IMG/VR virus record: IMGVR_UViG_3300023202_000336
Coordinates: 116,135-180,134 of that record
DNA: 64,000 bases
Source of the DNA: a virus
Direction: 5' to 3' (one strand)
A program made the translations under genes and the position numbers. The notes beneath the pieces were generated by a model. It worked only from the letters and a program-made list of their open reading frames with translations. It had not been told where the DNA came from and searched no databases. Numbering within the stretch: position 1 is the first letter of the stretch; each line of letters opens with the position of its first letter. Positions 1 to 64,000 of this stretch are shown piece after piece.

Positions 1-2
1 TA

Positions 3-194
3 CTGTTGTTTCCCGGATCAACGAAGCAGGTGTACAAGAAGAATAGGTCGATATTAATACCTCTGCTCGACGAGATAAGAGTCGATGGTGACATCAAGAA
101 AGGCGAATTCGACACTACCGTAGAGTACGCTTGTGGATACCCTATATATAGGGTCAGAGACTGTTTAACAAAAAGATTTCCTTTTGTTTGCTAG
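3..194 (+). CDS. 3' end of an unrecognised gene, cut by the window edge
   Basis: The frame is open from the left edge to a TAG at 192-194. It gives about 63 residues ending in a basic, aromatic tail (LTKRFPFVC). No start with a ribosome binding site is visible, so the gene probably begins outside the window. No motif is recognised. It is followed 12 bases later by the next gene on the same strand, whose binding site overlaps its stop codon. Confidence 0.45.
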   Translation: MLFPGSTKQVYKKNRSILIPLLDEIRVDGDIKKGEFDTTVEYACGYPIYRVRDCLTKRFPFVC

Positions 195-206
195 AAAGGA
201 GCAAAC

Positions 207-956
207 GTGCTAGAATTAGGAGATATCACACTCGCTGTTGATGATAGTAAGCACGCTCTCATTATCCTCACCGAGAACTTCGATCATGTACCAGAATGGG
301 CACGAACTTCTAAAGAGAACGACAAGGTATCCCTAAATATCAAGGGTGGCCTTGTCGAGTTGGAAGTCCCATACACAACTCTAAGGCTCGATAGCGATCA
401 GGAAGAGAGTGCGTCAGAGGTGACAGCGCCTCCTCCACCTAATGAGTCGCGCGAAACAGATAAGCCTAAAAAGAAGAGTAAAAGAAGCGCATATAAGACG
501 CGTTTAAGGGCGACGGCATGGCTCCCCTATTTGAAGGGGGTACTCGCTAAGCACGGGTTTACTTACGCGGAAAAGCACGACCACGGCGGAGGCGGTAACC
601 CTAAAATCTGGGAATTCGTCACCGATGGGAAGCGTAAAAATCTTCGGTGTACGGCGTTTACCGAAAGTCCGAAACGGAAATCAGAGCCTGCGAGGGCTAC
701 GCTTAACATCGAGCCTTTCCGTAAGTATAGTGACCTTGTGGACTATTACGCGTTTACATACATGTCGAAAGAAAAGGTGTATCTCGTCTCGAAGAGTTAC
801 ATCAATGTAGTAGTCGACGAGCACGTGAAGTCAGTCACCGATAAGCGAGGCGAAGCTCCGGTTACCTACACCGTCACTCCGCGGCATCTCGACGATATTT
901 GGCTTCGCGAGAGGCGGAAGCCAGCTCATAAGCGCATACTCGAGGTCCTGACGTAG
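207..956 (+). CDS. Hypothetical phage protein, 249 aa
   Basis: GTG start preceded by a good ribosome binding site (AGAAAGGAG at about 194-202). The N-terminal third (1-70) is acidic and strand-rich. It is followed by a Pro-rich and then Lys-rich linker (about 74-95) and a basic C-terminal domain (about 97-249) with a Gly-rich turn HGGGGNPKIW and many Arg/Lys/Tyr residues. That layout would suit a nucleic-acid-binding domain, but no family is recognised. Its stop codon directly abuts the stop codon of the convergent terminase gene, with no spacer. Confidence 0.7.
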   Translation: MLELGDITLAVDDSKHALIILTENFDHVPEWARTSKENDKVSLNIKGGLVELEVPYTTLRLDSDQEESASEVTAPPPPNESRETDKPKKKSKRSAYKTRLRATAWLPYLKGVLAKHGFTYAEKHDHGGGGNPKIWEFVTDGKRKNLRCTAFTESPKRKSEPARATLNIEPFRKYSDLVDYYAFTYMSKEKVYLVSKSYINVVVDEHVKSVTDKRGEAPVTYTVTPRHLDDIWLRERRKPAHKRILEVLT

Positions 957-2675
957 TCATATCGACTCGACGAATACCTCAGCGAGCTTCGGCCATCTAT
1001 TGAGCATGTGATAGATGGCCATCACCCCGAAATTAATGGCGTGTACCACGTCGTCGGTTCTTCTACTCATCCGTTTAACGAGTCTCTTCGGAGATCCGCG
1101 CGGATTATCGATGGACTCTTCGTAGATGTTAAGGAAGTCACGAAGATGGTCATCGAGGTACTCATCGTTCTTCGGCAGGAGCACCTGTCCTGACTTGATA
1201 AGTTCACAGAGTAGGAGGACCGAGCGTGGTTTGTCGAGTGTAAAGCTCGAACGAGCGCCGATTAGTTTCGCCGGCTTGTTGTAAAAGACGAGCGGTTTAG
1301 TAGTAGCGGTAACGCTATAAGTAAAAGGAATTACTCTTTCAGCCGGCCACCCAGCGGCGTTGAGCATCTGCTCCTGAACGTTTCCTTGTCCGCCGTAATC
1401 GATAGCTACATATTCGGAATGACTCATACGTGCGACGTTTGCGACGAGTTCCGCTTCGTGTGCATGATCTGTCTCATACGGGATCTTATGAAGCCATTTC
1501 ACTTCTATCACACCCGACGTGAGCACGCCCATCAAGGCGACTGCGGTATTAGATACGAAGTCTTCCGTATCGGTGGTTTTCTCTTTACCACGTCCGCCCC
1601 AGTCAACTCCCACCAGCTGCATGATGTACTGACCGTGAGGCATGTTCTCAGGGTGACACGGTTCGACCTTACATGCTTCGCGAATCTGTTCGGCGGTAAT
1701 AACTTTCGCACCGACGTCGTACGACTCTCCGAGAATCTCGTTATGAAAGACATATGCGGGCTTGTTCTTCTGAACTTCGAGTATTTCCTGCCACGAATTC
1801 GGAGATTCGTAGTGCATAGGAAGGGTCGGTTGTGAGACGTGATATCCTGCGAATTTAGCCCGGCGCTCGGGAAAATCGTGAACGAAAAATCCGAGCTTAC
1901 TATTCAGCGGCTTACCGCACTTAGAGCATACGAGCGTCTTGGACCCTAACATCTGAAGCAAGTCACCATCGACCGCCGATCGGTTTACACGTTTGCATCC
2001 GATTTCCTGACACGGTATATGCCATATCCCTTGAGAAGAGTCCTCCCAGTACAGCTGTATCGGATTATCAAATGTTTTCGGCGTACCCGTCATTCGCATG
2101 ATTTTAAACGGAGACGCACCCATACAGGCTTCGATGATAGGTATGTCCTCGATAGCGAAATCCTGGGTTTCATCGAGATCTACTTCGTCTGCAGGAACTC
2201 CTCGAATGCGGTTCGGATCCCCGTGTGAGTACATGTAGTAAAGATTCGATTCGTTACCAATGCTTCTCTGTAGTACAGTATCGATGCTTTTATCTCCGAT
2301 TATGAACCGCTTCGCAGGAGACGTCGAGAGGAACGGTTTCACGTAGTTCTGACTGAATTTACGTACCTGCTCGAAGAGAGGCATGACTGTGAGAATGTTG
2401 TAGAACGGTTGCGCAGATGCTCTCAGTATCTGAGACGCCGCCATATTTGTACTTTTCGACGTCTGGCGCCCGGTACGGAAAATCATACGTCTGGGCATAT
2501 TTTTCAGGCGAAACATCGGTTCGAAGAGAAAATGAGACCACTCGAGAGAGTACGGTTTTCCTCTTAAACTAAATAACAGCGGGAGCATCTTTGAAAGTGG
2601 GCGATCATCGCAGTGGTCGTATTTTTCGAGATACGACTCGACCTGATCCGCGACCTGTAAGGGACTCCCCGTCAT
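957..2675 (-). CDS. terL: Phage terminase large subunit (DNA packaging ATPase/nuclease)
   Basis: Motor of DNA packaging: it cuts concatemeric phage DNA and pumps it into the prohead. The N-terminal ATPase half has a Walker-A-like GRQTSKST and a Walker B/catalytic segment VPADEVDLDE, followed by the coupling-type motif TGTPKTF. A CxxxxC...CxxC zinc-binding insert (CQEIGC, CSKC) follows. The C-terminal nuclease half has the RNase-H-like acidic strands VGVDWGG and VAIDYGG. The open frame extends upstream to 2798, but this ATG gives 572 aa and avoids running into the divergent fic gene, so I prefer it. No strong binding site is seen. It is one of only two minus-strand genes. The small subunit, portal and capsid genes are not in the window. 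Confidence 0.88.
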   Translation of the reverse strand: MTGSPLQVADQVESYLEKYDHCDDRPLSKMLPLLFSLRGKPYSLEWSHFLFEPMFRLKNMPRRMIFRTGRQTSKSTNMAASQILRASAQPFYNILTVMPLFEQVRKFSQNYVKPFLSTSPAKRFIIGDKSIDTVLQRSIGNESNLYYMYSHGDPNRIRGVPADEVDLDETQDFAIEDIPIIEACMGASPFKIMRMTGTPKTFDNPIQLYWEDSSQGIWHIPCQEIGCKRVNRSAVDGDLLQMLGSKTLVCSKCGKPLNSKLGFFVHDFPERRAKFAGYHVSQPTLPMHYESPNSWQEILEVQKNKPAYVFHNEILGESYDVGAKVITAEQIREACKVEPCHPENMPHGQYIMQLVGVDWGGRGKEKTTDTEDFVSNTAVALMGVLTSGVIEVKWLHKIPYETDHAHEAELVANVARMSHSEYVAIDYGGQGNVQEQMLNAAGWPAERVIPFTYSVTATTKPLVFYNKPAKLIGARSSFTLDKPRSVLLLCELIKSGQVLLPKNDEYLDDHLRDFLNIYEESIDNPRGSPKRLVKRMSRRTDDVVHAINFGVMAIYHMLNRWPKLAEVFVESI

Positions 2676-2724
2676 TATGCCGCAACTTTTATTGCACAAT
2701 TGCGAAAATGCAAGGAGCTTTTCG

Positions 2725-3270
2725 ATGACCAAGCCATTACCCCTTGATGTAACGAAACTTAGGGATTTCGTGATAGAATCAAATACGGTCGAAGGCATCG
2801 TCAGAGACGAGAAAACACTTAAGGAGGAGGTAGAAGCTCACGAGCGACTGCTTCGGTGCAAAAAGGTCGAGGTTCGAGACGTCGTAAGACTCGTGAACAC
2901 AGTGCAGCCGAACGCTCAGTTCAGGGATCATCAAGATATCCCGGGAGTCTGCGTGATAGCGAGGGTGCAGCGTCGGCATCATACCGAGACAGTCGTTATG
3001 TCCGAACCTCCAGAGAGTGGACCGCTCATCAGGGCCCGTCTACAAGACGTGCTCGATAAAGTCGAGAGGATGGAGAACGTTTATACGAATCATCTTCTTT
3101 ATGAAGAGCTTCACCCTTTTACCGACGGGAACGGTCGTTCAGGACGGGCGGTATGGCTATGGCAGATGTTGCGTACTGATATACCGTGGGGTTATCGATT
3201 CGAGCTACCGTTCCTGCAGAAGTGGTACTATGACTCGTTCTCTATGCTCGCTCAGGAGCCTCGTATCTGA
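2725..3270 (+). CDS. Fic/DOC family protein (predicted AMP transferase)
   Basis: Fic proteins transfer AMP or related groups to hydroxyl side chains of target proteins. The catalytic loop HPFTDGNGRSGR (His130 onward) matches the family signature HxFx(D/E)GNGRxxR exactly. Near the N terminus, SNTVEG (19-24) fits the autoinhibitory (S/T)xxxE(G/N) motif, so activity is probably self-restrained (class II layout). I chose the ATG at 2725 because AAGGAG sits just upstream; an in-frame ATG at 2677 would overlap the divergent terminase gene. The last eight codons lie inside a dispersed 31-bp repeat that supplies the stop codon, and this 3' end is duplicated at 3783-3855. The role (toxin, host modification) is inferred. 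Confidence 0.88.
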   Translation: MTKPLPLDVTKLRDFVIESNTVEGIVRDEKTLKEEVEAHERLLRCKKVEVRDVVRLVNTVQPNAQFRDHQDIPGVCVIARVQRRHHTETVVMSEPPESGPLIRARLQDVLDKVERMENVYTNHLLYEELHPFTDGNGRSGRAVWLWQMLRTDIPWGYRFELPFLQKWYYDSFSMLAQEPRI

Positions 3271-3273
3271 GAC
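3243..3273 (+). repeat. Dispersed 31-bp repeat, copy 1 (inside the 3' end of fic)
   Basis: Matches the consensus TATGCTCGCTCAGGAG + CTTCGTATCTGAGAC with one change. It supplies the final codons and TGA stop of the Fic gene. Confidence 0.85.
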
Positions 3274-3341
3274 GAGATGGATCATCGAGGTAGGCATATA
3301 TGAGGCAGATAGACACCCGAGTATAGGAGTATATATGAGAA

Positions 3342-3397
3342 AGTAATCGCGAGCTACTAATGCACGAGAAGTAATAGCGAGCTACTAACGTACGAGA
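3342..3397 (+). repeat. Tandem direct repeat, two 28-bp units
   Basis: Two adjacent units beginning AGTAATCGCGAGCTACTAA and AGTAATAGCGAGCTACTAA, both ending ACGAGA, differ at only a few positions. They fill most of the gap between fic and the membrane protein gene. They may be a control element or a replication-slippage product. Confidence 0.8.
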
Positions 3398-3414
3398 AAG
3401 AAGAGGATACTAGA

Positions 3415-3726
3415 GTGAAGTATACGAGAGTGAAACATGCGAGAAACAAGAGTGCCGCGACCTCCGGTGAGAAATTCATTTGGAGTGTATTCGCGTGGTC
3501 AGCGTTAGGCGCTATCGTTCTAATAGCCTTTGATTACATATGGCCCTACGCAGTCGCAGCCGCGTTCTGGTGGTCAGTTTTATGGAGCCTTTGCTGGGTT
3601 CTGAATACTCTATTCGACAAAGTTGAGTGGCTGGATGACTGGCTTGTAGGAGGGCCCGGACTGAGAGAAGTAAAAAGGGAGGTCGCTAAATACCATAAAG
3701 AACAAGTATTAAAAAAAGAAAGTTGA
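3415..3726 (+). CDS. Small two-helix membrane protein, 103 aa
   Basis: GTG start with AAGAGG about eight bases upstream. The basic N terminus (KYTRVKHARNK) is followed by a hydrophobic, Trp-rich region (residues about 22-68) long enough for two membrane helices joined by a short turn. An amphipathic, charged C-terminal tail ends the protein. No family is recognised. A strong terminator follows 20 bases after the stop, so this is the end of a transcription unit. A holin-like or inner-membrane accessory role is possible but unproven. Confidence 0.65.
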   Translation: MKYTRVKHARNKSAATSGEKFIWSVFAWSALGAIVLIAFDYIWPYAVAAAFWWSVLWSLCWVLNTLFDKVEWLDDWLVGGPGLREVKREVAKYHKEQVLKKES

Positions 3727-3745
3727 TAGCGCCGAGTGATTGTTC

Positions 3746-3773
3746 GGGCGGGACAAGCCCCCGCCCTCTTTTT
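3746..3773 (+). terminator. Rho-independent terminator
   Basis: GGGCGGG (3746-3752) pairs with CCCGCCC (3760-3766) around a 7-base loop and is followed by TCTTTTT. It is placed directly after the small membrane protein gene. Confidence 0.85.
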
Positions 3774-3782
3774 AAATCGAGT

Positions 3783-3855
3783 CGAGCTACCGTTCCTGCA
3801 GAAGTGGTACTATGACCCGTTCACTATGCTCGCTCAGGAGCTCCGTATCTGAGAT
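3783..3855 (+). repeat. Duplicate of the 3' end of fic, with repeat copy 2
   Basis: About 73 bases match 3201-3273 (the last ~70 bases of the Fic gene) with only a few substitutions. The copy starts at CGAGCTACCGTTCC and ends in the dispersed repeat (3825-3854). There is no start codon, so it is a gene fragment. A TATAAT at 3894-3899 lies downstream and could serve as a -10 for the next gene, though no convincing -35 is seen. Confidence 0.85.
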
Positions 3856-3941
3856 AAAAAAAACTAGTGAATCAGAAAATAGATGATATAGGGTATAATA
3901 AAACGAAGGTAGGCGTATTTCTGTAATAAAGGGGGGACGTC

Positions 3942-4631
3942 ATGATAGATGCGATGGTAGCATATTACGGTAGGCAATTTCGAGTACGTAATAAGAACGT
4001 GTATAGATACCTTTCAGGAATGCAAAAGGATTATAACGAGAGAGCTCGAACGAGGTGTAGAGGGTTCGAATACATGCGTTTACGGAATAGAGGGTCAAAT
4101 TACTGTGGGAACCCATTTTGCCCGACGTGTTGGCACCGTAAACAAGAACATCTTATTAGCTTCATCATGGATGCTCGATCAGATTTATTATTTTTGAGAG
4201 TAACTGACGAGGTCCACTGGGAAGATACACTTAACAAAAGATATCTCGATAAACTAAAAAGTAGAAAATATAGACTCATAGCTCAATGTATTTCTTTTGA
4301 TAACCTTATAGGCGTGATCGATGATATCGGGTATAAAATAGCAGGCATATATAGCGCGAGTAGAGAGGTTCACGATGAGGATACACCAGGAGTGTCTTAT
4401 GTACACGAGCAGGCGAATGATCCTTTGTCGGAGGTGATAGGAGCGGTAGAAAAGCTCGAATACGAAGGAAGCGATAAAGAGAGTCTTATACATGATTGGC
4501 AAGATACTATGAAGCACCCGTATAAGTTTCGTAGGCACTCGAGGTTTAACGAGTATATTCGTAGGTTTGAAACGTTTCGTATTGAACGAAGTTGGGCGAA
4601 ACGCGGAATTGTACCCCGAGGAGGACGTTGA
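3942..4631 (+). CDS. Hypothetical protein with a Cys-rich motif, 229 aa
   Basis: ATG start after a purine run (GGGGGGACGTC). The N-terminal half is strongly basic and contains CRGFEYMRLRNRG followed by CGNPFCPTCWHRKQEH, a likely zinc-binding CxxxxCxxC site that recalls zinc motifs of replication or nucleic-acid-binding proteins. The C-terminal half is charged and helical, ending basic. The gene is richer in A+T than its neighbours. Its stop overlaps the ATG of SbcD by one base (TGATG), so the two are translationally coupled and it may act with the nuclease. No family is recognised. Confidence 0.65.
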   Translation: MIDAMVAYYGRQFRVRNKNVYRYLSGMQKDYNERARTRCRGFEYMRLRNRGSNYCGNPFCPTCWHRKQEHLISFIMDARSDLLFLRVTDEVHWEDTLNKRYLDKLKSRKYRLIAQCISFDNLIGVIDDIGYKIAGIYSASREVHDEDTPGVSYVHEQANDPLSEVIGAVEKLEYEGSDKESLIHDWQDTMKHPYKFRRHSRFNEYIRRFETFRIERSWAKRGIVPRGGR

Positions 4632-5725
4632 TGGCTAATCCGGCATTTATAGCTCTCGGAGATCTTCATCTTGATTTCTATATTTGGCGTAAATTCAAGC
4701 AAGTAAAAGGCGATTCGTTTCTAGGATTCACCTCTTTGATAAATAGAGGTATAGCTCTCGGCGTTCCGGTCGTACTCGTAGGCGACATATTCGATACAGT
4801 CGAGCCAGACCCAGCTATTATACGATTTTTTCGAAGAGAGATGGATAGATGCAGGGATAACGACGTTGAAGTATACGCGATTCAAGGGAATCACGATCGA
4901 CGCCCGATACCCTGGTACTCCGCAGTCCACGACTGGCCTATTCATATCGGAGACGGTGAGGAAGTAGATATAAACGGTATCGGATGCGTTGCTTTCGACA
5001 ATATGACGCGCGATAAAATAGAAGACGCTATAATGAGCCTGAGAGACTGCGTGCCGAAGCCAGACGTCCTGTTTCTTCATCAAGCGGTGCGTCAGATGCT
5101 GTCATTCGAAGGGGCGTGGAATTGCGATCTCGATTGGATACCGGAAGGCATCCCGGCCACTATAATGGGTGATATACATAAAGAATGGGAACATAAAATA
5201 CGCGAAGGACAGAAGGCGTATTATACCGGCTCGAGCCATCCGAGAGAAGCGCCGGAGATAGGTTCGAAATCATGTATCGTCGTAAATGACGATCTTTCGG
5301 TTGAGAGACTTCCAATTGATTATAGGCCTATGACGAAACTCTATGTGAGATCTGATAAAGAACTAGAGGATCTGCGATCATGGGTCAACGAGGCTGTCGA
5401 GTCGAATCCGAAACTTCCTCCGTTCGCCTGGGTTGTGGCGTCTCCGGAGAAAGAGAGCGATATACTGGAGTTCAGAGAATCCTTCGAGGACGGCTCAGTT
5501 ATAATCATAACCGAACCTTTCACATTTAAAGATGATATAGAAGATCCAATAGTTGATGATGAGGAATGTTTAAGTATAGAAGCGCTACTTTCAAGATTCT
5601 TCGATCCAGATGAAGAACCAAAGAGTTATTCGTTTGCGGCTGACCTGCTCGGTCAGTCGAAGAGCGTTCTCGACGTAATAGGAGAACGCAGGGACCAATT
5701 CTATCAGGAGACCGAAGGTTCATGA
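4631..5725 (+). CDS. sbcD: SbcD/Mre11-like nuclease subunit (metallophosphoesterase)
   Basis: Calcineurin-type metallophosphoesterase, the nuclease half of an SbcCD (T4 gp46/gp47-like) complex that resects or opens DNA ends. Metal-ligand motifs appear in order: GDLHLD (Asp11, His13), VGDIFD (Asp52), GNHDR (87-91), then LFLHQ and MGDIHKEW with later histidines. The C-terminal third is acidic, as in capping domains. Length (364 aa) is normal for the family. I start at 4631 because GGAGGA lies just upstream and the ATG overlaps the previous stop. Its ATPase partner SbcC is at 8977-11340, separated from it by four ubiquitin-system genes. It overlaps the E2-like gene by 4 bases (ATGA). Confidence 0.9.
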   Translation: MANPAFIALGDLHLDFYIWRKFKQVKGDSFLGFTSLINRGIALGVPVVLVGDIFDTVEPDPAIIRFFRREMDRCRDNDVEVYAIQGNHDRRPIPWYSAVHDWPIHIGDGEEVDINGIGCVAFDNMTRDKIEDAIMSLRDCVPKPDVLFLHQAVRQMLSFEGAWNCDLDWIPEGIPATIMGDIHKEWEHKIREGQKAYYTGSSHPREAPEIGSKSCIVVNDDLSVERLPIDYRPMTKLYVRSDKELEDLRSWVNEAVESNPKLPPFAWVVASPEKESDILEFRESFEDGSVIIITEPFTFKDDIEDPIVDDEECLSIEALLSRFFDPDEEPKSYSFAADLLGQSKSVLDVIGERRDQFYQETEGS

Positions 5726-7254
5726 CGGACACCGCCGAACTGGTATACGTGATAAGAGATTCGCTGAAGAGCGATCTGCTGAGAGAGCTGGAAATAGAGG
5801 TTGAAGAGGACTCGTTGACTTTTCCGGCTACCGACGATGAAGAAGAGTTCACTATCGAATGCTGGCGTTTCCCGAAAGAAGAGGTGAGTAAGTTAATTGA
5901 TTATGGGTACAACTGTACCTCGCTCGCTACTCCTACTAACGAAGACCTTGGGGAAGAGATTCCGGAGGGGCGAAAGATCGAATTCTTGGCTCTGATGAAT
6001 CCGGACAATTCCCCCGCACATCACGATGTAGATCCTCGTGAAAGATTCACGGTCGATATCAATAGCTGGAACAGCCCAGCGCCCGAAAAATTCAAGAGTC
6101 GAATCAAGGAGATATTCGAGGAGAGGCTGATGCCGGTAGTTCGAAAGAACATCGGCATTACGGTCCCTCACGCCGTAAAGGCGTCCACGGTTACTGAGGG
6201 AAACACTTTCATCGTCCATGTATGGTCCTCTCCGGTCAGTGCGCCAGACCATGGATATGTTGTTCCTCCGCAGATGTGGGGAATACCAGTTCCTTGCGTC
6301 GATGGTAGTTCCCTTGGGATATGGGCGGACGGTAATCCAGTTATAACAGAGGAAGGTGATGAAGTCGCTGCTTTCGATGAATATAATCTCTACATCTATT
6401 TCGACGCTGTTGAGACCGGCAGTGAAAGTGAGGTTGCTATTCTCGAAAAGATCGCAGAAAGTGTCGCAACGCAACTTCGTGATGGCCTCGAATACGATCT
6501 CGATAAAGTAAAGACTAGTTATATAAAGCAGTGTGGTAAGCGTGTAGAGATGCAGAAGAAAAATCTTAAGAAGCAGATGACGGATCTCGAAACTAGAGCT
6601 ACAGAGTTGCAGCAGGAGATGGTGCGTACTCTGCGAGAACATAAGGAAGCTCGAGTACGGGTGGAAACGTTCGATAAGCATTCAGATGACATTAACAAGA
6701 TGCTTTCGGAAGAGTTCGACGCGCTTACCGAGATGCCGAAAATCGAGAGGGTGGAGTACCGTGGTAACAGTCTCGCTGTTCATACGAAAACTCTTTTCTG
6801 TACCGACCCGAGGACCGATAAGGTACACGAAATCGGGGCTTTCAAGCTGGTTATCGATGAGCTGAGAGGCGATGTATACTTCTATAACAAAACGAGAAAG
6901 ATAAATGCGTATAAAGCTCAAATGAACGGTCCCCACCTCTTCCCCGACGGGAGAGCGTGTCTCGGGAACATGACGAAGGTGTTTCCGCAGCTCATTTCGA
7001 GTTATGAGTGGAGCGCGGCTATCAACATGGCGTTGAGTTTTATCGAGCACGTAAATGTGGACGATACCGCCGGCGCCCATATCGACATGTGGCCGATAGC
7101 TACTGACCCGAGTAAGGAACGTAGAGAAGCTGTGGAAGAGGTTGCTGAAGCCGCAGAGGTTGTAACAGAAGGGCATGATGTCCCGGTTACAGAAAACACC
7201 GTACCCGCTGCTGCGACGGAAGACGCAGCAGATACCGTAGAAAGAGAGGGATAA
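5722..7254 (+). CDS. E2-like (UBC-fold) protein of a phage ubiquitin-like system
   Basis: E2 enzymes accept a Ubl on a cysteine and pass it to a target. The C-terminal region (about 335-465) ends with PHLFPDGRACLGN, where His405 and Cys413 match the active-site layout of bacterial E2-like proteins (H...CLG in place of eukaryotic HPN...C). The preceding strand pairs (LVIDELRGDVYFYN) fit a UBC/RWD core. Residues 1-250 form an unrecognised domain rich in acidic and aromatic residues. About 265-330 is a charged coiled coil, and the last 40 residues are an Ala/Glu/Val-rich tail. The gene overlaps sbcD by 4 bases and is followed 5 bases later by JAB-1. The E2 call rests on the motif and on gene context; a fold comparison was not possible. 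Confidence 0.72.
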   Translation: MTDTAELVYVIRDSLKSDLLRELEIEVEEDSLTFPATDDEEEFTIECWRFPKEEVSKLIDYGYNCTSLATPTNEDLGEEIPEGRKIEFLALMNPDNSPAHHDVDPRERFTVDINSWNSPAPEKFKSRIKEIFEERLMPVVRKNIGITVPHAVKASTVTEGNTFIVHVWSSPVSAPDHGYVVPPQMWGIPVPCVDGSSLGIWADGNPVITEEGDEVAAFDEYNLYIYFDAVETGSESEVAILEKIAESVATQLRDGLEYDLDKVKTSYIKQCGKRVEMQKKNLKKQMTDLETRATELQQEMVRTLREHKEARVRVETFDKHSDDINKMLSEEFDALTEMPKIERVEYRGNSLAVHTKTLFCTDPRTDKVHEIGAFKLVIDELRGDVYFYNKTRKINAYKAQMNGPHLFPDGRACLGNMTKVFPQLISSYEWSAAINMALSFIEHVNVDDTAGAHIDMWPIATDPSKERREAVEEVAEAAEVVTEGHDVPVTENTVPAAATEDAADTVEREG

Positions 7255-7259
7255 GATAG

Positions 7260-7928
7260 ATGTTTCTCCCCCATAGTTTCAAAACAGAAGTAGGGGGCGT
7301 TCCCGAGATAATCATCTCTCAGCAGGCGTACTACGACATGTGGACCATCGTCGACAAAGTTACGACCGAAGTGGGGTGGATGGGAACAGCTCACCGTAGA
7401 GACGACGGCAATCTTTTCATCGAAGAAATTCTCTTGCTGAAGCAGCAGTGCCACTCGACCACTACCGAGATGTCCCCTGAGGGGTACGCAGATGCTGTTA
7501 CGCGTCTTGCGATGGAGGACGCCGAGAAAGGAATCAATCCGGAGTCGCCAGACTACAGGGCCAACAAACTTTTCTTCTGGGGCCATTCTCACGTAAACAT
7601 GGATACGTCTCCTTCGTCGCAAGACGATGCCCAGATCGAAATATTCAGAGGCGATGGATGTCCGTGGTTTATCCGCGGCATCTTCAACAAGAAGAAGAGA
7701 GCAGAGTTCACTGTATTTTTCTTCGACGCGAATCTGGCGGTCATAGACTGCCCGTGGTCGATAGAGGCTACCGTCGACGATGGTAGAAGAGAATTCTGGG
7801 AGAAGGAAATCAGTGATAAGGTCAGTACTTTCTCGTCGAGCTCGTATTACGGAAGTAACAAGCACAAAGGCAGCAGCTATACCCCTCGTAGGACGGGTGG
7901 TCAGTTCAGTGATCGGTGGAGTAAGTAA
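7260..7928 (+). CDS. JAB/JAMM metalloprotease 1 (predicted Ubl-processing peptidase)
   Basis: JAB proteases cleave after Ubl C termini, both to mature precursors and to strip conjugates. The zinc motif is complete: Glu37 in TTEVGWMG, then HSH (109-111) followed after seven residues by SSQD (Ser119, Asp122), matching HxHx7SxxD. The domain spans about 15-165. The C-terminal 50 residues are Ser/Tyr/Lys-rich and probably flexible. The start is ATG with GAGAGGGATAAG upstream. The stop overlaps the start of the E1-like gene by one base (TAATG), a tightly coupled pair as in other bacterial E1-E2-JAB operons. Confidence 0.88.
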   Translation: MFLPHSFKTEVGGVPEIIISQQAYYDMWTIVDKVTTEVGWMGTAHRRDDGNLFIEEILLLKQQCHSTTTEMSPEGYADAVTRLAMEDAEKGINPESPDYRANKLFFWGHSHVNMDTSPSSQDDAQIEIFRGDGCPWFIRGIFNKKKRAEFTVFFFDANLAVIDCPWSIEATVDDGRREFWEKEISDKVSTFSSSSYYGSNKHKGSSYTPRRTGGQFSDRWSK

Positions 7929-8635
7929 TGAGCGATACCGTGGATACTCTTCGGCATATCAAGGTATTCGACGCCGAGGAGTTCGCGAGCAAGCGGGTCG
8001 ACGTGATAGGGGCCGGAGCTACCGGCTCCCGAATCGCGCTCGCGTTGGCGAAGCTCGGGATCACGAATCTTCACGTGTGGGATTTCGATAAGATAGAGTC
8101 TCATAATATAGCTAATCAGGCTTACGGACTTAAAGATGTCGGTAAGCCGAAAGTACGTGCGTTGGAAGAGCTTATTCACGAGCAGACGGGGATTAGTATC
8201 GCTCCTCACGAAGAGGCTGCTACGAAAGAGTCCGATCTGGGAGCATATGTGTTCCTTCTCACGGATACCATGGCTTCGAGAAAAGAGATTTGGAAAGGTG
8301 CTTTGAAGTACAAAGCCCACGTAGAACTCGTCGTAGAAACGAGGATGGGAATCAGCGAAGGAAGAGTCTATTCCGTAGTTCCGTCAGAACCGGCGGAAGT
8401 TTCATTTTACGAAAAGACGTTCTGCGACGATGACGAAGCAGAGGAGAGCATGTGCGGTGCTCGGACCGTAGTCGGCTCCACCGCTGAGTTGGTGAGCGGC
8501 TACGCTGTGTGGGCTTTTCTCAGGTACTATAAGTATAATCTCGAACGAAAAGAAGAGCGACCAGAGGTAGAAATGCTGTTTTTTGCCAGCCCGGCAATGA
8601 CTATGACGAACTCGCCGAAACCGGTGCTCGTCTAA
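7928..8635 (+). CDS. E1-like ThiF/MoeB-family adenylyltransferase 1
   Basis: E1-like enzymes adenylate the C terminus of a Ubl and can then hold it as a thioester. The Rossmann nucleotide loop is VIGAGATGSR (27-36), followed by WDFDKIESHNIANQ (51-64), whose acidic and Asn/Gln residues are typical of ThiF ATP/Mg binding. Cys176 in SMCGART sits where the catalytic cysteine lies in ThiF-type E1s. There are no CxxC zinc pairs, so it is a minimal 235-aa E1. Poorly conserved with the second E1 at 15957, it probably serves a different Ubl or a different step. It is coupled by overlap to JAB-1. Confidence 0.88.
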   Translation: MSDTVDTLRHIKVFDAEEFASKRVDVIGAGATGSRIALALAKLGITNLHVWDFDKIESHNIANQAYGLKDVGKPKVRALEELIHEQTGISIAPHEEAATKESDLGAYVFLLTDTMASRKEIWKGALKYKAHVELVVETRMGISEGRVYSVVPSEPAEVSFYEKTFCDDDEAEESMCGARTVVGSTAELVSGYAVWAFLRYYKYNLERKEERPEVEMLFFASPAMTMTNSPKPVLV

Positions 8636-8661
8636 CCAACTTCAAAAGGGAAGAACAAACT

Positions 8662-8913
8662 ATGATCGACATTTCCATCGGAGCGCCTCCCCGCTCTCCC
8701 ATGCGCACCGTCACCGTCCCCGACGATGCTTCCGTCGCGGATGCCATCGAAGCGGCTGGGCTCAACGGCCCGGAGTATCGGAACTTCGAGATCCGGGCGG
8801 GCGGCAACCACATCGATCACCCCGAGCGCGAACGCGCCACTCCGGGGATGACGGTGATCCTGGCCCCTCAGGTGAAGGGGAACGAGTTCGAAATTCGCAT
8901 CAAGACACGATAG
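8662..8913 (+). CDS. Single-domain ubiquitin-like (beta-grasp) modifier
   Basis: An 83-aa protein with the rhythm of a ThiS/MoaD/ubiquitin fold: strand ISIGAPP, strand MRTVTVPDDASVADAIEAAGL (first strand pair then helix, about 14-34), then FEIRAGG, and a closing PGMTVILAPQVKG. The core ends at VKG (73-75-type position), with a 10-residue tail NEFEIRIKTR after it. The three-domain Ubl ends NVKGA, so I infer maturation after VKG by a JAB protease. The gene lies just after E1-1 with AAAAGGGAAG before its ATG. Codon use is markedly more G+C-rich than its neighbours, as expected of an abundant protein. The Ubl call is from pattern and context. Confidence 0.72.
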   Translation: MIDISIGAPPRSPMRTVTVPDDASVADAIEAAGLNGPEYRNFEIRAGGNHIDHPERERATPGMTVILAPQVKGNEFEIRIKTR

Positions 8914-8959
8914 ATGGCCAGAAATACCGGGGAGGAATCGTTCTCCCCGGCGTCATCTA
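8911..8959 (+). promoter_or_regulatory. Two-tier hairpin between the Ubl and sbcC genes
   Basis: CCGGGGAG (8927-8934) pairs with CTCCCCGG (8943-8950), and an outer TAGATG (8911-8916) pairs with CATCTA (8954-8959). The outer arm contains the Ubl stop codon. There is no T tract, so it is more likely an RNA-stability or attenuation element, lowering downstream expression and protecting the Ubl message, than a full terminator. Confidence 0.6.
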
Positions 8960-8976
8960 TGAGGAAGTGAGATAGC

Positions 8977-11340
8977 ATGATTACGAGAGTAAAAATTAAG
9001 AACTTCGGCGTTCATAAGTATATGGATATCGAGTTAGAAAAAGGTATAAACGGGATCATTGGTACGAATGGTTCCGGTAAATCAACGATACTCGAAGCTA
9101 TTAGATTCGGATTTACTGGTCAGGTATCTATGTCGGGGAATAAAGACGATAATGTTTCATGGGGCGAAGATCGCGGTAGTGTAGAGATTTGGTTCACGTA
9201 CGGTGACACTGATTATCAGCTGAAACGTACTCTTGGAGCTGGTTCTTCTCAGCGTCTGATCACCCCGGAAGACACTTATCGTCGAAAGACTGAAATCGAG
9301 CAGTATTTGAGAGAGCTTCTCGGCGCGAGTGCTGACGCGCTTTTGAACAATATTTTTCCTCCACAAGGAGATATAGATAAGATACTTTTCGATACGCGTA
9401 CCCAACGTTTGAAAGAGATGCAGCAAACCGTAGGGCTCCAAAGAGCTGCGGAAGCTGAAAAAGCCCTCGGTAACGAGATTAACAGTTATATATTAACGAT
9501 AGGTCTTGACGCACAGATAGAGGCAATCGAAGAAGAATTTGAAAAAGTAGACGAAGAGCTGAAAGATGCCACTCGACATAAAAGTTCAGTAGATGACGAG
9601 ATAGATTGTCTCGAAACCTATAGAGATAAGCTCAACGAGTTCATGATTTCGCAAGAAAATAGGGTCATATTGGATGATACCAAAAAGGAAATAGACGGCC
9701 TCGAACGAGAGCTCTACAAATCTAATCATGAGCGTCTTGAAATATCCAGTCATATAGAGGCAATGGCGTATCTTCGTGACTCGAAGAAACCGCTCGTAGA
9801 GGATGCTCAGGAGAAACTTCTCGACATCAGGTCGAGAGAGAAACAGATCAAAACGGTCGAATCTTTGAAAGAGAAACTCGTAAAGATAGATAAAGCGATA
9901 GTGGATCTCACAGAGTCGCGAGATGACCTTCTCGATATTATAGAGTCTAAGGAAGATCTCTTACGAAAGAAGCGTTCCAAGCTCGATCAATTAGTAGACA
10001 TCGAGAAGGAAAAGATCCCATACCCGGAGACAGAAGAGGAAAAAGAATATAAAGAAGAATATCAGAACATCGCAGCTGAGCTCGATGATCTGACGAAAAA
10101 GGAGCTGTTTTCGGAAGAGCTGGACGATCTTCAGAAGAAGTTAGAGGGTAGGAATCTCATGCTCGAGTCTATCGACGAGGGTAGCTGCTACGCATGCGGA
10201 GCTCCTGTAGACGACGTTAAGAGGGCCTTTGTTGAGAATGAAATAGAGGAGCTAGAAGGGTCGATTTCGGAGGTTTCAAAGGCTCTTCGCGCAGAACGCG
10301 ATGAGAAGGTACGCGAGTTGACCGAGTATCTCTCTGGTCTCGAAAAGAAAATAGAGTATTACATTAAGACGGCCCGCGAGGTAATATCCTCGAGAAGAAA
10401 GAAAATCGAAAAAGAAGTAGAGGAGCTCGAGAATGACTTGAAGATGCTCAGGTCCGAGAAAGAAACGCTCGGCGAGCTTCGTGCAAAGAAAACAGCAGTA
10501 GAAGAGCAGATATCCAATAACGAAGTAGTAGAGTCTCATGACGTGGATATCGACGAGCTTAAGAGCACGGTCGATAAATACGATAAGGTTCTTACGAAAT
10601 TGAGTGATCTCGAGAGCGAACTTAAGTTAAAGGAACAGAAAATAGAGAATATAGAATCCTCGTTACAGCGAGCTAATGAAAGGAAAGAAAAGATAGAAAG
10701 TAATACCGTCAGTTTTAGTGATGAGGAAATAGCTGAGGCGAAGGAGAAAGTGGACGTTCTTGCTGAGAGACTAAATTTTCGTAAGAGCCTCATAGAGGCC
10801 CTCACTGGACTGGAAGTGAAATATAAGGAATACTCTTCTTCGCTTAAGAGCCTTCATGAGAAATATGAGAGGGAAAAGAAAGATCAAGAATGGGTGAAAT
10901 TCTGTAAAAAAGTAAGAGACGTGTTTCATGTAAGTGCACTTCCGTCCCTCGCCATGAGAGAATACGCGACGGTACTGAACAAGCGTGTCGACTACTATCT
11001 GTCTACGTGGGAGGCTCATTTTACTATGGAGCTCGACGAAGAGCTGTCATTTATAGCTAAATTCGACGATAGAATACATCCGGCGAAGAGGTTGTCGGGT
11101 GGACAAAGGATAATTGCGAGTACAAGTTTTAGACTCGCGATGGGTGATACGTTCGCCAAACGCGTCGGATTGCTAGTTTTAGATGAGCCATCAGTCTATC
11201 TAGACAAAGATAACATCATACATCTACAGAGACTTTTACTGAAGTTGAAGGAGCTGGCCGGCGCGACCGGTAAACAGATCCTCTTGGTTACACACGAAGA
11301 GACATTAAGTGGTTTCTTCGATAACATCATCAGACTGTAA
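8977..11340 (+). CDS. sbcC: SbcC/Rad50-like ATPase of the SbcCD nuclease
   Basis: SMC-like ATPase that with SbcD processes DNA ends and recombination intermediates. Features in order: Walker A GTNGSGKST (29-37); a long coiled coil broken by a zinc hook CYAC (Cys404, Cys407); a second coiled coil; signature LSGGQ (706-710); Walker B LLVLDEPS; and switch region LLVTHEE near the C terminus. At 787 aa it is shorter than bacterial SbcC and closer to T4 gp46-type proteins. ATG start with GAGGAAGTGAG upstream. It sits between the one-domain and three-domain Ubl genes, away from sbcD, which physically ties the repair nuclease to the Ubl system. Confidence 0.93.
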   Translation: MITRVKIKNFGVHKYMDIELEKGINGIIGTNGSGKSTILEAIRFGFTGQVSMSGNKDDNVSWGEDRGSVEIWFTYGDTDYQLKRTLGAGSSQRLITPEDTYRRKTEIEQYLRELLGASADALLNNIFPPQGDIDKILFDTRTQRLKEMQQTVGLQRAAEAEKALGNEINSYILTIGLDAQIEAIEEEFEKVDEELKDATRHKSSVDDEIDCLETYRDKLNEFMISQENRVILDDTKKEIDGLERELYKSNHERLEISSHIEAMAYLRDSKKPLVEDAQEKLLDIRSREKQIKTVESLKEKLVKIDKAIVDLTESRDDLLDIIESKEDLLRKKRSKLDQLVDIEKEKIPYPETEEEKEYKEEYQNIAAELDDLTKKELFSEELDDLQKKLEGRNLMLESIDEGSCYACGAPVDDVKRAFVENEIEELEGSISEVSKALRAERDEKVRELTEYLSGLEKKIEYYIKTAREVISSRRKKIEKEVEELENDLKMLRSEKETLGELRAKKTAVEEQISNNEVVESHDVDIDELKSTVDKYDKVLTKLSDLESELKLKEQKIENIESSLQRANERKEKIESNTVSFSDEEIAEAKEKVDVLAERLNFRKSLIEALTGLEVKYKEYSSSLKSLHEKYEREKKDQEWVKFCKKVRDVFHVSALPSLAMREYATVLNKRVDYYLSTWEAHFTMELDEELSFIAKFDDRIHPAKRLSGGQRIIASTSFRLAMGDTFAKRVGLLVLDEPSVYLDKDNIIHLQRLLLKLKELAGATGKQILLVTHEETLSGFFDNIIRL

Positions 11341-11354
11341 AAAAGGGTCACATA

Positions 11355-12092
11355 ATGCCCAGAATCACTTTCATCAACGACGACGGCGCCGGATTCGGAT
11401 CCCCGCGCGAGGTCCCCTACGGCACCACCATGGCCGGTCTCTTCCGCGAGATCTGGCCGACGGGTAATCCGGAGCACTTCCGGTTTACTCTCAACGGTCG
11501 CTCCGCTACCGGTGACGATCGTCTCTCGGATGGCGATCGTGTCGCCATGATCGCCGCTACCGACGAGGCGCGTTACCCGGGTTACGGCCAGCGCCTCGGC
11601 GGTACCGTCGGTGGTTATGGTGCGGTCGACCGCGATGGTGGCGACCGCGTCGCTTTCATCGCTCCGCACGGCACCGGTTTCGCCGATTGGTACTACATCC
11701 GTCCTGGTACCACTCTCGAGCAGTTCGTTTATGAGCGTCTCGGTCGTCATTTCGACGTTCGCAATCACGTCATCAGCGTCGATGGCGTTCAGGGTCCCCC
11801 GGCCTCGCAGGTTCTCCGGGCGAACAACCATATCTCGGTCACTCCGCGCAACATCAAGGCTGCGTCGGATGTCGAGATCACCCTCATCAAGGGTTCCGGT
11901 GCCGGTTATGCGGCTCGTCGGCGTATCCCCCAGGGGACCACGCTCGGCGAGCTGTTTCACCGGGAGACCGAGGGTGACGATCCGGAGCGGACTCACATCA
12001 TCAAGCTCAACGGTGAGACCGCCACCCGCGATCGGGTTCTCGAGAACGGCGACTCGGTGACGATCTCTCCGAAGAACGTCAAAGGCGCCTGA
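11355..12092 (+). CDS. Three-domain ubiquitin-like (poly-Ubl) protein
   Basis: A 245-aa protein made of three beta-grasp repeats, about 1-70, 97-168 and 171-243. Each has an N-terminal strand pair ending in a (P/R)xGTT turn (YGTTMAGLF, PGTTLEQFV, QGTTLGELF), a helix, and a closing strand (DRVAMIAA, HISVTPRNIKA, SVTISPKNVKGA). Repeat 1 is followed by GQRLGG (78-83), reminiscent of the ubiquitin C-terminal tail, and a Gly-rich linker. The protein ends VKGA, so trimming of one residue would expose Gly. Codon use is strongly G+C-biased, suggesting high expression, and a strong terminator follows. Poly-Ubl genes beside E1/E2/JAB genes are known from bacterial comparative genomics. The identity is inferred from repeats and context. 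Confidence 0.78.
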   Translation: MPRITFINDDGAGFGSPREVPYGTTMAGLFREIWPTGNPEHFRFTLNGRSATGDDRLSDGDRVAMIAATDEARYPGYGQRLGGTVGGYGAVDRDGGDRVAFIAPHGTGFADWYYIRPGTTLEQFVYERLGRHFDVRNHVISVDGVQGPPASQVLRANNHISVTPRNIKAASDVEITLIKGSGAGYAARRRIPQGTTLGELFHRETEGDDPERTHIIKLNGETATRDRVLENGDSVTISPKNVKGA

Positions 12093-12099
12093 GCAGTTA

Positions 12100-12140
12100 G
12101 AGGGGAGGCAGCATTCGTCTGCCTCCCCTCGTTTTTGTTT
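12100..12140 (+). terminator. Strong rho-independent terminator after the poly-Ubl gene
   Basis: GAGGGGAGGCAG (12100-12111) pairs perfectly with CTGCCTCCCCTC (12119-12130) around a 7-base loop, followed by GTTTTTGTTT. It divides the Ubl operon into two transcription units. Confidence 0.93.
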
Positions 12141-12194
12141 ACCCCATCTCACCACGATCGAGAGATCGAGAGATCGAAAACCATAAGGAGCGTT

Positions 12195-14267
12195 ATGGCC
12201 TCAATCGAGGATACTCTGCAAGGAACGTTCGTTCCTACTCCTCATCAGATCCAGAAGTACAAGTTCGTAGGTGATGATCTCTCCATATACCCGTGCGAAG
12301 GGCTCGAAGAGCGTAGGTTCCTAAGGCTTTTGATGCTCGCTGCAAGATTCTATAGTATTCTCTGTGAGAACGAAGGTAAGACGGCTCTCAATAGAAACAG
12401 GCAGTTGATACAGTCAGAGATTGAAGGATTCTCGCGATCGATCAATAATCTCCGAAGATCAGTTGGAGAGTTAAATCAAAAGAGTTCCGTGAAATTCATG
12501 AAGGAAGTTCAGAAGACTTCTGGATACGTGGAAGCTATGGAAAAGACGATAGGAGAAATAGTAGACCGTGGAGTAGAGAAGTCGTCTCTTTTCGATTTTA
12601 TGACGATCTATAAAGACTTCTACCATATGAGTGTCGGTGACGTTTACGAAGGGGTTTACCCCATTTTCTACGAAGATATCAAAAAAGACAAAAAGTTGGC
12701 AGTTATAGGTAAACCAGAGGCGGAAGTTTTTAATGACAAGATCGTAATACTTACAAAGCCGGCATCTATTAAGCACAATAAGAGAATTATTGACTTCGGA
12801 AACTATTTTATCACGTACTCTTTCCAGGTGTTGAACGATGCTTTACGGTCTGGAAACTCGGCTGCAATTCATAGCGGTTTGCGCCTCTCATCGCCGTCTC
12901 CACGTTACCCAAAAGACGATGACGGGGATAATATACACCCTCACATATCCGGTAACGGTATGTGCACAGGAGAGGCAGGTTACCGTATCTTGAGCTTTCT
13001 CCAGCAGGGCGTACTTTCAGGGGTTTTCCAACTCGTAAACAGCATCCTGAATACACTCGGATCAGGTCCCTACAGAGCGATCAGCGCCTGGGATCCTCGC
13101 CCGTCGTGTGCGGGGTGTGGCGAGATTATCGGTGAAGATGACGAAAGGGTCAATTGTTCTTCGAATGGTGCAGCGCTTCACAAGTCGTGCGCATATGAAG
13201 ACGAGGATGGGAACTTTCACGAACATCGCTTCGTCAAGACTTGTACCTTCTGTTTCAACGAGGGTGTTTTCGATGACAGGACTACGCGTGGAGGCAATGT
13301 CGGATGTCCTCTGTGCATTGAGGAGCTTTCGCGAGTCGAAAATCTCGTCAACGAAGGAAAGTTCCCTTGCCCGAACTGTAATCACGTTCATGAAGGCGAA
13401 GACGCGTTCGATCATAAGATAGAGCTCGGAGAGAAGGACTACGCGTGTACCAGATGTGTGAGCTGGGTCAGAGAGCCCAACGAGGACGGCGTCGGCACCT
13501 GTGAAGTAGAAGGAATAGGTCGCGTCACTACAAGTCGCATGATAACCCAGAGGAGTCGCCGCTCTTTTCCGCGTATTCCGAATATCGTCGTCTGCAGCTG
13601 CGGATCGAGAGTAGCCGAAGAAAATATCAGAAGAGACGATTTCGCAATGTCCAACTGTTGCCAGGTATGCGACCCCGATAATCTCGGAATGTCTCAGTCG
13701 TTCCTTGCGCAGGTGCCTATCATGGAAGCGTGGCTGTGGAACTTTTACGGAACGCATATAGGTGAGATGACGACGCAGTATTGCCGCCTCTATAGTTTCG
13801 TCGGCGAAGACGTTTCTGCCGAACGGGCTGCGAGCGTGGTCAAGAGATTGCGATGCTGGGAGATTAACCTGAGTAGAACCATGTGCTACGTCGATCGCCA
13901 TACCTCTCTGAGAGAGAAGGCCATATTCTGGGAAACCGTTTTAGCCGATACCGGCTTCATCATCCTGACCGCAGACGAGGAAAGCATCCGTATCCATGAC
14001 GAAATCCAAAGATTCCGAACAGAAGACGCGACGCGCGCCGGTAACGCGCCGGAAGGCGTCCTCGAAAGAGAAAGAGAAAGGATCCAGGAAACCCTCCGGC
14101 GGCTCAGAGACTTCTTCTCCGGAAGAAGAGCCGCAAGAGATGAAGAAGGAAGAGAAGAAGAAGGAAGAGAAGAAGACGGAAGAGAAAGAACCGACGAAGA
14201 TCGAGAAGAAATCCGAGCAGGCGAAGCAGGAGTCGTCGAGGCCGTCGATACCGGTGACGGCGCCTGA
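12195..14267 (+). CDS. Large Cys-rich protein with RING/treble-clef-like zinc region (candidate E3-like)
   Basis: 690 aa from the ATG at 12195 (AAGGAG just upstream). Residues 1-300 are helical and unrecognised. From 305 there is a dense zinc region: C305xxC308, C321, H329xxC332 (ALHKSC), C350xxC353, C371PLC374, then C392PNC395 and ACTRC. A second cluster lies around VVCSCG and CCQVC (about 474-495). Two interleaved CxxC...HxxC...CxxC sites are the layout of RING and related treble-clef domains, and RING proteins occur in some prokaryotic ubiquitin operons, so an E3-like or Ubl-binding role is inferred. The C-terminal 90 residues are Arg/Glu-rich and share 272 bases with the next gene in another frame. 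A structural zinc protein without ligase function is equally possible. Confidence 0.6.
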   Translation: MASIEDTLQGTFVPTPHQIQKYKFVGDDLSIYPCEGLEERRFLRLLMLAARFYSILCENEGKTALNRNRQLIQSEIEGFSRSINNLRRSVGELNQKSSVKFMKEVQKTSGYVEAMEKTIGEIVDRGVEKSSLFDFMTIYKDFYHMSVGDVYEGVYPIFYEDIKKDKKLAVIGKPEAEVFNDKIVILTKPASIKHNKRIIDFGNYFITYSFQVLNDALRSGNSAAIHSGLRLSSPSPRYPKDDDGDNIHPHISGNGMCTGEAGYRILSFLQQGVLSGVFQLVNSILNTLGSGPYRAISAWDPRPSCAGCGEIIGEDDERVNCSSNGAALHKSCAYEDEDGNFHEHRFVKTCTFCFNEGVFDDRTTRGGNVGCPLCIEELSRVENLVNEGKFPCPNCNHVHEGEDAFDHKIELGEKDYACTRCVSWVREPNEDGVGTCEVEGIGRVTTSRMITQRSRRSFPRIPNIVVCSCGSRVAEENIRRDDFAMSNCCQVCDPDNLGMSQSFLAQVPIMEAWLWNFYGTHIGEMTTQYCRLYSFVGEDVSAERAASVVKRLRCWEINLSRTMCYVDRHTSLREKAIFWETVLADTGFIILTADEESIRIHDEIQRFRTEDATRAGNAPEGVLERERERIQETLRRLRDFFSGRRAARDEEGREEEGREEDGRERTDEDREEIRAGEAGVVEAVDTGDGA

Positions 14268-15960
14268 AGAGAAGAGAAAAGAGGCAGAGGATCTTCCAGC
14301 CTCTCCCGTGAGGCCTATACTCGAGTATTCCGAGGGAGTCGACGCCCTGTATTTCACGCCGTATGCTTGGGCGAAGCTCCAGTTCATGTGTCACTCCGTC
14401 GATACCGAAATCGGCGGAATGGCACTTACGGCAGCAGACAATCCGTTTCTCATCGAGGATATAGGTATCGTCAAGCAGAAGGCGAGTGCAGCTTTCGTTG
14501 ATTTCGATGACGAGGCGTTGAACGATTTCATGACCGAGCAGTTCGTAAAGCACGATCGTCAGCCGATCAACTGCATGAGGATCTGGATACATACGCATCC
14601 GCATGGATGCACGAAGCCTTCGGGACAGGACGAAAATACGTTCAGAGACGCTTTCGGAAGCGCAGACTGGGCAGTGATGTTCATTCTTGCGAAATCAGGA
14701 GAGGTCTACGCGCGTATGCGGGCTGATACTGCGCACGGCGTTTCGATCAACAAGCATCTCGACGTAGATATAGACTGGTCCAAACCTTTCGAGGGTTCGG
14801 ACCACGACAGCTGGCTCGAAGAGATCCGTGAGAAGGTCACTATCAGAACGTATTCGACTCCAGCAAAAGTAACGAGGTTCCCTGGTACGAGAAGCCGCGG
14901 CGTAAACGCGCTGATAAGCGATAAGAGATCGAGCTCGAACTCCACGAAGTCTTACATCGATGATGATTATATTTTAGATAATGAGTGGTACGGCGGTGGA
15001 TACGGTTACGGAGACGGTTACGGCGGTCAGAGAAGGTATTCCCGCGATAGTACGACGCACGGGAGGAAGGTGGAGATTCGCCTGTATCCTGAACACGTCT
15101 GCTACGATATGCCGAACCAGCTTTATATCAATCTGCTGAAGATGCCCCGTAAGAATTCGTTCTTCATTCATTCGGATAAGAAGGTTCTCGAGAAACTCGG
15201 GGCGGTGATGGTTCCGTACAAGAAGCACGAGGGCAAAGAGACCGCTAAGTTCCTCTGCTATATCAAGAGTCATGGCAAGAAGTATACAGTCGATTCGAGA
15301 GCACTCACTATGATGGTCGACCACCCCGTTCCCGTCCTCAAAGCTATTTTGGAAGAGCGTCACGAAGCCGAACAGAAGCTTCTGAAGATAGCGGATGGCA
15401 GGAACGAGAACATGTACGGTTTTACCGATATCTTCGGTAAACGGTGTCATGTAATCGTTCCTTGGTTCTGCCTGAACAGGAGGCTGATCTGGCTTTCGGA
15501 GGACGAGTATGTGACGATGGAAGAGATAAACGACGGTATTACTTCGCTTGAAGAGTCACTCGATAAAGAGGAAGATGATACGAAGGAGCTTACGACAGTG
15601 GGCAGCGAGGACGATAAGGGTGACGAACAGTTTTTGGATAAGGAAATCGAAGATTTGGAGACCGGGTTCTTCTTGGAAGAGAAGGAGCTGGCGGACGGTA
15701 AGCGTAAGATAAATCTCAGTTTCGATCACTTCTTCTCGGAAGCGTGGGATAACGTAATAGCGTACCTTAAGGCAGCGAACTATTTCGGAGCGAGTGAGAA
15801 GGACATCGAGACGAGACTCTTCAAGTACGAAATGGAAGCCAAAGCAGATGTAGAGAGAGAAGCTTACGAGGCGGTGAATAAGCTGGTGAGGTTGAAGGGT
15901 TACGACGTAGAAGCTCTCAAAGCCGTGATGATCAGTGACCAGAAGGAGGAAGAGGAATGA
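13996..15960 (+). CDS. JAB/JAMM metalloprotease 2, multidomain
   Basis: A second predicted Ubl peptidase, 654 aa. Residues 1-105 are a Lys/Glu-rich low-complexity extension. The JAB domain spans about 112-255, with Glu138 (DTEIGGM), HTH (199-201) and SGQD (Ser209, Asp212), matching HxHx7SxxD. A Gly/Tyr-rich linker (GGYGYGDGYGG, about 333-345) leads to an unrecognised 300-residue C-terminal domain with acidic and coiled segments. The start at 13996 has GAGGAAAG 13 bases upstream and overlaps the previous gene by 272 bases. An internal ATG at 14140 would shorten the overlap and remove half of the low-complexity region. The stop overlaps the second E1 gene by 4 bases (ATGA). Confidence 0.83.
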   Translation: MTKSKDSEQKTRRAPVTRRKASSKEKEKGSRKPSGGSETSSPEEEPQEMKKEEKKKEEKKTEEKEPTKIEKKSEQAKQESSRPSIPVTAPEEKRKEAEDLPASPVRPILEYSEGVDALYFTPYAWAKLQFMCHSVDTEIGGMALTAADNPFLIEDIGIVKQKASAAFVDFDDEALNDFMTEQFVKHDRQPINCMRIWIHTHPHGCTKPSGQDENTFRDAFGSADWAVMFILAKSGEVYARMRADTAHGVSINKHLDVDIDWSKPFEGSDHDSWLEEIREKVTIRTYSTPAKVTRFPGTRSRGVNALISDKRSSSNSTKSYIDDDYILDNEWYGGGYGYGDGYGGQRRYSRDSTTHGRKVEIRLYPEHVCYDMPNQLYINLLKMPRKNSFFIHSDKKVLEKLGAVMVPYKKHEGKETAKFLCYIKSHGKKYTVDSRALTMMVDHPVPVLKAILEERHEAEQKLLKIADGRNENMYGFTDIFGKRCHVIVPWFCLNRRLIWLSEDEYVTMEEINDGITSLEESLDKEEDDTKELTTVGSEDDKGDEQFLDKEIEDLETGFFLEEKELADGKRKINLSFDHFFSEAWDNVIAYLKAANYFGASEKDIETRLFKYEMEAKADVEREAYEAVNKLVRLKGYDVEALKAVMISDQKEEEE

Positions 15961-16634
15961 GCGAAGAGCAGACCACTGTAGAAGAGCGCTATAGCCGACA
16001 GGCATCTCTGATACCTCCCGATAAAATCGCTACTTTGACGGTATGCGTGATCGGTGTCGGCGCTATCGGGAGGCAAGCTGCACTTCAGCTTGCCGCCTCA
16101 GGTGTCGGACGTCTGAAACTGATAGATCACGACGATATCGAAAGGGTGAATCTCGGTCCTCAGGGCTATTACGAGTCGGACATCGGGAAGAAGAAAGTCG
16201 AAGCGACAGCTGACGTGGCGCGATCGAACAACCCGGAGATCAGCATCGAGGCGGTAGATCGACGTTACAATCCTGTAGACGGCGATTGTGATGCGGTCTT
16301 CATGTGCGTCGATAGCATCGAGACTCGAAGGTTCATCTATGAATCTTTGATGGATCGGAAGCCGTTCCTTGTCGACGGCAGGATGGCCGCTGAGACGCTG
16401 AGAATCGTGACCGCCTACGATGATTCGACTTACGAGGACTACGAAGAGACACTCTTTTCAGATGATGAAGCTTTCGAGGGAGAGTGTACTGCAAGAAGCA
16501 CTATCTATTCGGCGAACATCGCCGCAGGACTGATGGTTGCGCAGTTCGCAAAGTGGGTTAGAGAGATGGAGATGATTATCAAGCCTGACTTCATTCTTAA
16601 TCTTCTGAGTGGAGAGCTATTCGAAACGGAGTAA
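15957..16634 (+). CDS. E1-like ThiF/MoeB-family adenylyltransferase 2
   Basis: Second E1-like enzyme, 225 aa. Rossmann loop VIGVGAIGRQ (31-40), then IDHDDIERVNLGPQ (56-69), the ATP/Mg-binding segment. The catalytic-cysteine motif ECTARSTIY has Cys177 in the CTARST context that is common in ThiF/HesA-type E1s. This is closer to the family consensus than E1-1, where the motif is MCGART. It is coupled to JAB-2 by an ATGA overlap, so each E1 in this region has its own JAB partner. It lies directly upstream of the helicase gene, continuing the operon. Confidence 0.9.
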   Translation: MSEEQTTVEERYSRQASLIPPDKIATLTVCVIGVGAIGRQAALQLAASGVGRLKLIDHDDIERVNLGPQGYYESDIGKKKVEATADVARSNNPEISIEAVDRRYNPVDGDCDAVFMCVDSIETRRFIYESLMDRKPFLVDGRMAAETLRIVTAYDDSTYEDYEETLFSDDEAFEGECTARSTIYSANIAAGLMVAQFAKWVREMEMIIKPDFILNLLSGELFETE

Positions 16635-16635
16635 A

Positions 16636-18102
16636 ATGGCGTATCTCGCGTATATCGGTAGAGCTTTGGCGCTATACCCAGCGAAACTGGGTGAGCTTTT
16701 CGAAGAGCACTGTACGGTAGAAAAAGTAGTTAGCGAAGAGGTATGGAAAACCAGTAGGTCGACCGGTCGACGGTATCGTAAAGTCGAGCGGATAGGCAAA
16801 AAGGTAGAGATGTACTGGTACGCCGAAGACGATGGAAAAGAAGTTTTCTGTGCCTATTCAGGGTACGGTGCTCATATCGAAAAGACGCTAAAGCAACGAA
16901 AGATTCCATACACCACCGAGAACCGTGTCGATCACGGTCTTCCGAAACCAAATCTTGAAGCGATCAGACATATAGAATGGCGGCCACGGCAAAAAGAAGT
17001 CGTGGCCGCCATTCTGGCTTACAACGGGGGTGCTATCGATTGCCCGACGGCGTTCGGTAAAACCTTTATAGTTAAGCAGATCGCAAAAGTTTATCCGGAG
17101 TCCCCTATTATCGTAACTGTTCCGTCCGTGGATATCGCAAATGACATCTACGATGGATTACGTTTCGATATACCGGGGGTGGGAATGGTCGGCGACGGAA
17201 AGAATAAACCAGATAGGGTTACAGTTGCGGTAAGCCAGTCGTTACACAAGTGCGATAGGCACGCGAGTTTGGTTCTTGTAGACGAGTGTCATGCGATTCT
17301 CACGACGAATTTCATAAAGAAGCTTCATAGATTCTATCGGGCAAAGTTCTTCGGATTTACCGCTTCTCCGGAAGGTAGAAGCGACAAGGCAGACAGGTTT
17401 TTAGAGGCTTTATTCGGGGAGGTATTAGTCCGTGTTTCCTATCAAGAGTGCGTAGAGAGCGGAAACGTTGCTCCTATTAAAGTACACGCTTACACCGTAG
17501 AAGACGGGCCTGACGTTTCAGCAATAGAGAATCATACGAAGGCAGATCGCCTCGGTATATGGACGAACCGTACAAGAAACGAATTCATTGCGCGTGTAGT
17601 AAGAAAAGTAGAAAAGGATGTTGGCGACAACGAACAGATTCTGATTATGGTCGATAAGACCGAGCACGCCTATGCTCTTGGGCAGTATCTCGACGACTAC
17701 ACCGTTGTTTCAGCCGAACCCGATCCGAGACGAGTTGCCCAAATGCGACGAAACGGGTCGATGTTACGGGCGCAAAAGATATGTACTAAGAAGTCGCGGG
17801 GATATTATAAACGTATGTTCGAGCTCGGGAGACTCAAAAAGGTTATCGCAACGAAGGTGTGGAAACAGGGAGTCGATTTTCAGGACCTTTCGGTTCTCGT
17901 ACGCGCTGATGCCGTTTCAACTCCGATACAGTCTACACAGATCCCGGGAAGACTTAGTAGACTCGGACGAGAAAAAGAGAAAGATTACGGCATACTTATA
18001 GATTTCTTCGATAAGTTTAGTGGGAATTTGTACGCGCGTTCACTAAATAGATTCAAGGTGTATCGCAGCAAAGGGTGGAGTATCGAGAACAAGACATGTT
18101 AA
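16636..18102 (+). CDS. SF2 DNA helicase (UvsW/RadD-like)
   Basis: ATP-dependent helicase, 488 aa. Motif I is PTAFGKT (Lys142), the DEAH-type box reads DECH (216-219), motif III-like FGFTASPEG follows, and motif VI is GRLSRLGREKEKDYG near the C terminus. The N-terminal 110 residues, with a basic stretch, are unlike the core and resemble the DNA-binding extension of UvsW-type helicases that remodel forks and D-loops. The start is the ATG two bases after the E1-2 stop, with GGAG upstream. The coding sequence contains a perfect 15-bp inverted repeat at 16974-17015. Its stop overlaps the next gene. Confidence 0.87.
   Translation: MAYLAYIGRALALYPAKLGELFEEHCTVEKVVSEEVWKTSRSTGRRYRKVERIGKKVEMYWYAEDDGKEVFCAYSGYGAHIEKTLKQRKIPYTTENRVDHGLPKPNLEAIRHIEWRPRQKEVVAAILAYNGGAIDCPTAFGKTFIVKQIAKVYPESPIIVTVPSVDIANDIYDGLRFDIPGVGMVGDGKNKPDRVTVAVSQSLHKCDRHASLVLVDECHAILTTNFIKKLHRFYRAKFFGFTASPEGRSDKADRFLEALFGEVLVRVSYQECVESGNVAPIKVHAYTVEDGPDVSAIENHTKADRLGIWTNRTRNEFIARVVRKVEKDVGDNEQILIMVDKTEHAYALGQYLDDYTVVSAEPDPRRVAQMRRNGSMLRAQKICTKKSRGYYKRMFELGRLKKVIATKVWKQGVDFQDLSVLVRADAVSTPIQSTQIPGRLSRLGREKEKDYGILIDFFDKFSGNLYARSLNRFKVYRSKGWSIENKTC
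16974..17015 (+). repeat. Perfect 15-bp inverted repeat inside the helicase gene
   Basis: AGAATGGCGGCCACG (16974-16988) is the exact reverse complement of 17001-17015, with a 12-base A/G-rich loop between. As RNA this is a very stable hairpin in the open reading frame between the N-terminal domain and motif I. Confidence 0.85.
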
Positions 18103-18647
18103 CTTTCGATGAGATTATAGATGAGGAGGGGAATCACCGAGTTCCTGATCCAGAGCTCGTAAAGCTTGCAAACGAGATATTAGATGCTTTCAAAGAGATA
18201 GCCCCAGAGATACCGATCCCCCGTAAAAGTAAGATGCAGTTCTATAAAGCTGCTGCGATATGTAAAGAACACGGAATGGCGCCGATCGACTTCGTACGGT
18301 CGCGAGTGCACGATATGAGAACTTCTGGTATGAAGTGGGCAACAGCGATCGCCTGTGATAGATTCGGTACGGTGGAGTCCGACCACAACATATTGTGTAT
18401 CGAAGATATTAGGCACTATAAATCGCAGGTTGACCTTTTCCGCCGGCTCTCAAGTATCTACGGCTCTCAGCTCACAGTAGAGGATCGGTCGAACGCGTTT
18501 ACTCCGCTTTTCCGTTGTATGCTCGCGTATACCTATGGGAACGAGGAGGTTTTTAAGCAGTACAAAGAGGCTGCGAAGGAAGAGTTGAAGATTGTTTCGG
18601 TGGCGAAAGAGATATTTAAGGAGTTAGCGAAGGTGCTTGATGACTAA
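18096..18647 (+). CDS. Hypothetical protein in the replication operon, 183 aa
   Basis: The ATG at 18096 overlaps the helicase stop, and the stop overlaps the DnaB-like gene start (ATGACTAA), so all three are translationally coupled. The protein is mainly helical and charged, with an acidic N terminus (LTFDEIIDEEGN) and a middle segment KAAAICKEHGMAPIDFVRSR. Position directly before the replicative helicase would suit a helicase loader or accessory factor, but no AAA motif or recognisable loader signature is present. Function unknown. Confidence 0.7.
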   Translation: MLTFDEIIDEEGNHRVPDPELVKLANEILDAFKEIAPEIPIPRKSKMQFYKAAAICKEHGMAPIDFVRSRVHDMRTSGMKWATAIACDRFGTVESDHNILCIEDIRHYKSQVDLFRRLSSIYGSQLTVEDRSNAFTPLFRCMLAYTYGNEEVFKQYKEAAKEELKIVSVAKEIFKELAKVLDD

Positions 18648-20073
18648 ATCTTTCACACGACTGCAGTACTGTATTATGCTGTATCATATTATGCAGTCCG
18701 AAACAGTCGCTGACATAGCTCTCGATAGACTCGAGCCTCGGCACATCGTTGAGATGTCGGGAAGGAAGTCTTTTGGACTCGTATTTAAAGTAATTGGAAG
18801 TTATAGAAAGAGATACGATAGTCTTCCAGATCTCGCAGTTATAGTCACGGAAATAAGGAGGTTTGTAAAAGAGCATTTGCATAACGATACTGAGGTAAGA
18901 GATAACATATTAAAAGATGTACGAGCATTTATAGAGATATCGAAGGTAGCTGACGAGCGCAGTGAAGAGATGGCGCGAGATATGATCACCTACATAGTAG
19001 ATGAGTGTATACTTACGCCAGAGCTCCACAATATTCTCGACGAAGCAAAAGAGTCCGAAGTGATAGAAGGCCTTGGTGAGCGCATTACAAACCTCGAGGA
19101 TAGAAAGAGATCGCTAAGTGGCGGACGTTCATTTACCGGTATTTTCGATGACGATGATACCTTCGGGGAGCGTGTACCCACTAATATACCGTGGCTGGAT
19201 TCTCGCTTCGGAGGAGGAAGAGGTCTCGTAAAAGGGTCTACAATTGGAATCATAGCTCCGCAAGGTACAGGTAAAACGTCTCTTGGGATACAGCTCGCAG
19301 TAGGTCAAGCGCTCGCCGGTAGTAGCGCTTTGCTGGTTCTGGCGGAGGAAGGTCTTTCGCGGTCGATGCGGTATAAAATACAGGCGGCAGCGCTCGGATT
19401 CTCGTACACCGAACTAGAAGAGACTAAAGGCGACTTGAACGCAGTACTGAAGAAAAATGATATACCGAAAGAAATTGCTGATAAGAAGATAGAAATGATG
19501 CAGAAGAATTTTAACGTACTTGATTTGGTGGATAAAGAAAATGATCTCGAAGCGATACAAGATGAGTTACAACATCTTATGCGGCAAGACCGGACGCCAG
19601 TTTACACATACGTAGATTGGGCGGGAGTAATCGCAGACAAGATGGTAGGGTCGAAGGTAAAAGGGAGGACCTTTAACACAAAGGAAGAGGCTCTGAAAAC
19701 TATTAGCTATACGCTTTCAAGATATGCTCAGAGAACGGATAGTATCGTAGCAATCAGCCAGCAGATGGCTGGAAGGTTCGCCGCTAGAGGGCCTTTCGCA
19801 ATAAACGACCATTACTGCGCTGCGGATTGTAGAGGCTTTACGGAGCCTATGAAATACGTGTTGGTTATTAACCCTCAAGATAGCCGAACGAGACTTTCCC
19901 TTATGAACGTGGCAAAAGCTCGGGACGATAAAGTCTGTCAGCCGTTTCCTATTCGGCTGAGGGGCGAGATCCCAGTGATAGAAGACGCGAGTAATCAGTT
20001 CTCTATGAAGGGTAAGCGGTTCGTGAGCAAGCGTTCGAGTCTGAGTAAGGATCGGGTGCCGAGCGAGGTGTAA
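18640..20073 (+). CDS. Replicative DNA helicase, DnaB/gp41-like
   Basis: Hexameric RecA-fold helicase that unwinds the fork 5' to 3'. The N-terminal 170 residues are helical (primase-interaction domain in the family). The C-terminal RecA domain has Walker A APQGTGKTS (Lys212), then LLVLAEEGLSR, a Walker-B-like strand ending TYVDWAG, and the DnaB-type segment SIVAISQQMAGR. Length (477 aa) is normal. I start at the ATG at 18640 rather than the TTG before it. The primase gene follows two bases after the stop, giving the usual helicase-primase pairing. Confidence 0.88.
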   Translation: MTKSFTRLQYCIMLYHIMQSETVADIALDRLEPRHIVEMSGRKSFGLVFKVIGSYRKRYDSLPDLAVIVTEIRRFVKEHLHNDTEVRDNILKDVRAFIEISKVADERSEEMARDMITYIVDECILTPELHNILDEAKESEVIEGLGERITNLEDRKRSLSGGRSFTGIFDDDDTFGERVPTNIPWLDSRFGGGRGLVKGSTIGIIAPQGTGKTSLGIQLAVGQALAGSSALLVLAEEGLSRSMRYKIQAAALGFSYTELEETKGDLNAVLKKNDIPKEIADKKIEMMQKNFNVLDLVDKENDLEAIQDELQHLMRQDRTPVYTYVDWAGVIADKMVGSKVKGRTFNTKEEALKTISYTLSRYAQRTDSIVAISQQMAGRFAARGPFAINDHYCAADCRGFTEPMKYVLVINPQDSRTRLSLMNVAKARDDKVCQPFPIRLRGEIPVIEDASNQFSMKGKRFVSKRSSLSKDRVPSEV

Positions 20074-20074
20074 G

Positions 20075-21130
20075 ATGGTATTAAATCCAAGCCTTTACGC
20101 TGCTCTGAAGCATAAATTCGGAGAAGTGTACGTTACTAACGAGAATGAACGGCGGCTAGAATCGAGAGTACCCGGTGAGAGGTTTCCAGAGGTTATAGAG
20201 AGAGGAGAGCACTACAACGTATGCTGTCCGTACTGTGGAGATACGAGAAATAGACTTTCTATTTCGTACAAATGGCTCGATAAGCACCCGTTCAGCGGAA
20301 AGTTGATGACGCATCTTATAAACTGTTACAACGAGTCTTGCGAAGATATCAGGTCTGAAGACTTTTATCTCGACATTATCGAGAAGATGGAGCTTGCGGA
20401 CCTCGGGATGCTCCCCGAAGCCGATAACATTCCGGCCGGAACGCCGAAAGTGCAGCAATATGCTATACCGATGCCTGAAGGCTGCGTTCCTATAGGGTCG
20501 CTTCCAGAAGAGCATGAGGCGATACAATTCATAAAGCATAAGTACAATTTCAACATAAGATTCATAGACAAATTTTATGAAGTGAAATGGTGTGGATATA
20601 CCGATCCAAAATTTAAATGTTCGAAAAATAGAATCATCTTCCCGATACGTAAAGACGGGGAGCTGGTTGCTTGGCAAGGGAGGACTATAGAGGCCGACAA
20701 TAGTATGCGATGGTTCCTACCTCCCGGCTTTGTAAAATGCTTCTATAACGGCGATATGGTAGATCCTATCGAGACGCCAGTCATAACCGAAGGTATTCCA
20801 GCGTCTATCGCTTGTGGTCCTAAGGGGATATGTATATTTGGTAAAAAGCTGAGCCTTATGAGAAGCAAGGAGTTTTCTGATAAATGGACGTCCGCTATAG
20901 TAGCTACCGACCCTGATACGTTCGTGAAAGACCCTAAAAGCGGTAGAATACCTGCGTACGATACGAAGAGTAATCTTGAAAGATTTATAAACGATGTCAG
21001 GCTGATAAGATGGCCGAGTGAGATACTTACTCGAGCGAAAAGGAAGTTAGACGGGGAAGATATTTTCGTCCCGGATCCGGCAGATATCGGGATGAAAGCT
21101 ATGAAACGACTTATAGAAGAAGCGAGATAG
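20075..21130 (+). CDS. DNA primase, Toprim type (DnaG/gp61-like)
   Basis: Makes RNA primers at the fork. The N-terminal zinc finger is CCPYCG (Cys51, Cys54) with C84 and C89. The Toprim catalytic core follows: PVITEGIPASIA carries the conserved glutamate, and IVATDPDTF carries the acidic pair. At 351 aa it is compact, as in phage primases. It is directly downstream of the DnaB-like helicase and three bases upstream of the polymerase gene. There is no helicase fusion. Confidence 0.88.
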   Translation: MVLNPSLYAALKHKFGEVYVTNENERRLESRVPGERFPEVIERGEHYNVCCPYCGDTRNRLSISYKWLDKHPFSGKLMTHLINCYNESCEDIRSEDFYLDIIEKMELADLGMLPEADNIPAGTPKVQQYAIPMPEGCVPIGSLPEEHEAIQFIKHKYNFNIRFIDKFYEVKWCGYTDPKFKCSKNRIIFPIRKDGELVAWQGRTIEADNSMRWFLPPGFVKCFYNGDMVDPIETPVITEGIPASIACGPKGICIFGKKLSLMRSKEFSDKWTSAIVATDPDTFVKDPKSGRIPAYDTKSNLERFINDVRLIRWPSEILTRAKRKLDGEDIFVPDPADIGMKAMKRLIEEAR

Positions 21131-21132
21131 AT

Positions 21133-24100
21133 ATGCCTACAGTAGTAACTTCTTCGACAGTAAACGAAGACCATTTCGATTTTTTCGAAAGGATAAACGA
21201 GGATGAACCTAGCACGCCATACTCGTTGATCTGGAAAGTATGTAACCAGGGGCTGGTCCTCCCGGAAGAGAAGGTAGGAAATGCCTTTCATCTCCCGGCG
21301 TGTAAACTTGATGGACCGCTCAGTCAGAGCTACGTGCCAGAGAGAAGAGAGAGAGAAGAAGCCGTATACAAGTGTCAGAGGCTTGGATGGGGTCATCGGA
21401 AGTATCTTTTAGTTCTTCCATCCCCAGACGATATAGACTTTATGGACCAGATAGCATTACACCCTAAATCACGTGGTGGCGCATTTCTTAGGAATGAGCT
21501 GGAACTCGCTGGGTTTAATCCTACGGAGGTAATCGTTACTCACGTATGTAGATTTCCGCTTCCGCAAGGTATGAAGCGATATCGCTCTAAACATGTGAAA
21601 GCATGCCTTCCGTATCTCCTAGCCGACATATACCATATAAATCCGGACGTTATGATACTATGTGGAAGCGATTCACTGAAAGCATTATACGGTAAGAACG
21701 CGAAGCTTGATACATATAGAGGTAACGTACTCAACTATAAATTCGGAAAAGAGGAGACGGAGATAAAAGTAATTCCTACGGTCAGTCATCTTGCGTTTCT
21801 TGGAGGCTACGCAAATCTCAGCGTGTTCAGAAGCGAGCTTATAAGAGCTCGGAATATAGGTAAATCGATCGACATAGCAAAAGTTGAGGAAGAGGAGAAA
21901 GATTACAGAGTTTGTGATACCATAGAAAGCGTTAAGGAACTGATCGAAGACATCAGGAAAGATAGCCCTAGGCATATAGCTGTCGATACCGAGTTTGGAA
22001 ATGATTATGCGAGAGAAGAATATACGTACACACTATCGATACAGCTTTGTTGGGCTAAGGGAAAAGCTGCGTTTATAAAATTGAGAGACCAGATAAAAAG
22101 GCCTCCTCACGATTTCGTAAAGTTTCACGGTACGCGAAGGAAAGATGGTACGAGAAGAGCAAAGGTAGAGAAAAGGAATACACCTGATCGTGTAGGCGTT
22201 CCTATGTTTTCGAAAGAAGATGAATCGAAAATATGGGAGATGGTACACGGCCTTCTTTCAGACGAGGGCATTAGGCTCGACGGACAGCATTTGAGAGCTG
22301 ACGTTAACCAGTTTTATATCAACGGGTGGCCTCTCGATGAGAAAGTAACAACTGGGTTCGATACGATGCTAGTTCATCATCTTCTTTACGGCGATGAGCA
22401 TCAGGGCCTGGATCATCTCGTCCGTAAGTACGTACCAGAATACGGTGCGTACTGGCAAGAGCTAGAAGAATGGTTAGGCAATAATAGTAGACAGTCTAGG
22501 CTTAGGTTTGGATATCGAGATATACCCCTCGATATACTGATACCTTATGCTTTGAAGGACGCCGATGCTACGTGGGAGATAGCTGAATTCCTCGAGGAGG
22601 AGCTCAGGAAGAATAATAAACTTTGGAAGCTCTACTGGACTCAAAGCGCTCCTACTTCGCTACATCTTATGGATATCGAGCGTAACGGGATATTGATAGA
22701 CGAAGAACAGCGTCAGTTCATCCGTGACACGTACGAACCGATATATAACGATCTTTTGAGTAGATTCCAGGAAGAGAACAACTGGCCTGGGTTTAATCCT
22801 CGCAGCAGATATGACGTGTCAGCGTTCCTCTACAGCGATACTGAATATTCTGATAAGAAAGATGCTCCTCCGGGGGCAAGGGTATTAAGTCTGAAACCTC
22901 TTTATAACACGGATAAGTATCCTAAGAGCTGGGAAGAGATCGAAGAGCGCGGTGAACAGCGGTTCCATAATCCTTCGATTAAATCTACTACGCTAGAGGT
23001 TCTACAGACGGTCTATCCTGACGTTAAAGAGATCAAAGCTATAAGACAGCTGAGCGTCATAGGTAAGTTTCTTACTGCGTATCTAAAGCCGCAGGTGCCG
23101 AACGAGTTCGGAGTTCCAGCCGGTGGGGATGGATTTCATAATAATATATGGAGTGATGGGCGTGTACGTACGCATCTTTCGCAACTGACTCAGACGGGTA
23201 GATATTCATCTAAAGCTGCGAATCTCCAGACGAAGCCAAAGAAACAGGAAGCTGCTGCGTTCGAGGTACTGGTTGACTACTATTTTGGTGTAAGCGTCGA
23301 GGAGTATAATAGACGGATAGAGCCCGATTACGACGGGCCCGATAAGATATCCGAAGAGGAAAGAGTACCTTATATACCTTTCGCATCATGTTTCATAGCT
23401 CCTGAAGACTACTGTCTTATCGAAGCCGACTTCAAAAATGCAGAGATTTTTATATGGGCATACTGCAGCGGTGATAAGGAACTGATACGGGTTGTTGATA
23501 GCGGAAGAGATCTTCATTCGGAAGTAGCTTGCAGATCGTTTAATCTCGATCCGCTCCCGGAGTTGAATAGGGTGCTTAGGACACTCGAGGAATCAGGTGA
23601 TATTGGTCCCTATAAGGAGTGGAATAAAGACTTTAAAGCGAGATTCGAGTCTCAGAGAGTTGCTGCGAAAACTGTTAATTTCGGTGTGATGTACGGGCGA
23701 CGCGCTCCGGCGCTTGCTCGTGAAATTATACGCCAAGGTGTTGATGTATCTATTAGCGACTGTGAAAGCATCATTAACGGTGTTGCGAATAACTTCAAAG
23801 TAGCTTGGAAATGGCTGAATGACAACGCAGAGTTCGCAGTAGAAAACGAATATATCGAGAATGCTTTTGGAAGAAGACGGTACTTTCAAGGAGTTCGGGA
23901 ACTTTCTGAAAGAGACCAGGCCTCTGTAAAAAGAGAGGCGAAAAATAGCCCGATCCAGGGAACTGTCGCAGACCTCCTTGCCCGCGCTGGAATAAATCTT
24001 TATACATTAATGAATAAAACAGACGTCGGAAATAAATTAGATTTCAAAATATTGCTCCCTATCCATGACGCTTTTCTTTTCGAGGTACGGAAGTCTCAGG

Positions 24101-24219
24101 TCAAAGAAATATCGAAAGCGATAAACCTGTGCATGTCAAAGATGAATCCAGTTCCAAATACGGACTACAGACTAAAGCTTGATATAGAGGTAATGGATCA
24201 TAGGTGGAGTGACCACTAG
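21133..24219 (+). CDS. Family A DNA polymerase fused to an N-terminal UDG-like domain
   Basis: Replicative polymerase, 1028 aa, with three parts. (1) About 80-250: a uracil-DNA-glycosylase-superfamily-like domain (YLLVLPSPDD, NPTEVIVTHVCRFPLP, MILCGSDSLKAL, TVSHLAFLGGY). The usual catalytic GEAPG-type motif is replaced, so it may not be active. (2) About 275-500: a DnaQ-type 3'-5' exonuclease starting AVDTEFG (Asp285, Glu287) with a later DADATWE. (3) About 560-1028: PolA palm and fingers, motif A IEADFKNAE (Asp766), motif B KTVNFGVMYG, motif C IHDAF (Asp979). The UDG-polymerase fusion resembles the SPO1-like phage polymerases. It ends the tight replication cluster. Confidence 0.92.
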   Translation: MPTVVTSSTVNEDHFDFFERINEDEPSTPYSLIWKVCNQGLVLPEEKVGNAFHLPACKLDGPLSQSYVPERREREEAVYKCQRLGWGHRKYLLVLPSPDDIDFMDQIALHPKSRGGAFLRNELELAGFNPTEVIVTHVCRFPLPQGMKRYRSKHVKACLPYLLADIYHINPDVMILCGSDSLKALYGKNAKLDTYRGNVLNYKFGKEETEIKVIPTVSHLAFLGGYANLSVFRSELIRARNIGKSIDIAKVEEEEKDYRVCDTIESVKELIEDIRKDSPRHIAVDTEFGNDYAREEYTYTLSIQLCWAKGKAAFIKLRDQIKRPPHDFVKFHGTRRKDGTRRAKVEKRNTPDRVGVPMFSKEDESKIWEMVHGLLSDEGIRLDGQHLRADVNQFYINGWPLDEKVTTGFDTMLVHHLLYGDEHQGLDHLVRKYVPEYGAYWQELEEWLGNNSRQSRLRFGYRDIPLDILIPYALKDADATWEIAEFLEEELRKNNKLWKLYWTQSAPTSLHLMDIERNGILIDEEQRQFIRDTYEPIYNDLLSRFQEENNWPGFNPRSRYDVSAFLYSDTEYSDKKDAPPGARVLSLKPLYNTDKYPKSWEEIEERGEQRFHNPSIKSTTLEVLQTVYPDVKEIKAIRQLSVIGKFLTAYLKPQVPNEFGVPAGGDGFHNNIWSDGRVRTHLSQLTQTGRYSSKAANLQTKPKKQEAAAFEVLVDYYFGVSVEEYNRRIEPDYDGPDKISEEERVPYIPFASCFIAPEDYCLIEADFKNAEIFIWAYCSGDKELIRVVDSGRDLHSEVACRSFNLDPLPELNRVLRTLEESGDIGPYKEWNKDFKARFESQRVAAKTVNFGVMYGRRAPALAREIIRQGVDVSISDCESIINGVANNFKVAWKWLNDNAEFAVENEYIENAFGRRRYFQGVRELSERDQASVKREAKNSPIQGTVADLLARAGINLYTLMNKTDVGNKLDFKILLPIHDAFLFEVRKSQVKEISKAINLCMSKMNPVPNTDYRLKLDIEVMDHRWSDH

Positions 24220-24329
24220 ATATAGTCCGTTTCGGCCAGTAGCCACAATATATAGTAGACGTTTTCACTATGGAACCCTGCGGAGAACCGGCATACTGCC
24301 GTACCCGCTTACATTAAGGACGAACTAAT

Positions 24330-25415
24330 ATGGGATGGAAGCACAAGAAGGATAGCGACGACCAGCGTCAGCGTCGGGAGGACTGGTTTCAGACCTGTCT
24401 CAACCCCGGTACGCTTCAGGCGGCAAAACCTGCCGGGAAGGAAGGCGAGACTGTCATCCGTTTGATACCAGAGTACAAAGATGGCGAACGCCTTCCGATG
24501 GTGATCGCCGATTCCGAAGAAGGACCTGAGTTCAGCAACGGGTTTAACGAATCGATGTCCATCAACGTCGGTCTTGACGAAAAGTTTACCGGCTTCACCC
24601 TGGCGTCTGACCAGGAAGAGGGCACGAAGGACCTGAATAAGGTGTTTAGTGGCCTTTACATCCGGCTGAAAAATCGTCTGAAGAACAACAAGGTTCCCGA
24701 AGATAAGCTCGAGAAGGTGAAGAGCCTGTTCGAGCGCCCCACCCGTGACGGGCGTGAGCTTCCTCCACCTCTTCCGAATTCGTCAGAATGGACACTGGTG
24801 CAGGGAATCGTTTACGTGTTTAACGGGGAACGTCTTCCGAAGCCGAAGGGTAAGCAGTGCATCTTTCTCAATCCGACGACGTCGTCTTCGGTAGGAGAAC
24901 TGCTCGTTAAGGCCCATGAGGACAACGTCGATTTGTTCGATCCGAAGGAGGGCCGCCTGATCATTTTGAAGCCCGAGAGGTCTCGTATCGGAGGGTTCAT
25001 GCTTCTCTCCGCCGAAATGGGGGAGGCTACCTCGATTCCTGAGGATACGTGCAAGAAGCTGTGGACGCCGTGGAGCAAGGTGATCAAGAGGTATACGTAC
25101 GACGAGCATCTTCAGCAGGCTTTCAAGTGTTTCGGACGTGACATCATTCGCATCGCGTTCCCCGACGAGGTTGCGCAGTATGAAGCGCGTCACGAAGGTA
25201 AGGCGTCGACTCCGGAGGCTTCTCCGGAGAGGGTTTCTGAGAAGCCGGAATCGTCGGGAGGTATGGAGATCGATGTTGACGTCGAAGGAGGGCCGCTGGG
25301 GTCGTCTGACGACTCGCCGACTGAGCCGACTTCTGATGATCTCGACGTTAAGTCTCCTGAAGAGATGAAGAGTGAGTATGAGAAGTTGCTCGATATGGAA
25401 GACCTCGAAGATTAG
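24330..25415 (+). CDS. Candidate single-stranded DNA-binding protein (gp32-like)
   Basis: 361 aa with a basic N terminus (GWKHKKDSDDQRQRR), a central strand-rich domain (about 30-275), and a long Ser/Pro/Glu linker leading to a very acidic tail ending EKLLDMEDLED. A basic lead, core and acidic tail is the layout of phage and bacterial SSBs, and the position between polymerase and UvsX-like recombinase matches SSB genes in other phages. The codon use is G+C-rich, suggesting high expression. No direct sequence signature of an OB fold is visible. The 110-base gap upstream contains a small hairpin (CGGCA TAC TGCCG) and probably the promoter. Confidence 0.55.
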   Translation: MGWKHKKDSDDQRQRREDWFQTCLNPGTLQAAKPAGKEGETVIRLIPEYKDGERLPMVIADSEEGPEFSNGFNESMSINVGLDEKFTGFTLASDQEEGTKDLNKVFSGLYIRLKNRLKNNKVPEDKLEKVKSLFERPTRDGRELPPPLPNSSEWTLVQGIVYVFNGERLPKPKGKQCIFLNPTTSSSVGELLVKAHEDNVDLFDPKEGRLIILKPERSRIGGFMLLSAEMGEATSIPEDTCKKLWTPWSKVIKRYTYDEHLQQAFKCFGRDIIRIAFPDEVAQYEARHEGKASTPEASPERVSEKPESSGGMEIDVDVEGGPLGSSDDSPTEPTSDDLDVKSPEEMKSEYEKLLDMEDLED

Positions 25416-25449
25416 ACAGTGAATGCGCGGTCACAATCAGGAGTAGGAT

Positions 25450-26691
25450 ATGAGCGAACATAACGAGCTAGTAGATGATCTGATTTCTGTGATGAACAAG
25501 AGCTCGACGAGCTCGAAGGCTTACCTTCAGGGAGATCATGCCCAACATACATGGGGCGTTGAGATACCGTGGCTTCCGTTCCAGTGGTTGATCGGTGGGT
25601 CAAATGTATTACCAGCCCAGCGATACTTTGGAGTAAGCGGAGAGCCGAAAACATTCAAATCGACTATGATTACGGAAATAGGCAATTGGTTCATAGCGAG
25701 TGGCGGCATTCACGTTCTCATCGATAACGAGAACAAGACGTCGCCGACTATGTTAGATGCGATGACGTGGCATAATGAAACGATCGCATCGAGAAACTCG
25801 CGGATATTCAAGGTAACAACATCAGTATCAGAGTGGCAGACTCAGATGACGAAAGTTATCGAGTTCAATAGATCCAAGGGGGAGCAGGAGAAAGGATCGA
25901 GAATCCCGGTATTCGTTTCGGTAGACTCGCTCGCGGCTCGCGGGACCGAGTCTGCCGACCGGGACCTCCGGAAAGAAGGTGCAGCAGCAGAGCGAGGATA
26001 TCCGATCGGGTCGCTCCAGATTACGAACTATTTCGAGACGCTGAACCTTCTCGGTACGACGGCCTCTATAGGCTTCGTTCAGCACTCGAAAAGGGCTATG
26101 GAGCAGAGCGGCGGGTACGGCGGCCCCGATCTTAAAGAGAAAGGGGCGCAGTCCGCCGCTTTTTCGTCGTCTACTCACATCCGTATTGCAAAGGGTAAGT
26201 CACTGCATGCTGCGAAGCATGACTCGGCGGTCGATCCGAGCATTCCGGTCGAGGGTTACACGTTGTATCTGAAGACGATTAGAGCATGTACCGGGCCCGC
26301 CGATAACCGGGTTCTTCCGGTAGATCTCCTGTGGCAGTACATCAAGGATGAAGAAGGTCGTAAGCGCCAGGCGATGTGGTTTGACTGGCATGGCGCGCTC
26401 GGTCGTATGCTGATTTATATGAAGTACTCGGATAAGTGGCGTCCGAAGTTGTTCAAATCGGAGAAGGATGAGCTGAACGATATCATTCACTTCACCGAGC
26501 CGAATACCAATAGAGTTAACTGCAAGCGGCTTGATCTGAAGGAAGTGAGCTACACTGAGTTTGGAAGAGCTATTTACGACAATATGGACGTTTACGACGA
26601 GCTCATGAAGTTTCTCGGGATCTCTGAGTACCCCGATATCCAGGCTGCTGACATCGACTTTTCTGCAGGCGACCTTCCGAGTAAGAGATGA
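25450..26691 (+). CDS. uvsX: UvsX/RecA-like recombinase
   Basis: Strand-exchange ATPase that coats ssDNA. The Walker A region reads GVSGEPKTFKST (61-72), with Phe where Gly is usual, exactly the variation seen in T4 UvsX (GPSKSFKS). Further motifs: HVLIDNENK, the Walker B strand IPVFVSVDSLAA, and SIGFVQHSK, a DNA-binding-loop region with Gly-rich GGYGGPDLKEKG. Length 413 aa. The gene lies after the SSB candidate and overlaps the next gene by 4 bases (ATGA). Confidence 0.85.
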   Translation: MSEHNELVDDLISVMNKSSTSSKAYLQGDHAQHTWGVEIPWLPFQWLIGGSNVLPAQRYFGVSGEPKTFKSTMITEIGNWFIASGGIHVLIDNENKTSPTMLDAMTWHNETIASRNSRIFKVTTSVSEWQTQMTKVIEFNRSKGEQEKGSRIPVFVSVDSLAARGTESADRDLRKEGAAAERGYPIGSLQITNYFETLNLLGTTASIGFVQHSKRAMEQSGGYGGPDLKEKGAQSAAFSSSTHIRIAKGKSLHAAKHDSAVDPSIPVEGYTLYLKTIRACTGPADNRVLPVDLLWQYIKDEEGRKRQAMWFDWHGALGRMLIYMKYSDKWRPKLFKSEKDELNDIIHFTEPNTNRVNCKRLDLKEVSYTEFGRAIYDNMDVYDELMKFLGISEYPDIQAADIDFSAGDLPSKR

Positions 26692-27188
26692 CAGACGTTA
26701 CAGATTACGCTGATAACCTTAAGGACCTCCTCGATGAGGAGGGGGCCCAGAAGATTGCGAAAAACATCTCGTTCGAGCAGTCTACGCTTGCGTATGTTCT
26801 CAGACAGCTCGGATACCCCGCAAAAAAGGTCAAAGGACTACAAAGAGATTTCGGGGCAGGGTTCACGTTCGACTGGTTTAACCACGAAGGATTCATCTAT
26901 CCGACTGTAGAGTCGGTGCGCATCTTCGATTTCAACTTCAAAGATATTCTTTTCGAATCGGAGAAGCATCCGATTTCCCGTCACGTGAAGTCGATCTTCT
27001 CTCAGGAGGTTTTGGCTGCAGACGAATTCTGTCTCGTCTTTAAGGCCTACGATCTTGGACGCATGGTTGCTACGAATATAGACGTATCTTTATATACGCA
27101 CATCCACGTGCCATTATCAGACTACAGTTATTCAATCACCCCTTTCAAAGGATTTTTTAAATCCAAATTTGGAAGTATTACAGACTAA
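26688..27188 (+). CDS. Hypothetical protein coupled to uvsX, 166 aa
   Basis: Starts inside the uvsX stop (ATGA), so it is co-translated. It is acidic at the N terminus and aromatic-rich throughout (FGAGFTFDWFNHEGF), with mixed helix and strand. A recombination mediator would be expected here by analogy with uvsX-uvsY, but length and sequence show no UvsY signature. The TnpB element begins 10 bases after its stop. Confidence 0.65.
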   Translation: MTDVTDYADNLKDLLDEEGAQKIAKNISFEQSTLAYVLRQLGYPAKKVKGLQRDFGAGFTFDWFNHEGFIYPTVESVRIFDFNFKDILFESEKHPISRHVKSIFSQEVLAADEFCLVFKAYDLGRMVATNIDVSLYTHIHVPLSDYSYSITPFKGFFKSKFGSITD

Positions 27189-27316
27189 GGAGGCGTGACC
27201 TAGGTATCGAAAAGGTAGACGGGTTTACAACTGATCGTTGAAATATGGCATTCTATATCTTTCTATGGCATGGGTTCAATGTTGACACAGTGCATAGGTG
27301 ATGTAGGTTTTCAATC

Positions 27317-27460
27317 ATGAAGATGCACCGGACACAGATAAGCCTCCCGCCCGTCCTCTTCGGTTGGCTCAAAGCCGAAGCTGAAAGAAAAGGAATCAGC
27401 ATCGCTGAACTCATTCGCCGCGTCTTGGATCGTGAATATGAAGATCAGCAGAAGCAGTAA
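27317..27460 (+). CDS. Ribbon-helix-helix (CopG/Arc-like) small protein
   Basis: 47 aa reading MKMHRTQISLPPVLFGWL... with a strand (TQISLPP) followed by two helices (LFGWLKAEAERKG and SIAELIRRVLDREYE), the pattern of CopG/Arc repressors. A TTGACA (27282-27287) with a weak -10 lies upstream. Its 3' end overlaps the start of tnpB in another frame, so it probably regulates the element's own expression. Small DNA-binding genes of this type precede tnpB in some IS elements. Confidence 0.65.
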   Translation: MKMHRTQISLPPVLFGWLKAEAERKGISIAELIRRVLDREYEDQQKQ

Positions 27461-28520
27461 GTGCTCCCTCAAGTTTACGACGGCATCAAAACTGTCGAAA
27501 CTGGATGTCGTGCTCACCGAGTACGGTCAGGTGGTCAACCGCTTCATCGACCTGTTCTGGGTTGAGTGCCCAGCCAAGAGCAGGCTACTCAAACCTATCG
27601 TGGATTCGGTTGATAGCTGGTTCACTGCCCGTCTCCGTAAGGTTGCTGCTCGTGAAGCCATCGACATGGTGAAGGCCGCTAAAGAGCGTTGGGGCGAGAA
27701 GGCCGTAAAGCCGACCCACCGTGGACAACGGATGTGCGTCAGTAGCACCATTGCTCGACTGGACGTTGCCAAGGATTCAACCTTCGACTGCTGGCTGCAC
27801 CTATCGTCCATCGGCAATGGCATCATCCTCGACCTGCCGATTAAACGGCACAGGCACTTCAACGATCTGGCTACTGCCGGTCGTAGGCAAGAGTCTTACA
27901 TTATCACCAGGGATTCAGTGCAGTTCTGCTTTGAGATCGAAACTGGGCCGAAACAGGAACCGGATCGCTGTGTCGGTGTTGATACTGGAATCAACGCCTT
28001 AGCCAGTTTGTCCACTGGTGATCAGTTAGGCACTGAAATCAAGGTTGGTATCGAACGAATCAAACGCTGTAAGCACGGAAGCAAAGGTCAGAAGCGAGCC
28101 GTTCGTGCGTTGCGACAGCGGATGGATGAAGTCGCCAAAGAGGTGGTTGGAAAAGCCTCGTTGGTTGCTGTCGAGAACTTGAAGAACATCACGAAGAATA
28201 CCAAACGCCGCTTGGGTAAAAATATGCGGCGCTCTATCGGTCGTTGGAATGTGCGATACTGGTTGACGAGATTGCAGCAAGTCTGTGAACGAAACCGTGT
28301 TTCGTTCCGGTCTGTCTCGCCACGCTACACTTCGCAGCAGTGTTCCAAATGTGGCTTCACCGATAGGAGGAATCGAAACGGTGAGTTGTTCCGTTGCCTC
28401 AGTTGTGGCTATGAGGCAAACGCAGATGTGCAGGCATCACGGAACATCCTCACCCGATTCCTTACCGGACCCTACGGTGCCGGTTGCAAACCTCTCGTGT
28501 CCTGTAATGGGATACTTTGA
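27438..28520 (+). CDS. tnpB: TnpB RNA-guided endonuclease
   Basis: 360 aa; ancestor-type of Cas12. RuvC-I is GVDTGINALASLS (catalytic Asp), RuvC-II is LVAVENLKNIT (Glu), a zinc ribbon CSKCG...CLSCG lies between, and RuvC-III is NADVQASRNIL (Asp). All three catalytic residues are present, so it should be active. It would use an omega RNA from the element's right end to cut DNA and promote element retention. The ATG at 27438 is preferred; a GTG at 27432 is also in frame. It is only weakly similar to the truncated TnpB at 45553, although the element ends match. Confidence 0.88.
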   Translation: MKISRSSKCSLKFTTASKLSKLDVVLTEYGQVVNRFIDLFWVECPAKSRLLKPIVDSVDSWFTARLRKVAAREAIDMVKAAKERWGEKAVKPTHRGQRMCVSSTIARLDVAKDSTFDCWLHLSSIGNGIILDLPIKRHRHFNDLATAGRRQESYIITRDSVQFCFEIETGPKQEPDRCVGVDTGINALASLSTGDQLGTEIKVGIERIKRCKHGSKGQKRAVRALRQRMDEVAKEVVGKASLVAVENLKNITKNTKRRLGKNMRRSIGRWNVRYWLTRLQQVCERNRVSFRSVSPRYTSQQCSKCGFTDRRNRNGELFRCLSCGYEANADVQASRNILTRFLTGPYGAGCKPLVSCNGIL

Positions 28521-28697
28521 GGAACGGTATCCTCCAGGACCAACCGACTCGCCGAAGCAGGAACTTGGTAAATAAGGTCTCTCCATGAGCCTTATCCCAG
28601 GACGTGAGAGGACGTGAGCAGGGCTGTGAGAGGATTGTGAGAATCACCGGCGGCTTCTACAAGTTGCCACATTTAGGAAGGAAGGATACTATGCCCG
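28521..28697 (+). ncRNA. Predicted omega RNA scaffold and guide region of TnpB
   Basis: TnpB guides come from the right end of the element, with the guide taken from flanking sequence. A hairpin GGCGGCTT-CTAC-AAGTTGCC (28649-28668) sits 9 bases before the element end. In the two other copies it is GGTAACTT-CTAC-AAGTTACC: one T-A pair becomes C-G and two A-T pairs become G-T, so pairing is conserved while sequence is not. The guide would begin at about 28678. The 5' limit is unknown and probably lies inside tnpB. Confidence 0.5.
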
Positions 28698-29629
28698 GTA
28701 CTCTTACTGCCGCGGATAGACGCTATAACGCTCTCATCGATAAGATCTGCGAAGATGTGAAGTCGATTGAGGTCAACAATCTGAAGAGATATCATCATCT
28801 CGGGAAGCACTTTACCGGGTTCTGTAGAGCTGTGAGCAGCGAAGACGGTGCTGATCGCAACCCGTACGGAGATCGCACTGTCGATCGCCTCGCTGAGGAT
28901 CTCGTTGAGAGAGGTGTTTTTCAGGCGAGTGAAAACGGCTCTGTTACGAATGTCCGGAGAGCTCTCTATTGGGCGAAGAATCTCTATGATTCCTATACCG
29001 ATTTTACGAGCCTCCAGAATCTCGCTGACCAGGGCTTCACCCTGGCGCACGCGAAGCCGCTCTTTTCGCTCGATGATAAGACCAGAGAAGAAGTCGAGAA
29101 CAACATGATCGTCGATGGGAAGGTTATCCCATCGCGATCGCTTCCCGATTTGATCACGAAGACACAGAAGAAGATGTTGACCCGTCACGCTGAGGAAGCT
29201 CTCGACGATCTCGAGAGAGCGAAGAAAGGAGAGACTCCTGTCGCAGAAGAAGCGAAGGGAGACGAAGCTGGAGACGGGGATATCGAAATTCCGGATCAGG
29301 GAGAGGGGGAAAAGGAAGAGGAAGGGTCCGATAAGAAGGAAGGTAACCCTCCTCAGGCCGTGAGGCCGAGGGAGTGGTCGGTTCAGAACCCTCTGAAGGT
29401 TGTCCGAGCGATGGATAAGACGGTTACGAAGGCTCACTCTTTGGTAGGAGATGTTTGCACGGTTATCCGTGAGGCTTCCACGATCGGATTCGATAGCGAC
29501 CGCGCTATGCAGAACTACAACAAGTCCATCGGTGAACTTCGCGACTCGCTGACCGACGCCACGGAGCTGCTCAACTCTCTTCTGAAGCAGATCCACGAGG
29601 AGGTAGGCGGTCTCCCCGCGAGGAGCTAG
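28691..29629 (+). CDS. Hypothetical protein with acidic linker, 312 aa
   Basis: ATG start with AAGGAAGGA upstream, formed at the junction with the TnpB element. Residues 1-175 are helical with many basic and aromatic positions (NNLKRYHHLGKHFTGF). About 195-245 is an acidic, low-complexity linker, and the C-terminal 75 residues are a predicted amphipathic coil. The N-terminal part looks like a DNA- or protein-binding helical domain, but no family is recognised. Codon use is like the abundant-protein genes of this phage. Confidence 0.7.
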   Translation: MPGTLTAADRRYNALIDKICEDVKSIEVNNLKRYHHLGKHFTGFCRAVSSEDGADRNPYGDRTVDRLAEDLVERGVFQASENGSVTNVRRALYWAKNLYDSYTDFTSLQNLADQGFTLAHAKPLFSLDDKTREEVENNMIVDGKVIPSRSLPDLITKTQKKMLTRHAEEALDDLERAKKGETPVAEEAKGDEAGDGDIEIPDQGEGEKEEEGSDKKEGNPPQAVRPREWSVQNPLKVVRAMDKTVTKAHSLVGDVCTVIREASTIGFDSDRAMQNYNKSIGELRDSLTDATELLNSLLKQIHEEVGGLPARS

Positions 29630-29682
29630 TCATCGGACTCCCTCGACTCAATATTAAAGAAATAGATATACGCTACAGTAAC

Positions 29683-30471
29683 ATGCTGCAGCTGTTCGGT
29701 GAGTACTACGGCCAGCCGTTGTCGCGCGATGCGTGTCACCGGCTGGCCGATCTTATTTGTAAATCGATAGAGTTTCTCCGAGGCGTTAGGAACACCGTCG
29801 TGCAGACGGTACTTCAATACGAAGGTGCAGTGCTCTCGAGGAGGCGTGCTCGGATACTGGCCCGCCAGCTCGCCGCAAGAGATAGCGATCTCAAAAAGGG
29901 CCCCCTCCAGCCGTTCGAGCGTCCGATAAGAGACGAATGGGTGCCTATGGAGGTCAGTCGTACGGAGCCTTGCGTATGGAGAGAGGACGAAGAAGGATAC
30001 ATCCTTCACCTCTTCTGTCTCGCAGGTCATCCGGCGGGCCACTTGCTCCAGAAGAAAGTTCCGGAGACGTGGCTGGCGTGGCTGGCGTATCAGATCGGAT
30101 TCAGCAAGAAGGTGCCTTACACCTATGAGCCCGAGATGTTCATCGGGCTACGGTTCTGGGGTTACCTCCTGGCAGAGGAGAGCGAGGGGTCTGGCCTCTT
30201 GACATTCGAGAGGTGGGATATTAGCTTAAAGTTCCGTAAGTATAATCGTACCATAATCTTACGTAGGAGCAGGCTCGATCTCGGCCTGGATGACTACGAC
30301 GGTGAAACAGGTCGGAAGTTAGAACACTCTTGCCCTTTTGATTTCGAGCACTATTGTTCTGAATGTTCAGTAGACGTAAATGATTGTGTAGCATCGTATA
30401 ATCGCGACGTACTTAACGACGGGGCAGCACGTGGAGTCGACAGACGGGAAACCGGGGTTCGAGGACTATGA
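29683..30471 (+). CDS. Hypothetical protein with C-terminal Cys cluster, 262 aa
   Basis: First in-frame start is the ATG at 29683. No good ribosome binding site precedes it, so the start is uncertain. The N-terminal half is Arg-rich and helical, the middle is Trp/Tyr-rich (ETWLAWLAYQIGFSKK), and near the end CPFDFEHYCSECSVDVNDC could bind zinc. No family recognised. Its last 41 bases overlap the next gene. Confidence 0.6.
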   Translation: MLQLFGEYYGQPLSRDACHRLADLICKSIEFLRGVRNTVVQTVLQYEGAVLSRRRARILARQLAARDSDLKKGPLQPFERPIRDEWVPMEVSRTEPCVWREDEEGYILHLFCLAGHPAGHLLQKKVPETWLAWLAYQIGFSKKVPYTYEPEMFIGLRFWGYLLAEESEGSGLLTFERWDISLKFRKYNRTIILRRSRLDLGLDDYDGETGRKLEHSCPFDFEHYCSECSVDVNDCVASYNRDVLNDGAARGVDRRETGVRGL

Positions 30472-31048
30472 AGAGGCCCGGTCGGCTCATGAGGTACTTG
30501 CTCGCCCGAGCGGCGTTCCAAGGGGCCACGAGCGCCTGGGGATGCTCCGTAAGTCGCACGTAGAAGAGATCGCACCGTCACCGAAGTATCTCGACCGTGA
30601 ACGAACATGGTTTATCCCTGCACTTGCTTACTGCATGATGCGGATGGACCGGTCGCTTTTCGAACTCTACTCTTGGGCGATTGATAAAGATATAGATGTA
30701 GTTTCGTATAGAACTGATTCGCCTCTAGTAACATTCTCGGGGGTCGATATATCGAAGAATCCGTGGTTCCACACGGTACAGGGGGCTGAAACTCCGATAG
30801 CAGGCGCGTTCACAGAGTATATCAAAACGTATAAATTTAACGACACCATCAATAACGTTGAGTGGTGTCTTCACGCAGCGCCTTTACGTATCGCAGATCC
30901 ATTCCACGATGGAGAGATGAGATCTGGTATCGATGCTATAGTATTTCTTCCGGAGTGTATGACCACGAAACGGAAAGTGTGCGTTATAAAAGGAGCAGGA
31001 CTCCACCTGGGGATACCTGAACTCGGTATCGTCGGGAGCCCTGAATGA
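30431..31048 (+). CDS. Hypothetical protein, 205 aa
   Basis: GTG start 41 bases inside the previous gene. It is mixed alpha/beta, with a basic N-terminal third and then strand-rich segments (DVVSYRTDSPLVTFSGV; VCVIKGAGLHLGIPELGIVG). No catalytic motif is obvious. It overlaps the next gene by ATGA. This gene and the following two form a tight run of unknown small genes. Confidence 0.6.
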   Translation: MESTDGKPGFEDYEEARSAHEVLARPSGVPRGHERLGMLRKSHVEEIAPSPKYLDRERTWFIPALAYCMMRMDRSLFELYSWAIDKDIDVVSYRTDSPLVTFSGVDISKNPWFHTVQGAETPIAGAFTEYIKTYKFNDTINNVEWCLHAAPLRIADPFHDGEMRSGIDAIVFLPECMTTKRKVCVIKGAGLHLGIPELGIVGSPE

Positions 31049-31377
31049 GCTCGATCCCCTTTAGAATTACGACTATTTTCAAAACTACGGAAGCAGGGTA
31101 TAGCTTTGGTACAGATGAATACCTTTCTCGTAGTCTCGTTTCCGAGCGAGAAGAGAAGGTTTTTGCATTTGCGATTACTGAGCGATCGAGACCCCGAGTT
31201 TTCGAATACGACTACGATAGAGACGGTTTAGAAGCTCTTGCGAATCTAATCAGGAGCGAAGAGGTTATATCGGTCGTGAAAGGTCGGAGAGCCGACTTTG
31301 CTCACGAATCGGTGGTTTCGTTATCGGACGGGCGTGATCGGATGGAAAACAGAATCATAGTATCGAGGAATATATGA
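31045..31377 (+). CDS. Hypothetical protein, 110 aa
   Basis: Starts within the stop of the previous gene (ATGA) and ends the same way into the next. Alternating strands and short helices, acidic in the middle (FEYDYDRDGLEALANLI). No recognised family. Confidence 0.6.
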   Translation: MSSIPFRITTIFKTTEAGYSFGTDEYLSRSLVSEREEKVFAFAITERSRPRVFEYDYDRDGLEALANLIRSEEVISVVKGRRADFAHESVVSLSDGRDRMENRIIVSRNI

Positions 31378-31784
31378 CCACGAAACGGCGTAAAAAGAAG
31401 AAAGCTGGTCCGAAGAAAATCCCGATACGTTACGTCGACGGTAACGAGCACGTGGAGTACGTTCCGCGTACTTCGAAAGAACTTAAGACGGAACTAGAAA
31501 GAATACAACTCGCTATTCGTCGCGCACTGCGCGTTCTCTCTAAATTACGAAGAAAGAGGCATATCGTCCTCGTGACCGTAAGGTTTCAGCTTCGTAACTG
31601 TTTAAAAGAGATCGTGAACGACGCTTCTGACGAAGCAGTGGCTGACGAGATAGCGCGCCTCAGTTATGTTATGGAGGACACGGTAATGCTTCTTGAGCAT
31701 CTGAAGCATTCGAGAATCCCGTGCCTCGAAGAGGCAAGATTTTTGTTAACCTACGGGCAAACCCCTAAGCAACGAGAAACGTAG
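31374..31784 (+). CDS. Hypothetical basic protein, 136 aa
   Basis: ATGA overlap with the previous gene. The first 15 residues are almost all Lys/Arg (TTKRRKKKKAGPKK), followed by a helical body with a long amphipathic helix (about 30-65). It may bind nucleic acid. No family recognised. Confidence 0.6.
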   Translation: MTTKRRKKKKAGPKKIPIRYVDGNEHVEYVPRTSKELKTELERIQLAIRRALRVLSKLRRKRHIVLVTVRFQLRNCLKEIVNDASDEAVADEIARLSYVMEDTVMLLEHLKHSRIPCLEEARFLLTYGQTPKQRET

Positions 31785-31807
31785 CATCCCGGAAGGTAAC
31801 AGACAAA

Positions 31808-32446
31808 ATGGGTAAAATTTTAGTTACAGCAGATAGAGAAATTATCGTACGGGGGACACCGCCGTTCCGTCTTCCAGACATTGTTGCTCCGGATCTCGCG
31901 ATCGCGCTCCTTGCGACTGAACCCGGTGACAAATATTTCGTAGCTGAAGTAGCGAGGTGTTTTACGCCGTCAGATAAAAAGCGGCTCAGAAAAGAATGTA
32001 AAAGAATAGGAGGAAGCGTATGGGACCTGTACAGGAGTAAGGCTACAAAATGGTCCTCGCTTATCAATAACGATAATAGGTGGCATATCGAAGACTTCGA
32101 TGTGATCTATCGAGTAGAGATCGGAAGTGATCATGCTAAAGAGATCATTGTTACTTCAGCGAATGTAAGGTTTGTTTCAAACGGAGAGCGACTATTGACG
32201 TTTCCTGAGTTCGAATTGACCTATGGGATTAACGTGAGCCACTATCTCGAGGAGTTTAGACACTCTATCAATGAAACGATCGATGAATGTCAGCGGCATA
32301 TTACTTCGGATGTCATTCAAAAAAATATGTCGGTGATCGATCCGAACGGTCACGTACAGACGAAAGGATTCATAGTCCTCGAGTCTCAGGACGAGAAAGA
32401 CTGGCGTCTCCCGAATGGGTACACGCTCCTTTCTCCCGACGAATAG
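31808..32446 (+). CDS. Hypothetical protein, 212 aa
   Basis: ATG at 31808 with GGAAGGTAAC about 12 bases upstream. Mixed alpha/beta protein with a basic helix (SDKKRLRKECKRIGG) near residue 60 and a C-terminal strand region. No motif recognised. A promoter-like TTGACA starts 5 bases after the stop. Confidence 0.6.
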   Translation: MGKILVTADREIIVRGTPPFRLPDIVAPDLAIALLATEPGDKYFVAEVARCFTPSDKKRLRKECKRIGGSVWDLYRSKATKWSSLINNDNRWHIEDFDVIYRVEIGSDHAKEIIVTSANVRFVSNGERLLTFPEFELTYGINVSHYLEEFRHSINETIDECQRHITSDVIQKNMSVIDPNGHVQTKGFIVLESQDEKDWRLPNGYTLLSPDE

Positions 32447-32450
32447 ACTC

Positions 32451-32479
32451 TTGACAAACCTACCTACGAACACTAGCGT
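32451..32479 (+). promoter_or_regulatory. Candidate sigma70-type promoter
   Basis: TTGACA at 32451-32456, 17 bases, then TAGCGT (weak -10) at 32474-32479. It shares TTGACAAACC and a (T/C)TACGAA block before the -10 with the better promoter at 38536, which supports a real family of sites. It lies 21 bases before the next gene. Confidence 0.45.
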
Positions 32480-32499
32480 CCCATCGCAACGGAGACATT

Positions 32500-32799
32500 A
32501 TGGCTATTGAGCAGTTCGATTTCGAGGTTCATTCACCGGAGGAATTCCCTGAATCTCATTCTTTCACTATTACTATTCACGTTCCTGTTCCCGAGGAGGG
32601 CAAGCAGTCGGGCGTTCTGAATTACCTGCGCTCGAAGCAGCTCAAGGAAGACGTCGTGAACAACTGGGTGCGGAAGAACGCGACCGGATACGGTATCGAG
32701 ATCCGTAATGGTCCTCGGCCGGTACATTCGGTCGATAACGACCGCAATTCCCCGGTAATTGCGTATGAGCAGGACTTCCGTCTGACGAGGCCTATCTAA
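32500..32799 (+). CDS. Hypothetical small protein, 99 aa
   Basis: ATG with ACGGAGAC upstream and a promoter-like site before it. A compact strand-rich protein (SFTITIHVPVP) with G+C-leaning codons suggesting good expression. Its stop overlaps the next start by one base (TAATG). No family recognised. Confidence 0.62.
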   Translation: MAIEQFDFEVHSPEEFPESHSFTITIHVPVPEEGKQSGVLNYLRSKQLKEDVVNNWVRKNATGYGIEIRNGPRPVHSVDNDRNSPVIAYEQDFRLTRPI

Positions 32800-33266
32800 T
32801 GCAGGATATGTCGAGTCCCGAGGAAGCGGCGCATTCGGCGTTCTCACAAGGGTATCAGCAGGATTCGGTCACGAAGTTTCTGCTGGGGGTCGGTCTCGCT
32901 GAACACGAGCCGATCTTCAGAATGACTTTGAAGACCATTTCTGACAGGCCGGATGAGCCGGGTATACGAGAAATTACGATAGCTACTATTTCGCTTTTGA
33001 TGACCCTCGGGCAGATATCGATGCCGGTTATCATGTATACGGTCGGTCATCTGAACAAACGTAGTGAAGAAGAGATCAAAGGTGATGCGATTGCAATTAT
33101 GAACGGAGCGTATATAGTTTTGCCCGATTCAGAACGGGAGAGCGGTAACATCATACTGAGCTTGGAGACCATGAAGGAAGTTGATACCAGACCGGTATCG
33201 TTCGTTTCATCTGTTTACTCACTGGCGGCAATATGGGAAGAAGCGGAGAGAATTCTCGAAAGTTGA
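32799..33266 (+). CDS. Hypothetical helical protein, 155 aa
   Basis: ATG overlaps the previous stop. Mainly helical with hydrophobic stretches (ISLLMTLGQISMPVIMYTVG, about 65-85) that are only marginally long enough for membrane insertion. No family recognised. It overlaps the RusA-like gene by 34 bases. Confidence 0.6.
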   Translation: MQDMSSPEEAAHSAFSQGYQQDSVTKFLLGVGLAEHEPIFRMTLKTISDRPDEPGIREITIATISLLMTLGQISMPVIMYTVGHLNKRSEEEIKGDAIAIMNGAYIVLPDSERESGNIILSLETMKEVDTRPVSFVSSVYSLAAIWEEAERILES

Positions 33267-33799
33267 GAAGTAGGTGCTCGATATGTGGCACCGAATACGA
33301 AGAATCTTCGCTCGAAACATTAAAGAAAAGAATAGTAAACTGCTGCAAATCTCCTACGCGGAGAAAATATACTATACCTAACATACAGAAAACCGGGGTA
33401 AGCTTGCCGGCCTCTCAGCCGGCAAGCTTACCCTTTTCGGTCGAATTCGACCGGCATATCGAAAGTCAAAATTCATCACACTACGCTCATTGGTCGAGAG
33501 GGCGTAAAGATAAGACCGATTGGATGCGGCGAGTCGCTATAAAGCTCGGGAAGATGCGCGGACTGCTACTCCCCTGGTCTTCATGGATGATTCAACGCAT
33601 TTACTGTCATCCGAAACGCGAAATGGATTTCGCGAATATCGTTGGGGGCGCGAAACCTCTCATCGATTCCTTGCGGGATTGCTCGATTATCAAGGACGAT
33701 AGTCCTCGGTACTTTCATTGTGAATACGAGCAGCATAAAGGTGACCGAAATGTTACCGTTCTCACCCTTGTCGAGGTAACCTATGACGACAACGATTAG
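33233..33799 (+). CDS. RusA-like Holliday junction resolvase with N-terminal zinc finger
   Basis: RusA enzymes cut four-way junctions. The C-terminal domain (about 70-188) carries the family layout: RGRKDKTDWMRRV, then DFANIVGGAKPLIDSLRD followed by IIKDDSPRY, matching the conserved D..N...K...D.L....DD pattern of RusA active sites. The first 60 residues add CSIC...CC, a likely zinc site. A perfect 16-bp inverted repeat lies in the linker-coding part. It is followed by ruvB and ruvA (16- and 23-base overlaps), so resolvase and branch-migration genes form one unit, which supports the call. Confidence 0.75.
   Translation: MGRSGENSRKLRSRCSICGTEYEESSLETLKKRIVNCCKSPTRRKYTIPNIQKTGVSLPASQPASLPFSVEFDRHIESQNSSHYAHWSRGRKDKTDWMRRVAIKLGKMRGLLLPWSSWMIQRIYCHPKREMDFANIVGGAKPLIDSLRDCSIIKDDSPRYFHCEYEQHKGDRNVTVLTLVEVTYDDND
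33396..33433 (+). repeat. Perfect 16-bp inverted repeat in the resolvase gene, followed by TTTT
   Basis: GGGTAAGCTTGCCGGC (33396-33411) pairs exactly with 33418-33433 around a 6-base loop, followed by TTTTCGG. It looks like a weak intrinsic terminator or attenuator placed inside a coding frame. Confidence 0.85.
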
Positions 33800-34748
33800 G
33801 CCCGTTTCGTTTGAGGAGTTTCATGGTCAAGAACCCGCAGTGGAGTATCTCAAGGTAGCTATCAAATCAGCGTTGAAGCAAAAGAAACCTTTCGGACATG
33901 TCCTTCTCGTCGGAATGGCTGGGATTGGTAAAACCACGCTCGGAGCGTCGGTGATACCGCATGAGCTCGGCGCAGAAGTAGCGTCACTCAACTGCGCGTC
34001 GATCGAGAAGGTATCCGAGTTCATCCCTACGATTACCAGTGTGCCGGAAGGCAGTGTTTTGTTTCTCGACGAGATCCATAGTTTAATCCCGCCGGCGCGA
34101 GAGCATCTCCTTACAGTGATGGAGGACCGGTACATCAACGTACCGATGGGGAACGGCGAAGAGGTTATGAGGGTGTCGCTCGACCCGTTTACGGTCATAG
34201 GCGCGACTACACGGCAAGGCGTGCTTCCCGCACCCCTCCTGAGTAGATTCGCACACGACCTGAGGCTATCGCTTTATAATGATGACGAGATGCTAGAGGT
34301 ACTTTGCTGGACCGTCGACAAGCGTGCTCTCAAGATTGATCATCGAGCGGCTGAGAAGTTGGTTCCCGTATGTCATGGGACTGCGCGTAGATGCGTGAAC
34401 TTAGTAGAGGCATGCGCCGACACGCTGTTCGGCATTGGTTCTGAAGATGTAACTAGAGACGGAAAGAACGTCATAAACAGCGAAAATGTAGATCTTACGT
34501 TAGAGCGACTCGGATATCGAGGAGAATTTAGTCGCGACGAGTGGCGTTATCTCGAGACGATAGTAGAGACCCCCAAAAAGAGGGCAGGAATCAAGACGTT
34601 GAGTACCCTTCTCGACGAGACGGAGCGTACAATCGAAGATATCTACGAACCGTGGCTTATTCAGAGAGGGTATATCATGAAGGAGAGCCATGGCCGCCAC
34701 GTCACTGAGAAAGGATTAGAAGCTTATGATAGGTTATGTGAACGGTAA
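33783..34748 (+). CDS. ruvB: RuvB-like Holliday junction branch migration ATPase
   Basis: AAA+ motor that drives branch migration of Holliday junctions with RuvA. Landmarks match bacterial RuvB in order: IRPVSFEEFHGQ at the N terminus, Walker A GMAGIGKTT (Lys50), Walker B FLDEIH (Asp96-His99), sensor 1 VIGATTRQG, sensor 2 GTARRCVNLV, and a C-terminal winged helix with IEDIYEPWLIQRGYI and GRHVTEKG. Length (321 aa) is normal. RuvB is uncommon in phages, which usually use other junction enzymes. It overlaps ruvA by 23 bases. Confidence 0.92.
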   Translation: MTTTIRPVSFEEFHGQEPAVEYLKVAIKSALKQKKPFGHVLLVGMAGIGKTTLGASVIPHELGAEVASLNCASIEKVSEFIPTITSVPEGSVLFLDEIHSLIPPAREHLLTVMEDRYINVPMGNGEEVMRVSLDPFTVIGATTRQGVLPAPLLSRFAHDLRLSLYNDDEMLEVLCWTVDKRALKIDHRAAEKLVPVCHGTARRCVNLVEACADTLFGIGSEDVTRDGKNVINSENVDLTLERLGYRGEFSRDEWRYLETIVETPKKRAGIKTLSTLLDETERTIEDIYEPWLIQRGYIMKESHGRHVTEKGLEAYDRLCER

Positions 34749-35358
34749 GGTTATATACGTCGATGACGAGTCGGTAACTATTTCAATATCGACGAGCGAA
34801 ACTGATGAAATCGGTTACGATCTAAAATTTCGAGATGCTTCTTCGTTTTTTGACGTCTATTCTCCAAAATACGCGGCAGGCCGCATCATAGTAGCCTCCC
34901 TATGGGTCTGGTCGGTACTGACCGAACGAGGAGCGTCGCTTTACGGGTTTTTCAGTCCGGCGGACAAGGTCGCGGCGAAACTCATCAGCAAAACTCCGAA
35001 AGTCGGTCCAGCGCTCGCGTCGAGACTCGTACAACCCCACGGAACAGATTACATAAAGAGCCTTGTACGGGCGGGTGATGCGAAGGCGATGGCGAAGACC
35101 TGTTCAGGCCTTGGAGAACAGAAAGCAAAGGCCATAATACAAGGCTTGCAGCGGAGCTTCCCGAAAACTCTAGAGGCTCACGACGGCGAGCCGGAGCATC
35201 CGATGACGAGTCGATTGGCGGAGACCTTAGCTGGTATTGGCGTAGACGTGGATAGGAAAGTCGTATCTCAAGTAATCGAAGAGGCAGCTGAGAAGAGTCT
35301 TCCGATGTCTCAATGTCTTGAACTTTATTTTCGTGCAACGAAACGGAGCCGTAAATGA
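34726..35358 (+). CDS. ruvA: RuvA-like Holliday junction binding protein
   Basis: The partner that grips the junction for RuvB. N-terminal OB-like region starts MIGYVNGKVIYVDD, and residues about 85-140 carry two helix-hairpin-helix motifs (ISKTPKVGPALASRLV and CSGLGEQKAKAIIQGL). A flexible linker and a small C-terminal helical domain follow, as in RuvA domain III. 210 aa, normal length. Overlap with ruvB and ATGA overlap with the next gene confirm an operon. Confidence 0.87.
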   Translation: MIGYVNGKVIYVDDESVTISISTSETDEIGYDLKFRDASSFFDVYSPKYAAGRIIVASLWVWSVLTERGASLYGFFSPADKVAAKLISKTPKVGPALASRLVQPHGTDYIKSLVRAGDAKAMAKTCSGLGEQKAKAIIQGLQRSFPKTLEAHDGEPEHPMTSRLAETLAGIGVDVDRKVVSQVIEEAAEKSLPMSQCLELYFRATKRSRK

Positions 35359-36569
35359 CAAATGAAAGCTATCATGACTCTCGTGTAGAGTCGATCAAAA
35401 AGTCGTCTGAGAAGGCGTTCAGAGAACTCCCCGAGTCGGAGGTCGATACTGCGAAGGCAATGCGAGCGCAGCTTTTCGAATGGCTCGTTCAGATGGACTC
35501 GACATATCGGGATGTACGAAATCTCGCGAACGATGACATGGCGAATATCGCTGCAAACGCCGCAGAAGCGTACGCTTCCTCTCAGAAGCACGGGGCGTTG
35601 AAGAAGGCGCTCGAAGATCTTTCGGACGATGAGCAGCTCAATTTGATGCGGTACGTTCTGCGTTCCGTATTCGGGGTTTACGCGAGAGGCGCTGCGCTCA
35701 TGACCCGCGCCGGCGATGACCGTCCGTGGGATAGTATCGGTTTTCATGTCGATGCAGGTTGTAACGGTGTTTTCGCGAAGGTCGGATCGAACCCGTATCA
35801 GCCGATCGGATTTGATGACGGCGAAAAGTATATCGGAACCGAAGGATCGAAGACGCTTTGGATACGAGATTTCGCATTTGCGCTTATGTTGCCGTATGCG
35901 CCTCCTTTCGAGGTCGAATCGGCAGAGATTGATACCGAGCGCGTTTCGGATGAAGTGTCGCTTTCCGATAAGGAACGTGAGCTCATCCAGGAAGCGATTG
36001 ATGCGTTTGATGAAGATATCTCGAAGCATTCCAAAGCGAAAAATAAGAAAGAACGTAATGAGACTGAAGACTTCATGCGTGATACTACTCTGAAACTGAT
36101 GCGACTCAGGGTCCCACGCCTTGACAAGAAGCTCGATGAGGTTTCAGAAGAGCATCCGGAGCTTGGAAGCGATTTTAGAAATTCGAATATCGTCGAGCTT
36201 TTTCTCGCGATGCGAGAGTTTCTTTCCTTGAAGCTCGAAGACGACGCTGTGAAACGGGACATCGAAGCAACGCAGCTTCGTATCAAGAGTTCTGAAGATG
36301 CAGCGCGGGGGCTTGTCGTTCAGCTCCTTGACAAGCTCGCCGCGGAGATCCCGAAGGAAGGCGAAGGTCCGGACTCGGATAACATCCAGCGCATAGTTAC
36401 GGAGGTAGAAGTAGCTTTCCCTAAAGTGAAAGAGATTACGAGCGAAATGGTAGGTAAGTCAGACGTTACAGAGGCTGCGAAGGCAGTTATGGTGTTCCTC
36501 CAGAGGGAACTCGATCATATCAACTCAGCAGAGGAGTCTGCGAATGGAGACACCGAACTCGAGTCTTGA
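35355..36569 (+). CDS. Hypothetical helical/coiled-coil protein, 404 aa
   Basis: ATGA overlap with ruvA. Mainly helical with long charged coils (about 205-290 and 300-390) and a central, more globular part with GFHVDAGCNGVFAKVG. Very Glu/Lys/Arg-rich. No domain recognised. The position after ruvAB may mean a recombination accessory role, but nothing in the sequence shows it. It overlaps the next gene by 26 bases. Confidence 0.68.
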   Translation: MTNESYHDSRVESIKKSSEKAFRELPESEVDTAKAMRAQLFEWLVQMDSTYRDVRNLANDDMANIAANAAEAYASSQKHGALKKALEDLSDDEQLNLMRYVLRSVFGVYARGAALMTRAGDDRPWDSIGFHVDAGCNGVFAKVGSNPYQPIGFDDGEKYIGTEGSKTLWIRDFAFALMLPYAPPFEVESAEIDTERVSDEVSLSDKERELIQEAIDAFDEDISKHSKAKNKKERNETEDFMRDTTLKLMRLRVPRLDKKLDEVSEEHPELGSDFRNSNIVELFLAMREFLSLKLEDDAVKRDIEATQLRIKSSEDAARGLVVQLLDKLAAEIPKEGEGPDSDNIQRIVTEVEVAFPKVKEITSEMVGKSDVTEAAKAVMVFLQRELDHINSAEESANGDTELES

Positions 36570-36990
36570 AGGTAAAGGCAATTTTGTTCGATGCGGGCAG
36601 CAATTCGAGTTCTATAGTGAGAGTTTTAAGCTTTCTATACTCGTCGAGAAAGAGGCTGGCGAAGAGAGTACCATTACGATTAATATGTTTGATAAGAAGC
36701 AGCTGAAAGAGAAGGATCCGAAGCCGTTCCTTACGATCCCCGATCAGACAGAGGCAGTTATCGACGAGTTCATGGACCTCATCGGTAATATAGGTCTCAT
36801 AAAGAATCATTTGAGGAAGGATCATTCTTTCAGGATGCTCTCCAGAGCTGCTGAAGACGAGGACGAGGACGAAGAAAAGAAAGAGATTACGAAGAAAGAT
36901 GTTACAGGTGAAGATGTAAAAAGGCTCACGCATAGACCGTCGCCGCCGAGCACCACCGGCTCCAAAGACAGAGTCCCGGCGAAGATATGA
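36544..36990 (+). CDS. Hypothetical protein with acidic C-terminal segment, 148 aa
   Basis: ATG start inside the previous gene. The N-terminal 100 residues are strand/helix-mixed (FVRCGQQFEFYSESFKLSIL). Then an acidic run (AAEDEDEDEEKK) and a Pro/Thr/Lys tail. No family recognised. ATGA overlap into the next gene. Confidence 0.6.
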   Translation: METPNSSLEGKGNFVRCGQQFEFYSESFKLSILVEKEAGEESTITINMFDKKQLKEKDPKPFLTIPDQTEAVIDEFMDLIGNIGLIKNHLRKDHSFRMLSRAAEDEDEDEEKKEITKKDVTGEDVKRLTHRPSPPSTTGSKDRVPAKI

Positions 36991-37901
36991 CTTACGTCAG
37001 TATGAGCAAAGTAAGAAGCTATTCACCAGTAATAATCGATATTTTAAGTAAAGAGATGTGCGTATATAAAGGCTACATTTTTAACTATGATGGGAAGTCC
37101 ACAAAAGAAGAGATACCTAGTCTTAATGAGCTGGCGGCGAAAGAAACTCGAAAATCTTTAGGGTATATATTTAAAGTATTGTCCTCATTAGGCGTGGATA
37201 CATTAGTAAAATTTTACGGCGATAGCGATTCGAAAATCCCTATTATACGCGCTTCTCAATCGAAAACAGGTGAGCATTTGGCGCCTATATCTAAAGTGTG
37301 CTTAGATCGGATTACTTTAGCTAAAGAGCTCTTGATGGAGGGTGGTTTCAGCTACTCGCAAGGGGTCAAAAATGGGTATAAAAAGCTAATAAATGAAATT
37401 GCATATAGGGCCCAGCGTAGCGTCGTAACGGTTCGTAGTTATTTGAACAGGGCCGGTTTCAGTAGAAAGGGGGCTGCTAAGTGGGCGAAAAAGAACGGGT
37501 GTTTCGAAAAGAACTGGTTCGGCGATGTATTGAGCGAGTCTCTCGAGTCTCCTAATAATGGTTCAAGAGAGGGCCTTTTCGACATGGGACTCGAGAAGGA
37601 AGGTATAGACGTTGAAGAGGGCGAAGATACCCCAGAGAGTATCGAGGCTAGTCTAGTCGAAGAGCATAAGAAGCGGGTTCAGATAGCTGAAGAGCTAATA
37701 GAGCATGTAAAGAAAAGTGGATATATCGAGAGCGATAAAAAGCTGAGATTGCTAGTACATTATTACGATACGGCACGTAGGACGATTAACATAATGAGCG
37801 ACTGGTTAAGCATAGAGCTCTCAGATGAATACGAATCTGAGATGAACAAGCCTCAAGGGTCTCCCGATATTCTTGAAGTACTTAAAGCCGGCGAAAGGTG
37901 A
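36987..37901 (+). CDS. Hypothetical protein, possible HTH DNA-binding protein, 304 aa
   Basis: ATGA overlap with the previous gene. A+T-richer than its neighbours, with ATA/TTA codons common. Residues about 40-75 (LNELAAKETRKSLGYIFKVL) and 120-160 (NEIAYRAQRSVVTVRSYLNRAG) read like helix-turn-helix segments. The C-terminal 100 residues are helical and charged. The compositional difference suggests more recent acquisition. Function unknown. Confidence 0.62.
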   Translation: MTYVSMSKVRSYSPVIIDILSKEMCVYKGYIFNYDGKSTKEEIPSLNELAAKETRKSLGYIFKVLSSLGVDTLVKFYGDSDSKIPIIRASQSKTGEHLAPISKVCLDRITLAKELLMEGGFSYSQGVKNGYKKLINEIAYRAQRSVVTVRSYLNRAGFSRKGAAKWAKKNGCFEKNWFGDVLSESLESPNNGSREGLFDMGLEKEGIDVEEGEDTPESIEASLVEEHKKRVQIAEELIEHVKKSGYIESDKKLRLLVHYYDTARRTINIMSDWLSIELSDEYESEMNKPQGSPDILEVLKAGER

Positions 37902-37903
37902 TA

Positions 37904-38539
37904 ATGGCTAAGAAAGCAAAAGCAAAGGCAAGAACAAAAACGAGTCAGTCTTCGGGCTCGCGGAGCGTCCCTCCACTGAACCAGATTCAGCTGAGTGAGG
38001 GTCCGGTCGGTACCGATAAAGCGATGACTTTCGATACATGCATGGATATGTACAAGGCTATCCAGGCGATGTGGTATGACTTCAACCTTCTCCCTTCGAA
38101 AGATAAAACGGTCATCATGAGTCTCGCCTTCAACGGTGGTTTCACGAAGCTCGCACGAGACGCCGCAAACAAGTTCAAAACCATACTCGAGCAGGACAGG
38201 CACAAGGTGAAGGAGATCGTCTACAAGATTAAGCAGTCCGTCATCCAGAAGGTTGCGAGCTATCTCAATCATATCGACGTGGGCTTCCGCCGGATGTACC
38301 CGGCTTCGGTGAGGATCTACTGTTCCCGCTATCCGAGTATAGCGGGCAAGTCCCTGGTACAGAGAGCGAACCGCCATTCGAGGTTGTCCGTGAAGCACGC
38401 AAAAGCGTCGCAGGATATATATGCGAAGCTTCCTGCAGCACAGAAACAACGGGCGGCTCCTGCTTGTGCCGTTGAGATGTCTCGGTCTGCGCTCGCGAGT
38501 GAACGACGTATCATTCGGAAGCTTCTGTTACTTCCTTGA
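37904..38539 (+). CDS. Hypothetical basic protein, 211 aa
   Basis: The ATG at 37904 has GAAAGGTG just upstream; a GTG two codons earlier is also in frame. Strongly basic at both ends: Lys/Ala/Thr-rich N terminus (AKKAKAKARTKT) and a C-terminal part with many Arg and Ser residues. Good codon adaptation to this phage's abundant genes. It could be a DNA-binding or virion-associated protein. No family recognised. Its stop overlaps a promoter-like TTGACA. Confidence 0.65.
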   Translation: MAKKAKAKARTKTSQSSGSRSVPPLNQIQLSEGPVGTDKAMTFDTCMDMYKAIQAMWYDFNLLPSKDKTVIMSLAFNGGFTKLARDAANKFKTILEQDRHKVKEIVYKIKQSVIQKVASYLNHIDVGFRRMYPASVRIYCSRYPSIAGKSLVQRANRHSRLSVKHAKASQDIYAKLPAAQKQRAAPACAVEMSRSALASERRIIRKLLLLP

Positions 38540-38564
38540 CAAACCAGCGATTTACGAATAATGA
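38536..38564 (+). promoter_or_regulatory. Candidate sigma70-type promoter
   Basis: TTGACA (38536-38541), 17-base spacer, TAATGA (38559-38564). Only 7 bases separate the -10 from the next ATG, so transcription would start at or next to the start codon (a nearly leaderless message). It shares TTGACAAACC with the site at 32451. Confidence 0.55.
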
Positions 38565-38570
38565 TCTCGA

Positions 38571-38918
38571 ATGAGACCAAGTTGCTCCAATTGTGTACGT
38601 AAACACCTTGCGCAAGCGGTAGTCCTCGTCTCGGAAGCCGAACGGGGATATCCGCTTCACGCTTGGTACGCTGTCGGTCATATAGCTGAGGCGGAGGAGG
38701 AGCTCGTCGTCGAGCATCCGGACCTCGCAAACGAGCTGAGACAAGAGCGCCTTGGCTATATGAGCTATGTGACCGGCGGCGAACGTTACGTACCGAAGCT
38801 CGGTGATTTCATAGAAAAGATCTGCCTCATAGAAGATGACCTACGAGAAGATAGTTACGTGATAGACTTACCAGAAGAAGAGAAAGACTTCTTCACAGAA
38901 CCTCAGAAAAAGGAATAG
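38571..38918 (+). CDS. Small phage protein with CSNCVRKH motif, 115 aa
   Basis: ATG start right after a promoter-like site. N-terminal CSNCVRKHLAQA and HAWYAVGHIAEAEEEL recall a widespread group of small phage proteins of unknown role that begin C..C.RKH and contain GH..EA. The CxxC may bind a metal with the following His residues. The acidic C terminus ends in Lys. Confidence 0.65.
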   Translation: MRPSCSNCVRKHLAQAVVLVSEAERGYPLHAWYAVGHIAEAEEELVVEHPDLANELRQERLGYMSYVTGGERYVPKLGDFIEKICLIEDDLREDSYVIDLPEEEKDFFTEPQKKE

Positions 38919-38925
38919 GAATATA

Positions 38926-39624
38926 ATGACCAACGAGAACCTCACAGCGGTGATACTCGTCCTCGACCGTTCGTCGTCTATGTTTGCGGTTCGAGGCGAA
39001 ACCATCGAAGGCGTCAATAACATGATCGAAGATCAGAAGGAAGGGGAAGGTGACGCACTCTTCTATATGGTCTCGTTCGCGAGCGCTGGGGACTATCAAG
39101 TAGTAAACGAATGGTCCGACATGAAGAGTGTCCGCCGTTTGACTTCGGAAGACTACGAGCCTTCTGGATTGACTGCGCTCATGGATGCGACAGTCAAGAC
39201 GATAGACGACGTAGGACGCTATTTCGAGTCTCTTCCCGAAGAGAAGCGCCCCGGAAAGATCGTGTTTGCAATCATGACCGATGGTCACGAGAACAACTCG
39301 CAGCACGCGAGTATTAGAGATATGAACAGTAAGATCGAACATCAGAAGAAGAAATATAACTGGCAGTTCCTCTACCTGGGGGCCAATCAGAATGCGATCG
39401 ATGTCGCTCAGGCCTACGGGATCCATCCTTCGAAGGCTATGACCTATGGTCATAGCGGAGAGAAGACTCAGTCGGCGATTCGCAGCTTTTCCGGATCTAT
39501 CCGGCGTGCTCGAATGGCTCATGGAGCTATGATATCGAACTCGGTCGCATTTACGGCCGAAGACAGAAAGTCAGCCGCCCCTGAAGGGGATGAGATCCAT
39601 TATGCGGAGGAAGAACAGAAGTGA
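38926..39624 (+). CDS. VWA-domain protein (MIDAS metal-binding)
   Basis: Von Willebrand factor A-type domain; such domains mediate metal-dependent protein binding. The MIDAS ligands are all visible: DRSSS (Asp14, Ser16, Ser18), Thr in EPSGLTALMD, and Asp in IMTDGHENN. The domain fills residues 5-170, and the C-terminal 50 residues are Ser/Arg-rich. Start ATG, 7 bases after the previous gene. VWA proteins often work with AAA ATPases of the MoxR type. AAA genes lie at 41660 and 43623, but a link is only inference. Confidence 0.85.
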   Translation: MTNENLTAVILVLDRSSSMFAVRGETIEGVNNMIEDQKEGEGDALFYMVSFASAGDYQVVNEWSDMKSVRRLTSEDYEPSGLTALMDATVKTIDDVGRYFESLPEEKRPGKIVFAIMTDGHENNSQHASIRDMNSKIEHQKKKYNWQFLYLGANQNAIDVAQAYGIHPSKAMTYGHSGEKTQSAIRSFSGSIRRARMAHGAMISNSVAFTAEDRKSAAPEGDEIHYAEEEQK

Positions 39625-39803
39625 TGAAAAAGTACGGTGTCAGTACGCCGTTCGATAAAGGGTTTCAGAGGGGGCTGTCCGGGCTGGACAGCTCCCCTGA
39701 TCCTTCTATCGAGACACGGCAAGATTACATAGCATATATGGAAGGTGTCGCACAAGGGCATCTTGCTCGCAAGGAGCGACAAGAAAACAAGGATAAGAAA
39801 TGA
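39624..39803 (+). CDS. Hypothetical small protein, 59 aa
   Basis: The ATG overlaps the stop of the VWA gene (TGATG). Polar, helical at the C terminus (YMEGVAQGHLARKERQENKD). Overlaps the following HAD gene by 4 bases. No family recognised. Confidence 0.6.
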   Translation: MKKYGVSTPFDKGFQRGLSGLDSSPDPSIETRQDYIAYMEGVAQGHLARKERQENKDKK

Positions 39804-40429
39804 CCGATCCTGTTATACTTCTCGATATGGACGGTGTATTATCGGATTTTGCTTCAGCCGTATCTCGAGTATCGCCCGACCCGCATTACGTGTACAACTC
39901 ATTTGAGGCAAAGTTGATGTTCGGGGAGAAGGATCCAGCTCTTCTGGAGGAAGAGTTCGGATTCGATTCCGTAAATGAAATGTGGAGAGCGATCGATTCT
40001 CGAGGAATAGAATTCTGGTCGGAGATGCCGACGTATCCGTGGGCGAAACACCTCGTCGAGACGCTGTCCGGATTCGATGCGAAACTCGTCGTATGCACCG
40101 CACCGTCGCTTTCAGAAAACTCTGCGGCGGGAAAGGTAGTATGGCTTCAAAGATTTTTCAATTCCAGAAATTTCCGTGATTACATGCTCACCCCGGCTAA
40201 ATGGGCAGCCGCTTCAGAAAACACGTTTCTGATAGACGATAGCGAAAGTAATATCGAAAAATTCAGGCGACGGCGAGGAGGGGCTGCTCTCTGGCCTGCC
40301 CCGTGGAACAGTCTCCATAGTCGGTACTCGGATAATGGTATCAAACAGCTCGAGTACGTTCTCGAGCCGTTGAAAAAATGGTATGATGACATTACGGCTG
40401 ATACCCGCGCAGATATGATACACGGTTAG
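39800..40429 (+). CDS. HAD-family 5'(3')-deoxyribonucleotidase-like phosphatase
   Basis: Dephosphorylates nucleoside monophosphates in the named family. HAD motif I is LLDMDGVLSDF (nucleophile Asp9, acid/base Asp11), motif II VCTAPSL, motif III Lys in TPAKWAAA, motif IV FLIDDSESNI. The cap contains WRAIDSRGIEFWSEMP, as in NT5C-type nucleotidases. 209 aa, normal length. In phages such enzymes adjust nucleotide pools. ATGA overlap with the previous gene. Confidence 0.85.
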   Translation: MTDPVILLDMDGVLSDFASAVSRVSPDPHYVYNSFEAKLMFGEKDPALLEEEFGFDSVNEMWRAIDSRGIEFWSEMPTYPWAKHLVETLSGFDAKLVVCTAPSLSENSAAGKVVWLQRFFNSRNFRDYMLTPAKWAAASENTFLIDDSESNIEKFRRRRGGAALWPAPWNSLHSRYSDNGIKQLEYVLEPLKKWYDDITADTRADMIHG

Positions 40430-40486
40430 ACGCGTTTACTCAGCCGCATCAGAACCGATACACGCACATCTCAACGGAGGGCGTAC

Positions 40487-40972
40487 ATGTCACGCTTCTT
40501 TAGCTTTCTTGGTGACGTCTTTGACGGTATGTCTATGGTTCAAGGGTCGTTCAAGTATCTATTCGCTGCGCTCGTGTTTTATACTTTTGGATATCTGCCT
40601 GCGCTAATGGCATTCAAATACGATAGTTTCACGACACTTATGGTGATGTTCGGGTTCGTTACGTCACTGACCTGCGTGGCATTCTTCTATCAGCACGTCC
40701 ATCAAGAGCTTCGACACTATGGCTTCGGCGTGAGGTATCCGCATGATAACGGATATACGCAAAGGTTGGAGAAGAAGCTCGCGGAGCGGAGTAAGAAGCA
40801 ACAAGCAGCAGCCGAAGCACTTGAAGAGGGGTACTATATGATTTACCGTGATTACAAAAGGACGCTTCTTAATGGGACTAGCGAAGATATAGCTCGCGCT
40901 CACAAGACCCTGAGTAGATGTTGTAAAGAGATTGACGAAAGCAGAAGCCTTAGTGGAATACCAACTCTCTAA
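40487..40972 (+). CDS. Membrane protein with cytoplasmic coil, 161 aa
   Basis: ATG with ACGGAGGG upstream. Two adjacent membrane helices (about 22-42 and 48-68: YLFAALVFYTFGYLPALMAF, LMVMFGFVTSLTCVAFFY), then a charged, coiled cytoplasmic tail rich in Glu, Lys and Gln. No family recognised. A further membrane-anchored AAA gene lies just downstream. Confidence 0.68.
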   Translation: MSRFFSFLGDVFDGMSMVQGSFKYLFAALVFYTFGYLPALMAFKYDSFTTLMVMFGFVTSLTCVAFFYQHVHQELRHYGFGVRYPHDNGYTQRLEKKLAERSKKQQAAAEALEEGYYMIYRDYKRTLLNGTSEDIARAHKTLSRCCKEIDESRSLSGIPTL

Positions 40973-40989
40973 CCGAAAGGAATGATACT

Positions 40990-41265
40990 ATGCCACAATT
41001 TACGGTACGTAGAGCGCGTCTTGAGATCGAAGAGTTCGATGTCGACGCTGCTGACGAAGTCCATGCGAAAGCTATCGTCGAGGACGGTCTCGATCAAGCT
41101 ACTCTCACGCCAGATAGGACCGAGACGAAAGATGTACGTTTTGATGAATTCCAGACCAGTTCCGATCCCGCTGCGAGTACGCTCACTGTGACCACCTCGC
41201 AGCAAAACTTCATCACGCCGAATGAGCTTTCGGATATACAAGCCCTCGGCGCAACCATCCAGTGA
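40990..41265 (+). CDS. Hypothetical protein, 91 aa
   Basis: ATG with GAAAGGAATG upstream. Starts with a strand/helix unit (FTVRRARLEIEEFDVDAADEVHAKAIV), a pattern seen in small ferredoxin-like domains, followed by a Thr/Ser-rich tail. No family recognised. Confidence 0.6.
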   Translation: MPQFTVRRARLEIEEFDVDAADEVHAKAIVEDGLDQATLTPDRTETKDVRFDEFQTSSDPAASTLTVTTSQQNFITPNELSDIQALGATIQ

Positions 41266-41274
41266 AAGGAACCC

Positions 41275-41331
41275 ATGGATAGACTTATAGACAAAATCAT
41301 ACCAATCACTAGCTTTCAGGGCCCGAGATAA
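41275..41331 (+). CDS. Possible 18-residue peptide
   Basis: ATG with GAAAGGA at ideal spacing and the short frame MDRLIDKIIPITSFQGPR. It ends five bases before the next gene. The strong ribosome binding site makes translation plausible; it may be a leader that tunes the next gene. Too short to be sure. Confidence 0.35.
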   Translation: MDRLIDKIIPITSFQGPR

Positions 41332-41336
41332 GTCCG

Positions 41337-41636
41337 ATGGGTAGGGTCCTCAAGTATATCGTCTATAATAAGGGGAATCTGGATTTTTTCGTCGTAGCTC
41401 CAGAGATCGCAAAACACGTCGACTTTGTGCCTCGAACCGTTGAAAACGAAGACCTGTTATCCGCTGGATTCTGTAAGGTCTATTACACCGGACAGTTGCG
41501 TCTGCACCCGGAAACGTTTGAAGCTGGCTATCAAGAAGTTCGCGTCAGATGCTACGGAAGATCCGTCTCGCTAGGTTTAGAGAGTCGACCTAAAGAAGAC
41601 TCGAAGCTGCTGACGCGTTATATTACACTGTTCTAA
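41337..41636 (+). CDS. Hypothetical protein, 99 aa
   Basis: ATG start with weak GAGATAAG upstream. Strand-rich, with many aromatic residues (LDFFVVAPEIAKHVDFVP). No motif recognised. Small gene in the run before the BCS1-like ATPase. Confidence 0.58.
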   Translation: MGRVLKYIVYNKGNLDFFVVAPEIAKHVDFVPRTVENEDLLSAGFCKVYYTGQLRLHPETFEAGYQEVRVRCYGRSVSLGLESRPKEDSKLLTRYITLF

Positions 41637-41659
41637 ACTATAATACCGAAAGGAACAGG

Positions 41660-43036
41660 ATGCAGGATATCCTTCAGTTCCTGAAGGAACAGATGAAAGA
41701 CAATCAGTTTCTTCAGGGTGGCCTCGTTTTGGGCCTCGTCGGGAGCGCTATTGTATACTTGAGGCATTTGCCCGTGCTCGTTTATCGGTGGATAAAGTTT
41801 TTACTAACGGTGACGGTAACCTTCGAGAGTAGAGATCCACTTTTTGATTTCTTTAAACAATGGACGAATGACCAAGAATTCATTTACAAGAAGCGTAACG
41901 TCATGGTATCGACGAATGAACACGTTGATCCACCGGTCATAAGGCAAGAGATGGGGAGATCGAGGTATGTACTTCGGATGCATGGATTTTGGCTGACCGT
42001 ATCAAGGTACCGCGACGAAGCAGTTGCCGACAAGAAGGCTGATCGAATGAGCTTTTCGCAGCTTATGAATCCGGAGATGATCACGGTGACGTGTTTCGTC
42101 TGGAACAGAAAGAAGCTCGTCTCTATTCTCGACGAGGTAATCGATTCGTACGGTTCGAACGTGAAATTCGGAGTACCGACGTATCAGTTCGGGTACTGGA
42201 GTTGGGTATCCAGCGGTGTCCAGAGCAAACGCGATGTCGATTCTCTGGTTCTTCGCGAGGGGCTCAAGGAAGAGATACTACGCGACGTTGAAGATTTTTA
42301 CGCTTCGAAGGAATGGTACGATCGATTGCATATCCCTCATCAACGCGGGTATCTCCTCAAAGGACCCCCGGGGACAGGTAAGACCAGCCTTGTTGGGACT
42401 ATGGCTGGCTTCTTCAACTTGAAGCTATGCCCGTTGGAACTCGGGAGCATCGATGACGACTCGACACTGAGACGAGCATTCACCAATGTACCGGGTAGAG
42501 CGATTATCGTTATCGAAGATTTCGATTCGTTTTTTGAAGGCCGCAAACCGAAAAATCCAGATTCGAAGATAACCTTTAGCGGCCTTCTCAATGCCGTTAA
42601 CGGCATCATACATAGCCCCGGGAGACTTCTTGTGCTGACAACTAACAGGGTTGAGAATATCGACCCAGCTCTGAGCCGTGTCGGACGTATCGACCGGATA
42701 TTCGAACTTGGTTACGTCGATGAGTATCAAGCGGGAACGTTGCTTCGTAAATTCGACCCGAGAATTAACGAGGATATCGTAGACGACTTTGCGAAAAGGT
42801 GTGCTGAAAATAAGCTTACGCCGGCGGATCTTCTCGGTTACTTTCAAATGTGCAAGAATGATCCGGAGCGTGTCATCGATGTCGAAGCTATCGTTGAAGA
42901 GCGGAGAAAGCGCGACGCGCTTAGCGAAGAGATAGATAGGGAGGCGGAACTGCAGTTAAAGGAGCAGAGACGGAGAGAGGCCGAGACAAAGCCTGAAGTA
43001 TCTCAGGCGGGCGTCCACCACGGGAGGCCGGTATAA
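41660..43036 (+). CDS. BCS1-like membrane-anchored AAA ATPase
   Basis: 458 aa. A hydrophobic helix near the N terminus (LVLGLVGSAIVYLRHLPVLVYRWIKFLL, about 22-49) anchors it. Residues about 55-215 form a BCS1-N-type domain. The AAA module then has Walker A GPPGTGKTS (Lys241), Walker B VIEDFD (about 284-289), sensor 1 LVLTTNR, and arginine finger region RVGRIDR. BCS1 proteins in mitochondria move folded proteins through membranes, and bacterial and phage relatives are mostly uncharacterised. RBS GAAAGGAAC. It ends right before a small membrane protein gene, a possible partner. Confidence 0.87.
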   Translation: MQDILQFLKEQMKDNQFLQGGLVLGLVGSAIVYLRHLPVLVYRWIKFLLTVTVTFESRDPLFDFFKQWTNDQEFIYKKRNVMVSTNEHVDPPVIRQEMGRSRYVLRMHGFWLTVSRYRDEAVADKKADRMSFSQLMNPEMITVTCFVWNRKKLVSILDEVIDSYGSNVKFGVPTYQFGYWSWVSSGVQSKRDVDSLVLREGLKEEILRDVEDFYASKEWYDRLHIPHQRGYLLKGPPGTGKTSLVGTMAGFFNLKLCPLELGSIDDDSTLRRAFTNVPGRAIIVIEDFDSFFEGRKPKNPDSKITFSGLLNAVNGIIHSPGRLLVLTTNRVENIDPALSRVGRIDRIFELGYVDEYQAGTLLRKFDPRINEDIVDDFAKRCAENKLTPADLLGYFQMCKNDPERVIDVEAIVEERRKRDALSEEIDREAELQLKEQRRREAETKPEVSQAGVHHGRPV

Positions 43037-43534
43037 ATGAGTGAGCTTATATCACTACGGTTGATAATAACTGTACTCGCATTGAGCGCCGGGGCTAGTT
43101 ATGGAGCCTTGACCAGGCATAGCTTCAAAAGTCTTTATGACAAGGTTTATATAGTTTTCGGTCGCGTTTTTTATTCGTTTTTTCCGTTCGCACTTTTGTT
43201 CACAATTGCTGGTGTATTAGTATTGATAAACGCAATACTATTCCTTCCTGAACCTTTCAAGCTGTGTTTTTGTATTTTCCTTGGTTTTCCAGCATACGCG
43301 GTTGGTAATATATCTGCAGCATGGCTTGCCCGAGTTAGTGTAATATCGGTCCAATGTCCGAATCCGACATGCCGGTATATATGTACAAACTGGAGTGCGT
43401 TCAATCCACGGCCGGTAATGAAGTGTAAAAGGTGTCACAGTGAGTTCATGTTTCATATGCTCAAGGACAATATGGTGTACGCCAAGACACTCCAAGACTG
43501 TGCTCGCCGGAGCCTCGTATCTGATGCTCGCTAG
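43037..43534 (+). CDS. Membrane protein with C-terminal zinc ribbon, 165 aa
   Basis: The ATG follows the ATPase stop with no gap. Three hydrophobic stretches (about 5-22, 40-62, 70-95) span the membrane, and the C-terminal part contains CPNPTC...MKCKRC, a CxxxxC/CxxC zinc site facing the cytoplasm. Its 3' end runs into the dispersed repeat, as in fic. Coupling to the BCS1-like gene suggests they act together. Confidence 0.68.
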   Translation: MSELISLRLIITVLALSAGASYGALTRHSFKSLYDKVYIVFGRVFYSFFPFALLFTIAGVLVLINAILFLPEPFKLCFCIFLGFPAYAVGNISAAWLARVSVISVQCPNPTCRYICTNWSAFNPRPVMKCKRCHSEFMFHMLKDNMVYAKTLQDCARRSLVSDAR

Positions 43535-43551
43535 AGCTTCGTATCTGAGAC
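43501..43551 (+). repeat. Dispersed 31-bp repeat, two degenerate copies
   Basis: A shortened copy at 43501-43525 followed directly by a nearly full copy (43524-43551) that lacks two or three bases of the centre. The first supplies the final codons of the preceding gene. Confidence 0.7.
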
Positions 43552-43622
43552 TGAGATGTAGCTGAGACTACAGCCGTTTACACCGTTCCCTCCCCACCCC
43601 TCTGCCGAAAGGAAGGCTGATT

Positions 43623-44513
43623 TTGAGTAAGCAGCACGAACATCTATTTGAAAAAATTTTAGGAGTAGCCTATGGTACCGCTGGCGCCGAGGGCGAAGAA
43701 ATACCGAAATCGAAAGCTAAATTTTGGAGTCGCGACGATAATGGTAACTACCTTTGCTTCTATCCGGAGCTAAACCCACAGAAGCGTCTTGCCCCGGGGG
43801 TTTACAAAGTTTACAAAGTACCTATGGGTACTGTATTTCATCGAGACGACGTCAAACGTATTGATACGATTGATCTCTCGAGCGAACAGATAAAGGTTCT
43901 CGAGCAGGTGAAAAAGTTCTGGGGGTATAGGGAGAAATACCGCGAACTGAACATCCCGCATAAACGTGGGTTCCTGCTGTACGGCGAACCAGGGACAGGG
44001 AAAACTACTATACTCACGGAAGTCGTGCATCGAGTGATCGATATGGGAGGCGTTGCTATCAACGTACCGGAAAGTGCGGAGCTTCGAACTATCTCGCAGG
44101 GTATTAGTGATATTCAAAAGCTTGATGGGCCTCGTCCCATATGTTTCTTCATCGAAGACATCGATATTTATGAGGATAACCATGCTTTCGTAAACTTCTT
44201 GGACGGCACGAATGAGCTCGACGGCGTGATCATTATCGCAACAACGAACTATATAGAGAACATACCGGATCGATTGAAGAATAGGCCAGGGCGATTCGAT
44301 GAGGTGCATAGGATCGTGCCCCCAGAGGCGGCCGAGTGCGCAGGTCTGGTAGATTTCTATACGAGGTCCCTTCGGGAGGAGTACGGAGAGGACTACGGAA
44401 AAGAGATCATGAAGTTTGCACAAGAGTTGGAGGGAAAGACTCCGGCTGAGATCAGGGGAGCTATCGTCGATAGATATATCTATGGCGAATACGAGAAGAG
44501 GAAGAAACGATGA
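43623..44513 (+). CDS. AAA ATPase
   Basis: 296 aa, TTG start with AAAGGAAGG upstream. Walker A GEPGTGKTT (Lys127), Walker B FFIEDIDIY, sensor 1 IIATTNY, and arginine region RPGRFDEVHR. The central part resembles the BCS1-like ATPase at 41660 (both have a (Y)REL/DRLxIPHxRGxLL lead into Walker A) but there is no membrane segment, so it may be a soluble paralog. It overlaps the HD gene by 4 bases. Confidence 0.85.
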   Translation: MSKQHEHLFEKILGVAYGTAGAEGEEIPKSKAKFWSRDDNGNYLCFYPELNPQKRLAPGVYKVYKVPMGTVFHRDDVKRIDTIDLSSEQIKVLEQVKKFWGYREKYRELNIPHKRGFLLYGEPGTGKTTILTEVVHRVIDMGGVAINVPESAELRTISQGISDIQKLDGPRPICFFIEDIDIYEDNHAFVNFLDGTNELDGVIIIATTNYIENIPDRLKNRPGRFDEVHRIVPPEAAECAGLVDFYTRSLREEYGEDYGKEIMKFAQELEGKTPAEIRGAIVDRYIYGEYEKRKKR

Positions 44514-45382
44514 CGGGTAAAGCAGTCGCAGAAGATCGGGAGATACAAGGGGCGCCTTCGAAAGAGCAGTATTTCATCCACGAGGTGATCGATGCTCTTC
44601 AGAGCATCGGTACAGATCCTGCGATCGTGACGTCGCTCGCGTGGGGGATACTCGGCTACTACCAGCAACCATGGAGGAAGTATCATACGGTAGACCACGT
44701 CATGGATATGATAGAGAAAGCGAAGGAGCTCAATTGGTATACACCTTGTGAGATGCGTCTCGCGATCATCTATCACGATATCTGTATGAATCCTCCGGGT
44801 AAACAGCCCGTCGAAGGACATAATGAAGCCATGAGCGCACTCATGATGCGTAGGTCTCTTGAGCGACGAGCGGTTGGTCTCACATCGGAAGAGGGTTCCT
44901 TGGTACCTTCGTATTACCGGAAAAAGATGTTCTGCGTGAGCGTCGAAACCATCGAAGACATGATTCTGATGACCGGAAACTATGCGAGAACAGATATCGA
45001 GTTAATACAGCCGTGGAGCATATCCGACGGCGATCCGCGCGAGGACTACGAACTCAGATTTCAGGCGAGGCTTTGCGACCTTGATCTTTCGAGCCTTGCG
45101 AGAGAGCCTTACGAGGCGTTCTTGCAGCAACAGCGTAACATCATCGAAGAGGCGGGGTACTCGACCGAGGACGGAGATTTCGCCTACATAGAGGGTATGC
45201 GCAAGTGTGCTAAGTTTCTCAAGAAGACGTTCCTCAAGAATAGAGGTGATGCACTCTATTACACCAAGGAAGGCCGCGAGCGGTGGCTGCAAAAAGCGAA
45301 AGATAATATGAAGCGCTTTTGCAAAGAATACGGGGACGAATACGTGATTTCGGCTCCAAAAGCAGAAGAAGTAAGTATGTGA
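44510..45382 (+). CDS. HD-superfamily metal-dependent hydrolase
   Basis: 290 aa. The pattern KYHTVDHVMDMI...AIIYHDICMN followed by GHNEAMSA matches the predicted metal-dependent HD phosphohydrolase group (COG4339 type). The later segment with FQARLCDLDLSSLA...YEAFLQQQRNIIEEAG and a C-terminal ALYYTKEGRERWLQKAKDN fits the rest of that family. Likely acts on nucleotides, but the substrate is unknown. An N-terminal 25-residue polar extension precedes the domain. ATGA overlap with the AAA gene. Confidence 0.75.
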   Translation: MTGKAVAEDREIQGAPSKEQYFIHEVIDALQSIGTDPAIVTSLAWGILGYYQQPWRKYHTVDHVMDMIEKAKELNWYTPCEMRLAIIYHDICMNPPGKQPVEGHNEAMSALMMRRSLERRAVGLTSEEGSLVPSYYRKKMFCVSVETIEDMILMTGNYARTDIELIQPWSISDGDPREDYELRFQARLCDLDLSSLAREPYEAFLQQQRNIIEEAGYSTEDGDFAYIEGMRKCAKFLKKTFLKNRGDALYYTKEGRERWLQKAKDNMKRFCKEYGDEYVISAPKAEEVSM

Positions 45383-45399
45383 GCTTACTCTCAGTTTTC

Positions 45400-45418
45400 C
45401 TGGCGGGACCCCCGCCAG
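45400..45418 (+). terminator. GC-rich hairpin after the HD gene
   Basis: CTGGCGGG (45400-45407) pairs with CCCGCCAG (45411-45418) around a 3-base loop, 18 bases after the HD stop. There is no T tract, so termination would be weak or factor-assisted. Confidence 0.5.
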
Positions 45419-45423
45419 TAAAC

Positions 45424-45483
45424 TATGCTCGCTCAGGAGCTTCGTATCTGAGACTGCGCGCGCAGGAGCTTCGTATCTGAGAC
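45424..45483 (+). repeat. Dispersed 31-bp repeat, two tandem copies
   Basis: A consensus copy at 45424-45454 and a second with a changed 5' part (GCGCGCGCAGGAG) at 45455-45483. They sit just before a TnpB element remnant. Confidence 0.85.
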
Positions 45484-45552
45484 GTATCTAAGACAAGAGA
45501 GGAGTTTTACCTAGGTATCGAAAAGGTAGAAGGTCGTGGTAGCAGACACACC

Positions 45553-45975
45553 GTGTCGAGAGCCAAGACCGTTGTGATCGAAAATCTGAATGTGCGAGGA
45601 ATGCTGAAGAACCACTGTTTGGCGAGAGCCATCAGCGACATCGGGTTCTACGAGTTCAGACGGCAACTTGAATACAAATGCCAGATGAACGGTGTAGAGC
45701 TAATTATTGCTGATCGGTGGTTCCCGTCCACAAAACTGTGTAGGTTTTGCGGGACAATACATGAGATGTCGTTGTCGGATCGAACCTTCCAGTGTGGCTG
45801 TGGTCATATTGAAGATCGTGATGTCAACGCCGCTAAGAATCTTCGTACTCTCGGCTTGAGAGGAATTGACGCCTGTGGACAGGAAGGCTCTGGTCTTGGT
45901 TTAGATCAAGACGAAACCAGTCTGGATGAAGCAGGAACCCAATCTCTGGTAACTTCTACAAGTTACCACATTTAG
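45553..45975 (+). pseudogene. tnpB: Truncated TnpB (C-terminal part only)
   Basis: The remaining 140 residues start at RuvC-II (TVVIENLNVRG, Glu), then the zinc ribbon CRFCG...CGCGH, and RuvC-III (DVNAAKNL, Asp). RuvC-I with the first catalytic Asp is missing, so it cannot cut DNA alone. The reading frame is still open from a GTG through the right-end hairpin to a TAG, so a short protein could be made, and it might still bind omega RNA. It is a divergent lineage from the intact TnpB at 27438. Confidence 0.82.
45948..45967 (+). ncRNA. Right-end hairpin of the deleted TnpB element (omega RNA terminus)
   Basis: GGTAACTT and AAGTTACC form a perfect 8-bp stem with loop CTAC. Identical to the hairpin at 56703 and paired in the same way as the variant at 28649. 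Confidence 0.6.
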
Positions 45976-45988
45976 GAAAGCAGCAACT

Positions 45989-46621
45989 ATGAGTAAGTAC
46001 CACAAGATACAGACCGTATTCAAGCGTGATCCCGCGAACAAAAACAGGACACTGTTGGAGGGTGAGTACTCTCTTCCAGAGTTTGAGTTTTTGAAGAGTA
46101 ACAAGTGGGTGTTCACGGAAAAGGTAGACGGAACTAACATCCGAGTCTACTTTAAGGATGGAGAAATCACCTTCGGCGGGCGAACCGATCAGGCCCAGAT
46201 ACCACCTACACTGGTTGAGCGACTTAATGACCTGTTCTTATCGCAGCGTGAACGTTTCGTTGAGAAGTTTGGCGAAGCAGAGGTGTGTCTATATGGCGAG
46301 GGTTACGGACCGAAGATTCAGAAGGGCGGAGGGAATTACCGGGATGATCAAAGTTTTGTTTTGTTCGACGTGAACGTTGGGGGCTGGTGGTTGCAGCGTA
46401 ACGATGTCGATGACGTGTCTCAATTTTTTGGTTTAGACATTGTTCCAATCGTTGGCGAGGGCACCCTGCTGGATATGGTCGAACTCGTCAGAGGCGGGAT
46501 CAAATCGGCGTGGGGCGATTTCCAGGCCGAAGGCTTGGTGGCCAGGCCCGAGATAGAGTTGCGGACACGCGGTGGCCATCGGATTATAACCAAGATTAAG
46601 TGCCGTGATTTTCCCGTTTAA
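45989..46621 (+). CDS. RNA ligase (Rnl2-like nucleotidyltransferase)
   Basis: Seals RNA breaks; phage RNA ligases often repair tRNAs cut by host defence. Motif I FTEKVDGTNIR gives the adenylated Lys45, followed by GGRTD (motif Ia/III region), CLYGEGYG (motif III), FVLFDV (IIIa), AEGLVARP (IV) and ITKIKCRDF (V). 210 aa is the size of a bare catalytic domain with no C-terminal accessory domain. ATG at 45989 with AGGAAAGC upstream. Its codon use is unlike the Arg-CGA/AGA-rich style upstream, suggesting a separate origin. Confidence 0.87.
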   Translation: MSKYHKIQTVFKRDPANKNRTLLEGEYSLPEFEFLKSNKWVFTEKVDGTNIRVYFKDGEITFGGRTDQAQIPPTLVERLNDLFLSQRERFVEKFGEAEVCLYGEGYGPKIQKGGGNYRDDQSFVLFDVNVGGWWLQRNDVDDVSQFFGLDIVPIVGEGTLLDMVELVRGGIKSAWGDFQAEGLVARPEIELRTRGGHRIITKIKCRDFPV

Positions 46622-46643
46622 TCTAGTTAAAGGAGGAGCAATC

Positions 46644-46766
46644 GTGAACCATGCGGTGGTTTTGTTTCCAGGTGGGAGGGACAGCATCTATGAAAAGAGA
46701 AGCAGAAAAATCAGGTATTACGATATACGACCGTACGTCAATCTAACGATGGAGATAAACGCGTGA
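46644..46766 (+). CDS. Small protein, 40 aa
   Basis: GTG with a strong AAAGGAGG upstream. The frame starts MNHAVVLFPGGRDSIYE, reminiscent of the SGGxDS PP-loop of ATP pyrophosphatases, but the rest of such a domain is absent, so it may be a remnant. It ends by overlapping the next gene (GTGA). Basic middle, no other motif. Confidence 0.5.
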   Translation: MNHAVVLFPGGRDSIYEKRSRKIRYYDIRPYVNLTMEINA

Positions 46767-47044
46767 GCGAAGCGAATCCACTTGACCGTTTTGTTAGCAC
46801 AATTTCCTCCCCAAAAGTTGGGTGGCACTGCACAACAAAGGCCAAGTTAGAAAAGTACCGCGCAAGCGGCAGGATCATCGCACCAGTTAGATTCTGGCCG
46901 AATGAAGAAACGGCGAGGCGCTGGGCGAAAAGAACGGGCAGAGAGTTGGTGATAAAAATTACCCTGCCCGGAATTTCATATCCGCTGCCTGATCATAAAC
47001 CGGCGCTATTCTGTCCGCACGATGTGGTGCAGTTTGATTGCTAA
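46763..47044 (+). CDS. Hypothetical cassette-type protein, 93 aa
   Basis: GTG start overlapping the stop before it. Contains SPKVGWHCTTKAKLEKYRASG and FWPNEETARRWAKRTGRE, a layout seen in small toxin-like or ADP-ribosyl-related folds, but I cannot assign it. The stop codon lies within an attC-like site (47040-47092), as is typical of integron cassettes. Confidence 0.6.
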   Translation: MSEANPLDRFVSTISSPKVGWHCTTKAKLEKYRASGRIIAPVRFWPNEETARRWAKRTGRELVIKITLPGISYPLPDHKPALFCPHDVVQFDC

Positions 47045-47092
47045 CGCCGGCATCAGCGGCGCGGCAGCGTCCGCTGCATGCACTTGTCAGCT
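47040..47092 (+). other. Integron attC-like recombination site 1
   Basis: Starts GCTAAC over the stop codon and ends CACTTGTCAG. Shares ATCAGCGGCGCGGCAGCG + TCCGCTGCATGCACTTG with site 2. The core folds by GCAGCG/CGCTGC pairing. The right simple site reads GTCAG rather than GTTAG, so it may be damaged. Confidence 0.6.
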
Positions 47093-47114
47093 TCAGGGAC
47101 AGAAAGGATAAGCC

Positions 47115-47546
47115 ATGCCCGGTTATGCTGCTATTGGACTCGATAACCCCAAGAATGCATGCAACATCGGCAGCGCACTAAGAGCCTGTGGTGTTTATGG
47201 AGCATCTATGCTTGCCACCACTGGGGCAAGATTTGGCAGAGCACCAACTGATACCATGAAAGCCTTTAGACACCTGCCTTGGCTGCGCGTTGATGACCTG
47301 CATGACATCGTGCCTTATGACTGCGTGCCGGTTGCCGTTGATTTGATCGAAGGCGCAGCACCGTTGCCAGAGTACAAACACCCAGAACGCGCCTTCTATG
47401 TGTTTGGAGCAGAGGACGCGACTCTAGGCCAAAGAACGCTTTCATGGTGCCGTGATGTAGTCTATGTGCCGACCAATGGTTGTATGAACCTTGCGGCGAC
47501 CATCAACGTGATCCTGTACGATCGTGCAGCAAAACGAGAAAGCTAA
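47115..47546 (+). CDS. SpoU/TrmH-family RNA 2'-O-methyltransferase
   Basis: 143 aa, a compact SPOUT enzyme that methylates ribose in RNA, probably tRNA (TrmL-like). All three SpoU motifs are visible: NPKNACNIGSALRAC (motif 1), YVFGAEDATLG (motif 2) and VYVPTNGCMNLAATINVILYDR (motif 3). RBS AGAAAGGATAAG. Its stop overlaps the second attC-like site, so gene plus site form one cassette. Near the RNA ligase, it suggests an RNA-maintenance group. Confidence 0.88.
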   Translation: MPGYAAIGLDNPKNACNIGSALRACGVYGASMLATTGARFGRAPTDTMKAFRHLPWLRVDDLHDIVPYDCVPVAVDLIEGAAPLPEYKHPERAFYVFGAEDATLGQRTLSWCRDVVYVPTNGCMNLAATINVILYDRAAKRES

Positions 47547-47596
47547 CGCACCAAAATCAGCGGCGCGGCAGCGTCCGCTGCATGCACTTGTTAGAA
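47542..47596 (+). other. Integron attC-like recombination site 2
   Basis: GCTAAC at the left (over the stop codon of the methyltransferase) and GTTAG at 47590-47594 are complementary end boxes, as in attC. The interior is nearly identical to site 1. An insertion of one cassette (methyltransferase plus site) between the two is the simplest reading. Confidence 0.68.
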
Positions 47597-47616
47597 CATT
47601 AACCCAAGGAGCGGAA

Positions 47617-47919
47617 ATGAAACAAAGCGACATCAAACCATGCTGCGTGTGCGGGGAAGGAGTGGGGCATTGCGGCCCGGCCTTCTACACCGTCCGACTC
47701 ACCCAACAGATATTGCTGGAGAGAAACATCACGCGCCATGCCGGCCTGGAACAGATGTTGGGATCAGCCACCTTGGCGTCTGTGATGGGAGTAGATGCTG
47801 ACATCAGTCAGGAAATGTGCGCAACGGCTGATCTCTGGATCTGCCAAGAATGCGCGATGAAGACGCCGATTCTCATGCTCTTGGAATACGTTGAGGCATC
47901 CGAGGAGGACGAAAAATGA
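47617..47919 (+). CDS. Hypothetical Cys-rich protein, 100 aa
   Basis: ATG with AAGGAGCGG upstream, 20 bases after the attC-like site, as expected for a cassette gene. N-terminal CCVCGEGVGHCG and later WICQECAM form a CxxC...CxxC zinc-binding pattern, with a helical middle. No family recognised. ATGA overlap to the next gene. Confidence 0.65.
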   Translation: MKQSDIKPCCVCGEGVGHCGPAFYTVRLTQQILLERNITRHAGLEQMLGSATLASVMGVDADISQEMCATADLWICQECAMKTPILMLLEYVEASEEDEK

Positions 47920-48035
47920 ATCACACCCCCACCGATCTCGCCATGTCGTCCGACCCCTGGACCTCCCTGCTGTGGATTGGGATCCTGATCGCCGTTGCGA
48001 TGGGGACGGCGTGGGTTGTGTTGCGGAGAAAGTAG
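47916..48035 (+). CDS. Small single-pass membrane protein, 39 aa
   Basis: ATGA overlap with the previous gene. A short polar N terminus, then one hydrophobic helix (LLWIGILIAVAMGTAWVVL) and a basic end (RRK), so N-out/C-in. Immediately followed by the next ATG. Confidence 0.55.
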   Translation: MNHTPTDLAMSSDPWTSLLWIGILIAVAMGTAWVVLRRK

Positions 48036-48203
48036 ATGAAACACCACCACAGTCAAGACGACATTGGATTCGCTGCATTCCTTGCGTTCGTGCAGCGGGG
48101 CGGCTTCGGCCCCCATACACGCAAGAGTGCCACAAACGCCTCTGCGTTTTGGCGCAAGGAGGACGCCGGCCGCAAAGATCGGGAGAAAGAGGACCACCGA
48201 TGA
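48036..48203 (+). CDS. Small hypothetical protein, 55 aa
   Basis: Starts directly after the previous stop. Begins MKHHHSQDD, then FAAFLAFVQRGG, and ends in a highly charged tail. Its binding site would be the GGAGAAAG inside the preceding gene. No family recognised. Confidence 0.5.
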   Translation: MKHHHSQDDIGFAAFLAFVQRGGFGPHTRKSATNASAFWRKEDAGRKDREKEDHR

Positions 48204-48268
48204 AACACCACTACAACTACGACGGCGCCTATGCCCGCTCAGAGGCTTCGTATCTGAGACGTACCTGA
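48200..48268 (+). CDS. Possible 22-residue peptide ending in the dispersed repeat
   Basis: ATGA overlap with the previous gene. Begins MKHHYNYDG, echoing the MKHHH start of its neighbour (a short duplication), and ends ARSEASYLRRT, coded by the repeat. Probably a remnant. Confidence 0.35.
   Translation: MKHHYNYDGAYARSEASYLRRT
48230..48260 (+). repeat. Dispersed 31-bp repeat copy
   Basis: TATGCCCGCTCAGAGG + CTTCGTATCTGAGAC, followed by a second partial GTACCTGAAAC. Lies between the tiny genes and the ribosome binding site of the winged-helix gene. Confidence 0.82.
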
Positions 48269-48295
48269 AACCATACCACGAAAGGAGGAGGGCAA

Positions 48296-48646
48296 TTGAG
48301 AAAGCATCCGCCCACTAAAGTCAGTATTACTGCGATCGCTATACTCGTTGCCGTACGAACACAGACGAACCTGGTGACGATCAAGTTCATATCAGAAAGA
48401 ACTGGTTATACCTACCAACAGGTGAAAGATGTGACTATCGGACTAGTTGAACGGAAGCTGCTCAAGCAGTATCGCCACGGAGGACAGTCGGATAACCCGA
48501 ACGCTCGTAAACAGCCCGACGGGTTTAGCATCACTACGAGGGGCAAGAAGATCGCGAGGTCTTTTAGCCCGAAGTTGGTTCAGGCGCTCCAAGAAATGGG
48601 CAAAGTAAAAATATGGCGGTATGGCGGAAAGGGAGCAGAGGGATGA
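48296..48646 (+). CDS. Winged-helix DNA-binding protein, 116 aa
   Basis: TTG start with a strong AAAGGAGGAGGG upstream. Residues about 12-60 form a helix-turn-helix (NLVTIKFISERTGYTYQQVKDVTIGLVERKLL), followed by a wing (GFSITTRGKKIARSF), the layout of MarR/PadR-like small regulators. It could regulate this accessory region. ATGA overlap with the next gene. Confidence 0.7.
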   Translation: MRKHPPTKVSITAIAILVAVRTQTNLVTIKFISERTGYTYQQVKDVTIGLVERKLLKQYRHGGQSDNPNARKQPDGFSITTRGKKIARSFSPKLVQALQEMGKVKIWRYGGKGAEG

Positions 48647-48972
48647 AACCTAGCGATTACGGGCTCCCCGACGACGCAGCCGGGTACGTATGTTATCAAG
48701 AGGGCGACGAGTGGTGCTGCCACGATACGCTTGTAGACGCGGTAGACGAGTATGTGTCTGAGTGTTTGTTCGTGAATAAAATCAATGACACCGGCTGCCG
48801 AGATTGCGAGGTCTACCTCGCGAGCGTGCGGAAAAACCCGGATCCCGAGGATCCTGATGGCCTCGATGAATACATCACTCACCACAGGGTCCCATGCGTG
48901 ATAGTCCTGCGGGCCGAGGTTCGCGGGCCCGTGGAGGTACTCGAAGAAGACAACGAAGGAGGCGAGGGTTGA
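48643..48972 (+). CDS. Hypothetical acidic protein with Cys pairs, 109 aa
   Basis: I start at the ATG at 48643 (GGGAGCAGAGG upstream, ATGA overlap). It is acidic, with CYQEGDEWCCHD and CRDCEV that could bind zinc, and ends in a run of Glu/Gly. No family recognised. A partial dispersed repeat (49001-49018) follows. Confidence 0.6.
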   Translation: MKPSDYGLPDDAAGYVCYQEGDEWCCHDTLVDAVDEYVSECLFVNKINDTGCRDCEVYLASVRKNPDPEDPDGLDEYITHHRVPCVIVLRAEVRGPVEVLEEDNEGGEG

Positions 48973-49000
48973 CGCTCTGGTCAAGCGCCACCACTCACCA

Positions 49001-49018
49001 CTGAGACGTATCTGAAAC
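49001..49018 (+). repeat. Partial dispersed repeat
   Basis: CTGAGACGTATCTGAAAC matches the 3' half plus the frequent extension GTATCTGAAAC. It lies just upstream of the MazG-like gene's ribosome binding site. Confidence 0.6.
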
Positions 49019-49043
49019 TCAAACAACAGGAAGGAAACGTCCA

Positions 49044-49529
49044 ATGCGACAACATATCGACGCGGTTCGGAAGTTCATGGAACTTGCCGGCCAGGATCTC
49101 CCGGAGACACCCCAGGTACCCGATGAGGATACCCGTCTGCTCCGAGCAAAACTCATCTTCGAAGAAGCGATGGAAACGATCGAGCGCGGTCTCGGAGTTT
49201 CCGTACGTGTACAGAAGCATAGGGCGGCCGTCGGAAACAACGTCGAGTTTTTCCTCACGGAGGGACAGAAGCCCAATTTGGAGGAGCTCATCGACGGTGT
49301 AAACGATATATTTGTCGTTTCGACCGGGACGGCGCTGGCAGCAGGAATCGACCCCGAGAAGCACCAGGAGGAGGTCGATAACGCGAATCTACGAAAGTTC
49401 AGCGAGGACGGGTACCAGAGCGACGGCTCAGACGGGAACCCCGAAGGAAAGTGGATCAAGCCGCCTGACTGGCAGCCGCCGAACCACCAGAAACTGCTCG
49501 AGCAGGCATCTGAAAGACAGTCTGAATAG
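49044..49529 (+). CDS. MazG-like nucleotide pyrophosphohydrolase
   Basis: 161 aa. Helical all-alpha NTP-PPase pattern: LIFEEAMETIERG (EExxE-type metal site), then NLEELIDGVNDIFVVSTGTALAAGID (ExxD metal pair), and a C-terminal NANLRKFSEDGYQ...GKWIKPPDWQPPN typical of phage MazG/PRA-PH-like enzymes. Such enzymes hydrolyse NTPs to NMP and pyrophosphate, for example to remove alarmones or modified nucleotides. ATG with AGGAAGGAAAC upstream. Confidence 0.82.
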   Translation: MRQHIDAVRKFMELAGQDLPETPQVPDEDTRLLRAKLIFEEAMETIERGLGVSVRVQKHRAAVGNNVEFFLTEGQKPNLEELIDGVNDIFVVSTGTALAAGIDPEKHQEEVDNANLRKFSEDGYQSDGSDGNPEGKWIKPPDWQPPNHQKLLEQASERQSE

Positions 49530-49624
49530 AGGCTCAAATTTGAACGATCTTTTCCGGCGGTACCAGCGCACATATTAAAGGAGATCGTTTAATCTCGAGC
49601 CAGAAAACCGGATTCCTGGCGGTT

Positions 49625-49643
49625 TGAGCTTCGTATCTGAGAC
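49625..49643 (+). repeat. Dispersed repeat, 3' half only
   Basis: TGAGCTTCGTATCTGAGAC lacks the TATGCTCGC half. Confidence 0.7.
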
Positions 49644-49666
49644 GGTTATAACAGCTATGGCTGGCC

Positions 49667-49697
49667 TATGCTCGCTCAGGAGCTTCGTATCTGAGAC
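49667..49697 (+). repeat. Dispersed 31-bp repeat, consensus copy
   Basis: Exact match to TATGCTCGCTCAGGAG + CTTCGTATCTGAGAC. Confidence 0.9.
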
Positions 49698-49717
49698 CAC
49701 GGCAGCACCATTTCGAT

Positions 49718-49748
49718 TATGTTCGCTCAGGAGCTTCGTATCTGAGAC
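49718..49748 (+). repeat. Dispersed 31-bp repeat copy
   Basis: One difference from consensus (TATGTTCG). Followed by ACAGACAGACAGACGAGACGAC. Confidence 0.9.
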
Positions 49749-49864
49749 AGACAGACAGACGAGACGACGGGGGTGGCGGTCGGAACTCTTTTCTTTTTTC
49801 TTTTTTTTTTCTTTTTTCTTTTCTCTACGAGCGTTCACGAAATGAGATACGATCGTAAACGAAT

Positions 49865-49980
49865 GAAACCTCGCATCCGAATGAAACCTCGCATCCGAAG
49901 AAAAACCCCGGTCGCGAATCGCAAACTAAGGAAACCTCGCATCCGTTCGTGAGCAAGTCGCAGGCAAAGGAAACCTCGCG
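49865..49980 (+). repeat. Iteron-like direct repeats
   Basis: GAAACCTCGCATCCG at 49865-49879, 49883-49897 and 49931-49945, with a shortened GAAACCTCGCG at 49970. The spacing is irregular (18, 48, 39 bases). Possible protein-binding sites. Confidence 0.75.
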
Positions 49981-50245
49981 CACGACGGACACGAACGTAT
50001 CTCTCGTATCTATTAAAAAAATAATCTATCGTATCTACGTAGTAGATACTCTCTCGAAGTCTGCACGGTAATCAATATTGACCCATACCTTACAGTCAGT
50101 TTTGACCTACGTTTTTGACCTTACTTAACGAGCGTTTACGAACGGGTGTGAGATCGTTCGTATACGAATGAAATTTGTGAACGCGCGGACAAAATTGATA
50201 AAATCCGCCGAAACTTACCATTATCCGCCAACGAAAGGGCCGCTC

Positions 50246-50860
50246 ATGGATCCAGTCCAGTTCCATAGAATTCTTCGACTTCAAACTGAAGCGTTTCTTT
50301 ACGCGATGATGTTTCGTGGTTACATTGATGTTGATTCGCAGCGATTTACGCATCTTGCTCCGACGGTGAATAAGATCCGCGGAATGACCGCTGAAGAGTG
50401 GGCGATGACCGTTGCAGATCTTACTGTTTCGGCCAACCCAGACATACCGTTCGCACCAGAACCGCTCTGGCTCGATGAATACGACCCGTCCTACATCGAT
50501 CACGGTATCCACCACTGTGTTTTACATGTTCCCGAATATGGGCGTTATTACGATCCTACCTGTCTCGAAGGGATCGAGGATATCGATTATCTTGCGATCG
50601 ACCCGACTCCCGACGCGAAGTATATACCCCTCATCGTACCGGCGGAATCTAAGTCCACACGGGTTCCGTTCCTTGCAACGAAGCGGGTTACCGATGAACC
50701 GCTCGATGACGAGGATGACGAGGAAGAGCGGCCCGGTGTCTTCGATGACGTGGAAAAGCGGGAAACCGGTTCGGCGCGTCACCAGCCGGCTGAAGTGGAA
50801 ATCGAAGACTTCGTGAGAGAGATCGAAGAAGCACCTTCGGGTGGCGAAGTCTCAATCTGA
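50246..50860 (+). CDS. Hypothetical protein, 204 aa
   Basis: The ATG at 50246 has GAAAGGG at proper spacing, the usual site in this genome. An upstream ATG at 50168 (adding 26 residues) has none. The body is mixed alpha/beta (EWAMTVADLTVSANP; YDPSYIDHGIHHCVLH) and the C-terminal 60 residues are acidic and disordered (DDEDDEEERPG). No family recognised. First gene after the candidate control region, so perhaps early-expressed. Confidence 0.6.
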   Translation: MDPVQFHRILRLQTEAFLYAMMFRGYIDVDSQRFTHLAPTVNKIRGMTAEEWAMTVADLTVSANPDIPFAPEPLWLDEYDPSYIDHGIHHCVLHVPEYGRYYDPTCLEGIEDIDYLAIDPTPDAKYIPLIVPAESKSTRVPFLATKRVTDEPLDDEDDEEERPGVFDDVEKRETGSARHQPAEVEIEDFVREIEEAPSGGEVSI

Positions 50861-50869
50861 AAGGACCAG

Positions 50870-51655
50870 ATGACATCAAAAGCCCCTCCGACTGAGGATT
50901 CCAGCGTCGACGCCGACATCGAGAAGGGACCTGAACTAATTTCTGTAAAGCATGATCTCGATATTTCGTGTTTCCTTGAACTTCTCAAGGACAGTGCCCC
51001 TAAAGATATGATTAAGATATACGCGAAGAAAGCTCGCGGTGAAGACTTTATGATTCCTCGTTGGTGTACGCCGGTTACAAGACCTGTTCTGGTAGAGACG
51101 GCCGAACGAATTTTCGGATGTATGGATCCTGTTAACCGCGAAAGTATGAACCGGCTTATTGCAGGGCCAGGGTCGGAGTCCGTCGAACAGTTGAGACGAA
51201 ATGTAGCTTCGTTCATGAATACCTACATGCCTCCGAGTGTGATAACCGATCTTACGCGCCGATTTTTCGACTGCCCGTTGAGCTACATTAAGATGGACTC
51301 TATTTCTGTCCATAACGTCGAGGTAAGTGAGTGTGTTACTACCCGCGTACGGTGGATGAGTCTTCCAGAGATCACGTTACGTTATTACGGTGAAATCTAT
51401 CTCGATGACGAAAACGGGGATTGTCTTCCGCCCGAAGAACTTGGAGATCCTCAGTTCGATGGGAAGTTTCATTTTAATAGCTTTTTACAAAACCTTGAAA
51501 CCTATGTAAGCAACTTTCCGACGACGCTTTTACCTTTTGTGGTATTCTACATCTCAGAGCTTGTTCACATGGTGAGCCTGCCCGAGCTCGGATCACCGAT
51601 TAGCATCATGAAAGATACGCCTTCACTTTCGTATACTATTGTCGAGGAGGAATAA
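50870..51655 (+). CDS. Hypothetical protein, 261 aa
   Basis: ATG with GAAAGGACC upstream, 9 bases after the previous gene, so co-transcribed. Mostly helical with a strand-rich centre (TRVRWMSLPEITLRYYGEIYLDDENG). No motif recognised. Confidence 0.62.
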   Translation: MTSKAPPTEDSSVDADIEKGPELISVKHDLDISCFLELLKDSAPKDMIKIYAKKARGEDFMIPRWCTPVTRPVLVETAERIFGCMDPVNRESMNRLIAGPGSESVEQLRRNVASFMNTYMPPSVITDLTRRFFDCPLSYIKMDSISVHNVEVSECVTTRVRWMSLPEITLRYYGEIYLDDENGDCLPPEELGDPQFDGKFHFNSFLQNLETYVSNFPTTLLPFVVFYISELVHMVSLPELGSPISIMKDTPSLSYTIVEEE

Positions 51656-51674
51656 GTAATAGGCTCTGACGATC

Positions 51675-51784
51675 CGTCCGTATCTGAGACGTGGATACGA
51701 GTTGATACAGGGAAAAGAAGTCCCTGCGTGGAGCGGTCTCACGCTCGAAGAACTCGTCGACGAACTCATCGGTAAGGCTAATTA
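51675..51784 (+). pseudogene. Short gene remnant behind a partial repeat
   Basis: After a partial dispersed repeat (51675-51690) an open frame codes for YLRRGYELIQGKEVPAWSGL and then TLEELVDELIGKAN before a TAG at 51782-51784. It has no good start or binding site (only a TTG), so it looks like the tail of a lost gene, ending in an amphipathic helix. Confidence 0.35.
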
Positions 51785-51793
51785 GTGTGGTCG

Positions 51794-52204
51794 TTACTTC
51801 GGCGACGGAGTGCCGTACTCGACCCTTTGTTCCAGCATGAACCGGCCGATTTCGGACTCTTTTACCCTGGTTGGCATCGGGCGGTTCATGCGAGCATGGT
51901 CCTCTTCGCTTACGAGCCCAATCTTTCTCGCTGGGATAATTACGAATCGTTCGATCATTTCGAGTTTGGCCCGGTAGACCTCTATTTTGATATCATGTTC
52001 TTTCGTGGTCCCGTAGAGTGCTTTCCGATCGGCTTTGAGGTCCTCGATGCTTTCGATGATCTCTTGCTGTCGGTCGTAGACCTGTATCGATTTCATGACG
52101 ACGAGGGCAATACCGCCTATTACCGCGGCCCAGCCAAACTTCGAGACGACCCAGTTGAAGACCTTCTGGGTAAGCTGCGTCGGGGTATCGGTCTGGCCGG
52201 CCAT
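51794..52204 (-). CDS. Single-pass membrane protein with coiled coil, minus strand, 136 aa
   Basis: Minus-strand frame with a short polar N terminus (AGQTDTPTQLTQKVFNWVV), one membrane helix (WAAVIGGIALVVMKSI, about 23-40) and then a Glu/Lys/Gln/Ile coiled coil and basic tail. This is the composition of a real membrane-anchored coil. The overlapping plus-strand frame (51785-52237) is Phe/Asp-rich in the way the reverse complement of coils always is, so I reject that one. The start at 52204 avoids overlapping the next gene; a longer form from 52258 is possible. Such proteins include holin/spanin-like or phage lysis accessory proteins (inference). Confidence 0.55.
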   Translation of the reverse strand: MAGQTDTPTQLTQKVFNWVVSKFGWAAVIGGIALVVMKSIQVYDRQQEIIESIEDLKADRKALYGTTKEHDIKIEVYRAKLEMIERFVIIPARKIGLVSEEDHARMNRPMPTRVKESEIGRFMLEQRVEYGTPSPK

Positions 52205-52256
52205 ACGTGCATTTTCGACCCCAAACCATCTATGTGAAGCTGAAAAGGAGGCATCC

Positions 52257-52655
52257 ATGGGCTACATCAACCGTCTCGAGGAGACAGTCGAAGAGCAGTA
52301 TCAAAAGGTCATGAGATTCCAGTGGTGGGAGATACGGGCCGGGACGCTCCCGAGTAGCAAAGAAAAGCAGAAAGCGCTGATACTCGCGTCACCGAATTGC
52401 GTCTTCCCTCTTCTGAGTGGCAGGCTTTATCCCTGGCGCCTTGACCGGAACGATCCTCGCCGGAACGATTACCTTGCTACGTGGCCGGGAAGATGGATCG
52501 GCTGCACGGAGGAAGCTGGAAAGGAGCTCGATCAGATGTGCGCGTTTTATACGAGCGAGGGAGATTTCGAGATGCTGACATACACCGCCGCCTGCAGGCG
52601 TCGATTCATCCAGTATGCCTTCCCATCTCTCTTCTTGTATGGAGTGTTCTTGTAA
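52257..52655 (+). CDS. Hypothetical protein, 132 aa
   Basis: ATG with AAAAGGAGGC upstream. Trp/Arg-rich (FQWWEIRAGTLP; YPWRLDRNDPRRNDYLATWPGRW) with a helical C terminus ending hydrophobic. No family recognised. It reads divergently from the minus-strand membrane gene, so a bidirectional promoter region is implied, though only about 50 bases separate them. Confidence 0.65.
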   Translation: MGYINRLEETVEEQYQKVMRFQWWEIRAGTLPSSKEKQKALILASPNCVFPLLSGRLYPWRLDRNDPRRNDYLATWPGRWIGCTEEAGKELDQMCAFYTSEGDFEMLTYTAACRRRFIQYAFPSLFLYGVFL

Positions 52656-52670
52656 ATTAGTCAAATCGGC

Positions 52671-52701
52671 TATCCTTGCTCAGGAGTTTCGTATCTAAGA
52701 C
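52671..52701 (+). repeat. Dispersed 31-bp repeat copy
   Basis: TATCCTTGCTCAGGAG + TTTCGTATCTAAGAC, followed by GTATCAG. Located before the ribosome binding site of the kinase gene. Confidence 0.8.
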
Positions 52702-52739
52702 GTATCAGAAAATCTGAAACACAACTGAAAGGAAACGTT

Positions 52740-53282
52740 ATGAACTTAGACAACCCCACTCTCGTGCTGATCAGGGGCCTTCCCGGGAGCGGCCGTAGCA
52801 CGGTGGCGACCGCTCTTCATGAAGATATTTGTCGCTTCGAAGCCGACGATTTTTTCATGATCGATGGTGAGTACAACTTCGATCGTCGGTTTTTGAAGGA
52901 CGCGCACAACTGGTGCCGTGCGCAGGCCGCGTACTATTTGTTCAGAGATGAGGACATCGCTGTTTCGAACACTTTATCCATGTTCTTCGAAATGGTTCCG
53001 TACTTTAAGCTCGCGGATTATTACGGCGCCAACAAGGTCGTGATCGAGTGCTGCGGGGATTTCGGATCGACGAAACCGATCCCCGATTACGTAACTGAAC
53101 GGGTGCGCAATCGGTGGGAAGAGATCTTCGAGCCGAAGAAACACGATATCTGTGTGATCAAGCTTCCCGAGCACGTCATCGAAGATCTTCGTGATGCCCC
53201 GGGGACGCTCGATATCGAAGATATCCTGACCTTCGCTGGCGATTTCTCGGGGTCCGAATCTTCGAGATACGCGGCGGTGTAG
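52740..53282 (+). CDS. P-loop kinase (AAA_33/polynucleotide kinase-like) with altered Walker A
   Basis: 180 aa. GLPGSGRST (13-21) is a P loop in which the usual Lys is Arg19. Then FEADDFFMIDGEYNFD and AHNWCRAQAAYYL, the typical DD-F and AH.W segments of the family that includes T4 PNK-like and N4BP2-like kinases, and VSNTLSMFFEMVPYF. The Lys-to-Arg change could lower or change nucleotide binding. Possible 5'-end kinase that works with the RNA ligase at 45989 in RNA repair (inference). RBS GAAAGGAAACG. Confidence 0.75.
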   Translation: MNLDNPTLVLIRGLPGSGRSTVATALHEDICRFEADDFFMIDGEYNFDRRFLKDAHNWCRAQAAYYLFRDEDIAVSNTLSMFFEMVPYFKLADYYGANKVVIECCGDFGSTKPIPDYVTERVRNRWEEIFEPKKHDICVIKLPEHVIEDLRDAPGTLDIEDILTFAGDFSGSESSRYAAV

Positions 53283-53290
53283 AACGAGGT

Positions 53291-53324
53291 GCCGCCACCT
53301 GTAGCACTTGTTACAGGTGGCGGC
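53291..53324 (+). terminator. Strong hairpin after the kinase gene
   Basis: GCCGCCACCTGTA (53291-53303) pairs exactly with TACAGGTGGCGGC (53312-53324) around an 8-base loop; followed by GCTTTC, a short T run. Likely a terminator or RNA end-protecting hairpin. Confidence 0.7.
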
Positions 53325-53423
53325 GCTTTCGACGGAGGCGAGGTGACCGTGGCAGCAGAAGTGAATGCAGTACTTAATGACCATTAACCAAGGTACAGTG
53401 CGGAGCTAAAAAGTAAGTGTGAG

Positions 53424-53930
53424 TTGCATGAGCTTACACCGAATGACCTCATTTATCCTCATGTGAGGGCTGAGGTGATACGCCAGTTGAAAGATGTATA
53501 TTCTGGTCGCGATTTTATAAAGCTCTGGCAGGAGGTATCATACGGTGACTATAGGGGTTTAAGAGACTTATTTTATAATCCTTTCAGTAAGAAGATGAAG
53601 AGGAAGTGCGTTGCGCTATTACAGGAGGGCGATGTAATTCAGTTGAATTCGTTAGGCGGCTTTCCTGGTTGGGTATCTGACTTCAATAACTATCACGGTA
53701 AACTCGCGGTCATTACCGCTTTGTACAAGATTCCGGTGGCTAATATAAGATTCCTAGACGATTGCGAATTTATCAGCGATAAAGGCTATTTAGTTCCTTT
53801 GGGAGCGTGTGTTCCGTTAAAAGCCGTTGTTTATGCTCGCTCAGGAGCTCCGCGTCTGAGACACCGTATAAAATCGAAGGGAGGTGTACCTTGGCTGAAG
53901 AAGTGGATCAAAAAGATCGCAAGATTATAG
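53424..53930 (+). CDS. Hypothetical protein of an F(V/I)KxW paralog family, 168 aa
   Basis: TTG start; no clear ribosome binding site, so the start is uncertain. Contains SGRDFIKLWQEVSYG (about 29-43), like motifs in four neighbouring small proteins. Residues 134-142 are coded by a dispersed repeat, after which the frame continues 24 codons, overlapping the next gene's start. So the natural stop was probably lost when the repeat arrived, or the repeat was captured. Confidence 0.5.
   Translation: MHELTPNDLIYPHVRAEVIRQLKDVYSGRDFIKLWQEVSYGDYRGLRDLFYNPFSKKMKRKCVALLQEGDVIQLNSLGGFPGWVSDFNNYHGKLAVITALYKIPVANIRFLDDCEFISDKGYLVPLGACVPLKAVVYARSGAPRLRHRIKSKGGVPWLKKWIKKIARL
53832..53862 (+). repeat. Dispersed 31-bp repeat copy, inside a coding frame
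   Basis: TATGCTCGCTCAGGAG + CTCCGCGTCTGAGAC. In the preceding gene's frame it codes for YARSGAPRLRH. Confidence 0.85.
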
Positions 53931-54643
53931 TACCGCGCCGTAGTTATTATGAGAAAACGTCAGATTTCGTGAGGAATTGGGTAAGGTTTTCAGAAGGAAA
54001 AGAACCGGTTATACCCACTATAGATAACGTGGGTATGAGTTACGTAGAGTTTATAGATAGATATAATGACCTATGTTGGAGAGAGGCTGAGTTTTGTGAG
54101 GACGATAACGGGGCGGAAGACGAGGATGAAGACTTCTACGAAGACGAGAGGGGTGTAAGAGCCCTTCTTTCTGAGGCGTTTAATAGAGAGTACCTAGATT
54201 TGGTCGTTAATTCGGGGCTAGTGTACGGGCCTATTAATAATTACGAGGCTCGTTTTAGCGACCGTTTTTATAGGGTGTTATCCCCCTTTTTTAAAGAGGG
54301 TTCTCGAGGGATCGTGGAATCATTCAGAAGATGCGCGAAAGCGTGTTTAGATCCTTACAGCGCTCTTCGTGAGCGTAGCTGCTATTGTAACAGCGACCAT
54401 GATGACCATACAATCGAAATCGGAATTATGTTAGTCAGCGCTGGTATCGGTACCACCTTTTACACTACGTTTCCGTATGTAAGCAATCCACTCTACCAGC
54501 TTTCTCAGGATGCCAGTTTCGTGAGCGTGATGGTTTATAGCCTCGCCCGTTGGACGTATGATACTGGTGCTTTTGGTACATCGGATCCATTTGATCACGA
54601 GTATATCAAATGGTTCGATCAGAGTATTATATGTGTCTCGTAG
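53891..54643 (+). CDS. Hypothetical protein of the F(V/I)KxW family, 250 aa
   Basis: TTG at 53891, with GGGAGGTG ideally placed, is the best start. Motif SYYEKTSDFVRNWVRFSEGKEPVIP (about 15-39) aligns with the two genes downstream (HYRTARQFIKSW; MYPDARSFVKDW). A helical body follows with an acidic insert (EDEDEDFYEDE) and Cys residues CYCNSDHDDH. No function known. It is followed 4 bases later by the next gene. Confidence 0.62.
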   Translation: MAEEVDQKDRKIIVPRRSYYEKTSDFVRNWVRFSEGKEPVIPTIDNVGMSYVEFIDRYNDLCWREAEFCEDDNGAEDEDEDFYEDERGVRALLSEAFNREYLDLVVNSGLVYGPINNYEARFSDRFYRVLSPFFKEGSRGIVESFRRCAKACLDPYSALRERSCYCNSDHDDHTIEIGIMLVSAGIGTTFYTTFPYVSNPLYQLSQDASFVSVMVYSLARWTYDTGAFGTSDPFDHEYIKWFDQSIICVS

Positions 54644-54647
54644 TGAC

Positions 54648-54902
54648 ATGAACGATGACGCCGTATATGAGGCTGAACGACTTATCGCGCGGTCACGATA
54701 CGAGTTAGATACAGAGGATCACGGGGTGCTTACATTGACCGTTACGCTTCCTAATGGATTTATTCTTAAGGAAAAAGAGTGCACGAGTACGCCTCGCGAA
54801 GTAGCACGTAGTATTCTGTATTCTAAGATCTTATGTCGATTAATGGAGTTAGAACGTTACCGCAAGGCATGTGAAGAGCACCGTCTTCGCATGGTCACTT
54901 AA
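54648..54902 (+). CDS. Hypothetical protein, possible phage gp49-like, 84 aa
   Basis: ATG at 54648. Pattern LTLTVTLPNGFILKEKECTS followed by a helix with YSKILCRLMELERYRKACEE recalls the NGF...LEGY layout of the phage_gp49_66 family, but the match is loose. No catalytic motif is expected in that family. RBS is weak. Confidence 0.5.
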   Translation: MNDDAVYEAERLIARSRYELDTEDHGVLTLTVTLPNGFILKEKECTSTPREVARSILYSKILCRLMELERYRKACEEHRLRMVT

Positions 54903-54913
54903 GGAGGACCTGA

Positions 54914-55519
54914 ATGAATACGTCAACGGTTATTACACCGTCCCCTTCTCACTACAGAACTGCCAGACAGTTCATCAAATCGTGGAGCATGTTTTCTTCC
55001 GGAGGAGAGGTTTTGGCCCCGGATACCGGCGACATCAGGTCTCTCGACGCTTTAGAAGGCGATATCAGAGATCTTGTCTCCAAAAGTAAAAGGAATCATA
55101 ATTCGAACGCGCGGTTTAAGGAGTCACTGAATAACATCGTTTCCAGCTTCCTGAGTCCGCGCGTTCGTGACGCGAGCTTTGAGGCGAGGTGTACGGTAAA
55201 GTGGAGGGTTAATCCTATACATATTCAGGTGATAGGAAACCTCCAGACAGACCCGAGCTCGTATCTATTAGATATTACTTATCGTAAACGTCGCACGCTT
55301 TATGATCGGAGGTACCAAGTAAGATATGATACTTTTAAAAAGCGGGTCGCTTCACTTCCTGTGCTGTTTACTGATATCCTTATGATGCTTCATATAGGTT
55401 TCACGTTTTATGGATTGCCGCCTTCAATAGCCTGTAAAGCGATATTTCTCAAAGAACTTCGTGACAACCCGGCACTTACGCGCGTACCTCGCGTAATGAT
55501 ACCAGAGTTGGTGCAATGA
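54914..55519 (+). CDS. Hypothetical protein of the F(V/I)KxW family, 201 aa
   Basis: ATG with AAGGAGG upstream. N-terminal SPSHYRTARQFIKSW then FSSGGEVLAP aligns with the 53891 and 55516 proteins. Basic middle (YRKRRTLYDRRYQVRYDTFKKR). It overlaps the next gene by 4 bases (ATGA). Members share only the first 40 residues, so a common binding or localisation module with different effectors is plausible. Confidence 0.62.
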   Translation: MNTSTVITPSPSHYRTARQFIKSWSMFSSGGEVLAPDTGDIRSLDALEGDIRDLVSKSKRNHNSNARFKESLNNIVSSFLSPRVRDASFEARCTVKWRVNPIHIQVIGNLQTDPSSYLLDITYRKRRTLYDRRYQVRYDTFKKRVASLPVLFTDILMMLHIGFTFYGLPPSIACKAIFLKELRDNPALTRVPRVMIPELVQ

Positions 55520-56091
55520 AAATTACACCGTCGATGTATCCGGATGCTCGTTCTTTCGTAAAAGACTGGGAGAAGGTTACTCGTGGAGAGGAAGCATCGC
55601 CCCCTATTCTCACGCTTGATGGTATCGACGCGGCATTTAGTAACGGCGTGTATAAAGGGGGCGATTACGACCATATTCTAAGTTATGTACCTAATGTTAG
55701 TCTGATGCGCCGTCACAGATCAGATTTTATTCGGCGAGGTATTTTGGATAAGCGTACACTTGATAAGCTGAGACACTACAGCCCTATTACTGAGTCGGAT
55801 ATTGAGTCGGATATTGAGCCCGTTACTGTGAGTTTTTCTACGGGGAGCCCTGCCACTTATCGCGTCCCTTTTAGTAACCCGGGCGGGCCCCAAAAGTATC
55901 CTATTATTCGCGTGATGTACAAGCTTCTGCGGGATAGGGCCGAGGTTATACGATGCGAGCACAAAATATGGTTACAAACTATGCTGCGAGCAGCTTATAG
56001 TGGTGTACATACACCTGTTAGTAGGGTTTTGAGTTATGATCAGGAAGTGGGTCAGGCAAGCGTAGAGATGTTGCTTTCATTATATATTTGA
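55516..56091 (+). CDS. Hypothetical protein of the F(V/I)KxW family, 191 aa
   Basis: ATGA overlap with the previous gene. N-terminal TPSMYPDARSFVKDW, then VTRGEEASPPILTLDGI, aligns with the paralogs. A short internal duplication (ESDIESDIEPV, from repeated GATATTGAGTCG) lies in the middle. C-terminal half basic and helical. Function unknown. Confidence 0.62.
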   Translation: MKITPSMYPDARSFVKDWEKVTRGEEASPPILTLDGIDAAFSNGVYKGGDYDHILSYVPNVSLMRRHRSDFIRRGILDKRTLDKLRHYSPITESDIESDIEPVTVSFSTGSPATYRVPFSNPGGPQKYPIIRVMYKLLRDRAEVIRCEHKIWLQTMLRAAYSGVHTPVSRVLSYDQEVGQASVEMLLSLYI

Positions 56092-56100
56092 GGATTTTCT

Positions 56101-56313
56101 ATGCGGATTATACACGGCTGTACTCCTCCAAGCGAGGACGATTTTGAGGAAGAATGTCAAGAATGCGAATGTAGATTCGAGTGGCATGAGATTGGATGGG
56201 ATTATGCGTACGGAGATGAACTCGGGTATTATATTGAAGGTTATGAAGCAGTATGCCCTATATGCGGCATCACTCTTGACGAGCAGAAAACGTACAACGA
56301 CGAGGAGGAATGA
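56101..56313 (+). CDS. Zinc-ribbon protein, 70 aa
   Basis: ATG start. CQECECRFEWHE and CPICGITLD form a two-site CxxC...CxxC ribbon around a Tyr-rich acidic middle. Likely a small nucleic-acid- or protein-binding adaptor. ATGA overlap with the HIRAN gene suggests they work together. Confidence 0.68.
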   Translation: MRIIHGCTPPSEDDFEEECQECECRFEWHEIGWDYAYGDELGYYIEGYEAVCPICGITLDEQKTYNDEEE

Positions 56314-56615
56314 TGATTCCTATTTTCAGAGGCGTGAGCATCGTGGGTTACTCTTACCTCGATGAAAACGCGAAACAGCTCCACGAGGACCTGGAGCAGG
56401 GTGAAGAGGTTATCCTCGAGCCCGTTACGAATAACGAGTTTGATTCTCTGGCCGTGGAAGTTTGGGCCGATATGAGGGTTGGTTACATAGCGAAAGAGAT
56501 AAGTCCGGTGATCCACTACTTCAAGAAAGCCGGAATACCATACGTGGCGAAAGTTACCGATCGGCGTAGGAAGTCACAGTGCGTCGATGTTTTTATACTC
56601 GAACAGGAGGGGTAG
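56310..56615 (+). CDS. HIRAN-domain protein, 101 aa
   Basis: HIRAN domains bind 3' ends of single-stranded DNA, as in HLTF/Rad5 helicases. The layout fits: RGVSIVGYSYLDENAKQL, then GEEVILEPVTNNEFDSLAVEVW, then RVGYIAKEISPVI. A stand-alone HIRAN suggests a damaged-DNA or fork-recognition role. It overlaps the zinc-ribbon gene by 4 bases. Confidence 0.78.
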   Translation: MMIPIFRGVSIVGYSYLDENAKQLHEDLEQGEEVILEPVTNNEFDSLAVEVWADMRVGYIAKEISPVIHYFKKAGIPYVAKVTDRRRKSQCVDVFILEQEG

Positions 56616-56656
56616 TAGACGTGACAGTCGGACGGACGAAATTAAGGTTTATGGTT

Positions 56657-56737
56657 GAGATCAAGACGAAACCAGCCTGGATGAAGCAGGAACCCAATCT
56701 CTGGTAACTTCTACAAGTTACCACATTTAGGAAAGCA
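56657..56737 (+). mobile_element. Right-end remnant of a TnpB element
   Basis: About 80 bases match 45903-45982 almost exactly (one change), from AGATCAAGACGAAACCAG through hairpin GGTAACTT-CTAC-AAGTTACC (56703-56722) to CACATTTAGG. The rest of the element, including the left end, is absent. It could still produce a stray omega RNA terminus with the guide AAAGCAGTAATCC. Confidence 0.82.
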
Positions 56738-56764
56738 GTAATCCATTTCGTAATGAGACTCTTC

Positions 56765-56795
56765 TATTCTCGCTCAGGAGCTCCGTATCTGAGAC
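56765..56795 (+). repeat. Dispersed 31-bp repeat copy
   Basis: TATTCTCGCTCAGGAG + CTCCGTATCTGAGAC followed by GTATCTGAAAC. Confidence 0.85.
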
Positions 56796-56807
56796 GTATC
56801 TGAAACG

Positions 56808-56852
56808 AGGCTTGCCGGGCTAGAATACTCACCATCATGTCCCGGCAAGCCT
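56808..56852 (+). repeat. 12-bp inverted repeat
   Basis: AGGCTTGCCGGG (56808-56819) pairs with CCCGGCAAGCCT (56841-56852) around a 21-base loop, within a non-coding gap. No T tract. Its core GCTTGCCGG also occurs in the hairpin at 33396. Confidence 0.7.
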
Positions 56853-56880
56853 GGCTCAGAAACTGGCGTTCGTCGATTGC

Positions 56881-56907
56881 GCGAGCTCAGAGCTTCGTAT
56901 CTAAGAC
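56881..56907 (+). repeat. Dispersed repeat copy, degenerate
   Basis: GCGAGCTCAGAG + CTTCGTATCTAAGAC, immediately before the next gene's AGAAAGGA site. Confidence 0.72.
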
Positions 56908-56921
56908 AGAAAGGAACACTA

Positions 56922-58235
56922 ATGCCATCAGATGAACTACTTTACACGCTTCAAGGTATCATGGATGAAACACTCAAGTGTGAGGAGCTCGAAGAGATCG
57001 AGAAGAAGATGCATGAGATATTTAGGATTCCAAACCCATCCGAGCTTCCTCGTCCCGGGGAGGTCGGGTCGTGGGAAATCTCAGATTGGGAGTCATTCCT
57101 CGCCCCACTCGGTTTCGTGGTAGTACGCACTGCGAAGCACGGATTCGTTTTCGGGCACCCCGAGCTCTCGAGCATCCGATCGGAGTTTTCAAAGACTCCG
57201 GGCGATGTCCGAGCAGGCAAAAATTTCGCGAGGTATCTACGTTCTACGTGTCGAACTTCGTATTCGAATATTTGCTATGCTGCGGAGATGATCGCGAAGC
57301 ATCGTGGGGATTTCTTCGAATGCTTCAGTGAAGAAGAGCGAAAACAAGAAGTGCCACTCGGCCGCATAGAATCGATGCTGGAAGAAGCAACACTCGAGGC
57401 TACGTCTAAGATAACAGAAAAAGATATCGCAAAATATGTGAGTGAAGAGGCGCTCGAGAAGACTCGCAAGAAGTACGAGCGTCTCTGGCGTCTAATAGGT
57501 AAGCTCAATGACGTCGGTATGCGTACGGATGACGTCATCAAAGATATGTCGCCTACGAGGCGTGCTCAGGAGAGGATAATTAGAATCCTTTACCAGAAAA
57601 AGGACCCCATTATCCCGGTGCCAGGCGGATTACTCGAGGAACTCGAAGACCTTCTCGAACAAGTAAGGGAAGAAGCGAAGATCGATAAAGAGCGTCGTAA
57701 GCGGGAGAAGAAGCTCAACCAGGCTATTCGTACCATCGTAAATAATCCGGAAAAGACGCTCGCCGATTACGAAGAGAGCGTACTCAGATGCCGCGCTGTA
57801 ACCGACAACATAAAGGCGTCAATTTCGGAGAAAGTAGGGCAACTGCAGCAATTGCAGGCCGAGGTTCAGAGAATATGTGAAGGGTTCGAGACTGATATCA
57901 CGCCTGACGTTCGATCCTTTGAGATTACTATCAAGGCGCTGAAATCTCAGATCGATGATAACGTTCGTCTAGACTCCGAGTTGAAGGATCTCAAGCGTCA
58001 GAACAGGGGGCTCGAGAAGAAACGAAAAACCGCAGAGCGCAATATTGATAATCTTGAGAAGTCGTTGTCGGGCGCTGTGAAGAAGGATCGCGTCGAGAAG
58101 TTCCTTAAGTTTCTTCGTGATAAGATCGATAACTTCAGCTTAGGCGATCATATGCGTGAATTCGAAGAGATCGAGAAGGAGTTACTTGAGCTTGCGGTGG
58201 ATGCTGGGATAGATTCCATCACGACCGCGGCGTAA
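56922..58235 (+). CDS. Coiled-coil protein, 437 aa
   Basis: ATG at 56922 with AGAAAGGA upstream. Residues 1-110 are mixed (GFVVVRTAKHGFVFGHPEL), 110-250 helical, and 250-430 a long heptad-rich coiled coil (KKKDPIIPVPG then LLEELEDLLEQVREEAKIDKE; LKRQNRGLEKKRKTAERN). No ATPase motif, so not an SMC protein. It may scaffold a complex. Largest gene of this right-hand region. Confidence 0.72.
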   Translation: MPSDELLYTLQGIMDETLKCEELEEIEKKMHEIFRIPNPSELPRPGEVGSWEISDWESFLAPLGFVVVRTAKHGFVFGHPELSSIRSEFSKTPGDVRAGKNFARYLRSTCRTSYSNICYAAEMIAKHRGDFFECFSEEERKQEVPLGRIESMLEEATLEATSKITEKDIAKYVSEEALEKTRKKYERLWRLIGKLNDVGMRTDDVIKDMSPTRRAQERIIRILYQKKDPIIPVPGGLLEELEDLLEQVREEAKIDKERRKREKKLNQAIRTIVNNPEKTLADYEESVLRCRAVTDNIKASISEKVGQLQQLQAEVQRICEGFETDITPDVRSFEITIKALKSQIDDNVRLDSELKDLKRQNRGLEKKRKTAERNIDNLEKSLSGAVKKDRVEKFLKFLRDKIDNFSLGDHMREFEEIEKELLELAVDAGIDSITTAA

Positions 58236-58282
58236 ATCACAAACAGCGAGGACTACGTAGAATGCACGCCCACCGTTTCGAC

Positions 58283-58313
58283 TATTTTCGTTCAAGAGTT
58301 TCGTATCTGAGAC
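58283..58313 (+). repeat. Dispersed 31-bp repeat copy
   Basis: TATTTTCGTTCAAGAG + TTTCGTATCTGAGAC, the most divergent full-length copy. Confidence 0.75.
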
Positions 58314-58328
58314 TATATTCATACTTGC

Positions 58329-58745
58329 GTGGCTGGATCGTCGTGGCTGGGGCTCGGGAACATGTTGACGCTTCCTGATACCGTTACCGCGATATCCCCG
58401 GGGGTTGGCGGCCTCGTTATCCAGCCACGTAAGTATGAGGTTTATATAGCGGCCCGCGAGTTAATACCTGCGAAAGAACTTGTAAGAGGTATGATTCTGC
58501 ATAGGCTTGATACGGATTATATAATACAAATATTGCGAGTTAACGAGCCTGGCCCTATACTCTGGAGAAAGTATATCGGTGAGGATTGTACGTGGGTACC
58601 TGGTCAGGAGAGGTATGTAGCCGTGGTACAATACGAGAGGGAGATCAAGAACAAGAATATCACAGTAATAGCAAAGCTTATGGACGTAAGAGCTTGGATT
58701 AAGTCTGAGTATCCTCATGCCGTATACAATGATTCAGCTGGCTGA
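58329..58745 (+). CDS. Hypothetical protein, 138 aa
   Basis: GTG at 58329 without a clear binding site; an ATG at 58362 is the main alternative. Strand-rich, basic, with many Ile/Tyr (YEVYIAARELIPAKELVRGM). A+T-rich codons. It overlaps the next gene by 29 bases. No family recognised. Confidence 0.5.
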   Translation: MAGSSWLGLGNMLTLPDTVTAISPGVGGLVIQPRKYEVYIAARELIPAKELVRGMILHRLDTDYIIQILRVNEPGPILWRKYIGEDCTWVPGQERYVAVVQYEREIKNKNITVIAKLMDVRAWIKSEYPHAVYNDSAG

Positions 58746-59073
58746 GATAGCTGCCGAGTCAGTTCGTTCAAAAGCTGGATCGAGGATCCACATCAAGAGA
58801 TATCGAAAAGATATTGATGACGTGGATTCGTTTATCGACGCTGTGAAGGAGCTGACTCCTTATGTCGTGAGGATGACTTCGGTGAGGCCTCGCCGTCTGG
58901 AGGAGATTTGCGAGTTTTTCTATTTAGATAGTGGTAACAGGTTCGTAATGTCTGCGCTCGAGTGGGTTGCGAAACTGTTCTGCGAAGAAGTTACGGCAAT
59001 GAATCAGGAAAAAGGAATCCGTACCCCCGGGTTTTGGAGGTTAAAAGATGATTACTGTATATGGAGTCATTGA
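58717..59073 (+). CDS. Hypothetical helical protein, 118 aa
   Basis: ATG inside the previous gene; an ATG at 58729 is a further choice. Arg/Lys-rich, helical, with DDVDSFIDAVKEL in the position of the FVKxW motif of the neighbouring paralogs, though weak. Ends 26 bases inside the next frame. No family recognised. Confidence 0.5.
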   Translation: MPYTMIQLAEIAAESVRSKAGSRIHIKRYRKDIDDVDSFIDAVKELTPYVVRMTSVRPRRLEEICEFFYLDSGNRFVMSALEWVAKLFCEEVTAMNQEKGIRTPGFWRLKDDYCIWSH

Positions 59074-59275
59074 AAAAGGGCGAGCCGAACGCTTTATGTC
59101 TTTTCGTGAATTCGTGAAAGCGTGGCGCCGAAGCGTTCTCGAAAGTGACAAGCGTTTCCTTGTAGATATTATGGTTCCTACAACGAACGTGCATATAGCT
59201 AATGCAAGCGGCTACGTGAGCCCGACTTATACTAGCGGTAATTTAGAGGGTTATGGGGGTACCAATACCAGTTGA
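59048..59275 (+). CDS. Small F(V/I)KxW-motif protein, 75 aa
   Basis: ATG start, with GGAGGTTAAAAG just upstream. SFREFVKAWRRSVLES (18-33) matches the family motif of 54914 and 55516. C terminus Gly/Thr-rich. It may be a truncated family member. Confidence 0.5.
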   Translation: MITVYGVIEKGRAERFMSFREFVKAWRRSVLESDKRFLVDIMVPTTNVHIANASGYVSPTYTSGNLEGYGGTNTS

Positions 59276-59308
59276 TACATCACCAACCTCCTGTTTAAGG
59301 AGCTTTTC

Positions 59309-59713
59309 TTGTCAGAATCACACGAACAAGAAATTGATAATCTGCCCCGGTATAACATTCATCGTGAGAACGAGGGTAGATTCGAGGCGGTGAGACTTTC
59401 GAAAGCTCGTTCCATCGTTAAACGAGCAGACAACGAGCTGGAAGCTTACAAACGTGTCGTTGCGCTTTTCGGGGAGACTCTCGAGCTGCTCGCCGCTTAT
59501 TCAGTGAGCGATGAGAACTTTGATGCGATTTCAATGAGAGCTATAGCGAGTCTAGCGTTTGTCGAGCTTACCGGTTTCGAATGTTCAGACGGGTGGACTA
59601 AAAGCGCAAGATCTAGTAAGATAAAAGAGTTATGGCATAAAGACGAAGATCTGCAAGACGGAACGGTTGGTGACGCTAGTCAACGGCCTCAGCGTTCGGA
59701 AACGAGACGGTGA
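59309..59713 (+). CDS. Hypothetical protein, 134 aa
   Basis: TTG start with AAGGAGC upstream. Mainly helical (ARSIVKRADNELEAYKRVVALFGETLELL) with a polar, basic tail. No family recognised. Confidence 0.58.
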   Translation: MSESHEQEIDNLPRYNIHRENEGRFEAVRLSKARSIVKRADNELEAYKRVVALFGETLELLAAYSVSDENFDAISMRAIASLAFVELTGFECSDGWTKSARSSKIKELWHKDEDLQDGTVGDASQRPQRSETRR

Positions 59714-59763
59714 GCGCGCGTTCACTGTTTCGACGTAGAGGGTAAGCCGTGGAGGAAGAGCCG

Positions 59764-60312
59764 ATGCATATCGATGAGCTAAGTCTTAGGTCTACACAGG
59801 AGCTGGTTCACGAGCTTTCGAAGAGAGCGAGCTCCTCAGAGCGTCATGCTATGATCCTCGTAATGGGAAGGCCGCAGGAGGGCGACCCTGAGATGTCAGA
59901 AGGAAGCGTGACGATAGCCGGTCACGATCCTTCGTTGATAAGCTATTTACTTATAATGCTTATGAAGCGGTTCCAAGTGCAGGTCTCGGATGAGCGGACG
60001 ATACTCGTTCCGGTGTTCAATCTTACCGGTTTGGCGACTGACGTTCACGAACCTGAGGCAGCTTCCGATTATACAGTTGTCGCTGAAGACCGTTACGCCA
60101 CTGCTGTAGAGGCCTGCAGACCCTTCTCTACCGAGTCTCTTCACTACGGAGTACTTGAGAAGCTCCTCACAGTTACTGACGTTCTTATCGAGGCGTACAA
60201 GGCTTGCGAAGAAGAAGGGGCACTCAACTGGCAGGACATAGATGACGCTTATCATCTCTCGCTTGAGATACGGTCACTCATGAATCGATATGGTGAAAAA
60301 GAGAATGAATAG
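59764..60312 (+). CDS. Hypothetical protein, 182 aa
   Basis: ATG at 59764 with GGAGGAAG 8 bases upstream; a GTG at 59749 with GAGGG is also possible. Starts with a helix (LSLRSTQELVHELSKRASSS), a strand-rich middle (AMILVMGRPQEG; DERTILVPVFNL), then a helical C terminus. The strand-helix order with a VxVMG turn resembles small alpha/beta domains. No family assigned. Confidence 0.6.
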   Translation: MHIDELSLRSTQELVHELSKRASSSERHAMILVMGRPQEGDPEMSEGSVTIAGHDPSLISYLLIMLMKRFQVQVSDERTILVPVFNLTGLATDVHEPEAASDYTVVAEDRYATAVEACRPFSTESLHYGVLEKLLTVTDVLIEAYKACEEEGALNWQDIDDAYHLSLEIRSLMNRYGEKENE

Positions 60313-60459
60313 AATGAGGCATAGACACAGGGCTAACAAAGTTTATTACTGTTAATTCCTGAAATTTCCTAAAACGATCTAGGAGGGCGGCGAGCTATGT
60401 GCCCGGCCCCAACCCGTTCGCGATAAATTTTGAGTAGGAAAAGTGACGCTCCGTAATAT
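60313..60459 (+). other. Short non-coding stretch
   Basis: I see no convincing gene or hairpin here. It includes an A/T-rich part (TTTATTACTGTTAATTCC) and TAATATATG just before the remnant below, which could act as a -10 region. Confidence 0.4.
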
Positions 60460-60543
60460 ATGGTTGTTCCGTTGTCAGCTTTAGACGATTTTAGGACGTT
60501 CGTCAAAAGTACGAAACAAGCAGTAGAAGGGGTCATACGATGA
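60460..60543 (+). pseudogene. C-terminal remnant of a DFxW-FVKQT family gene
   Basis: 27 codons, VVPLSALDDFRTFVKSTKQA, matching the last part of the next protein (FVPLSYLEEVRVSFRNFVKQT) and of the 61694 gene (FVPLNLSFRSFVKQT). The rest of the gene is missing. Overlaps the next start by 4 bases. Confidence 0.6.
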
Positions 60544-60962
60544 CGAGAACCAGTGAATACGATGAACGGGCGGTTAATTTCGATTGGAGGAACTGGTTTC
60601 CGGATCCAGGCGATGAAGTACGATTTCTCACAGAGGAGGAGATGAGAGACCGGTGCGGCTGCAGCAAGTACTACGATGTTACACCCGCGGCCGGCTGGGA
60701 TTATACGATGAATAGATACTTTGGACTTCACGTTATCATTGAAAGGAAAGGATCCAGTATCTACCCTGTAGAGTTTGCTCCGGCTGACGACATGGAATGC
60801 CCGTATCAGGTCTACATTTTAGTAGACGGCGAGCTTGATGAAGAGTGGACCTACTCGAAAGATATGTTCGTTCCTCTTTCGTATCTCGAAGAGGTTCGGG
60901 TATCTTTCAGGAATTTTGTTAAACAAACGGTGGATAATGTAAAAAAGGTGGACATCCGCTAG
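60540..60962 (+). CDS. Hypothetical protein of the DFxW-FVKQT family, 140 aa
   Basis: ATG start, with AGAAGGGG upstream. Begins with AVNFDWRNWFPDPGDEVRFLTEEEM, which aligns with the frameshifted gene at 61694 (AVDFEWKDWLPEMGSRVRFLT), and ends VSFRNFVKQTVDNV. It is the only apparently intact copy of three. Tyr/Asp-rich middle. Function unknown. Confidence 0.65.
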   Translation: MTRTSEYDERAVNFDWRNWFPDPGDEVRFLTEEEMRDRCGCSKYYDVTPAAGWDYTMNRYFGLHVIIERKGSSIYPVEFAPADDMECPYQVYILVDGELDEEWTYSKDMFVPLSYLEEVRVSFRNFVKQTVDNVKKVDIR

Positions 60963-60987
60963 TACATAAACAGAAAGGAAATAACAG

Positions 60988-61701
60988 ATGTCGGGAAAAG
61001 TGGCAAAGCGTAAAATGGGTAAACGTTCGAAGAACGCGAAGACGGTAAGTAAGAAAGCGAAGAAAGCGAGGAGGCCGAAGGAGTCGAAGAAGAAAGCTAC
61101 AAAGAAGAGCAGTGAAAAGCGTACAGCCGGTCGCAACTCTTTAAAAAGCTCGGGGCCGAAGGCGTGGGCGCCAGATCCCACAAGCGAGGTAAACAAGGTA
61201 ATAGAGGAGGTCAATCAACTCGTACCGGACGTGATATATGTCAATATGGAGAAGCGGAGCAATGCAGTTACAAATGAAGCGATCAAAAGATATATTGGTC
61301 AGGGTTACCTCGTGTACGATAAGGATTGCGAGGGGCTAATACGGCATAGAGGCAGGTACCTCATGGTTGAGTTAAACAGCGATCTCGCGGACAACCCGTT
61401 GGATGAGCACGCTATAGTTACTGATATTATGGGCCACGTTACCGAGCACCAACTACATAGCCTAGTTTTTAGCCAGTTTTTTGCGCGTAAAGTCTGGTCG
61501 ACATTGGACGAACTTTCTCTTGATAGTTATTTAGGCTCGATCAATGACGGCGCCGTGGAGCTTCATGTAAATCAGAAAACTGTGCATTTTGCTTGTAGTA
61601 CATATAAGCTTGGCGAAGTCGAAACGGTAGCTGTCGAGCTTCTCAAACGTCTTGGGTACTCGGTACAGCTCGGTAAAAACGAGGAGGGATACAGTGACTG
61701 A
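60988..61701 (+). CDS. Hypothetical protein with Lys-rich N terminus, 237 aa
   Basis: ATG with AGAAAGGAAATAA upstream. Residues 1-60 are Lys/Ser/Arg-rich (KRSKNAKTVSKKAKKARRP), like histone-tail-type DNA-binding segments. Residues 70-237 form a globular alpha/beta domain (LVPDVIYVNM; GRYLMVELNS; AVELHVNQKTVHFACS). Unknown function; DNA-associated by composition. Confidence 0.62.
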   Translation: MSGKVAKRKMGKRSKNAKTVSKKAKKARRPKESKKKATKKSSEKRTAGRNSLKSSGPKAWAPDPTSEVNKVIEEVNQLVPDVIYVNMEKRSNAVTNEAIKRYIGQGYLVYDKDCEGLIRHRGRYLMVELNSDLADNPLDEHAIVTDIMGHVTEHQLHSLVFSQFFARKVWSTLDELSLDSYLGSINDGAVELHVNQKTVHFACSTYKLGEVETVAVELLKRLGYSVQLGKNEEGYSD

Positions 61702-62123
61702 CGGGTCGGTTGATCCTTTGTCGTATAGTCAAATAGCCGTCGACTTCGAGTGGAAAGATTGGCTGCCCGAGATGGGTAGTCGAGTGAGGTTTCTTACCAG
61801 AAACGAAATGTTTGCTAAATTCGGGGGCGGTCTTAATGGCGCCCCTAATCCCCCCCGCCGGTTGGAGTAATACCCTGCACTTCCTTTTCGGAAGAGCGGT
61901 TACGGTGCGGAGTTTGCATACTACTCTGGACCCCGTCGTTCATATACTGGATTTTCAGGAGCGGAGTTGGTTTTCTCTTGAGCATGACGGCAGTGTTGTT
62001 TCGGCGTGGAACTTTTGTAAAGGGTGTTTCGTTCCGCTTAACCTCTCTTTTAGGTCTTTCGTCAAGCAGACGATAGAAAGGACCAATAAGGCATGGGAAA
62101 GCAAGGCCCCCGCCGACATATGA
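61694..62123 (+). pseudogene. Third copy of the DFxW-FVKQT family, split by a frameshift in a C7 run
   Basis: The first part, from GTG at 61694 (GAGGAGGG upstream), reads PLSYSQIAVDFEWKDWLP. It leaves frame at the seven-C run 61850-61856. The second part, PPAGWSNTLHFLFGRAV..., matches the 60540 protein (PAAGWDYTMNRYFGLHV) in the +1 frame and ends FVPLNLSFRSFVKQT. Deleting one C restores a 142-residue gene. It may be a sequencing error, slippage site or true pseudogene. Confidence 0.72.
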
Positions 62124-62596
62124 GTATAGATATCGGTGATATAGAAGCCGTTTTGGACGACCGCGAGAAGTTAGAAAAAGAAAGAGATCACTATCGAGAA
62201 CTTGTGCACAGTTCAAGGGTTATGAGTAGTTTTACAGAGCGGCCCTGGCTCGAGCCGGATGACTCAGGGGCGAAGTTCAAAGTGGTGCGATCTTTCGAGT
62301 ACCACATCGATCATCTCGGAAGCGGAAACGTAATACGAGTACCAGCGGGATTCATAACTGATCTCGCGAGTATACCTCGTGCGGCGCGATCTATTATTCC
62401 ACGGCTTGGGAAGCATCTACAGGCAGCGATCGTTCACGATTTTCTCTACAAGACAAAGAGCGTCTCGCGTAAGAAGGCAGATGATATATTTCTCGAAGCG
62501 ATGGAAGTTTTAGGGGTACCGGTATGGAAACGGTACTCGATGTATTACTCTGTTCGTATGTTCGGATGGCTTGCCTGGAAGCACGGGGAACCATGA
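62093..62596 (+). CDS. DUF1353-type phage protein, 167 aa
   Basis: The core VPAGFITDLASIPRAAR...QAAIVHDFLYKTKSVSRKKADDIFLEAMEVLGV is the signature of the DUF1353 family, common in phages and near lysis or tail genes, with unknown biochemistry. N-terminal 40 residues form a charged coil. The ATG at 62093 has AGAAAGGACC upstream; an ATG at 62120 overlaps the previous stop. Confidence 0.8.
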   Translation: MGKQGPRRHMSIDIGDIEAVLDDREKLEKERDHYRELVHSSRVMSSFTERPWLEPDDSGAKFKVVRSFEYHIDHLGSGNVIRVPAGFITDLASIPRAARSIIPRLGKHLQAAIVHDFLYKTKSVSRKKADDIFLEAMEVLGVPVWKRYSMYYSVRMFGWLAWKHGEP

Positions 62597-62597
62597 C

Positions 62598-62626
62598 AAT
62601 GCTCGCTCAGGAGCTCCGTGTATGAG
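62598..62626 (+). repeat. Dispersed repeat copy
   Basis: AATGCTCGCTCAGGAG + CTCCGTGTATGAG. It is followed by a hairpin (GCTTCGC 62642-62648 with GCGAAGC 62658-62664) and three CTTAACT repeats before the next gene. Confidence 0.72.
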
Positions 62627-62696
62627 GTGAAGTACCGCGTTGCTTCGCGGCGAGACAGCGAAGCTTAACTCTTAACTCTTAACCGAGAGGAACGAA

Positions 62697-62849
62697 ATGA
62701 ATCGGTATAGCATATTTGACCGCTTCGTTATAGCCAGTTTACTAGGGGGATTCCTAACATTAGTTATCGCAGGTAGGTATGACTTGGCTAATTCTAATAT
62801 TCTGCTGGTTATTGCTTACGCAATACTATTCAGAGAGGACCCCGAGTGA
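62697..62849 (+). CDS. Small membrane protein, 50 aa
   Basis: ATG with GAGAGGAACG upstream. Two hydrophobic segments (FVIASLLGGFLTLVIAG and ILLVIAYAILF) joined by a short loop, with a charged end (REDPE). A holin-like small protein is possible from shape only. Confidence 0.58.
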   Translation: MNRYSIFDRFVIASLLGGFLTLVIAGRYDLANSNILLVIAYAILFREDPE

Positions 62850-62888
62850 AGCCATTACGCAGTACACTTACTCCTGAAAGGAGGCCAA

Positions 62889-63416
62889 ATGGTTGAACAG
62901 AAATTTCACCACGGAGATGTGGTAAAACTCGTAGACGAATTCCCGTCCTACATGAACCACTTTGACGGTGCTGGCGAAGAGGCGATCGTCATTGGAAGCT
63001 ACGAAGATCAATATGGAGGAAGAGGGGGCTACGGTGAGCCTGATTACACCCTTCTATTGCGGGACGGGTCAACACATTCCTGGTACCAGGAGTCACTGAT
63101 GACCTACGTCAGGCACGGCGAGGAACTGATAGATCAGTGGAAGAAAGAGAGAGAAGAACGCGAGCAGAAGTACAGGGATATTGATTGGATTCTCGAGAAC
63201 TGGGCCGATATAGCAGAGACCACGCCGGGGGTCGTGATCGATACCCTCAGCAAATTCGTCGGTGCCGGTAATATGTGGGGATCTCACGGAGAGGCGTTTA
63301 CCTATTATCAAAACGCTCTGGCGCTTCGTGGATTGTTGAATGAGGCACTACATACCGGGGACAAGGAAATCTTTCTTGCTCGGTGTGAAGAGGTGAAAAC
63401 CGAATACGTGAGATAG
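62889..63416 (+). CDS. Hypothetical protein, 175 aa
   Basis: ATG with GAAAGGAGG upstream. N-terminal 75 residues are a small beta barrel-like part (HHGDVVKLVDEF; EEAIVIGSYEDQ; YTLLLRDGSTHSWYQE) resembling SH3-like folds, then a charged helix and a C-terminal helical part. Unknown function. Confidence 0.62.
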   Translation: MVEQKFHHGDVVKLVDEFPSYMNHFDGAGEEAIVIGSYEDQYGGRGGYGEPDYTLLLRDGSTHSWYQESLMTYVRHGEELIDQWKKEREEREQKYRDIDWILENWADIAETTPGVVIDTLSKFVGAGNMWGSHGEAFTYYQNALALRGLLNEALHTGDKEIFLARCEEVKTEYVR

Positions 63417-63423
63417 CTTCGAC

Positions 63424-63467
63424 AATGTCCGCTCAGAGGCTTCGTATTTCAGACTCGTATCTGAGAC
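63424..63467 (+). repeat. Dispersed repeat, one copy plus a half
   Basis: AATGTCCGCTCAGAGG + CTTCGTATTTCAGAC, followed by TCGTATCTGAGAC. Confidence 0.75.
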
Positions 63468-63525
63468 TACAATGCGCTGATCCTACGTTGAAGCTCTCCG
63501 TGGGACGACCTGAAGGAGTACCGCG

Positions 63526-63723
63526 ATGAAACTTGATTTGGGAGAGAGGCGGGACCTGCTGGACAACCTGCCCAGCCTGCAGGTCAGCCTGCGGGACAGC
63601 CTGCAGGACGACCTGCGGGACAACCTGTGGGACAACCTGTGGGCCAGCCTGTGGCACGGCCTGCGGGCCAGCCTGTGGGACAACCTGCGGGACGACCTGA
63701 AGGAGTACCGCGATGAAACTTGA
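63526..63723 (+). CDS. Tetrapeptide-repeat protein, copy 1, 65 aa
   Basis: ATG with AAGGAG upstream. After MKLDLGERRD it is a run of LxxN-type four-residue units (LRDS LQDD LRDN LWDN LWAS LWHG LRAS), so Leu falls every fourth residue and Trp/Arg follow. It ends DLKEYRDET, overlapping the next copy's start. Probably a solenoid or coiled structure of unknown role. The coding unit is a 12-bp DNA repeat. Confidence 0.6.
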   Translation: MKLDLGERRDLLDNLPSLQVSLRDSLQDDLRDNLWDNLWASLWHGLRASLWDNLRDDLKEYRDET

Positions 63724-63961
63724 TTTGGGCGAGAAGCGAGGCCTGCGGGACAGCCCGTTAGCCAGCCCGTGGGCCAGCCTGTTGCACGGCCTGCGGGCCA
63801 GCCTGTGGGACAACCTGTGGGACGACCTGCGGGACAGCCTGCAGGACGACCTGCGGGACAACCTGTGGGACAACCTGTGGGCCAGCCTGTGGCACGGCCT
63901 GCGGGCCAGCCTGTGGGACAACCTGTGGGACGACCTGAAGGAGTACCGCGATGAAACTTGA
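63713..63961 (+). CDS. Tetrapeptide-repeat protein, copy 2, 82 aa
   Basis: Same start (MKLDLGEKRG) and end (DLKEYRDET) as copy 1, with about five more units. ATG with GAAGGAG upstream. Its stop lies inside the start region of the third copy, so the copies are translationally coupled. Confidence 0.6.
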   Translation: MKLDLGEKRGLRDSPLASPWASLLHGLRASLWDNLWDDLRDSLQDDLRDNLWDNLWASLWHGLRASLWDNLWDDLKEYRDET

Positions 63962-64000
63962 TCTGGGCGAGAAGCGAAGCCTGCGGGACAGCCCGTTAGC
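63951..64000 (+). CDS. Tetrapeptide-repeat protein, copy 3, cut by the window edge
   Basis: ATG with GAAGGAG upstream; reads MKLDLGEKRSLRDSPL and continues beyond 64000. Confidence 0.55.
   Translation, partial: MKLDLGEKRSLRDSPL

Follow-up and report, generated by a model that had tools for sequence, protein, structure and literature searches.

Operons that combine E1-like, E2-like, JAB protease and ubiquitin-like (Ubl) genes are a known kind in bacteria, where Ubl conjugation has largely been studied as an anti-phage weapon. In CBASS, Cap2 is an E1 and E2 fused in one protein, and the E2 of the Asgard and Caldiarchaeum clusters is much nearer in sequence to eukaryotic E2 than the phage E2 described here. 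In the parts of the original account of the types 6a to 6e operons used here (Iyer, Burroughs, and Aravind, 2006), these are bacterial, plasmid or ICE-borne sets in which fusions of E1 with JAB or E2 are frequent; in type 6d, the E2 is without the upstream His, and the phage case given is a Ubl and JAB of tail assembly (PMC1779556). In the sections of the Bil (BilABCD) report drawn on, BilB is an E2 with a CEHH motif, i.e., with His after the Cys, BilA has two Ubl domains, and the BilD E1 has an inactive and an active adenylation domain plus a Cys domain (PMC11354881). No phage E1-E2-JAB-Ubl set was found described in the open PMC papers searched; preprints and most subscription papers lie outside this scope, and a printed account is possible.

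Here, we report the genes, motifs, homology, folds, order and recurrence of a phage locus that probably encodes two separate Ubl conjugation systems within one early replication and repair gene cluster.

Gene order of the locus

The window analyzed is a stretch of 64,000 nt from the IMG/VR record IMGVR_UViG_3300023202_000336 (positions 116,135 to 180,134; one strand, 5' to 3'), and all features below lie on its plus strand. The first gene, sbcD (4631 to 5725), encodes an Mre11-type nuclease subunit (Metallophos, 1.6e-7; Mre11_Sulfo, 5.7e-18, below the curated cut-off) and has a gaggagg 5' of its start; its stop shares an ATGA with the start of the following gene, E2-A. Cassette A, with the order E2-JAB-E1-Ubl, lies between sbcD and sbcC and comprises E2-A (5722 to 7254; an N-terminal region, a coiled coil and a UBC-like core at about residues 330 to 461), the metalloprotease JAB-A (7260 to 7928), E1-A (7928 to 8635) and Ubl-A (8662 to 8913). 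The sbcC gene (8977 to 11340) encodes a Rad50-type ATPase (PHROG 77, 1.2e-40; Rad50 models to 5.9e-40, below cut-off), and the predicted interleaving with SbcCD was thus borne out, with sbcD and sbcC flanking cassette A. Cassette B, with the order 3xUbl-E2-JAB-E1, follows between sbcC and a UvsW-like helicase gene, the next of the cluster (16609 to 18102; ResIII 8.9e-9 and Helicase_C 3.1e-5 for 16639 to 18099). It consists of Ubl-B (11355 to 12092), E2-B (12195 to 14267), JAB-B (13996 to 15960) and E1-B (15957 to 16634). The start of JAB-B is uncertain, as 13996 lies 272 bases within the upstream gene and an alternative ATG is present at 14140, while JAB-B and E1-B overlap in an ATGA. Every part named in the original prediction was found where it had been placed or very near there. 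An identical arrangement was present in a second contig with 99.94 to 99.96% identity across 21 kb; both assemblies may come from related samples.

Doubling of the four parts

Profiles for the four parts were built from other phages only, without any window sequence. Those for E1, JAB and Ubl were run on 370 six-frame window ORFs of at least 45 aa, and that for E2 on window ORFs of at least 60 aa. The E1 profile matched the ORFs at 7928 (2e-60) and 15957 (6e-53; next-best window ORF 0.46), the JAB profile those at 7260 (2.7e-31) and 13996 (2.3e-29; next-best 0.32), the Ubl profile those at 11355 (1.2e-21) and 8662 (1.5e-10; next-best 0.2), and the E2 profile those at 5722 (9.5e-20) and 12135 (7.6e-10; next-best 2.1), the latter being the E2-B ORF. 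Since each part was matched exactly twice, the window holds two four-part cassettes. The case was stronger than claimed: the E2 profile match and the core HPHISGNGMCTG identify the protein previously taken for a large Cys-rich, RING-like one as a second E2, so that E2 is twofold too.

An origin of set B by recent tandem duplication of set A was disfavored, as holding E1-A and E1-B together gave a p-AU of 0.011. In an E1 tree of 15 of 18 E1s, which leaves out three long rows (L009, L010 and L017), E1-A grouped with L022 (93/89) and E1-B with L024 (89/90). E1-A again grouped with L022 in the 18-row tree (97/94), and E1-B fell in another group, where its placement was without support. By these trees, E1-A and E1-B are not sisters, and the two copies of the kit appear only distantly related. 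Full doubling and SbcCD interleaving were each seen in this lineage only.

E2 proteins

The E2-like protein predicted at 5722 was present with its His405 and Cys413 in the active-site stretch GPHLFPDGRACLGN. The corresponding stretch of E2-B (12936 to 12971) is of the HPH...C type; the first His of this motif is missing in E2-A, which has GPH instead. A structural check set beforehand asked for a UBC fold in E2-A. The AlphaFold2 model of its core had a mean pLDDT of 76.5, with 86 to 91 across most of the core. Foldseek against the PDB gave no match at an E value of 0.001 or better, and its top nine rows were E2 enzymes or E2-complex entries (E 0.028 to 0.11). With VIA, 50 of the 50 matches listed were E2 entries, at Z 7.5 to 8.5, values near 8 being possible for a common fold arrangement. 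Together, these results give moderate support for a predicted UBC fold in E2-A.

An 11-row E2 profile searched against the PDB gave 13 matches, 10 of them E2s (best E 0.22). With a 40-row profile, 123 matches had E values of 10 or lower (best 5e-5), and among the 60 of these listed, 58 were named E2 or UBC and two L3A2-1. In the alignment of the 40-row profile, the phage HPH..CLG falls on the eukaryotic HPN..CL; the invariance of the motif in these rows is, for 38 of them, a product of selection. UQ_con was matched by 3 of the 40 cores (best 1.5e-4). Neither Pfam nor NCBIfam has a family that names E2-A.

E2-B is, judged by sequence, a UBC-type E2 in which the core is followed by a Cys-rich part. 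The protein has 24 Cys in 690 aa, so the Cys-rich character of the original prediction stands, although it is not a mere RING protein. The RING-like or zinc-finger part (13107 to 13670; CAGC...CTFC...CPLC...CPNC...NCCQVC) had Prok-RING_1 as its best Pfam match, with an E value of 0.0073 and a score of 16.7 bits (cut-off, 29.1), and the RING-like assignment is a weak one.

E1 enzymes and JAB proteases

E1-A (235 aa) and E1-B (225 aa) each have one ThiF domain, above cut-off in both (PF00899; 4.7e-21 and 5.5e-30), and the predicted Cys176 and Cys177 were confirmed. Equivalents of Asp57, Asn65, Lys80, Asp119, Arg142 and Cys177 were found in all 47 distinct E1s kept, and the third Gly of GxGxxG in 45 of them. 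Both JABs carry the complete HxHx7SxxD metal site that had been claimed, JAB-A at 7584 to 7625 (HSHVNMDTSPSSQD) and JAB-B, which has a K/E-rich N-terminus and a long C-terminal extension, at 14590 to 14631 (HTHPHGCTKPSGQD). Pfam Prok-JAB stayed below cut-off for both (0.2 and 0.0016), and the looser pattern H.H-x(7-9)-[ST]..D was present in 47 of 47 JABs kept. The 47-copy counts include both window copies and leave out the distant E1/JAB relatives L009 and L010, the repeat regions L031, L032, L033, L035 and L037, and short or identical proteins.

Ubl proteins

The profile confirmed a one-domain Ubl at 8662 and a Ubl with three divergent domains at 11355. For Ubl-A, a beta-grasp fold is well supported by an AlphaFold2 model (pLDDT 89.1), as the structural check had anticipated. 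SAMP1 (E 2.5e-4), MoaD and TtuB were within the first six fold matches, ubiquitin was also among the matches, and VIA gave Z scores up to 10.0, with non-Ubl beta-grasps, e.g., transcobalamin, matching as well. Ubl-B is a predicted beta-grasp protein from sequence alone (ThiS, PF02597, 4.9e-10; Ubl profile as above); a MoaD model matched it at 1.7e-4, below cut-off.

Ubl-A has the tail QVKGN (8869 to 8883), followed by nine residues (EFEIRIKTR), and does not match the end-of-protein tail pattern because of this extension. Ubl-B ends in NVKGA, and its domain 1 is without a KG tail. A strict tail pattern occurred in 32 of 43 Ubls and 64 of 3625 other ORFs, an enrichment that is partly circular because the Ubl profile covers the tail. 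A loose pattern was missed by 4 of the 43 Ubls (L061, L013, window Ubl-A and a second ORF from L050) and was matched by the long L017 Ubl ORF through a chance ending. Since it was also common in other ORFs (642 of 3625), only the strict pattern is informative.

Recurrence in other phages

Relatives were retrieved by searching for short nucleotide patterns that represent conserved motifs of E1 and E2. Such patterns select for the motif, so that independent evidence comes from the linked genes and the E1 Cys, and not from conservation of the E2 motif or of part of the E1 motif. All four parts were present in 27 of the 39 IMG/VR stretches retrieved by the E2 motif, and 21 of these 27 had the order Ubl-E2-JAB-E1. 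The cassette is thus a recurrent phage module, found as single copies in many other phage contigs. Scans of viral contigs with the single proteins E2-A, E1-B, helicase and SbcC matched only the near-identical sibling contig. When E2-A, E2-B and JAB-B (from 14266) were searched by tblastn in a set of 50,697 phage records, no match appeared at E up to 1.

SbcC, SbcD, the helicase, polymerase, primase, SSB-like and RecA-like proteins and two further window proteins were absent from the examined flanks of other cassettes (phmmer E 1e-5, blastp E 1e-3; best blastp E 0.015). Within these flanks, the SbcCD interleaving is therefore not general. We also compared near and far proteins in eight records, the near set being 82 proteins from greedy ORFs of at least 170 aa, with cassette members removed by profile. 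These flanks contained RecA (3), RNA ligase (4) and AAA (4) proteins, UvrD, ResIII, UDG and NRDD, and also SLT (3), radical SAM (3) and transposase (2). The far set, which comprised 68 of 81 proteins after exclusion of 13 ORFs with lengths from about 1000 aa upward, had a DNA polymerase A and a RecA, one of each. The comparison is descriptive, with 25 of 49 families listed.

Proposed mechanism and alternatives

We infer that the phage system modifies proteins, and the course of processing, thioester formation, conjugation, target choice and timing would be as follows. JAB would trim Ubl behind the conserved [VI]-K-G-[NA] tail, removing about ten residues from Ubl-A and one from Ubl-B. The single-domain E1 would then adenylate the exposed Gly and take Ubl onto Cys176 or Cys177, and E2 would receive it on its Cys (Cys413 in E2-A, that of HPH...C in E2-B) and pass it to a target lysine, from which JAB could later strip it. 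In set B, the zinc-finger part fused to E2 may provide an E3 within the same polypeptide or serve in target binding. The presumed expression together with SbcCD, helicase and polymerase genes points to candidate targets, of phage or host origin, in DNA replication, repair or nucleic-acid defense.

A more specific version, in which two orthogonal Ubl codes from the separate E1-E2 pairs would be placed on the phage SbcCD or on partner proteins to switch the complex between stages of replication, recombination and packaging, we consider unlikely. If true, it would be a viral parallel to the eukaryotic ubiquitin and SUMO control of Mre11-Rad50, and a ubiquitin-type control of repair evolved by phages around E2s of a family whose HPx...C site resembles the eukaryotic one.

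The set could instead act in counter-defense, its Ubl, E2 or JAB being mainly decoys or strippers against host Ubl immunity (CBASS Cap2/Cap3, Bil, Bub), and its E1 and E2 loading phage Ubl onto host immune enzymes. The window E1s matched PADLOC E1-E2 models (9.2e-16 and 1.4e-16), which presumably stem from CBASS, and JAB-B matched PADLOC JAB (5.3e-6). The early-gene position would fit, and bacteria tag phage proteins with Ubl, according to work cited in the part of PMC12660748 used here. A stripper, however, needs less than a full conjugation set, replication and repair genes lie in the flanks of other cassettes, and the Bil proteins in the description cited above are unlike the phage ones in E2 type and in having no single-domain E1 (PMC11354881). 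We regard this reading as doubtful. As degradation tags, conjugates would be pulled apart by AAA ATPases and then destroyed. Two AAA ATPases are encoded at 41660 (BCS1-like) and 43623, and AAA proteins are among those flanking other cassettes (4/82); however, both window genes are 25 kb distant from the cassettes, the flank genes may be one related group, and no ClpP or proteasome family was found in the record by searches positive in 12 and 10 of 14 control genomes, which makes this quite improbable.

A sulfur carrier pathway, with E1 and Ubl as ThiF/ThiS, MoeB/MoaD or TtuB and JAB freeing the product like CysO/Mec+, is in keeping with the single-domain ThiF type of the E1s, the ThiS and MoaD matches of Ubl-B and the leading fold matches of Ubl-A. 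Both sets, however, have an E2 core with an intact Cys, and rhodanese, Aminotran_5, ATP_bind_3 and MoaE (PF00581, PF00266, PF01171 and PF02391) were not found in the 180,134-base record, which may be a fragment and whose host could supply sulfur enzymes; the same searches were positive in 13, 14, 14 and 11 of the 14 controls, respectively. We consider this pathway highly improbable. That the block is decayed or borrowed and functionless is scarcely credible, for although the proteins show low identity to relatives, with E2-A reaching no more than 29% to any row compared, all four active sites are intact in both sets, genes overlap, the same set occurs in many phage contigs, and every copy kept has the E1 Cys and the JAB motif.

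The reading as two conjugation systems matters because phages themselves, in many contigs, carry Ubl machinery, which suggests that bacterial viruses tag proteins during infection. Their E2 type has no Pfam or NCBIfam name beyond weak UQ_con matches, and its active site resembles the eukaryotic one. If the systems work, phages modify proteins during replication, and a prokaryotic Ubl role beyond defense becomes testable in cultured phages with one set; the doubled set around SbcCD offers a concrete first target candidate.

Comparison with known systems

Of the original prediction, a complete and doubled set within a phage replication and repair cluster, wrapped around SbcCD, is supported, but the cassette recurs in phages and bacterial operons are known, so that candidate novelties are limited to the phage family, its type of E2, the doubling and the interleaving with SbcCD. 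PRTRC was rejected, with PRTRC_ThiF scores of 28.3 and 29.5 bits against 144.75 and no PRTRC protein A, B or C among model matches for ten window proteins. With CBASS Cap2/Cap3 and BubCD, the locus shares similarity in the E1 core, as seen in the PADLOC matches and the similarity of BubCD (PDB 9ea4) to E1-B (E 1.1e-4), but in place of a Cap2-like E2-E1 fusion it has separate E1 and E2 genes with their own Ubl, and assignment to CBASS was rejected. Bil likewise joins Ubl, E1, E2 and JAB in one operon with a Ubl trimmed by JAB; membership was rejected, as the window E1s, of 225 to 235 aa with a single ThiF domain, differ from the BilD E1 in the sections of the Bil description used here (PMC11354881). 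The window E2s also differ from the CEHH type, with P-H before the Cys and CLGNM or CTGEA from the Cys onward.

E1-JAB-Ubl-(E2-like) genes also occur in phages of the crAss-like, Flavobacterium Fpv and Xanthomonas PhiXhv groups, where the annotations read thiamine biosynthesis, E1 enzyme family or hypothetical protein. The E1 homologs of these phages are about 23 to 34% identical among the matches listed, in gene blocks that include primase, UDG, topoisomerase or ligase. In crAss and Flavobacterium phages, the E2 is apparent only from a loose motif, HxH..C[LIT]G, and was missed by the E2 profile. The PhiXhv-15 Ubl ends in SGG, and the 16.5 kb of that phage examined yielded no JAB. These phages gave one E1 match per record, compared to two in the window. 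The Asgard/Caldiarchaeum Ub-E1-E2-RING cluster also has separate eukaryote-like E1, E2 and RING genes but, in the account as far as used here, is cellular, unlike the phage set (PMC5654768).

Like types 6a to 6e, as set out in the parts of their description cited, the locus groups E1-like, E2-like, JAB and Ubl genes, has tandem Ubls and a JAB adjoining E1, and one of these types has a possible treble-clef zinc protein (PMC1779556). In contrast to type 6d in that account, the window E2s have the upstream HPH (GPH in E2-A), like eukaryotic HPN, and in contrast to the operons described there, the set here consists of four separate genes, is borne by a phage and is doubled (PMC1779556).

E1, E2, JAB, and Ubl genes are each present twice in the cluster

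For E1, JAB, and Ubl, profiles from the cassettes of other phages, containing no window sequence, were run against the 370 six-frame ORFs of the window, and an E2 profile of nine cores, likewise free of window sequence, was run against window ORFs of at least 60 aa. The matches were at 7928 (2e-60) and 15957 (6e-53) for E1 (next 0.46), 7260 (2.7e-31) and 13996 (2.3e-29) for JAB (next 0.32), 11355 (1.2e-21) and 8662 (1.5e-10) for Ubl (next 0.2), and 5722 (9.5e-20) and 12135 (7.6e-10) for E2 (next 2.1). Because each profile matched two ORFs alone, each part is present exactly twice in the window. The Cys-rich protein, which the original prediction had as RING-like only, is the second E2 (E2-B) by the 12135 match, with its core motif HPHISGNGMCTG at 12936-12971; as to a RING, the best Pfam match of its Cys-rich part was Prok-RING_1, below the cut-off.

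The cluster lies on the plus strand at 4631 to about 18100 of the window, which comprises bases 116135-180134 of the 180,134-base virus record. Its order is sbcD, the first set (E2-A, JAB-A, E1-A, Ubl-A), sbcC, the second set (the three-domain Ubl-B, E2-B, JAB-B, E1-B), and the helicase gene. Overlaps of a few bases (5722/5725, 7928, and 15957/15960) give it the appearance of a coupled operon. A KaiC/DnaB-like ATPase gene follows, as do ORFs that, read from sequence only, appear primase-, family A polymerase-, and RecA-like. A second contig has the same arrangement, with 99.94-99.96% identity across 21 kb.

The terminase large subunit gene (957-2798, minus strand) stands at the edge of the plus-strand cluster. 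A Fic-domain ORF (2677-3270, plus strand; PF02661, 1.4e-5; motif HPFTDGNGRSGR), 1.4 kb upstream of the cluster, is possibly another protein-modifying enzyme near it. Its 3′ end is overlapped by the first copy (3194-3272) of a 79-base direct repeat (second copy 3776-3854, 94% identical), the 33-base core of which was found only at those two sites in the window (up to six substitutions). The window also encodes two TnpB-like genes (27432-28520, Cas12f1-like_TNB 6.9e-18; and 45553-45975, by eye apparently a C-terminal fragment) and a bacterial-type RuvB followed by a RuvA-like ORF assigned by eye (33783-35358; RuvB_N 5.4e-38). Two AAA ATPases, here in a phage, are encoded as well, a BCS1-like one at 41660-43036 (BCS1_N 1e-14) and another at 43623-44513.

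Folds and active sites of the parts

The AlphaFold2 model of the E2-A core, with 11 alignment rows, had a mean pLDDT of 76.5, with most of the core at 86-91. Foldseek against the PDB gave no match with E <0.001, and the top nine, with E values from 0.028 to 0.11, were E2 enzymes or complexes that include an E2; with VIA-align, all 50 matches listed were E2 entries (Z 7.5-8.5). A 40-core E2 profile, which includes the two window cores, had 123 sequence matches in the PDB with an E limit of 10 (best 5e-5), and among the 60 listed, 58 were named E2/UBC and 2 L3A2-1. Pfam UQ_con was matched by 3 of the 40 cores (best 1.5e-4) and the Prok-E2 families by none (Pfam, E up to 0.1); NCBIfam gave three single matches with unrelated names.

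Among 47 distinct phage E1s, window included and L009 and L010 left out, all had the equivalents of Asp57, Asp59, Asn65, Lys80, Asp119, Arg124, Arg142, and Cys177. For the 12 E1s retrieved by DNA pattern, retrieval itself favored part of this result (Asn, Lys, and the Asp-x-Gly motif) but not the Cys. All 47 JABs kept had the metal-site pattern H.H-x(7-9)-[ST]..D.

Ubl-A was modeled as beta-beta-alpha-beta-beta-beta (AlphaFold2, pLDDT 89.1), with fold matches to SAMP1, MoaD, TtuB, and ubiquitin, and also to the beta-grasp domain of transcobalamin. The tail [VIM]x[GAS][GAN]x(0-4) was found in 32 of 43 Ubls compared to 64 of 3625 other ORFs, and many Ubls extend one to four residues beyond the Gly (EGGE, QGGR, KGGR, KGN, KGA). 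Two phage loci carry tandem, polyubiquitin-like Ubl genes of near-identical repeats ending in KQIKGN or GSVKGN (three at L063:10543-11175, four at L017:4991-6142). Residues past the Gly and tandem Ubls are what a precursor for JAB trimming would look like.

Similar cassettes recur in phages and in MAG contigs

Among 50,697 phage records, 88 contained a relative of E1-B (E ≤1e-3) and 44 a relative of E1-A (E ≤0.01), including crAss-like, Flavobacterium, Xanthomonas, and Erwinia phages; the annotation, where there is one, is mostly thiamine biosynthesis or hypothetical protein. With a DNA pattern for E1, 13 stretches of viral contigs were retrieved, 12 of which encode an E1 of this type. An E2 pattern retrieved 41, and the 39 new ones, not independent since L047/L071, L055/L075, and L040/L048/L062 look like near-duplicates, comprised 27 with all four parts (21 ordered Ubl-E2-JAB-E1), 4 with E2, JAB, and E1, and 8 lacking at least one part, several being cut by the stretch end. 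E1 was present in 36 of the 38 whole records, a count that omits L056, part of an earlier record.

In a cellular-genome collection of, by its own description, 257 billion bases, the E2 pattern retrieved 35 stretches: 22 with E2 and E1 (12 with all four parts), 3 with E2 and JAB, 2 with E2 alone, and 8 without a cassette. The 22 are MAG contigs, many from CPR lineages, the others from Myxococcales, Deltaproteobacteria, Planctomycetes, Zixibacteria, unnamed bacteria, and two archaea. These contigs may be proviral; the Ubl/E2/JAB/E1 sets on the archaeal ones (L098, Lokiarchaeota; L085, Thermoplasmata) could be proviral or cellular.

Probable origin of the two sets

Among 48 other E1-bearing records (12 + 36; some near-duplicates, many fragments), only G041 matched E1 twice, the additional match (8.1e-19) lying about 13 kb away in a 219-aa open frame and covering model positions 20-125; two full E1s were found in the window and its sibling contig. 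In a 15-row tree, which omitted the three long rows L009, L010, and L017, E1-A grouped with L022 and E1-B with L024; an 18-row tree likewise joined E1-A to L022 and put E1-B in another group, with no clear partner. The window E1s were thus not sisters, and a tree forcing them together was rejected (p-AU 0.011). The best reading of the pair is therefore a joining of cassettes from different phage lineages rather than a recent duplication. No relatives of the window SbcC or SbcD were found in the flanks examined of other cassettes.

The 178-kb phage contig IMGVR_UViG_3300025005_000002 (L031/L022/L056) has one E1 match and at least three E2-like genes, two in tandem inside the cassette and another outside.

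Proposed conjugation cycle, genomic setting, and known systems

The simplest reading is a conjugation cycle in which JAB would trim Ubl, E1 would adenylate it and then form a thioester, Ubl would pass from E1 to E2 and be conjugated to lysine, and JAB would later remove it. The whole cycle would run twice in parallel with the different parts of the two sets, E2-B bringing its own zinc-finger part. None of four sulfur-pathway families (PF00581, PF00266, PF01171, PF02391) or two protease families (ClpP, proteasome) was found in the 180,134-base record.

Among the 25 of 49 Pfam families listed near eight other cassettes (82 proteins) were RNA ligase (4), AAA (4), RecA (3), UvrD, ResIII, UDG, and NRDD, besides SLT (3), radical SAM (3), and transposase (2); the far set of the same records held baseplate and sheath, but RecA and DNA polymerase A occurred there too, once each. 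This near/far comparison, which is not a formal test, puts the cassettes in early or nucleic-acid regions.

Operons of E1, E2, JAB, and Ubl are a known bacterial kind (PMC1779556), and Bil, as described in PMC11354881, differs from the window sets in E1 and E2. No account of phage sets was found in a library of open papers, which lacks preprints and most subscription papers. We read the window sets as a variation on the bacterial kind, set apart by being phage-borne, by an E2 with a eukaryote-like HPx...C site, and here by the doubling and the interleaving with SbcCD.

What the first reader, a model, noticed from the sequence alone, without database searches (positions are those of the whole stretch)
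49530..50245. Candidate origin or control region
The only long gap holds iteron-like repeats of GAAACCTCGCATCCG, a pyrimidine-only tract, A+T-rich DNA, a GTATCTAC palindrome and TTGACC boxes. No gene is convincing on either strand. These features together are typical of replication origins or of early control regions.
Basis: seen in the sequence. Interest (0 to 1): 0.6.

Follow-up and report, generated by a model that had tools for sequence, protein, structure and literature searches.

The report
Phage CRISPR repeats in gene leaders
The gap in this phage genome is not shown to be a replication origin: part of it is a tiny CRISPR array matching the phage's own Cas12m system, and copies of the same folded repeat sit just ahead of many phage genes, suggesting that the phage uses a CRISPR protein to control its own genes.

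Summary
It is the longest noncoding gap in the window. At 49613-49748 lie three copies (one half, two full) of a 31-nt repeat that occurs 31 times in the 180-kb phage record, always on the + strand. Nine exact copies form a CRISPR array directly downstream of a gene for a 574-aa Cas12m. The repeat is a type V-M CRISPR repeat: 12 representatives from phages and plasmids share one pseudoknot, with 108/108 pairs kept and 9/9 pairs changed on both sides. About 20 dispersed copies lie mostly in short gaps 14-140 nt upstream of same-strand genes, including cas12m itself. A separate phage group repeats this: contig G013 has a Cas12m, no array on the contig, and solitary scaffolds, one with the ribosome-binding site directly behind it. 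I infer that these scaffolds act in mRNA leaders as sites where Cas12m binds or cuts, so the CRISPR effector regulates phage genes; this is untested. The rest of the gap (pyrimidine tract, four iterons found only here, palindrome, hairpin) looks like a control region for the downstream genes. An origin is not supported: no skew switch and no adjacent initiator gene.

The parts
49613..49643 (+). Type V-M repeat, first copy of the mini-array; only the 3' half (49626-49643) is kept
49662..49697 (+). Type V-M repeat, second copy, full pseudoknot (9/9 pairs); 31-nt core 49667-49697
   Evidence: (36.3 bits, E 1.3e-6)
49713..49748 (+). Type V-M repeat, third copy, full pseudoknot (9/9 pairs); 31-nt core 49718-49748
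   Evidence: (32.3 bits, E 1.3e-5)
49644..49661 (+). First spacer-like stretch GGTTATAACAGCTATGGC (18 nt with a 36-nt repeat)
   Evidence: no target found
49698..49712 (+). Second spacer-like stretch CACGGCAGCACCATT (15 nt with a 36-nt repeat)
   Evidence: no target found
49786..49826 (+). 41-nt pyrimidine tract, longest in the window; function unknown
49865..49984 (+). Iteron cluster GAAACCTCGCATCCG: 49865, 49883, 49931 exact, 49970 degenerate; only here in the record
50031..50049 (.). Palindrome GTATCTAC-GTA-GTAGATAC
50078..50120 (+). Three TTGACC boxes (motif itself common in the genome)
50129..50187 (.). Nested inverted repeats / long hairpin CGAGCGTTTACGAAC...TTTGTGAACGCGCG
   Evidence: z -2.2
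50175..50204 (+). Sigma-70-like promoter TTGTGA-18-TAAAAT ahead of ORF 50246-50860
   Evidence: 2 found, 0.9 expected
3243..3273 (+). Dispersed V-M repeat upstream of ORF 3415
3825..3855 (+). Dispersed V-M repeat upstream of ORF 3942
43521..43551 (+). Degenerate dispersed V-M repeat upstream of the AAA ATPase ORF 43623
45424..45483 (+). Two dispersed V-M repeats upstream of a TnpB remnant (45553-45975)
48230..48260 (+). Dispersed V-M repeat of the array subfamily, 35 nt upstream of ORF 48296
52671..52701 (+). Dispersed V-M repeat 38 nt upstream of the P-loop kinase-like ORF 52740
53832..53862 (+). Dispersed V-M repeat 28 nt upstream of ORF 53891 (inside the end of the previous ORF call)
56765..56795 (+). 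Dispersed V-M repeat upstream of ORF 56922
56877..56907 (+). Dispersed V-M repeat (degenerate) 14 nt upstream of ORF 56922; ribosome-binding site directly after the repeat
58283..58313 (+). Dispersed V-M repeat upstream of ORF 58365
63424..63454 (+). Dispersed V-M repeat upstream of ORF 63526

Best explanation
The gap is compound. Its left part (49613-49748) is a mini-array of type V-M CRISPR repeats that belongs to the phage's own Cas12m system (cas12m plus main array at record 107825-110230). It is one of about 20 dispersed sites of that repeat. SHOWN: the repeat has the V-M pseudoknot, the phage encodes a Cas12m, and the dispersed copies lie on the coding strand, mostly in the leaders of phage genes, cas12m included. 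INFERRED: when the leader is transcribed, the pseudoknot is bound (and probably cut on its 5' side) by Cas12m as if it were pre-crRNA. The following 15-20 nt, which in some cases hold the ribosome-binding site, would occupy the guide channel, so Cas12m would process the mRNA, dampen translation, and be shared out between array crRNAs and leader RNAs. The right part (49780-50245) is most likely the promoter/operator and leader region of the operon that starts at 50246; what binds its iterons is unknown. Confidence by step: identity of the repeats 0.95; action at the RNA level through Cas12m 0.4; right part a promoter/operator region 0.5. The overall figure given is for the compound statement with its inferred steps marked.
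For: Cas12m: PADLOC Cas12u1 profile E 1.5e-81 over residues 29-565; PDB Cas12m 23vw E 6e-47 and Cas12m2 E 1e-24; AlphaFold model (pLDDT 81, pTM 0.54) best matches Cas12m2 8hhl and Cas12m 8pm4, TM 0.79 each. Array of nine exact repeats right downstream of cas12m. Pseudoknot: 12 repeat families, 108/108 cells paired, 9/9 pairs changed on both sides, covariation 0.83 against 0.21 shuffled; same topology as the published Cas12m2 crRNA, with stem positions offset by one nucleotide (PMC10442227). Dispersed copies: 31 + strand / 0 - strand; 13 of 15 in the window mainly noncoding although only 8% of the window is; 16 of 21 keep at least 5/6 pairs of the main stem against 4% for random 5' halves; conservation stops at the two ends of the repeat; two copies lead into cas12m. 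Most dispersed copies form their own subfamily with a compensated pair (GCU/AGC against GCC/GGC in the array). Second case: contig G013 has a Cas12m, no array on the contig, and same-strand scaffolds 11-45 nt before three ORFs; related contig G001 has one 16 nt before an ORF. G009 has one leader copy with a compensated stem. Cas12m cuts its own pre-crRNA within the repeat (PMC11013384).
Against: No transcript or protein data exist. At least five dispersed copies in the phage keep mainly the 3' half and should not fold, and the 3' 11-mer GTATCTGARAC is also repeated in tandem on its own, which a crRNA scaffold does not explain. Within the dispersed set of this phage, single changes break the stem almost as often as they keep it. 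In the flagged gap the mini-array is 497 nt from the next start codon, far from a typical leader position. Some G001/G013 copies are solitary genes with their own promoters, antisense to the neighbour, so one mechanism may not fit all.
Confidence: 0.55

Rival explanations
1. The dispersed repeats are guide-RNA units: each repeat plus the 17-20 nt after it makes a crRNA that sends Cas12m to a DNA target in rival phages, the host or the phage's own promoters (CreR-like), and the flagged site is simply a second small array.
For: The flagged copies have the geometry of the short-spacer class of the main array (51-54 nt against 54-56 nt spacing). Published Cas12m2 uses a 17-bp guide duplex (PMC10442227). 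G001/G013 solitary copies have a sigma-70-type promoter that starts at the scaffold. cas12m itself follows two copies.
Against: No target for any guide in the phage's own genome beyond chance: 16 seed matches of at least 10 nt against 10.7 shuffled. None found in 50,697 phage records for nine spacers, none for the first flagged spacer in IMG/VR. In many leaders the would-be guide is simply the leader and ribosome-binding site of the next gene.
Confidence: 0.2
2. The dispersed repeats are decoys (RNA anti-CRISPRs, Racr) that titrate a V-M effector of the host or of a competing phage.
For: Solitary repeat units in viral genomes are an established kind, and type V-M is known on plasmids and prophages (PMC10651486; PMC11656645).
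Against: This phage and G013 encode their own Cas12m, which decoys would also disable. No exact match to a pattern of the phage's repeat was found in 84,980 bacterial and archaeal species genomes. The copies have no promoter of their own in this phage.
Confidence: 0.12
3. The dispersed 31-bp element is a phage promoter or operator in DNA, and the CRISPR array merely shares the sequence.
For: It often lies between a stop codon and the next start; the 3' half is multiplied in 11-bp steps.
Against: The element carries the V-M pseudoknot and the positions conserved in V-M repeats of unrelated phages and plasmids. No single-subunit phage RNA polymerase was found, though the control genomes did not ring either.
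Confidence: 0.1
4. The right part of the gap (49780-50245) is an iteron-type replication origin.
For: Four iterons unique in the genome, A+T-rich stretch, palindromes and a 41-nt pyrimidine tract.
Against: No GC-skew switch anywhere in the 180 kb; no initiator gene adjacent; the polymerase-like and helicase-like ORFs lie 25-30 kb away.
Confidence: 0.12

Closest known systems
Type V-M (ex V-U1) CRISPR-Cas12m
   Same: Full-length Cas12m with Cas12m2-like predicted fold, D-E-D RuvC, 36-nt repeats with the V-M pseudoknot, array next to cas12m, no cas1.
   Different: The repeat is also dispersed in about 20 gene leaders; the main array has short (18-20 nt) and normal (33-35 nt) spacers and near-duplicate spacers.
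Virus Rctr197k (KX853510)
   Same: Phage-borne Cas12m, 30% identical, with an adjacent V-M array.
   Different: Only one solitary repeat found outside the array.
Solitary repeat units / RNA anti-CRISPRs (Racr)
   Same: Single CRISPR repeats in noncoding phage DNA.
   Different: Here the phage has the matching effector itself and carries about 20 copies in leaders; Racr units are described as solitary, not associated with cas genes and often behind a promoter (PMC10651486).
CreR / CreA crRNA-like regulators
   Same: crRNA-like elements near cas genes that turn a CRISPR effector into a regulator (PMC12737573).
   Different: CreR guides the effector to a partly matching promoter; no such match was found here, and the elements lie in many unrelated leaders.
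Viral mini-CRISPR arrays (archaeal SPV1/SPV2)
   Same: Virus-borne mini-arrays (one or two spacers), as at 49613-49748.
   Different: Those use host Cas proteins and match related viruses (PMC11656645); here the effector is the phage's own and no targets are known.

Membership tests
Type V-M CRISPR-Cas | Cas12m effector of about 600 aa | tested here: met
Type V-M CRISPR-Cas | RuvC triad of a known Cas12m type (D-E-D, H-D-D, N-D-D) | tested here: met
   D-E-D read from the alignment of P0001; the G013 protein reads as H-D-D
Type V-M CRISPR-Cas | 36-nt repeat forming the Cas12m crRNA pseudoknot | tested here: met
   (9/9 pairs covary over 12 families)
Type V-M CRISPR-Cas | CRISPR array next to cas12m | tested here: met
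   array at record 109651-110229, about 100 nt after cas12m
Type V-M CRISPR-Cas | Spacers match mobile elements | tested here: inconclusive
   No target found
Type V-M CRISPR-Cas | Guided DNA binding without cleavage; self-processing of pre-crRNA | not testable with these tools
   Known for other Cas12m (PMC11013384, PMC10442227)
Solitary repeat unit / Racr | Single repeat in noncoding phage DNA, not in an array | tested here: met
   for the dispersed copies; the flagged site itself is a mini-array
Solitary repeat unit / Racr | Not associated with cas genes | tested here: not met
   The phage encodes cas12m and an array
Solitary repeat unit / Racr | Repeat subtype matches a host CRISPR system | tested here: inconclusive
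   Host unknown; no exact match to a repeat pattern in 84,980 species genomes
Solitary repeat unit / Racr | Own promoter directly upstream (often seen) | tested here: not met
   Not above chance in this phage; seen at G001 and G013 copies
CreR autoregulator | Guide partly matches the cas promoter | tested here: not met
   No seed match of at least 10 nt near cas12m
Iteron replication origin | Direct-repeat iterons in A+T-rich noncoding DNA | tested here: met
Iteron replication origin | GC-skew switch | tested here: not met
Iteron replication origin | Adjacent initiator gene | tested here: not met
   Neighbours are PRA-PH/MazG-like and an orphan ORF
Iteron replication origin | Repeats conserved in relatives | tested here: inconclusive
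   No relative of the flanking ORF found

The most novel reading that the evidence does not exclude
A phage-wide post-transcriptional regulon run by a CRISPR effector: crRNA scaffolds built into the 5' leaders of many phage genes are bound and cut by the phage's own Cas12m, which sets translation of those genes and its own level. In the G013 phage group this would be the only visible use of Cas12m, since its contig shows no array.
Probability: 0.33. Interest if true: 0.85.

Novelty: new variant of a known kind. Interest (0 to 1): 0.68.

Why it matters
Virus-borne type V-M systems and solitary repeats are each known, but I found no report of one phage that carries its own Cas12m and about 20 copies of its repeat in gene leaders, nor of a Cas12m phage contig with solitary scaffolds and no array. 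If the leaders are Cas12m targets, a CRISPR effector that does not cut DNA would be acting as an RNA-binding gene regulator inside a virus. That is directly testable with a small set of reporters. It also gives a possible reason why some phages carry Cas12m without spacer acquisition.

Tried and rejected
Rfam: nothing in the flagged gap; one sub-threshold chance match in the L016 cluster. IMG/VR contigs found with a two-unit core pattern were mostly chance matches in coding DNA. Self-targets and CreR-like seed targets: at chance level. Phage database search with nine spacers: none. A 19/20-nt match of a G009 spacer to the Rctr197k HNH gene stops at nt 20 and has no TTN PAM: lead only. Repeat pattern in bacterial genomes: no exact match. 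Relatives of the 50246 ORF: none, so iteron conservation is untestable. Phage RNA polymerase PF00940: none, but the controls did not ring either, so this says little.

Full report
WHERE IT IS. The window is the last 64 kb (116135-180134) of a 180,134-bp linear IMG/VR virus record, here called the phage or G000. It carries a terminase and many small + strand genes.

OBSERVATION. The iteron GAAACCTCGCATCCG is present three times plus a degenerate copy, and its 10-mer is found nowhere else in the record. The pyrimidine run is 41 nt. The palindrome, the A+T-rich stretch and the three TTGACC boxes are there, although TTGACC is common genome-wide. The 716-bp gap is the longest noncoding gap in the window by a codon-usage gene call; one longer gap in that call is an artefact over a long ORF.

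The left part (49613-49748) holds three copies of a 31-nt repeat, TATGCTCGCTCAGGAGCTTCGTATCTGAGAC; the first keeps only its 3' half. Its 16-nt core has 31 + strand and no - strand matches in the record. Nine exact copies stand as an array at 109651-110199, directly after a 574-aa gene.

THE EFFECTOR. That gene is a Cas12m. It matches PADLOC Cas12u1 at 1.5e-81, PDB Cas12m 23vw at 6e-47 and Cas12m2 at 1e-24. A profile of 11 relatives matches 23vw at 5e-137. The AlphaFold model has pLDDT 81 and pTM 0.54, and matches Cas12m2 8hhl and Cas12m 8pm4 with TM 0.79, ahead of all other Cas12. The triad reads D-E-D. No cas1 was found. The closest phage in GenBank is Virus Rctr197k, with a 30% identical Cas12m and an adjacent array. 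Eleven further IMG/VR contigs carry Cas12m, most with recognisable arrays beside it.

THE REPEAT IS A V-M REPEAT. Twelve repeats from this phage, other phage contigs and plasmids align without gaps over 36 nt. They share an H-type pseudoknot: GCC(-28..-26) with GGC(-17..-15), and -23..-18 with -8..-3. All 108 cells pair, 9 of 9 pairs have changes on both sides, and the covariation score is 0.83 against 0.21 in shuffles and at most 0.13 in slid controls. This is the topology of the published Cas12m2 crRNA, where C(-22)-C(-17) pair with G(-8)-G(-3), one position away from ours (PMC10442227).

DISPERSAL. In this phage 21 non-array units were examined; 16 keep at least five of six stem-2 pairs, against 4% for random 5' halves. 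They lie in three zones (record 1.3-3 kb, 107.7-112.7 kb, 119-180 kb); a core scan found none in between. In the window, 13 of 15 lie mainly in noncoding DNA although only 7.9% of the window is noncoding (random mean 1.2, maximum 6 in 20,000 trials). Most sit 14-140 nt before a same-strand ORF: cas12m has two, 82 and 47 nt before its start. Conservation is limited to the repeat, with no conserved promoter-like block upstream. Most dispersed copies form a subfamily (GCTC...GGAGC) that differs from the array form (GCCC...AGGC) by a compensated pair.

INDEPENDENT CASE. Contig G001 (87 kb), only distantly related (terminase 34%), has about 20 scaffolds with varied stems, part clustered and part dispersed; no Cas12m was found on it. 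A related contig, G013 (82.7 kb), has a Cas12m (E 1e-61) whose triad reads H-D-D, no array on the contig, and dispersed scaffolds. Some are same-strand in short gaps: 11, 27 and 45 nt before ORFs, and at 55404 the ribosome-binding site AGGGAGG directly follows the scaffold. G001 has the same arrangement 16 nt before an ORF. Others in G001 and G013 have a conserved sigma-70-type promoter (TTGACC/T-16-TACAGT/TATAGT) just upstream of the scaffold, as a solitary RNA gene would. G009, a V-M array phage, has one leader copy whose stem is compensated.

HOW IT MOST LIKELY WORKS. Known: Cas12m cuts its pre-crRNA within the repeat independently of RuvC (PMC11013384) and uses about 17 nt of guide (PMC10442227). 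Inferred: in leaders the same scaffold lets Cas12m bind and cut the mRNA and hold the following nucleotides, which sometimes include the ribosome-binding site. That would tune translation, including its own, and divide Cas12m between array and leader RNAs. No guide had a convincing target in the phage itself. The flagged mini-array is an outlier, 497 nt from the next start, and may instead be an ordinary small array or end-of-operon unit.

THE RIGHT PART. 49780-50245 has iterons, a 41-nt pyrimidine tract, a nested hairpin (50129-50187) and a promoter-like site (50175-50204) ahead of the orphan ORF 50246. I read it as the control region of that operon. GC skew is positive throughout with no switch, so an origin is unsupported but not excluded.

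LIMITS. All records are metagenomic and may be incomplete; gene calls are my own; hosts are unknown; there is no expression data. The half copies and tandem 11-mers remain unexplained.

Noticed in passing
window 45473-45494, 48250-48271, 52691-52712, 56785-56806, 49008-49018: The 3' part of the V-M repeat (GTATCTGARAC) is repeated in tandem at 11-bp steps, or stands alone ahead of the 49044 gene; not explained by a crRNA scaffold.
   Followed up: partly
window 27432-28520: A second TnpB-like gene (362 aa), distinct from Cas12m; profile matches to TnpB and Cas12f families.
   Followed up: partly
window 45553-45975: Truncated TnpB C-terminus directly behind two dispersed V-M repeats.
   Followed up: partly
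L010 9652-10230 (record 109651-110229): The main array has two spacer size classes (18-20 and 33-35 nt with a 36-nt repeat) and near-duplicate spacers (first and sixth; fifth and ninth share 11 nt), suggesting growth by recombination rather than acquisition.
   Followed up: partly
L016 1-1000 (minus strand): About 12 V-M-like pseudoknots with differing, mostly covarying stems in 1 kb of noncoding DNA of phage contig G001, where no Cas12m was found.
   Followed up: yes
L072 6811-8802 (G013 49810-51801): Cas12m (663 aa, triad reads H-D-D) with no array on the contig, only dispersed scaffolds.
   Followed up: yes
L060 11722-11741: First spacer of a phage V-M array matches the Rctr197k HNH gene in 19 of its first 20 nt, then stops.
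   Followed up: partly
window 47052-47090 and 47556-47594: Unrelated 39-nt direct repeat (97% identical) upstream of two ORFs.
   Followed up: no
L010 10250-11459: Two neighbouring small genes just after the V-M array share a repeated motif (LEGALAIKEKI) and look like a gene duplication; one matches DUF7934 weakly.
   Followed up: no
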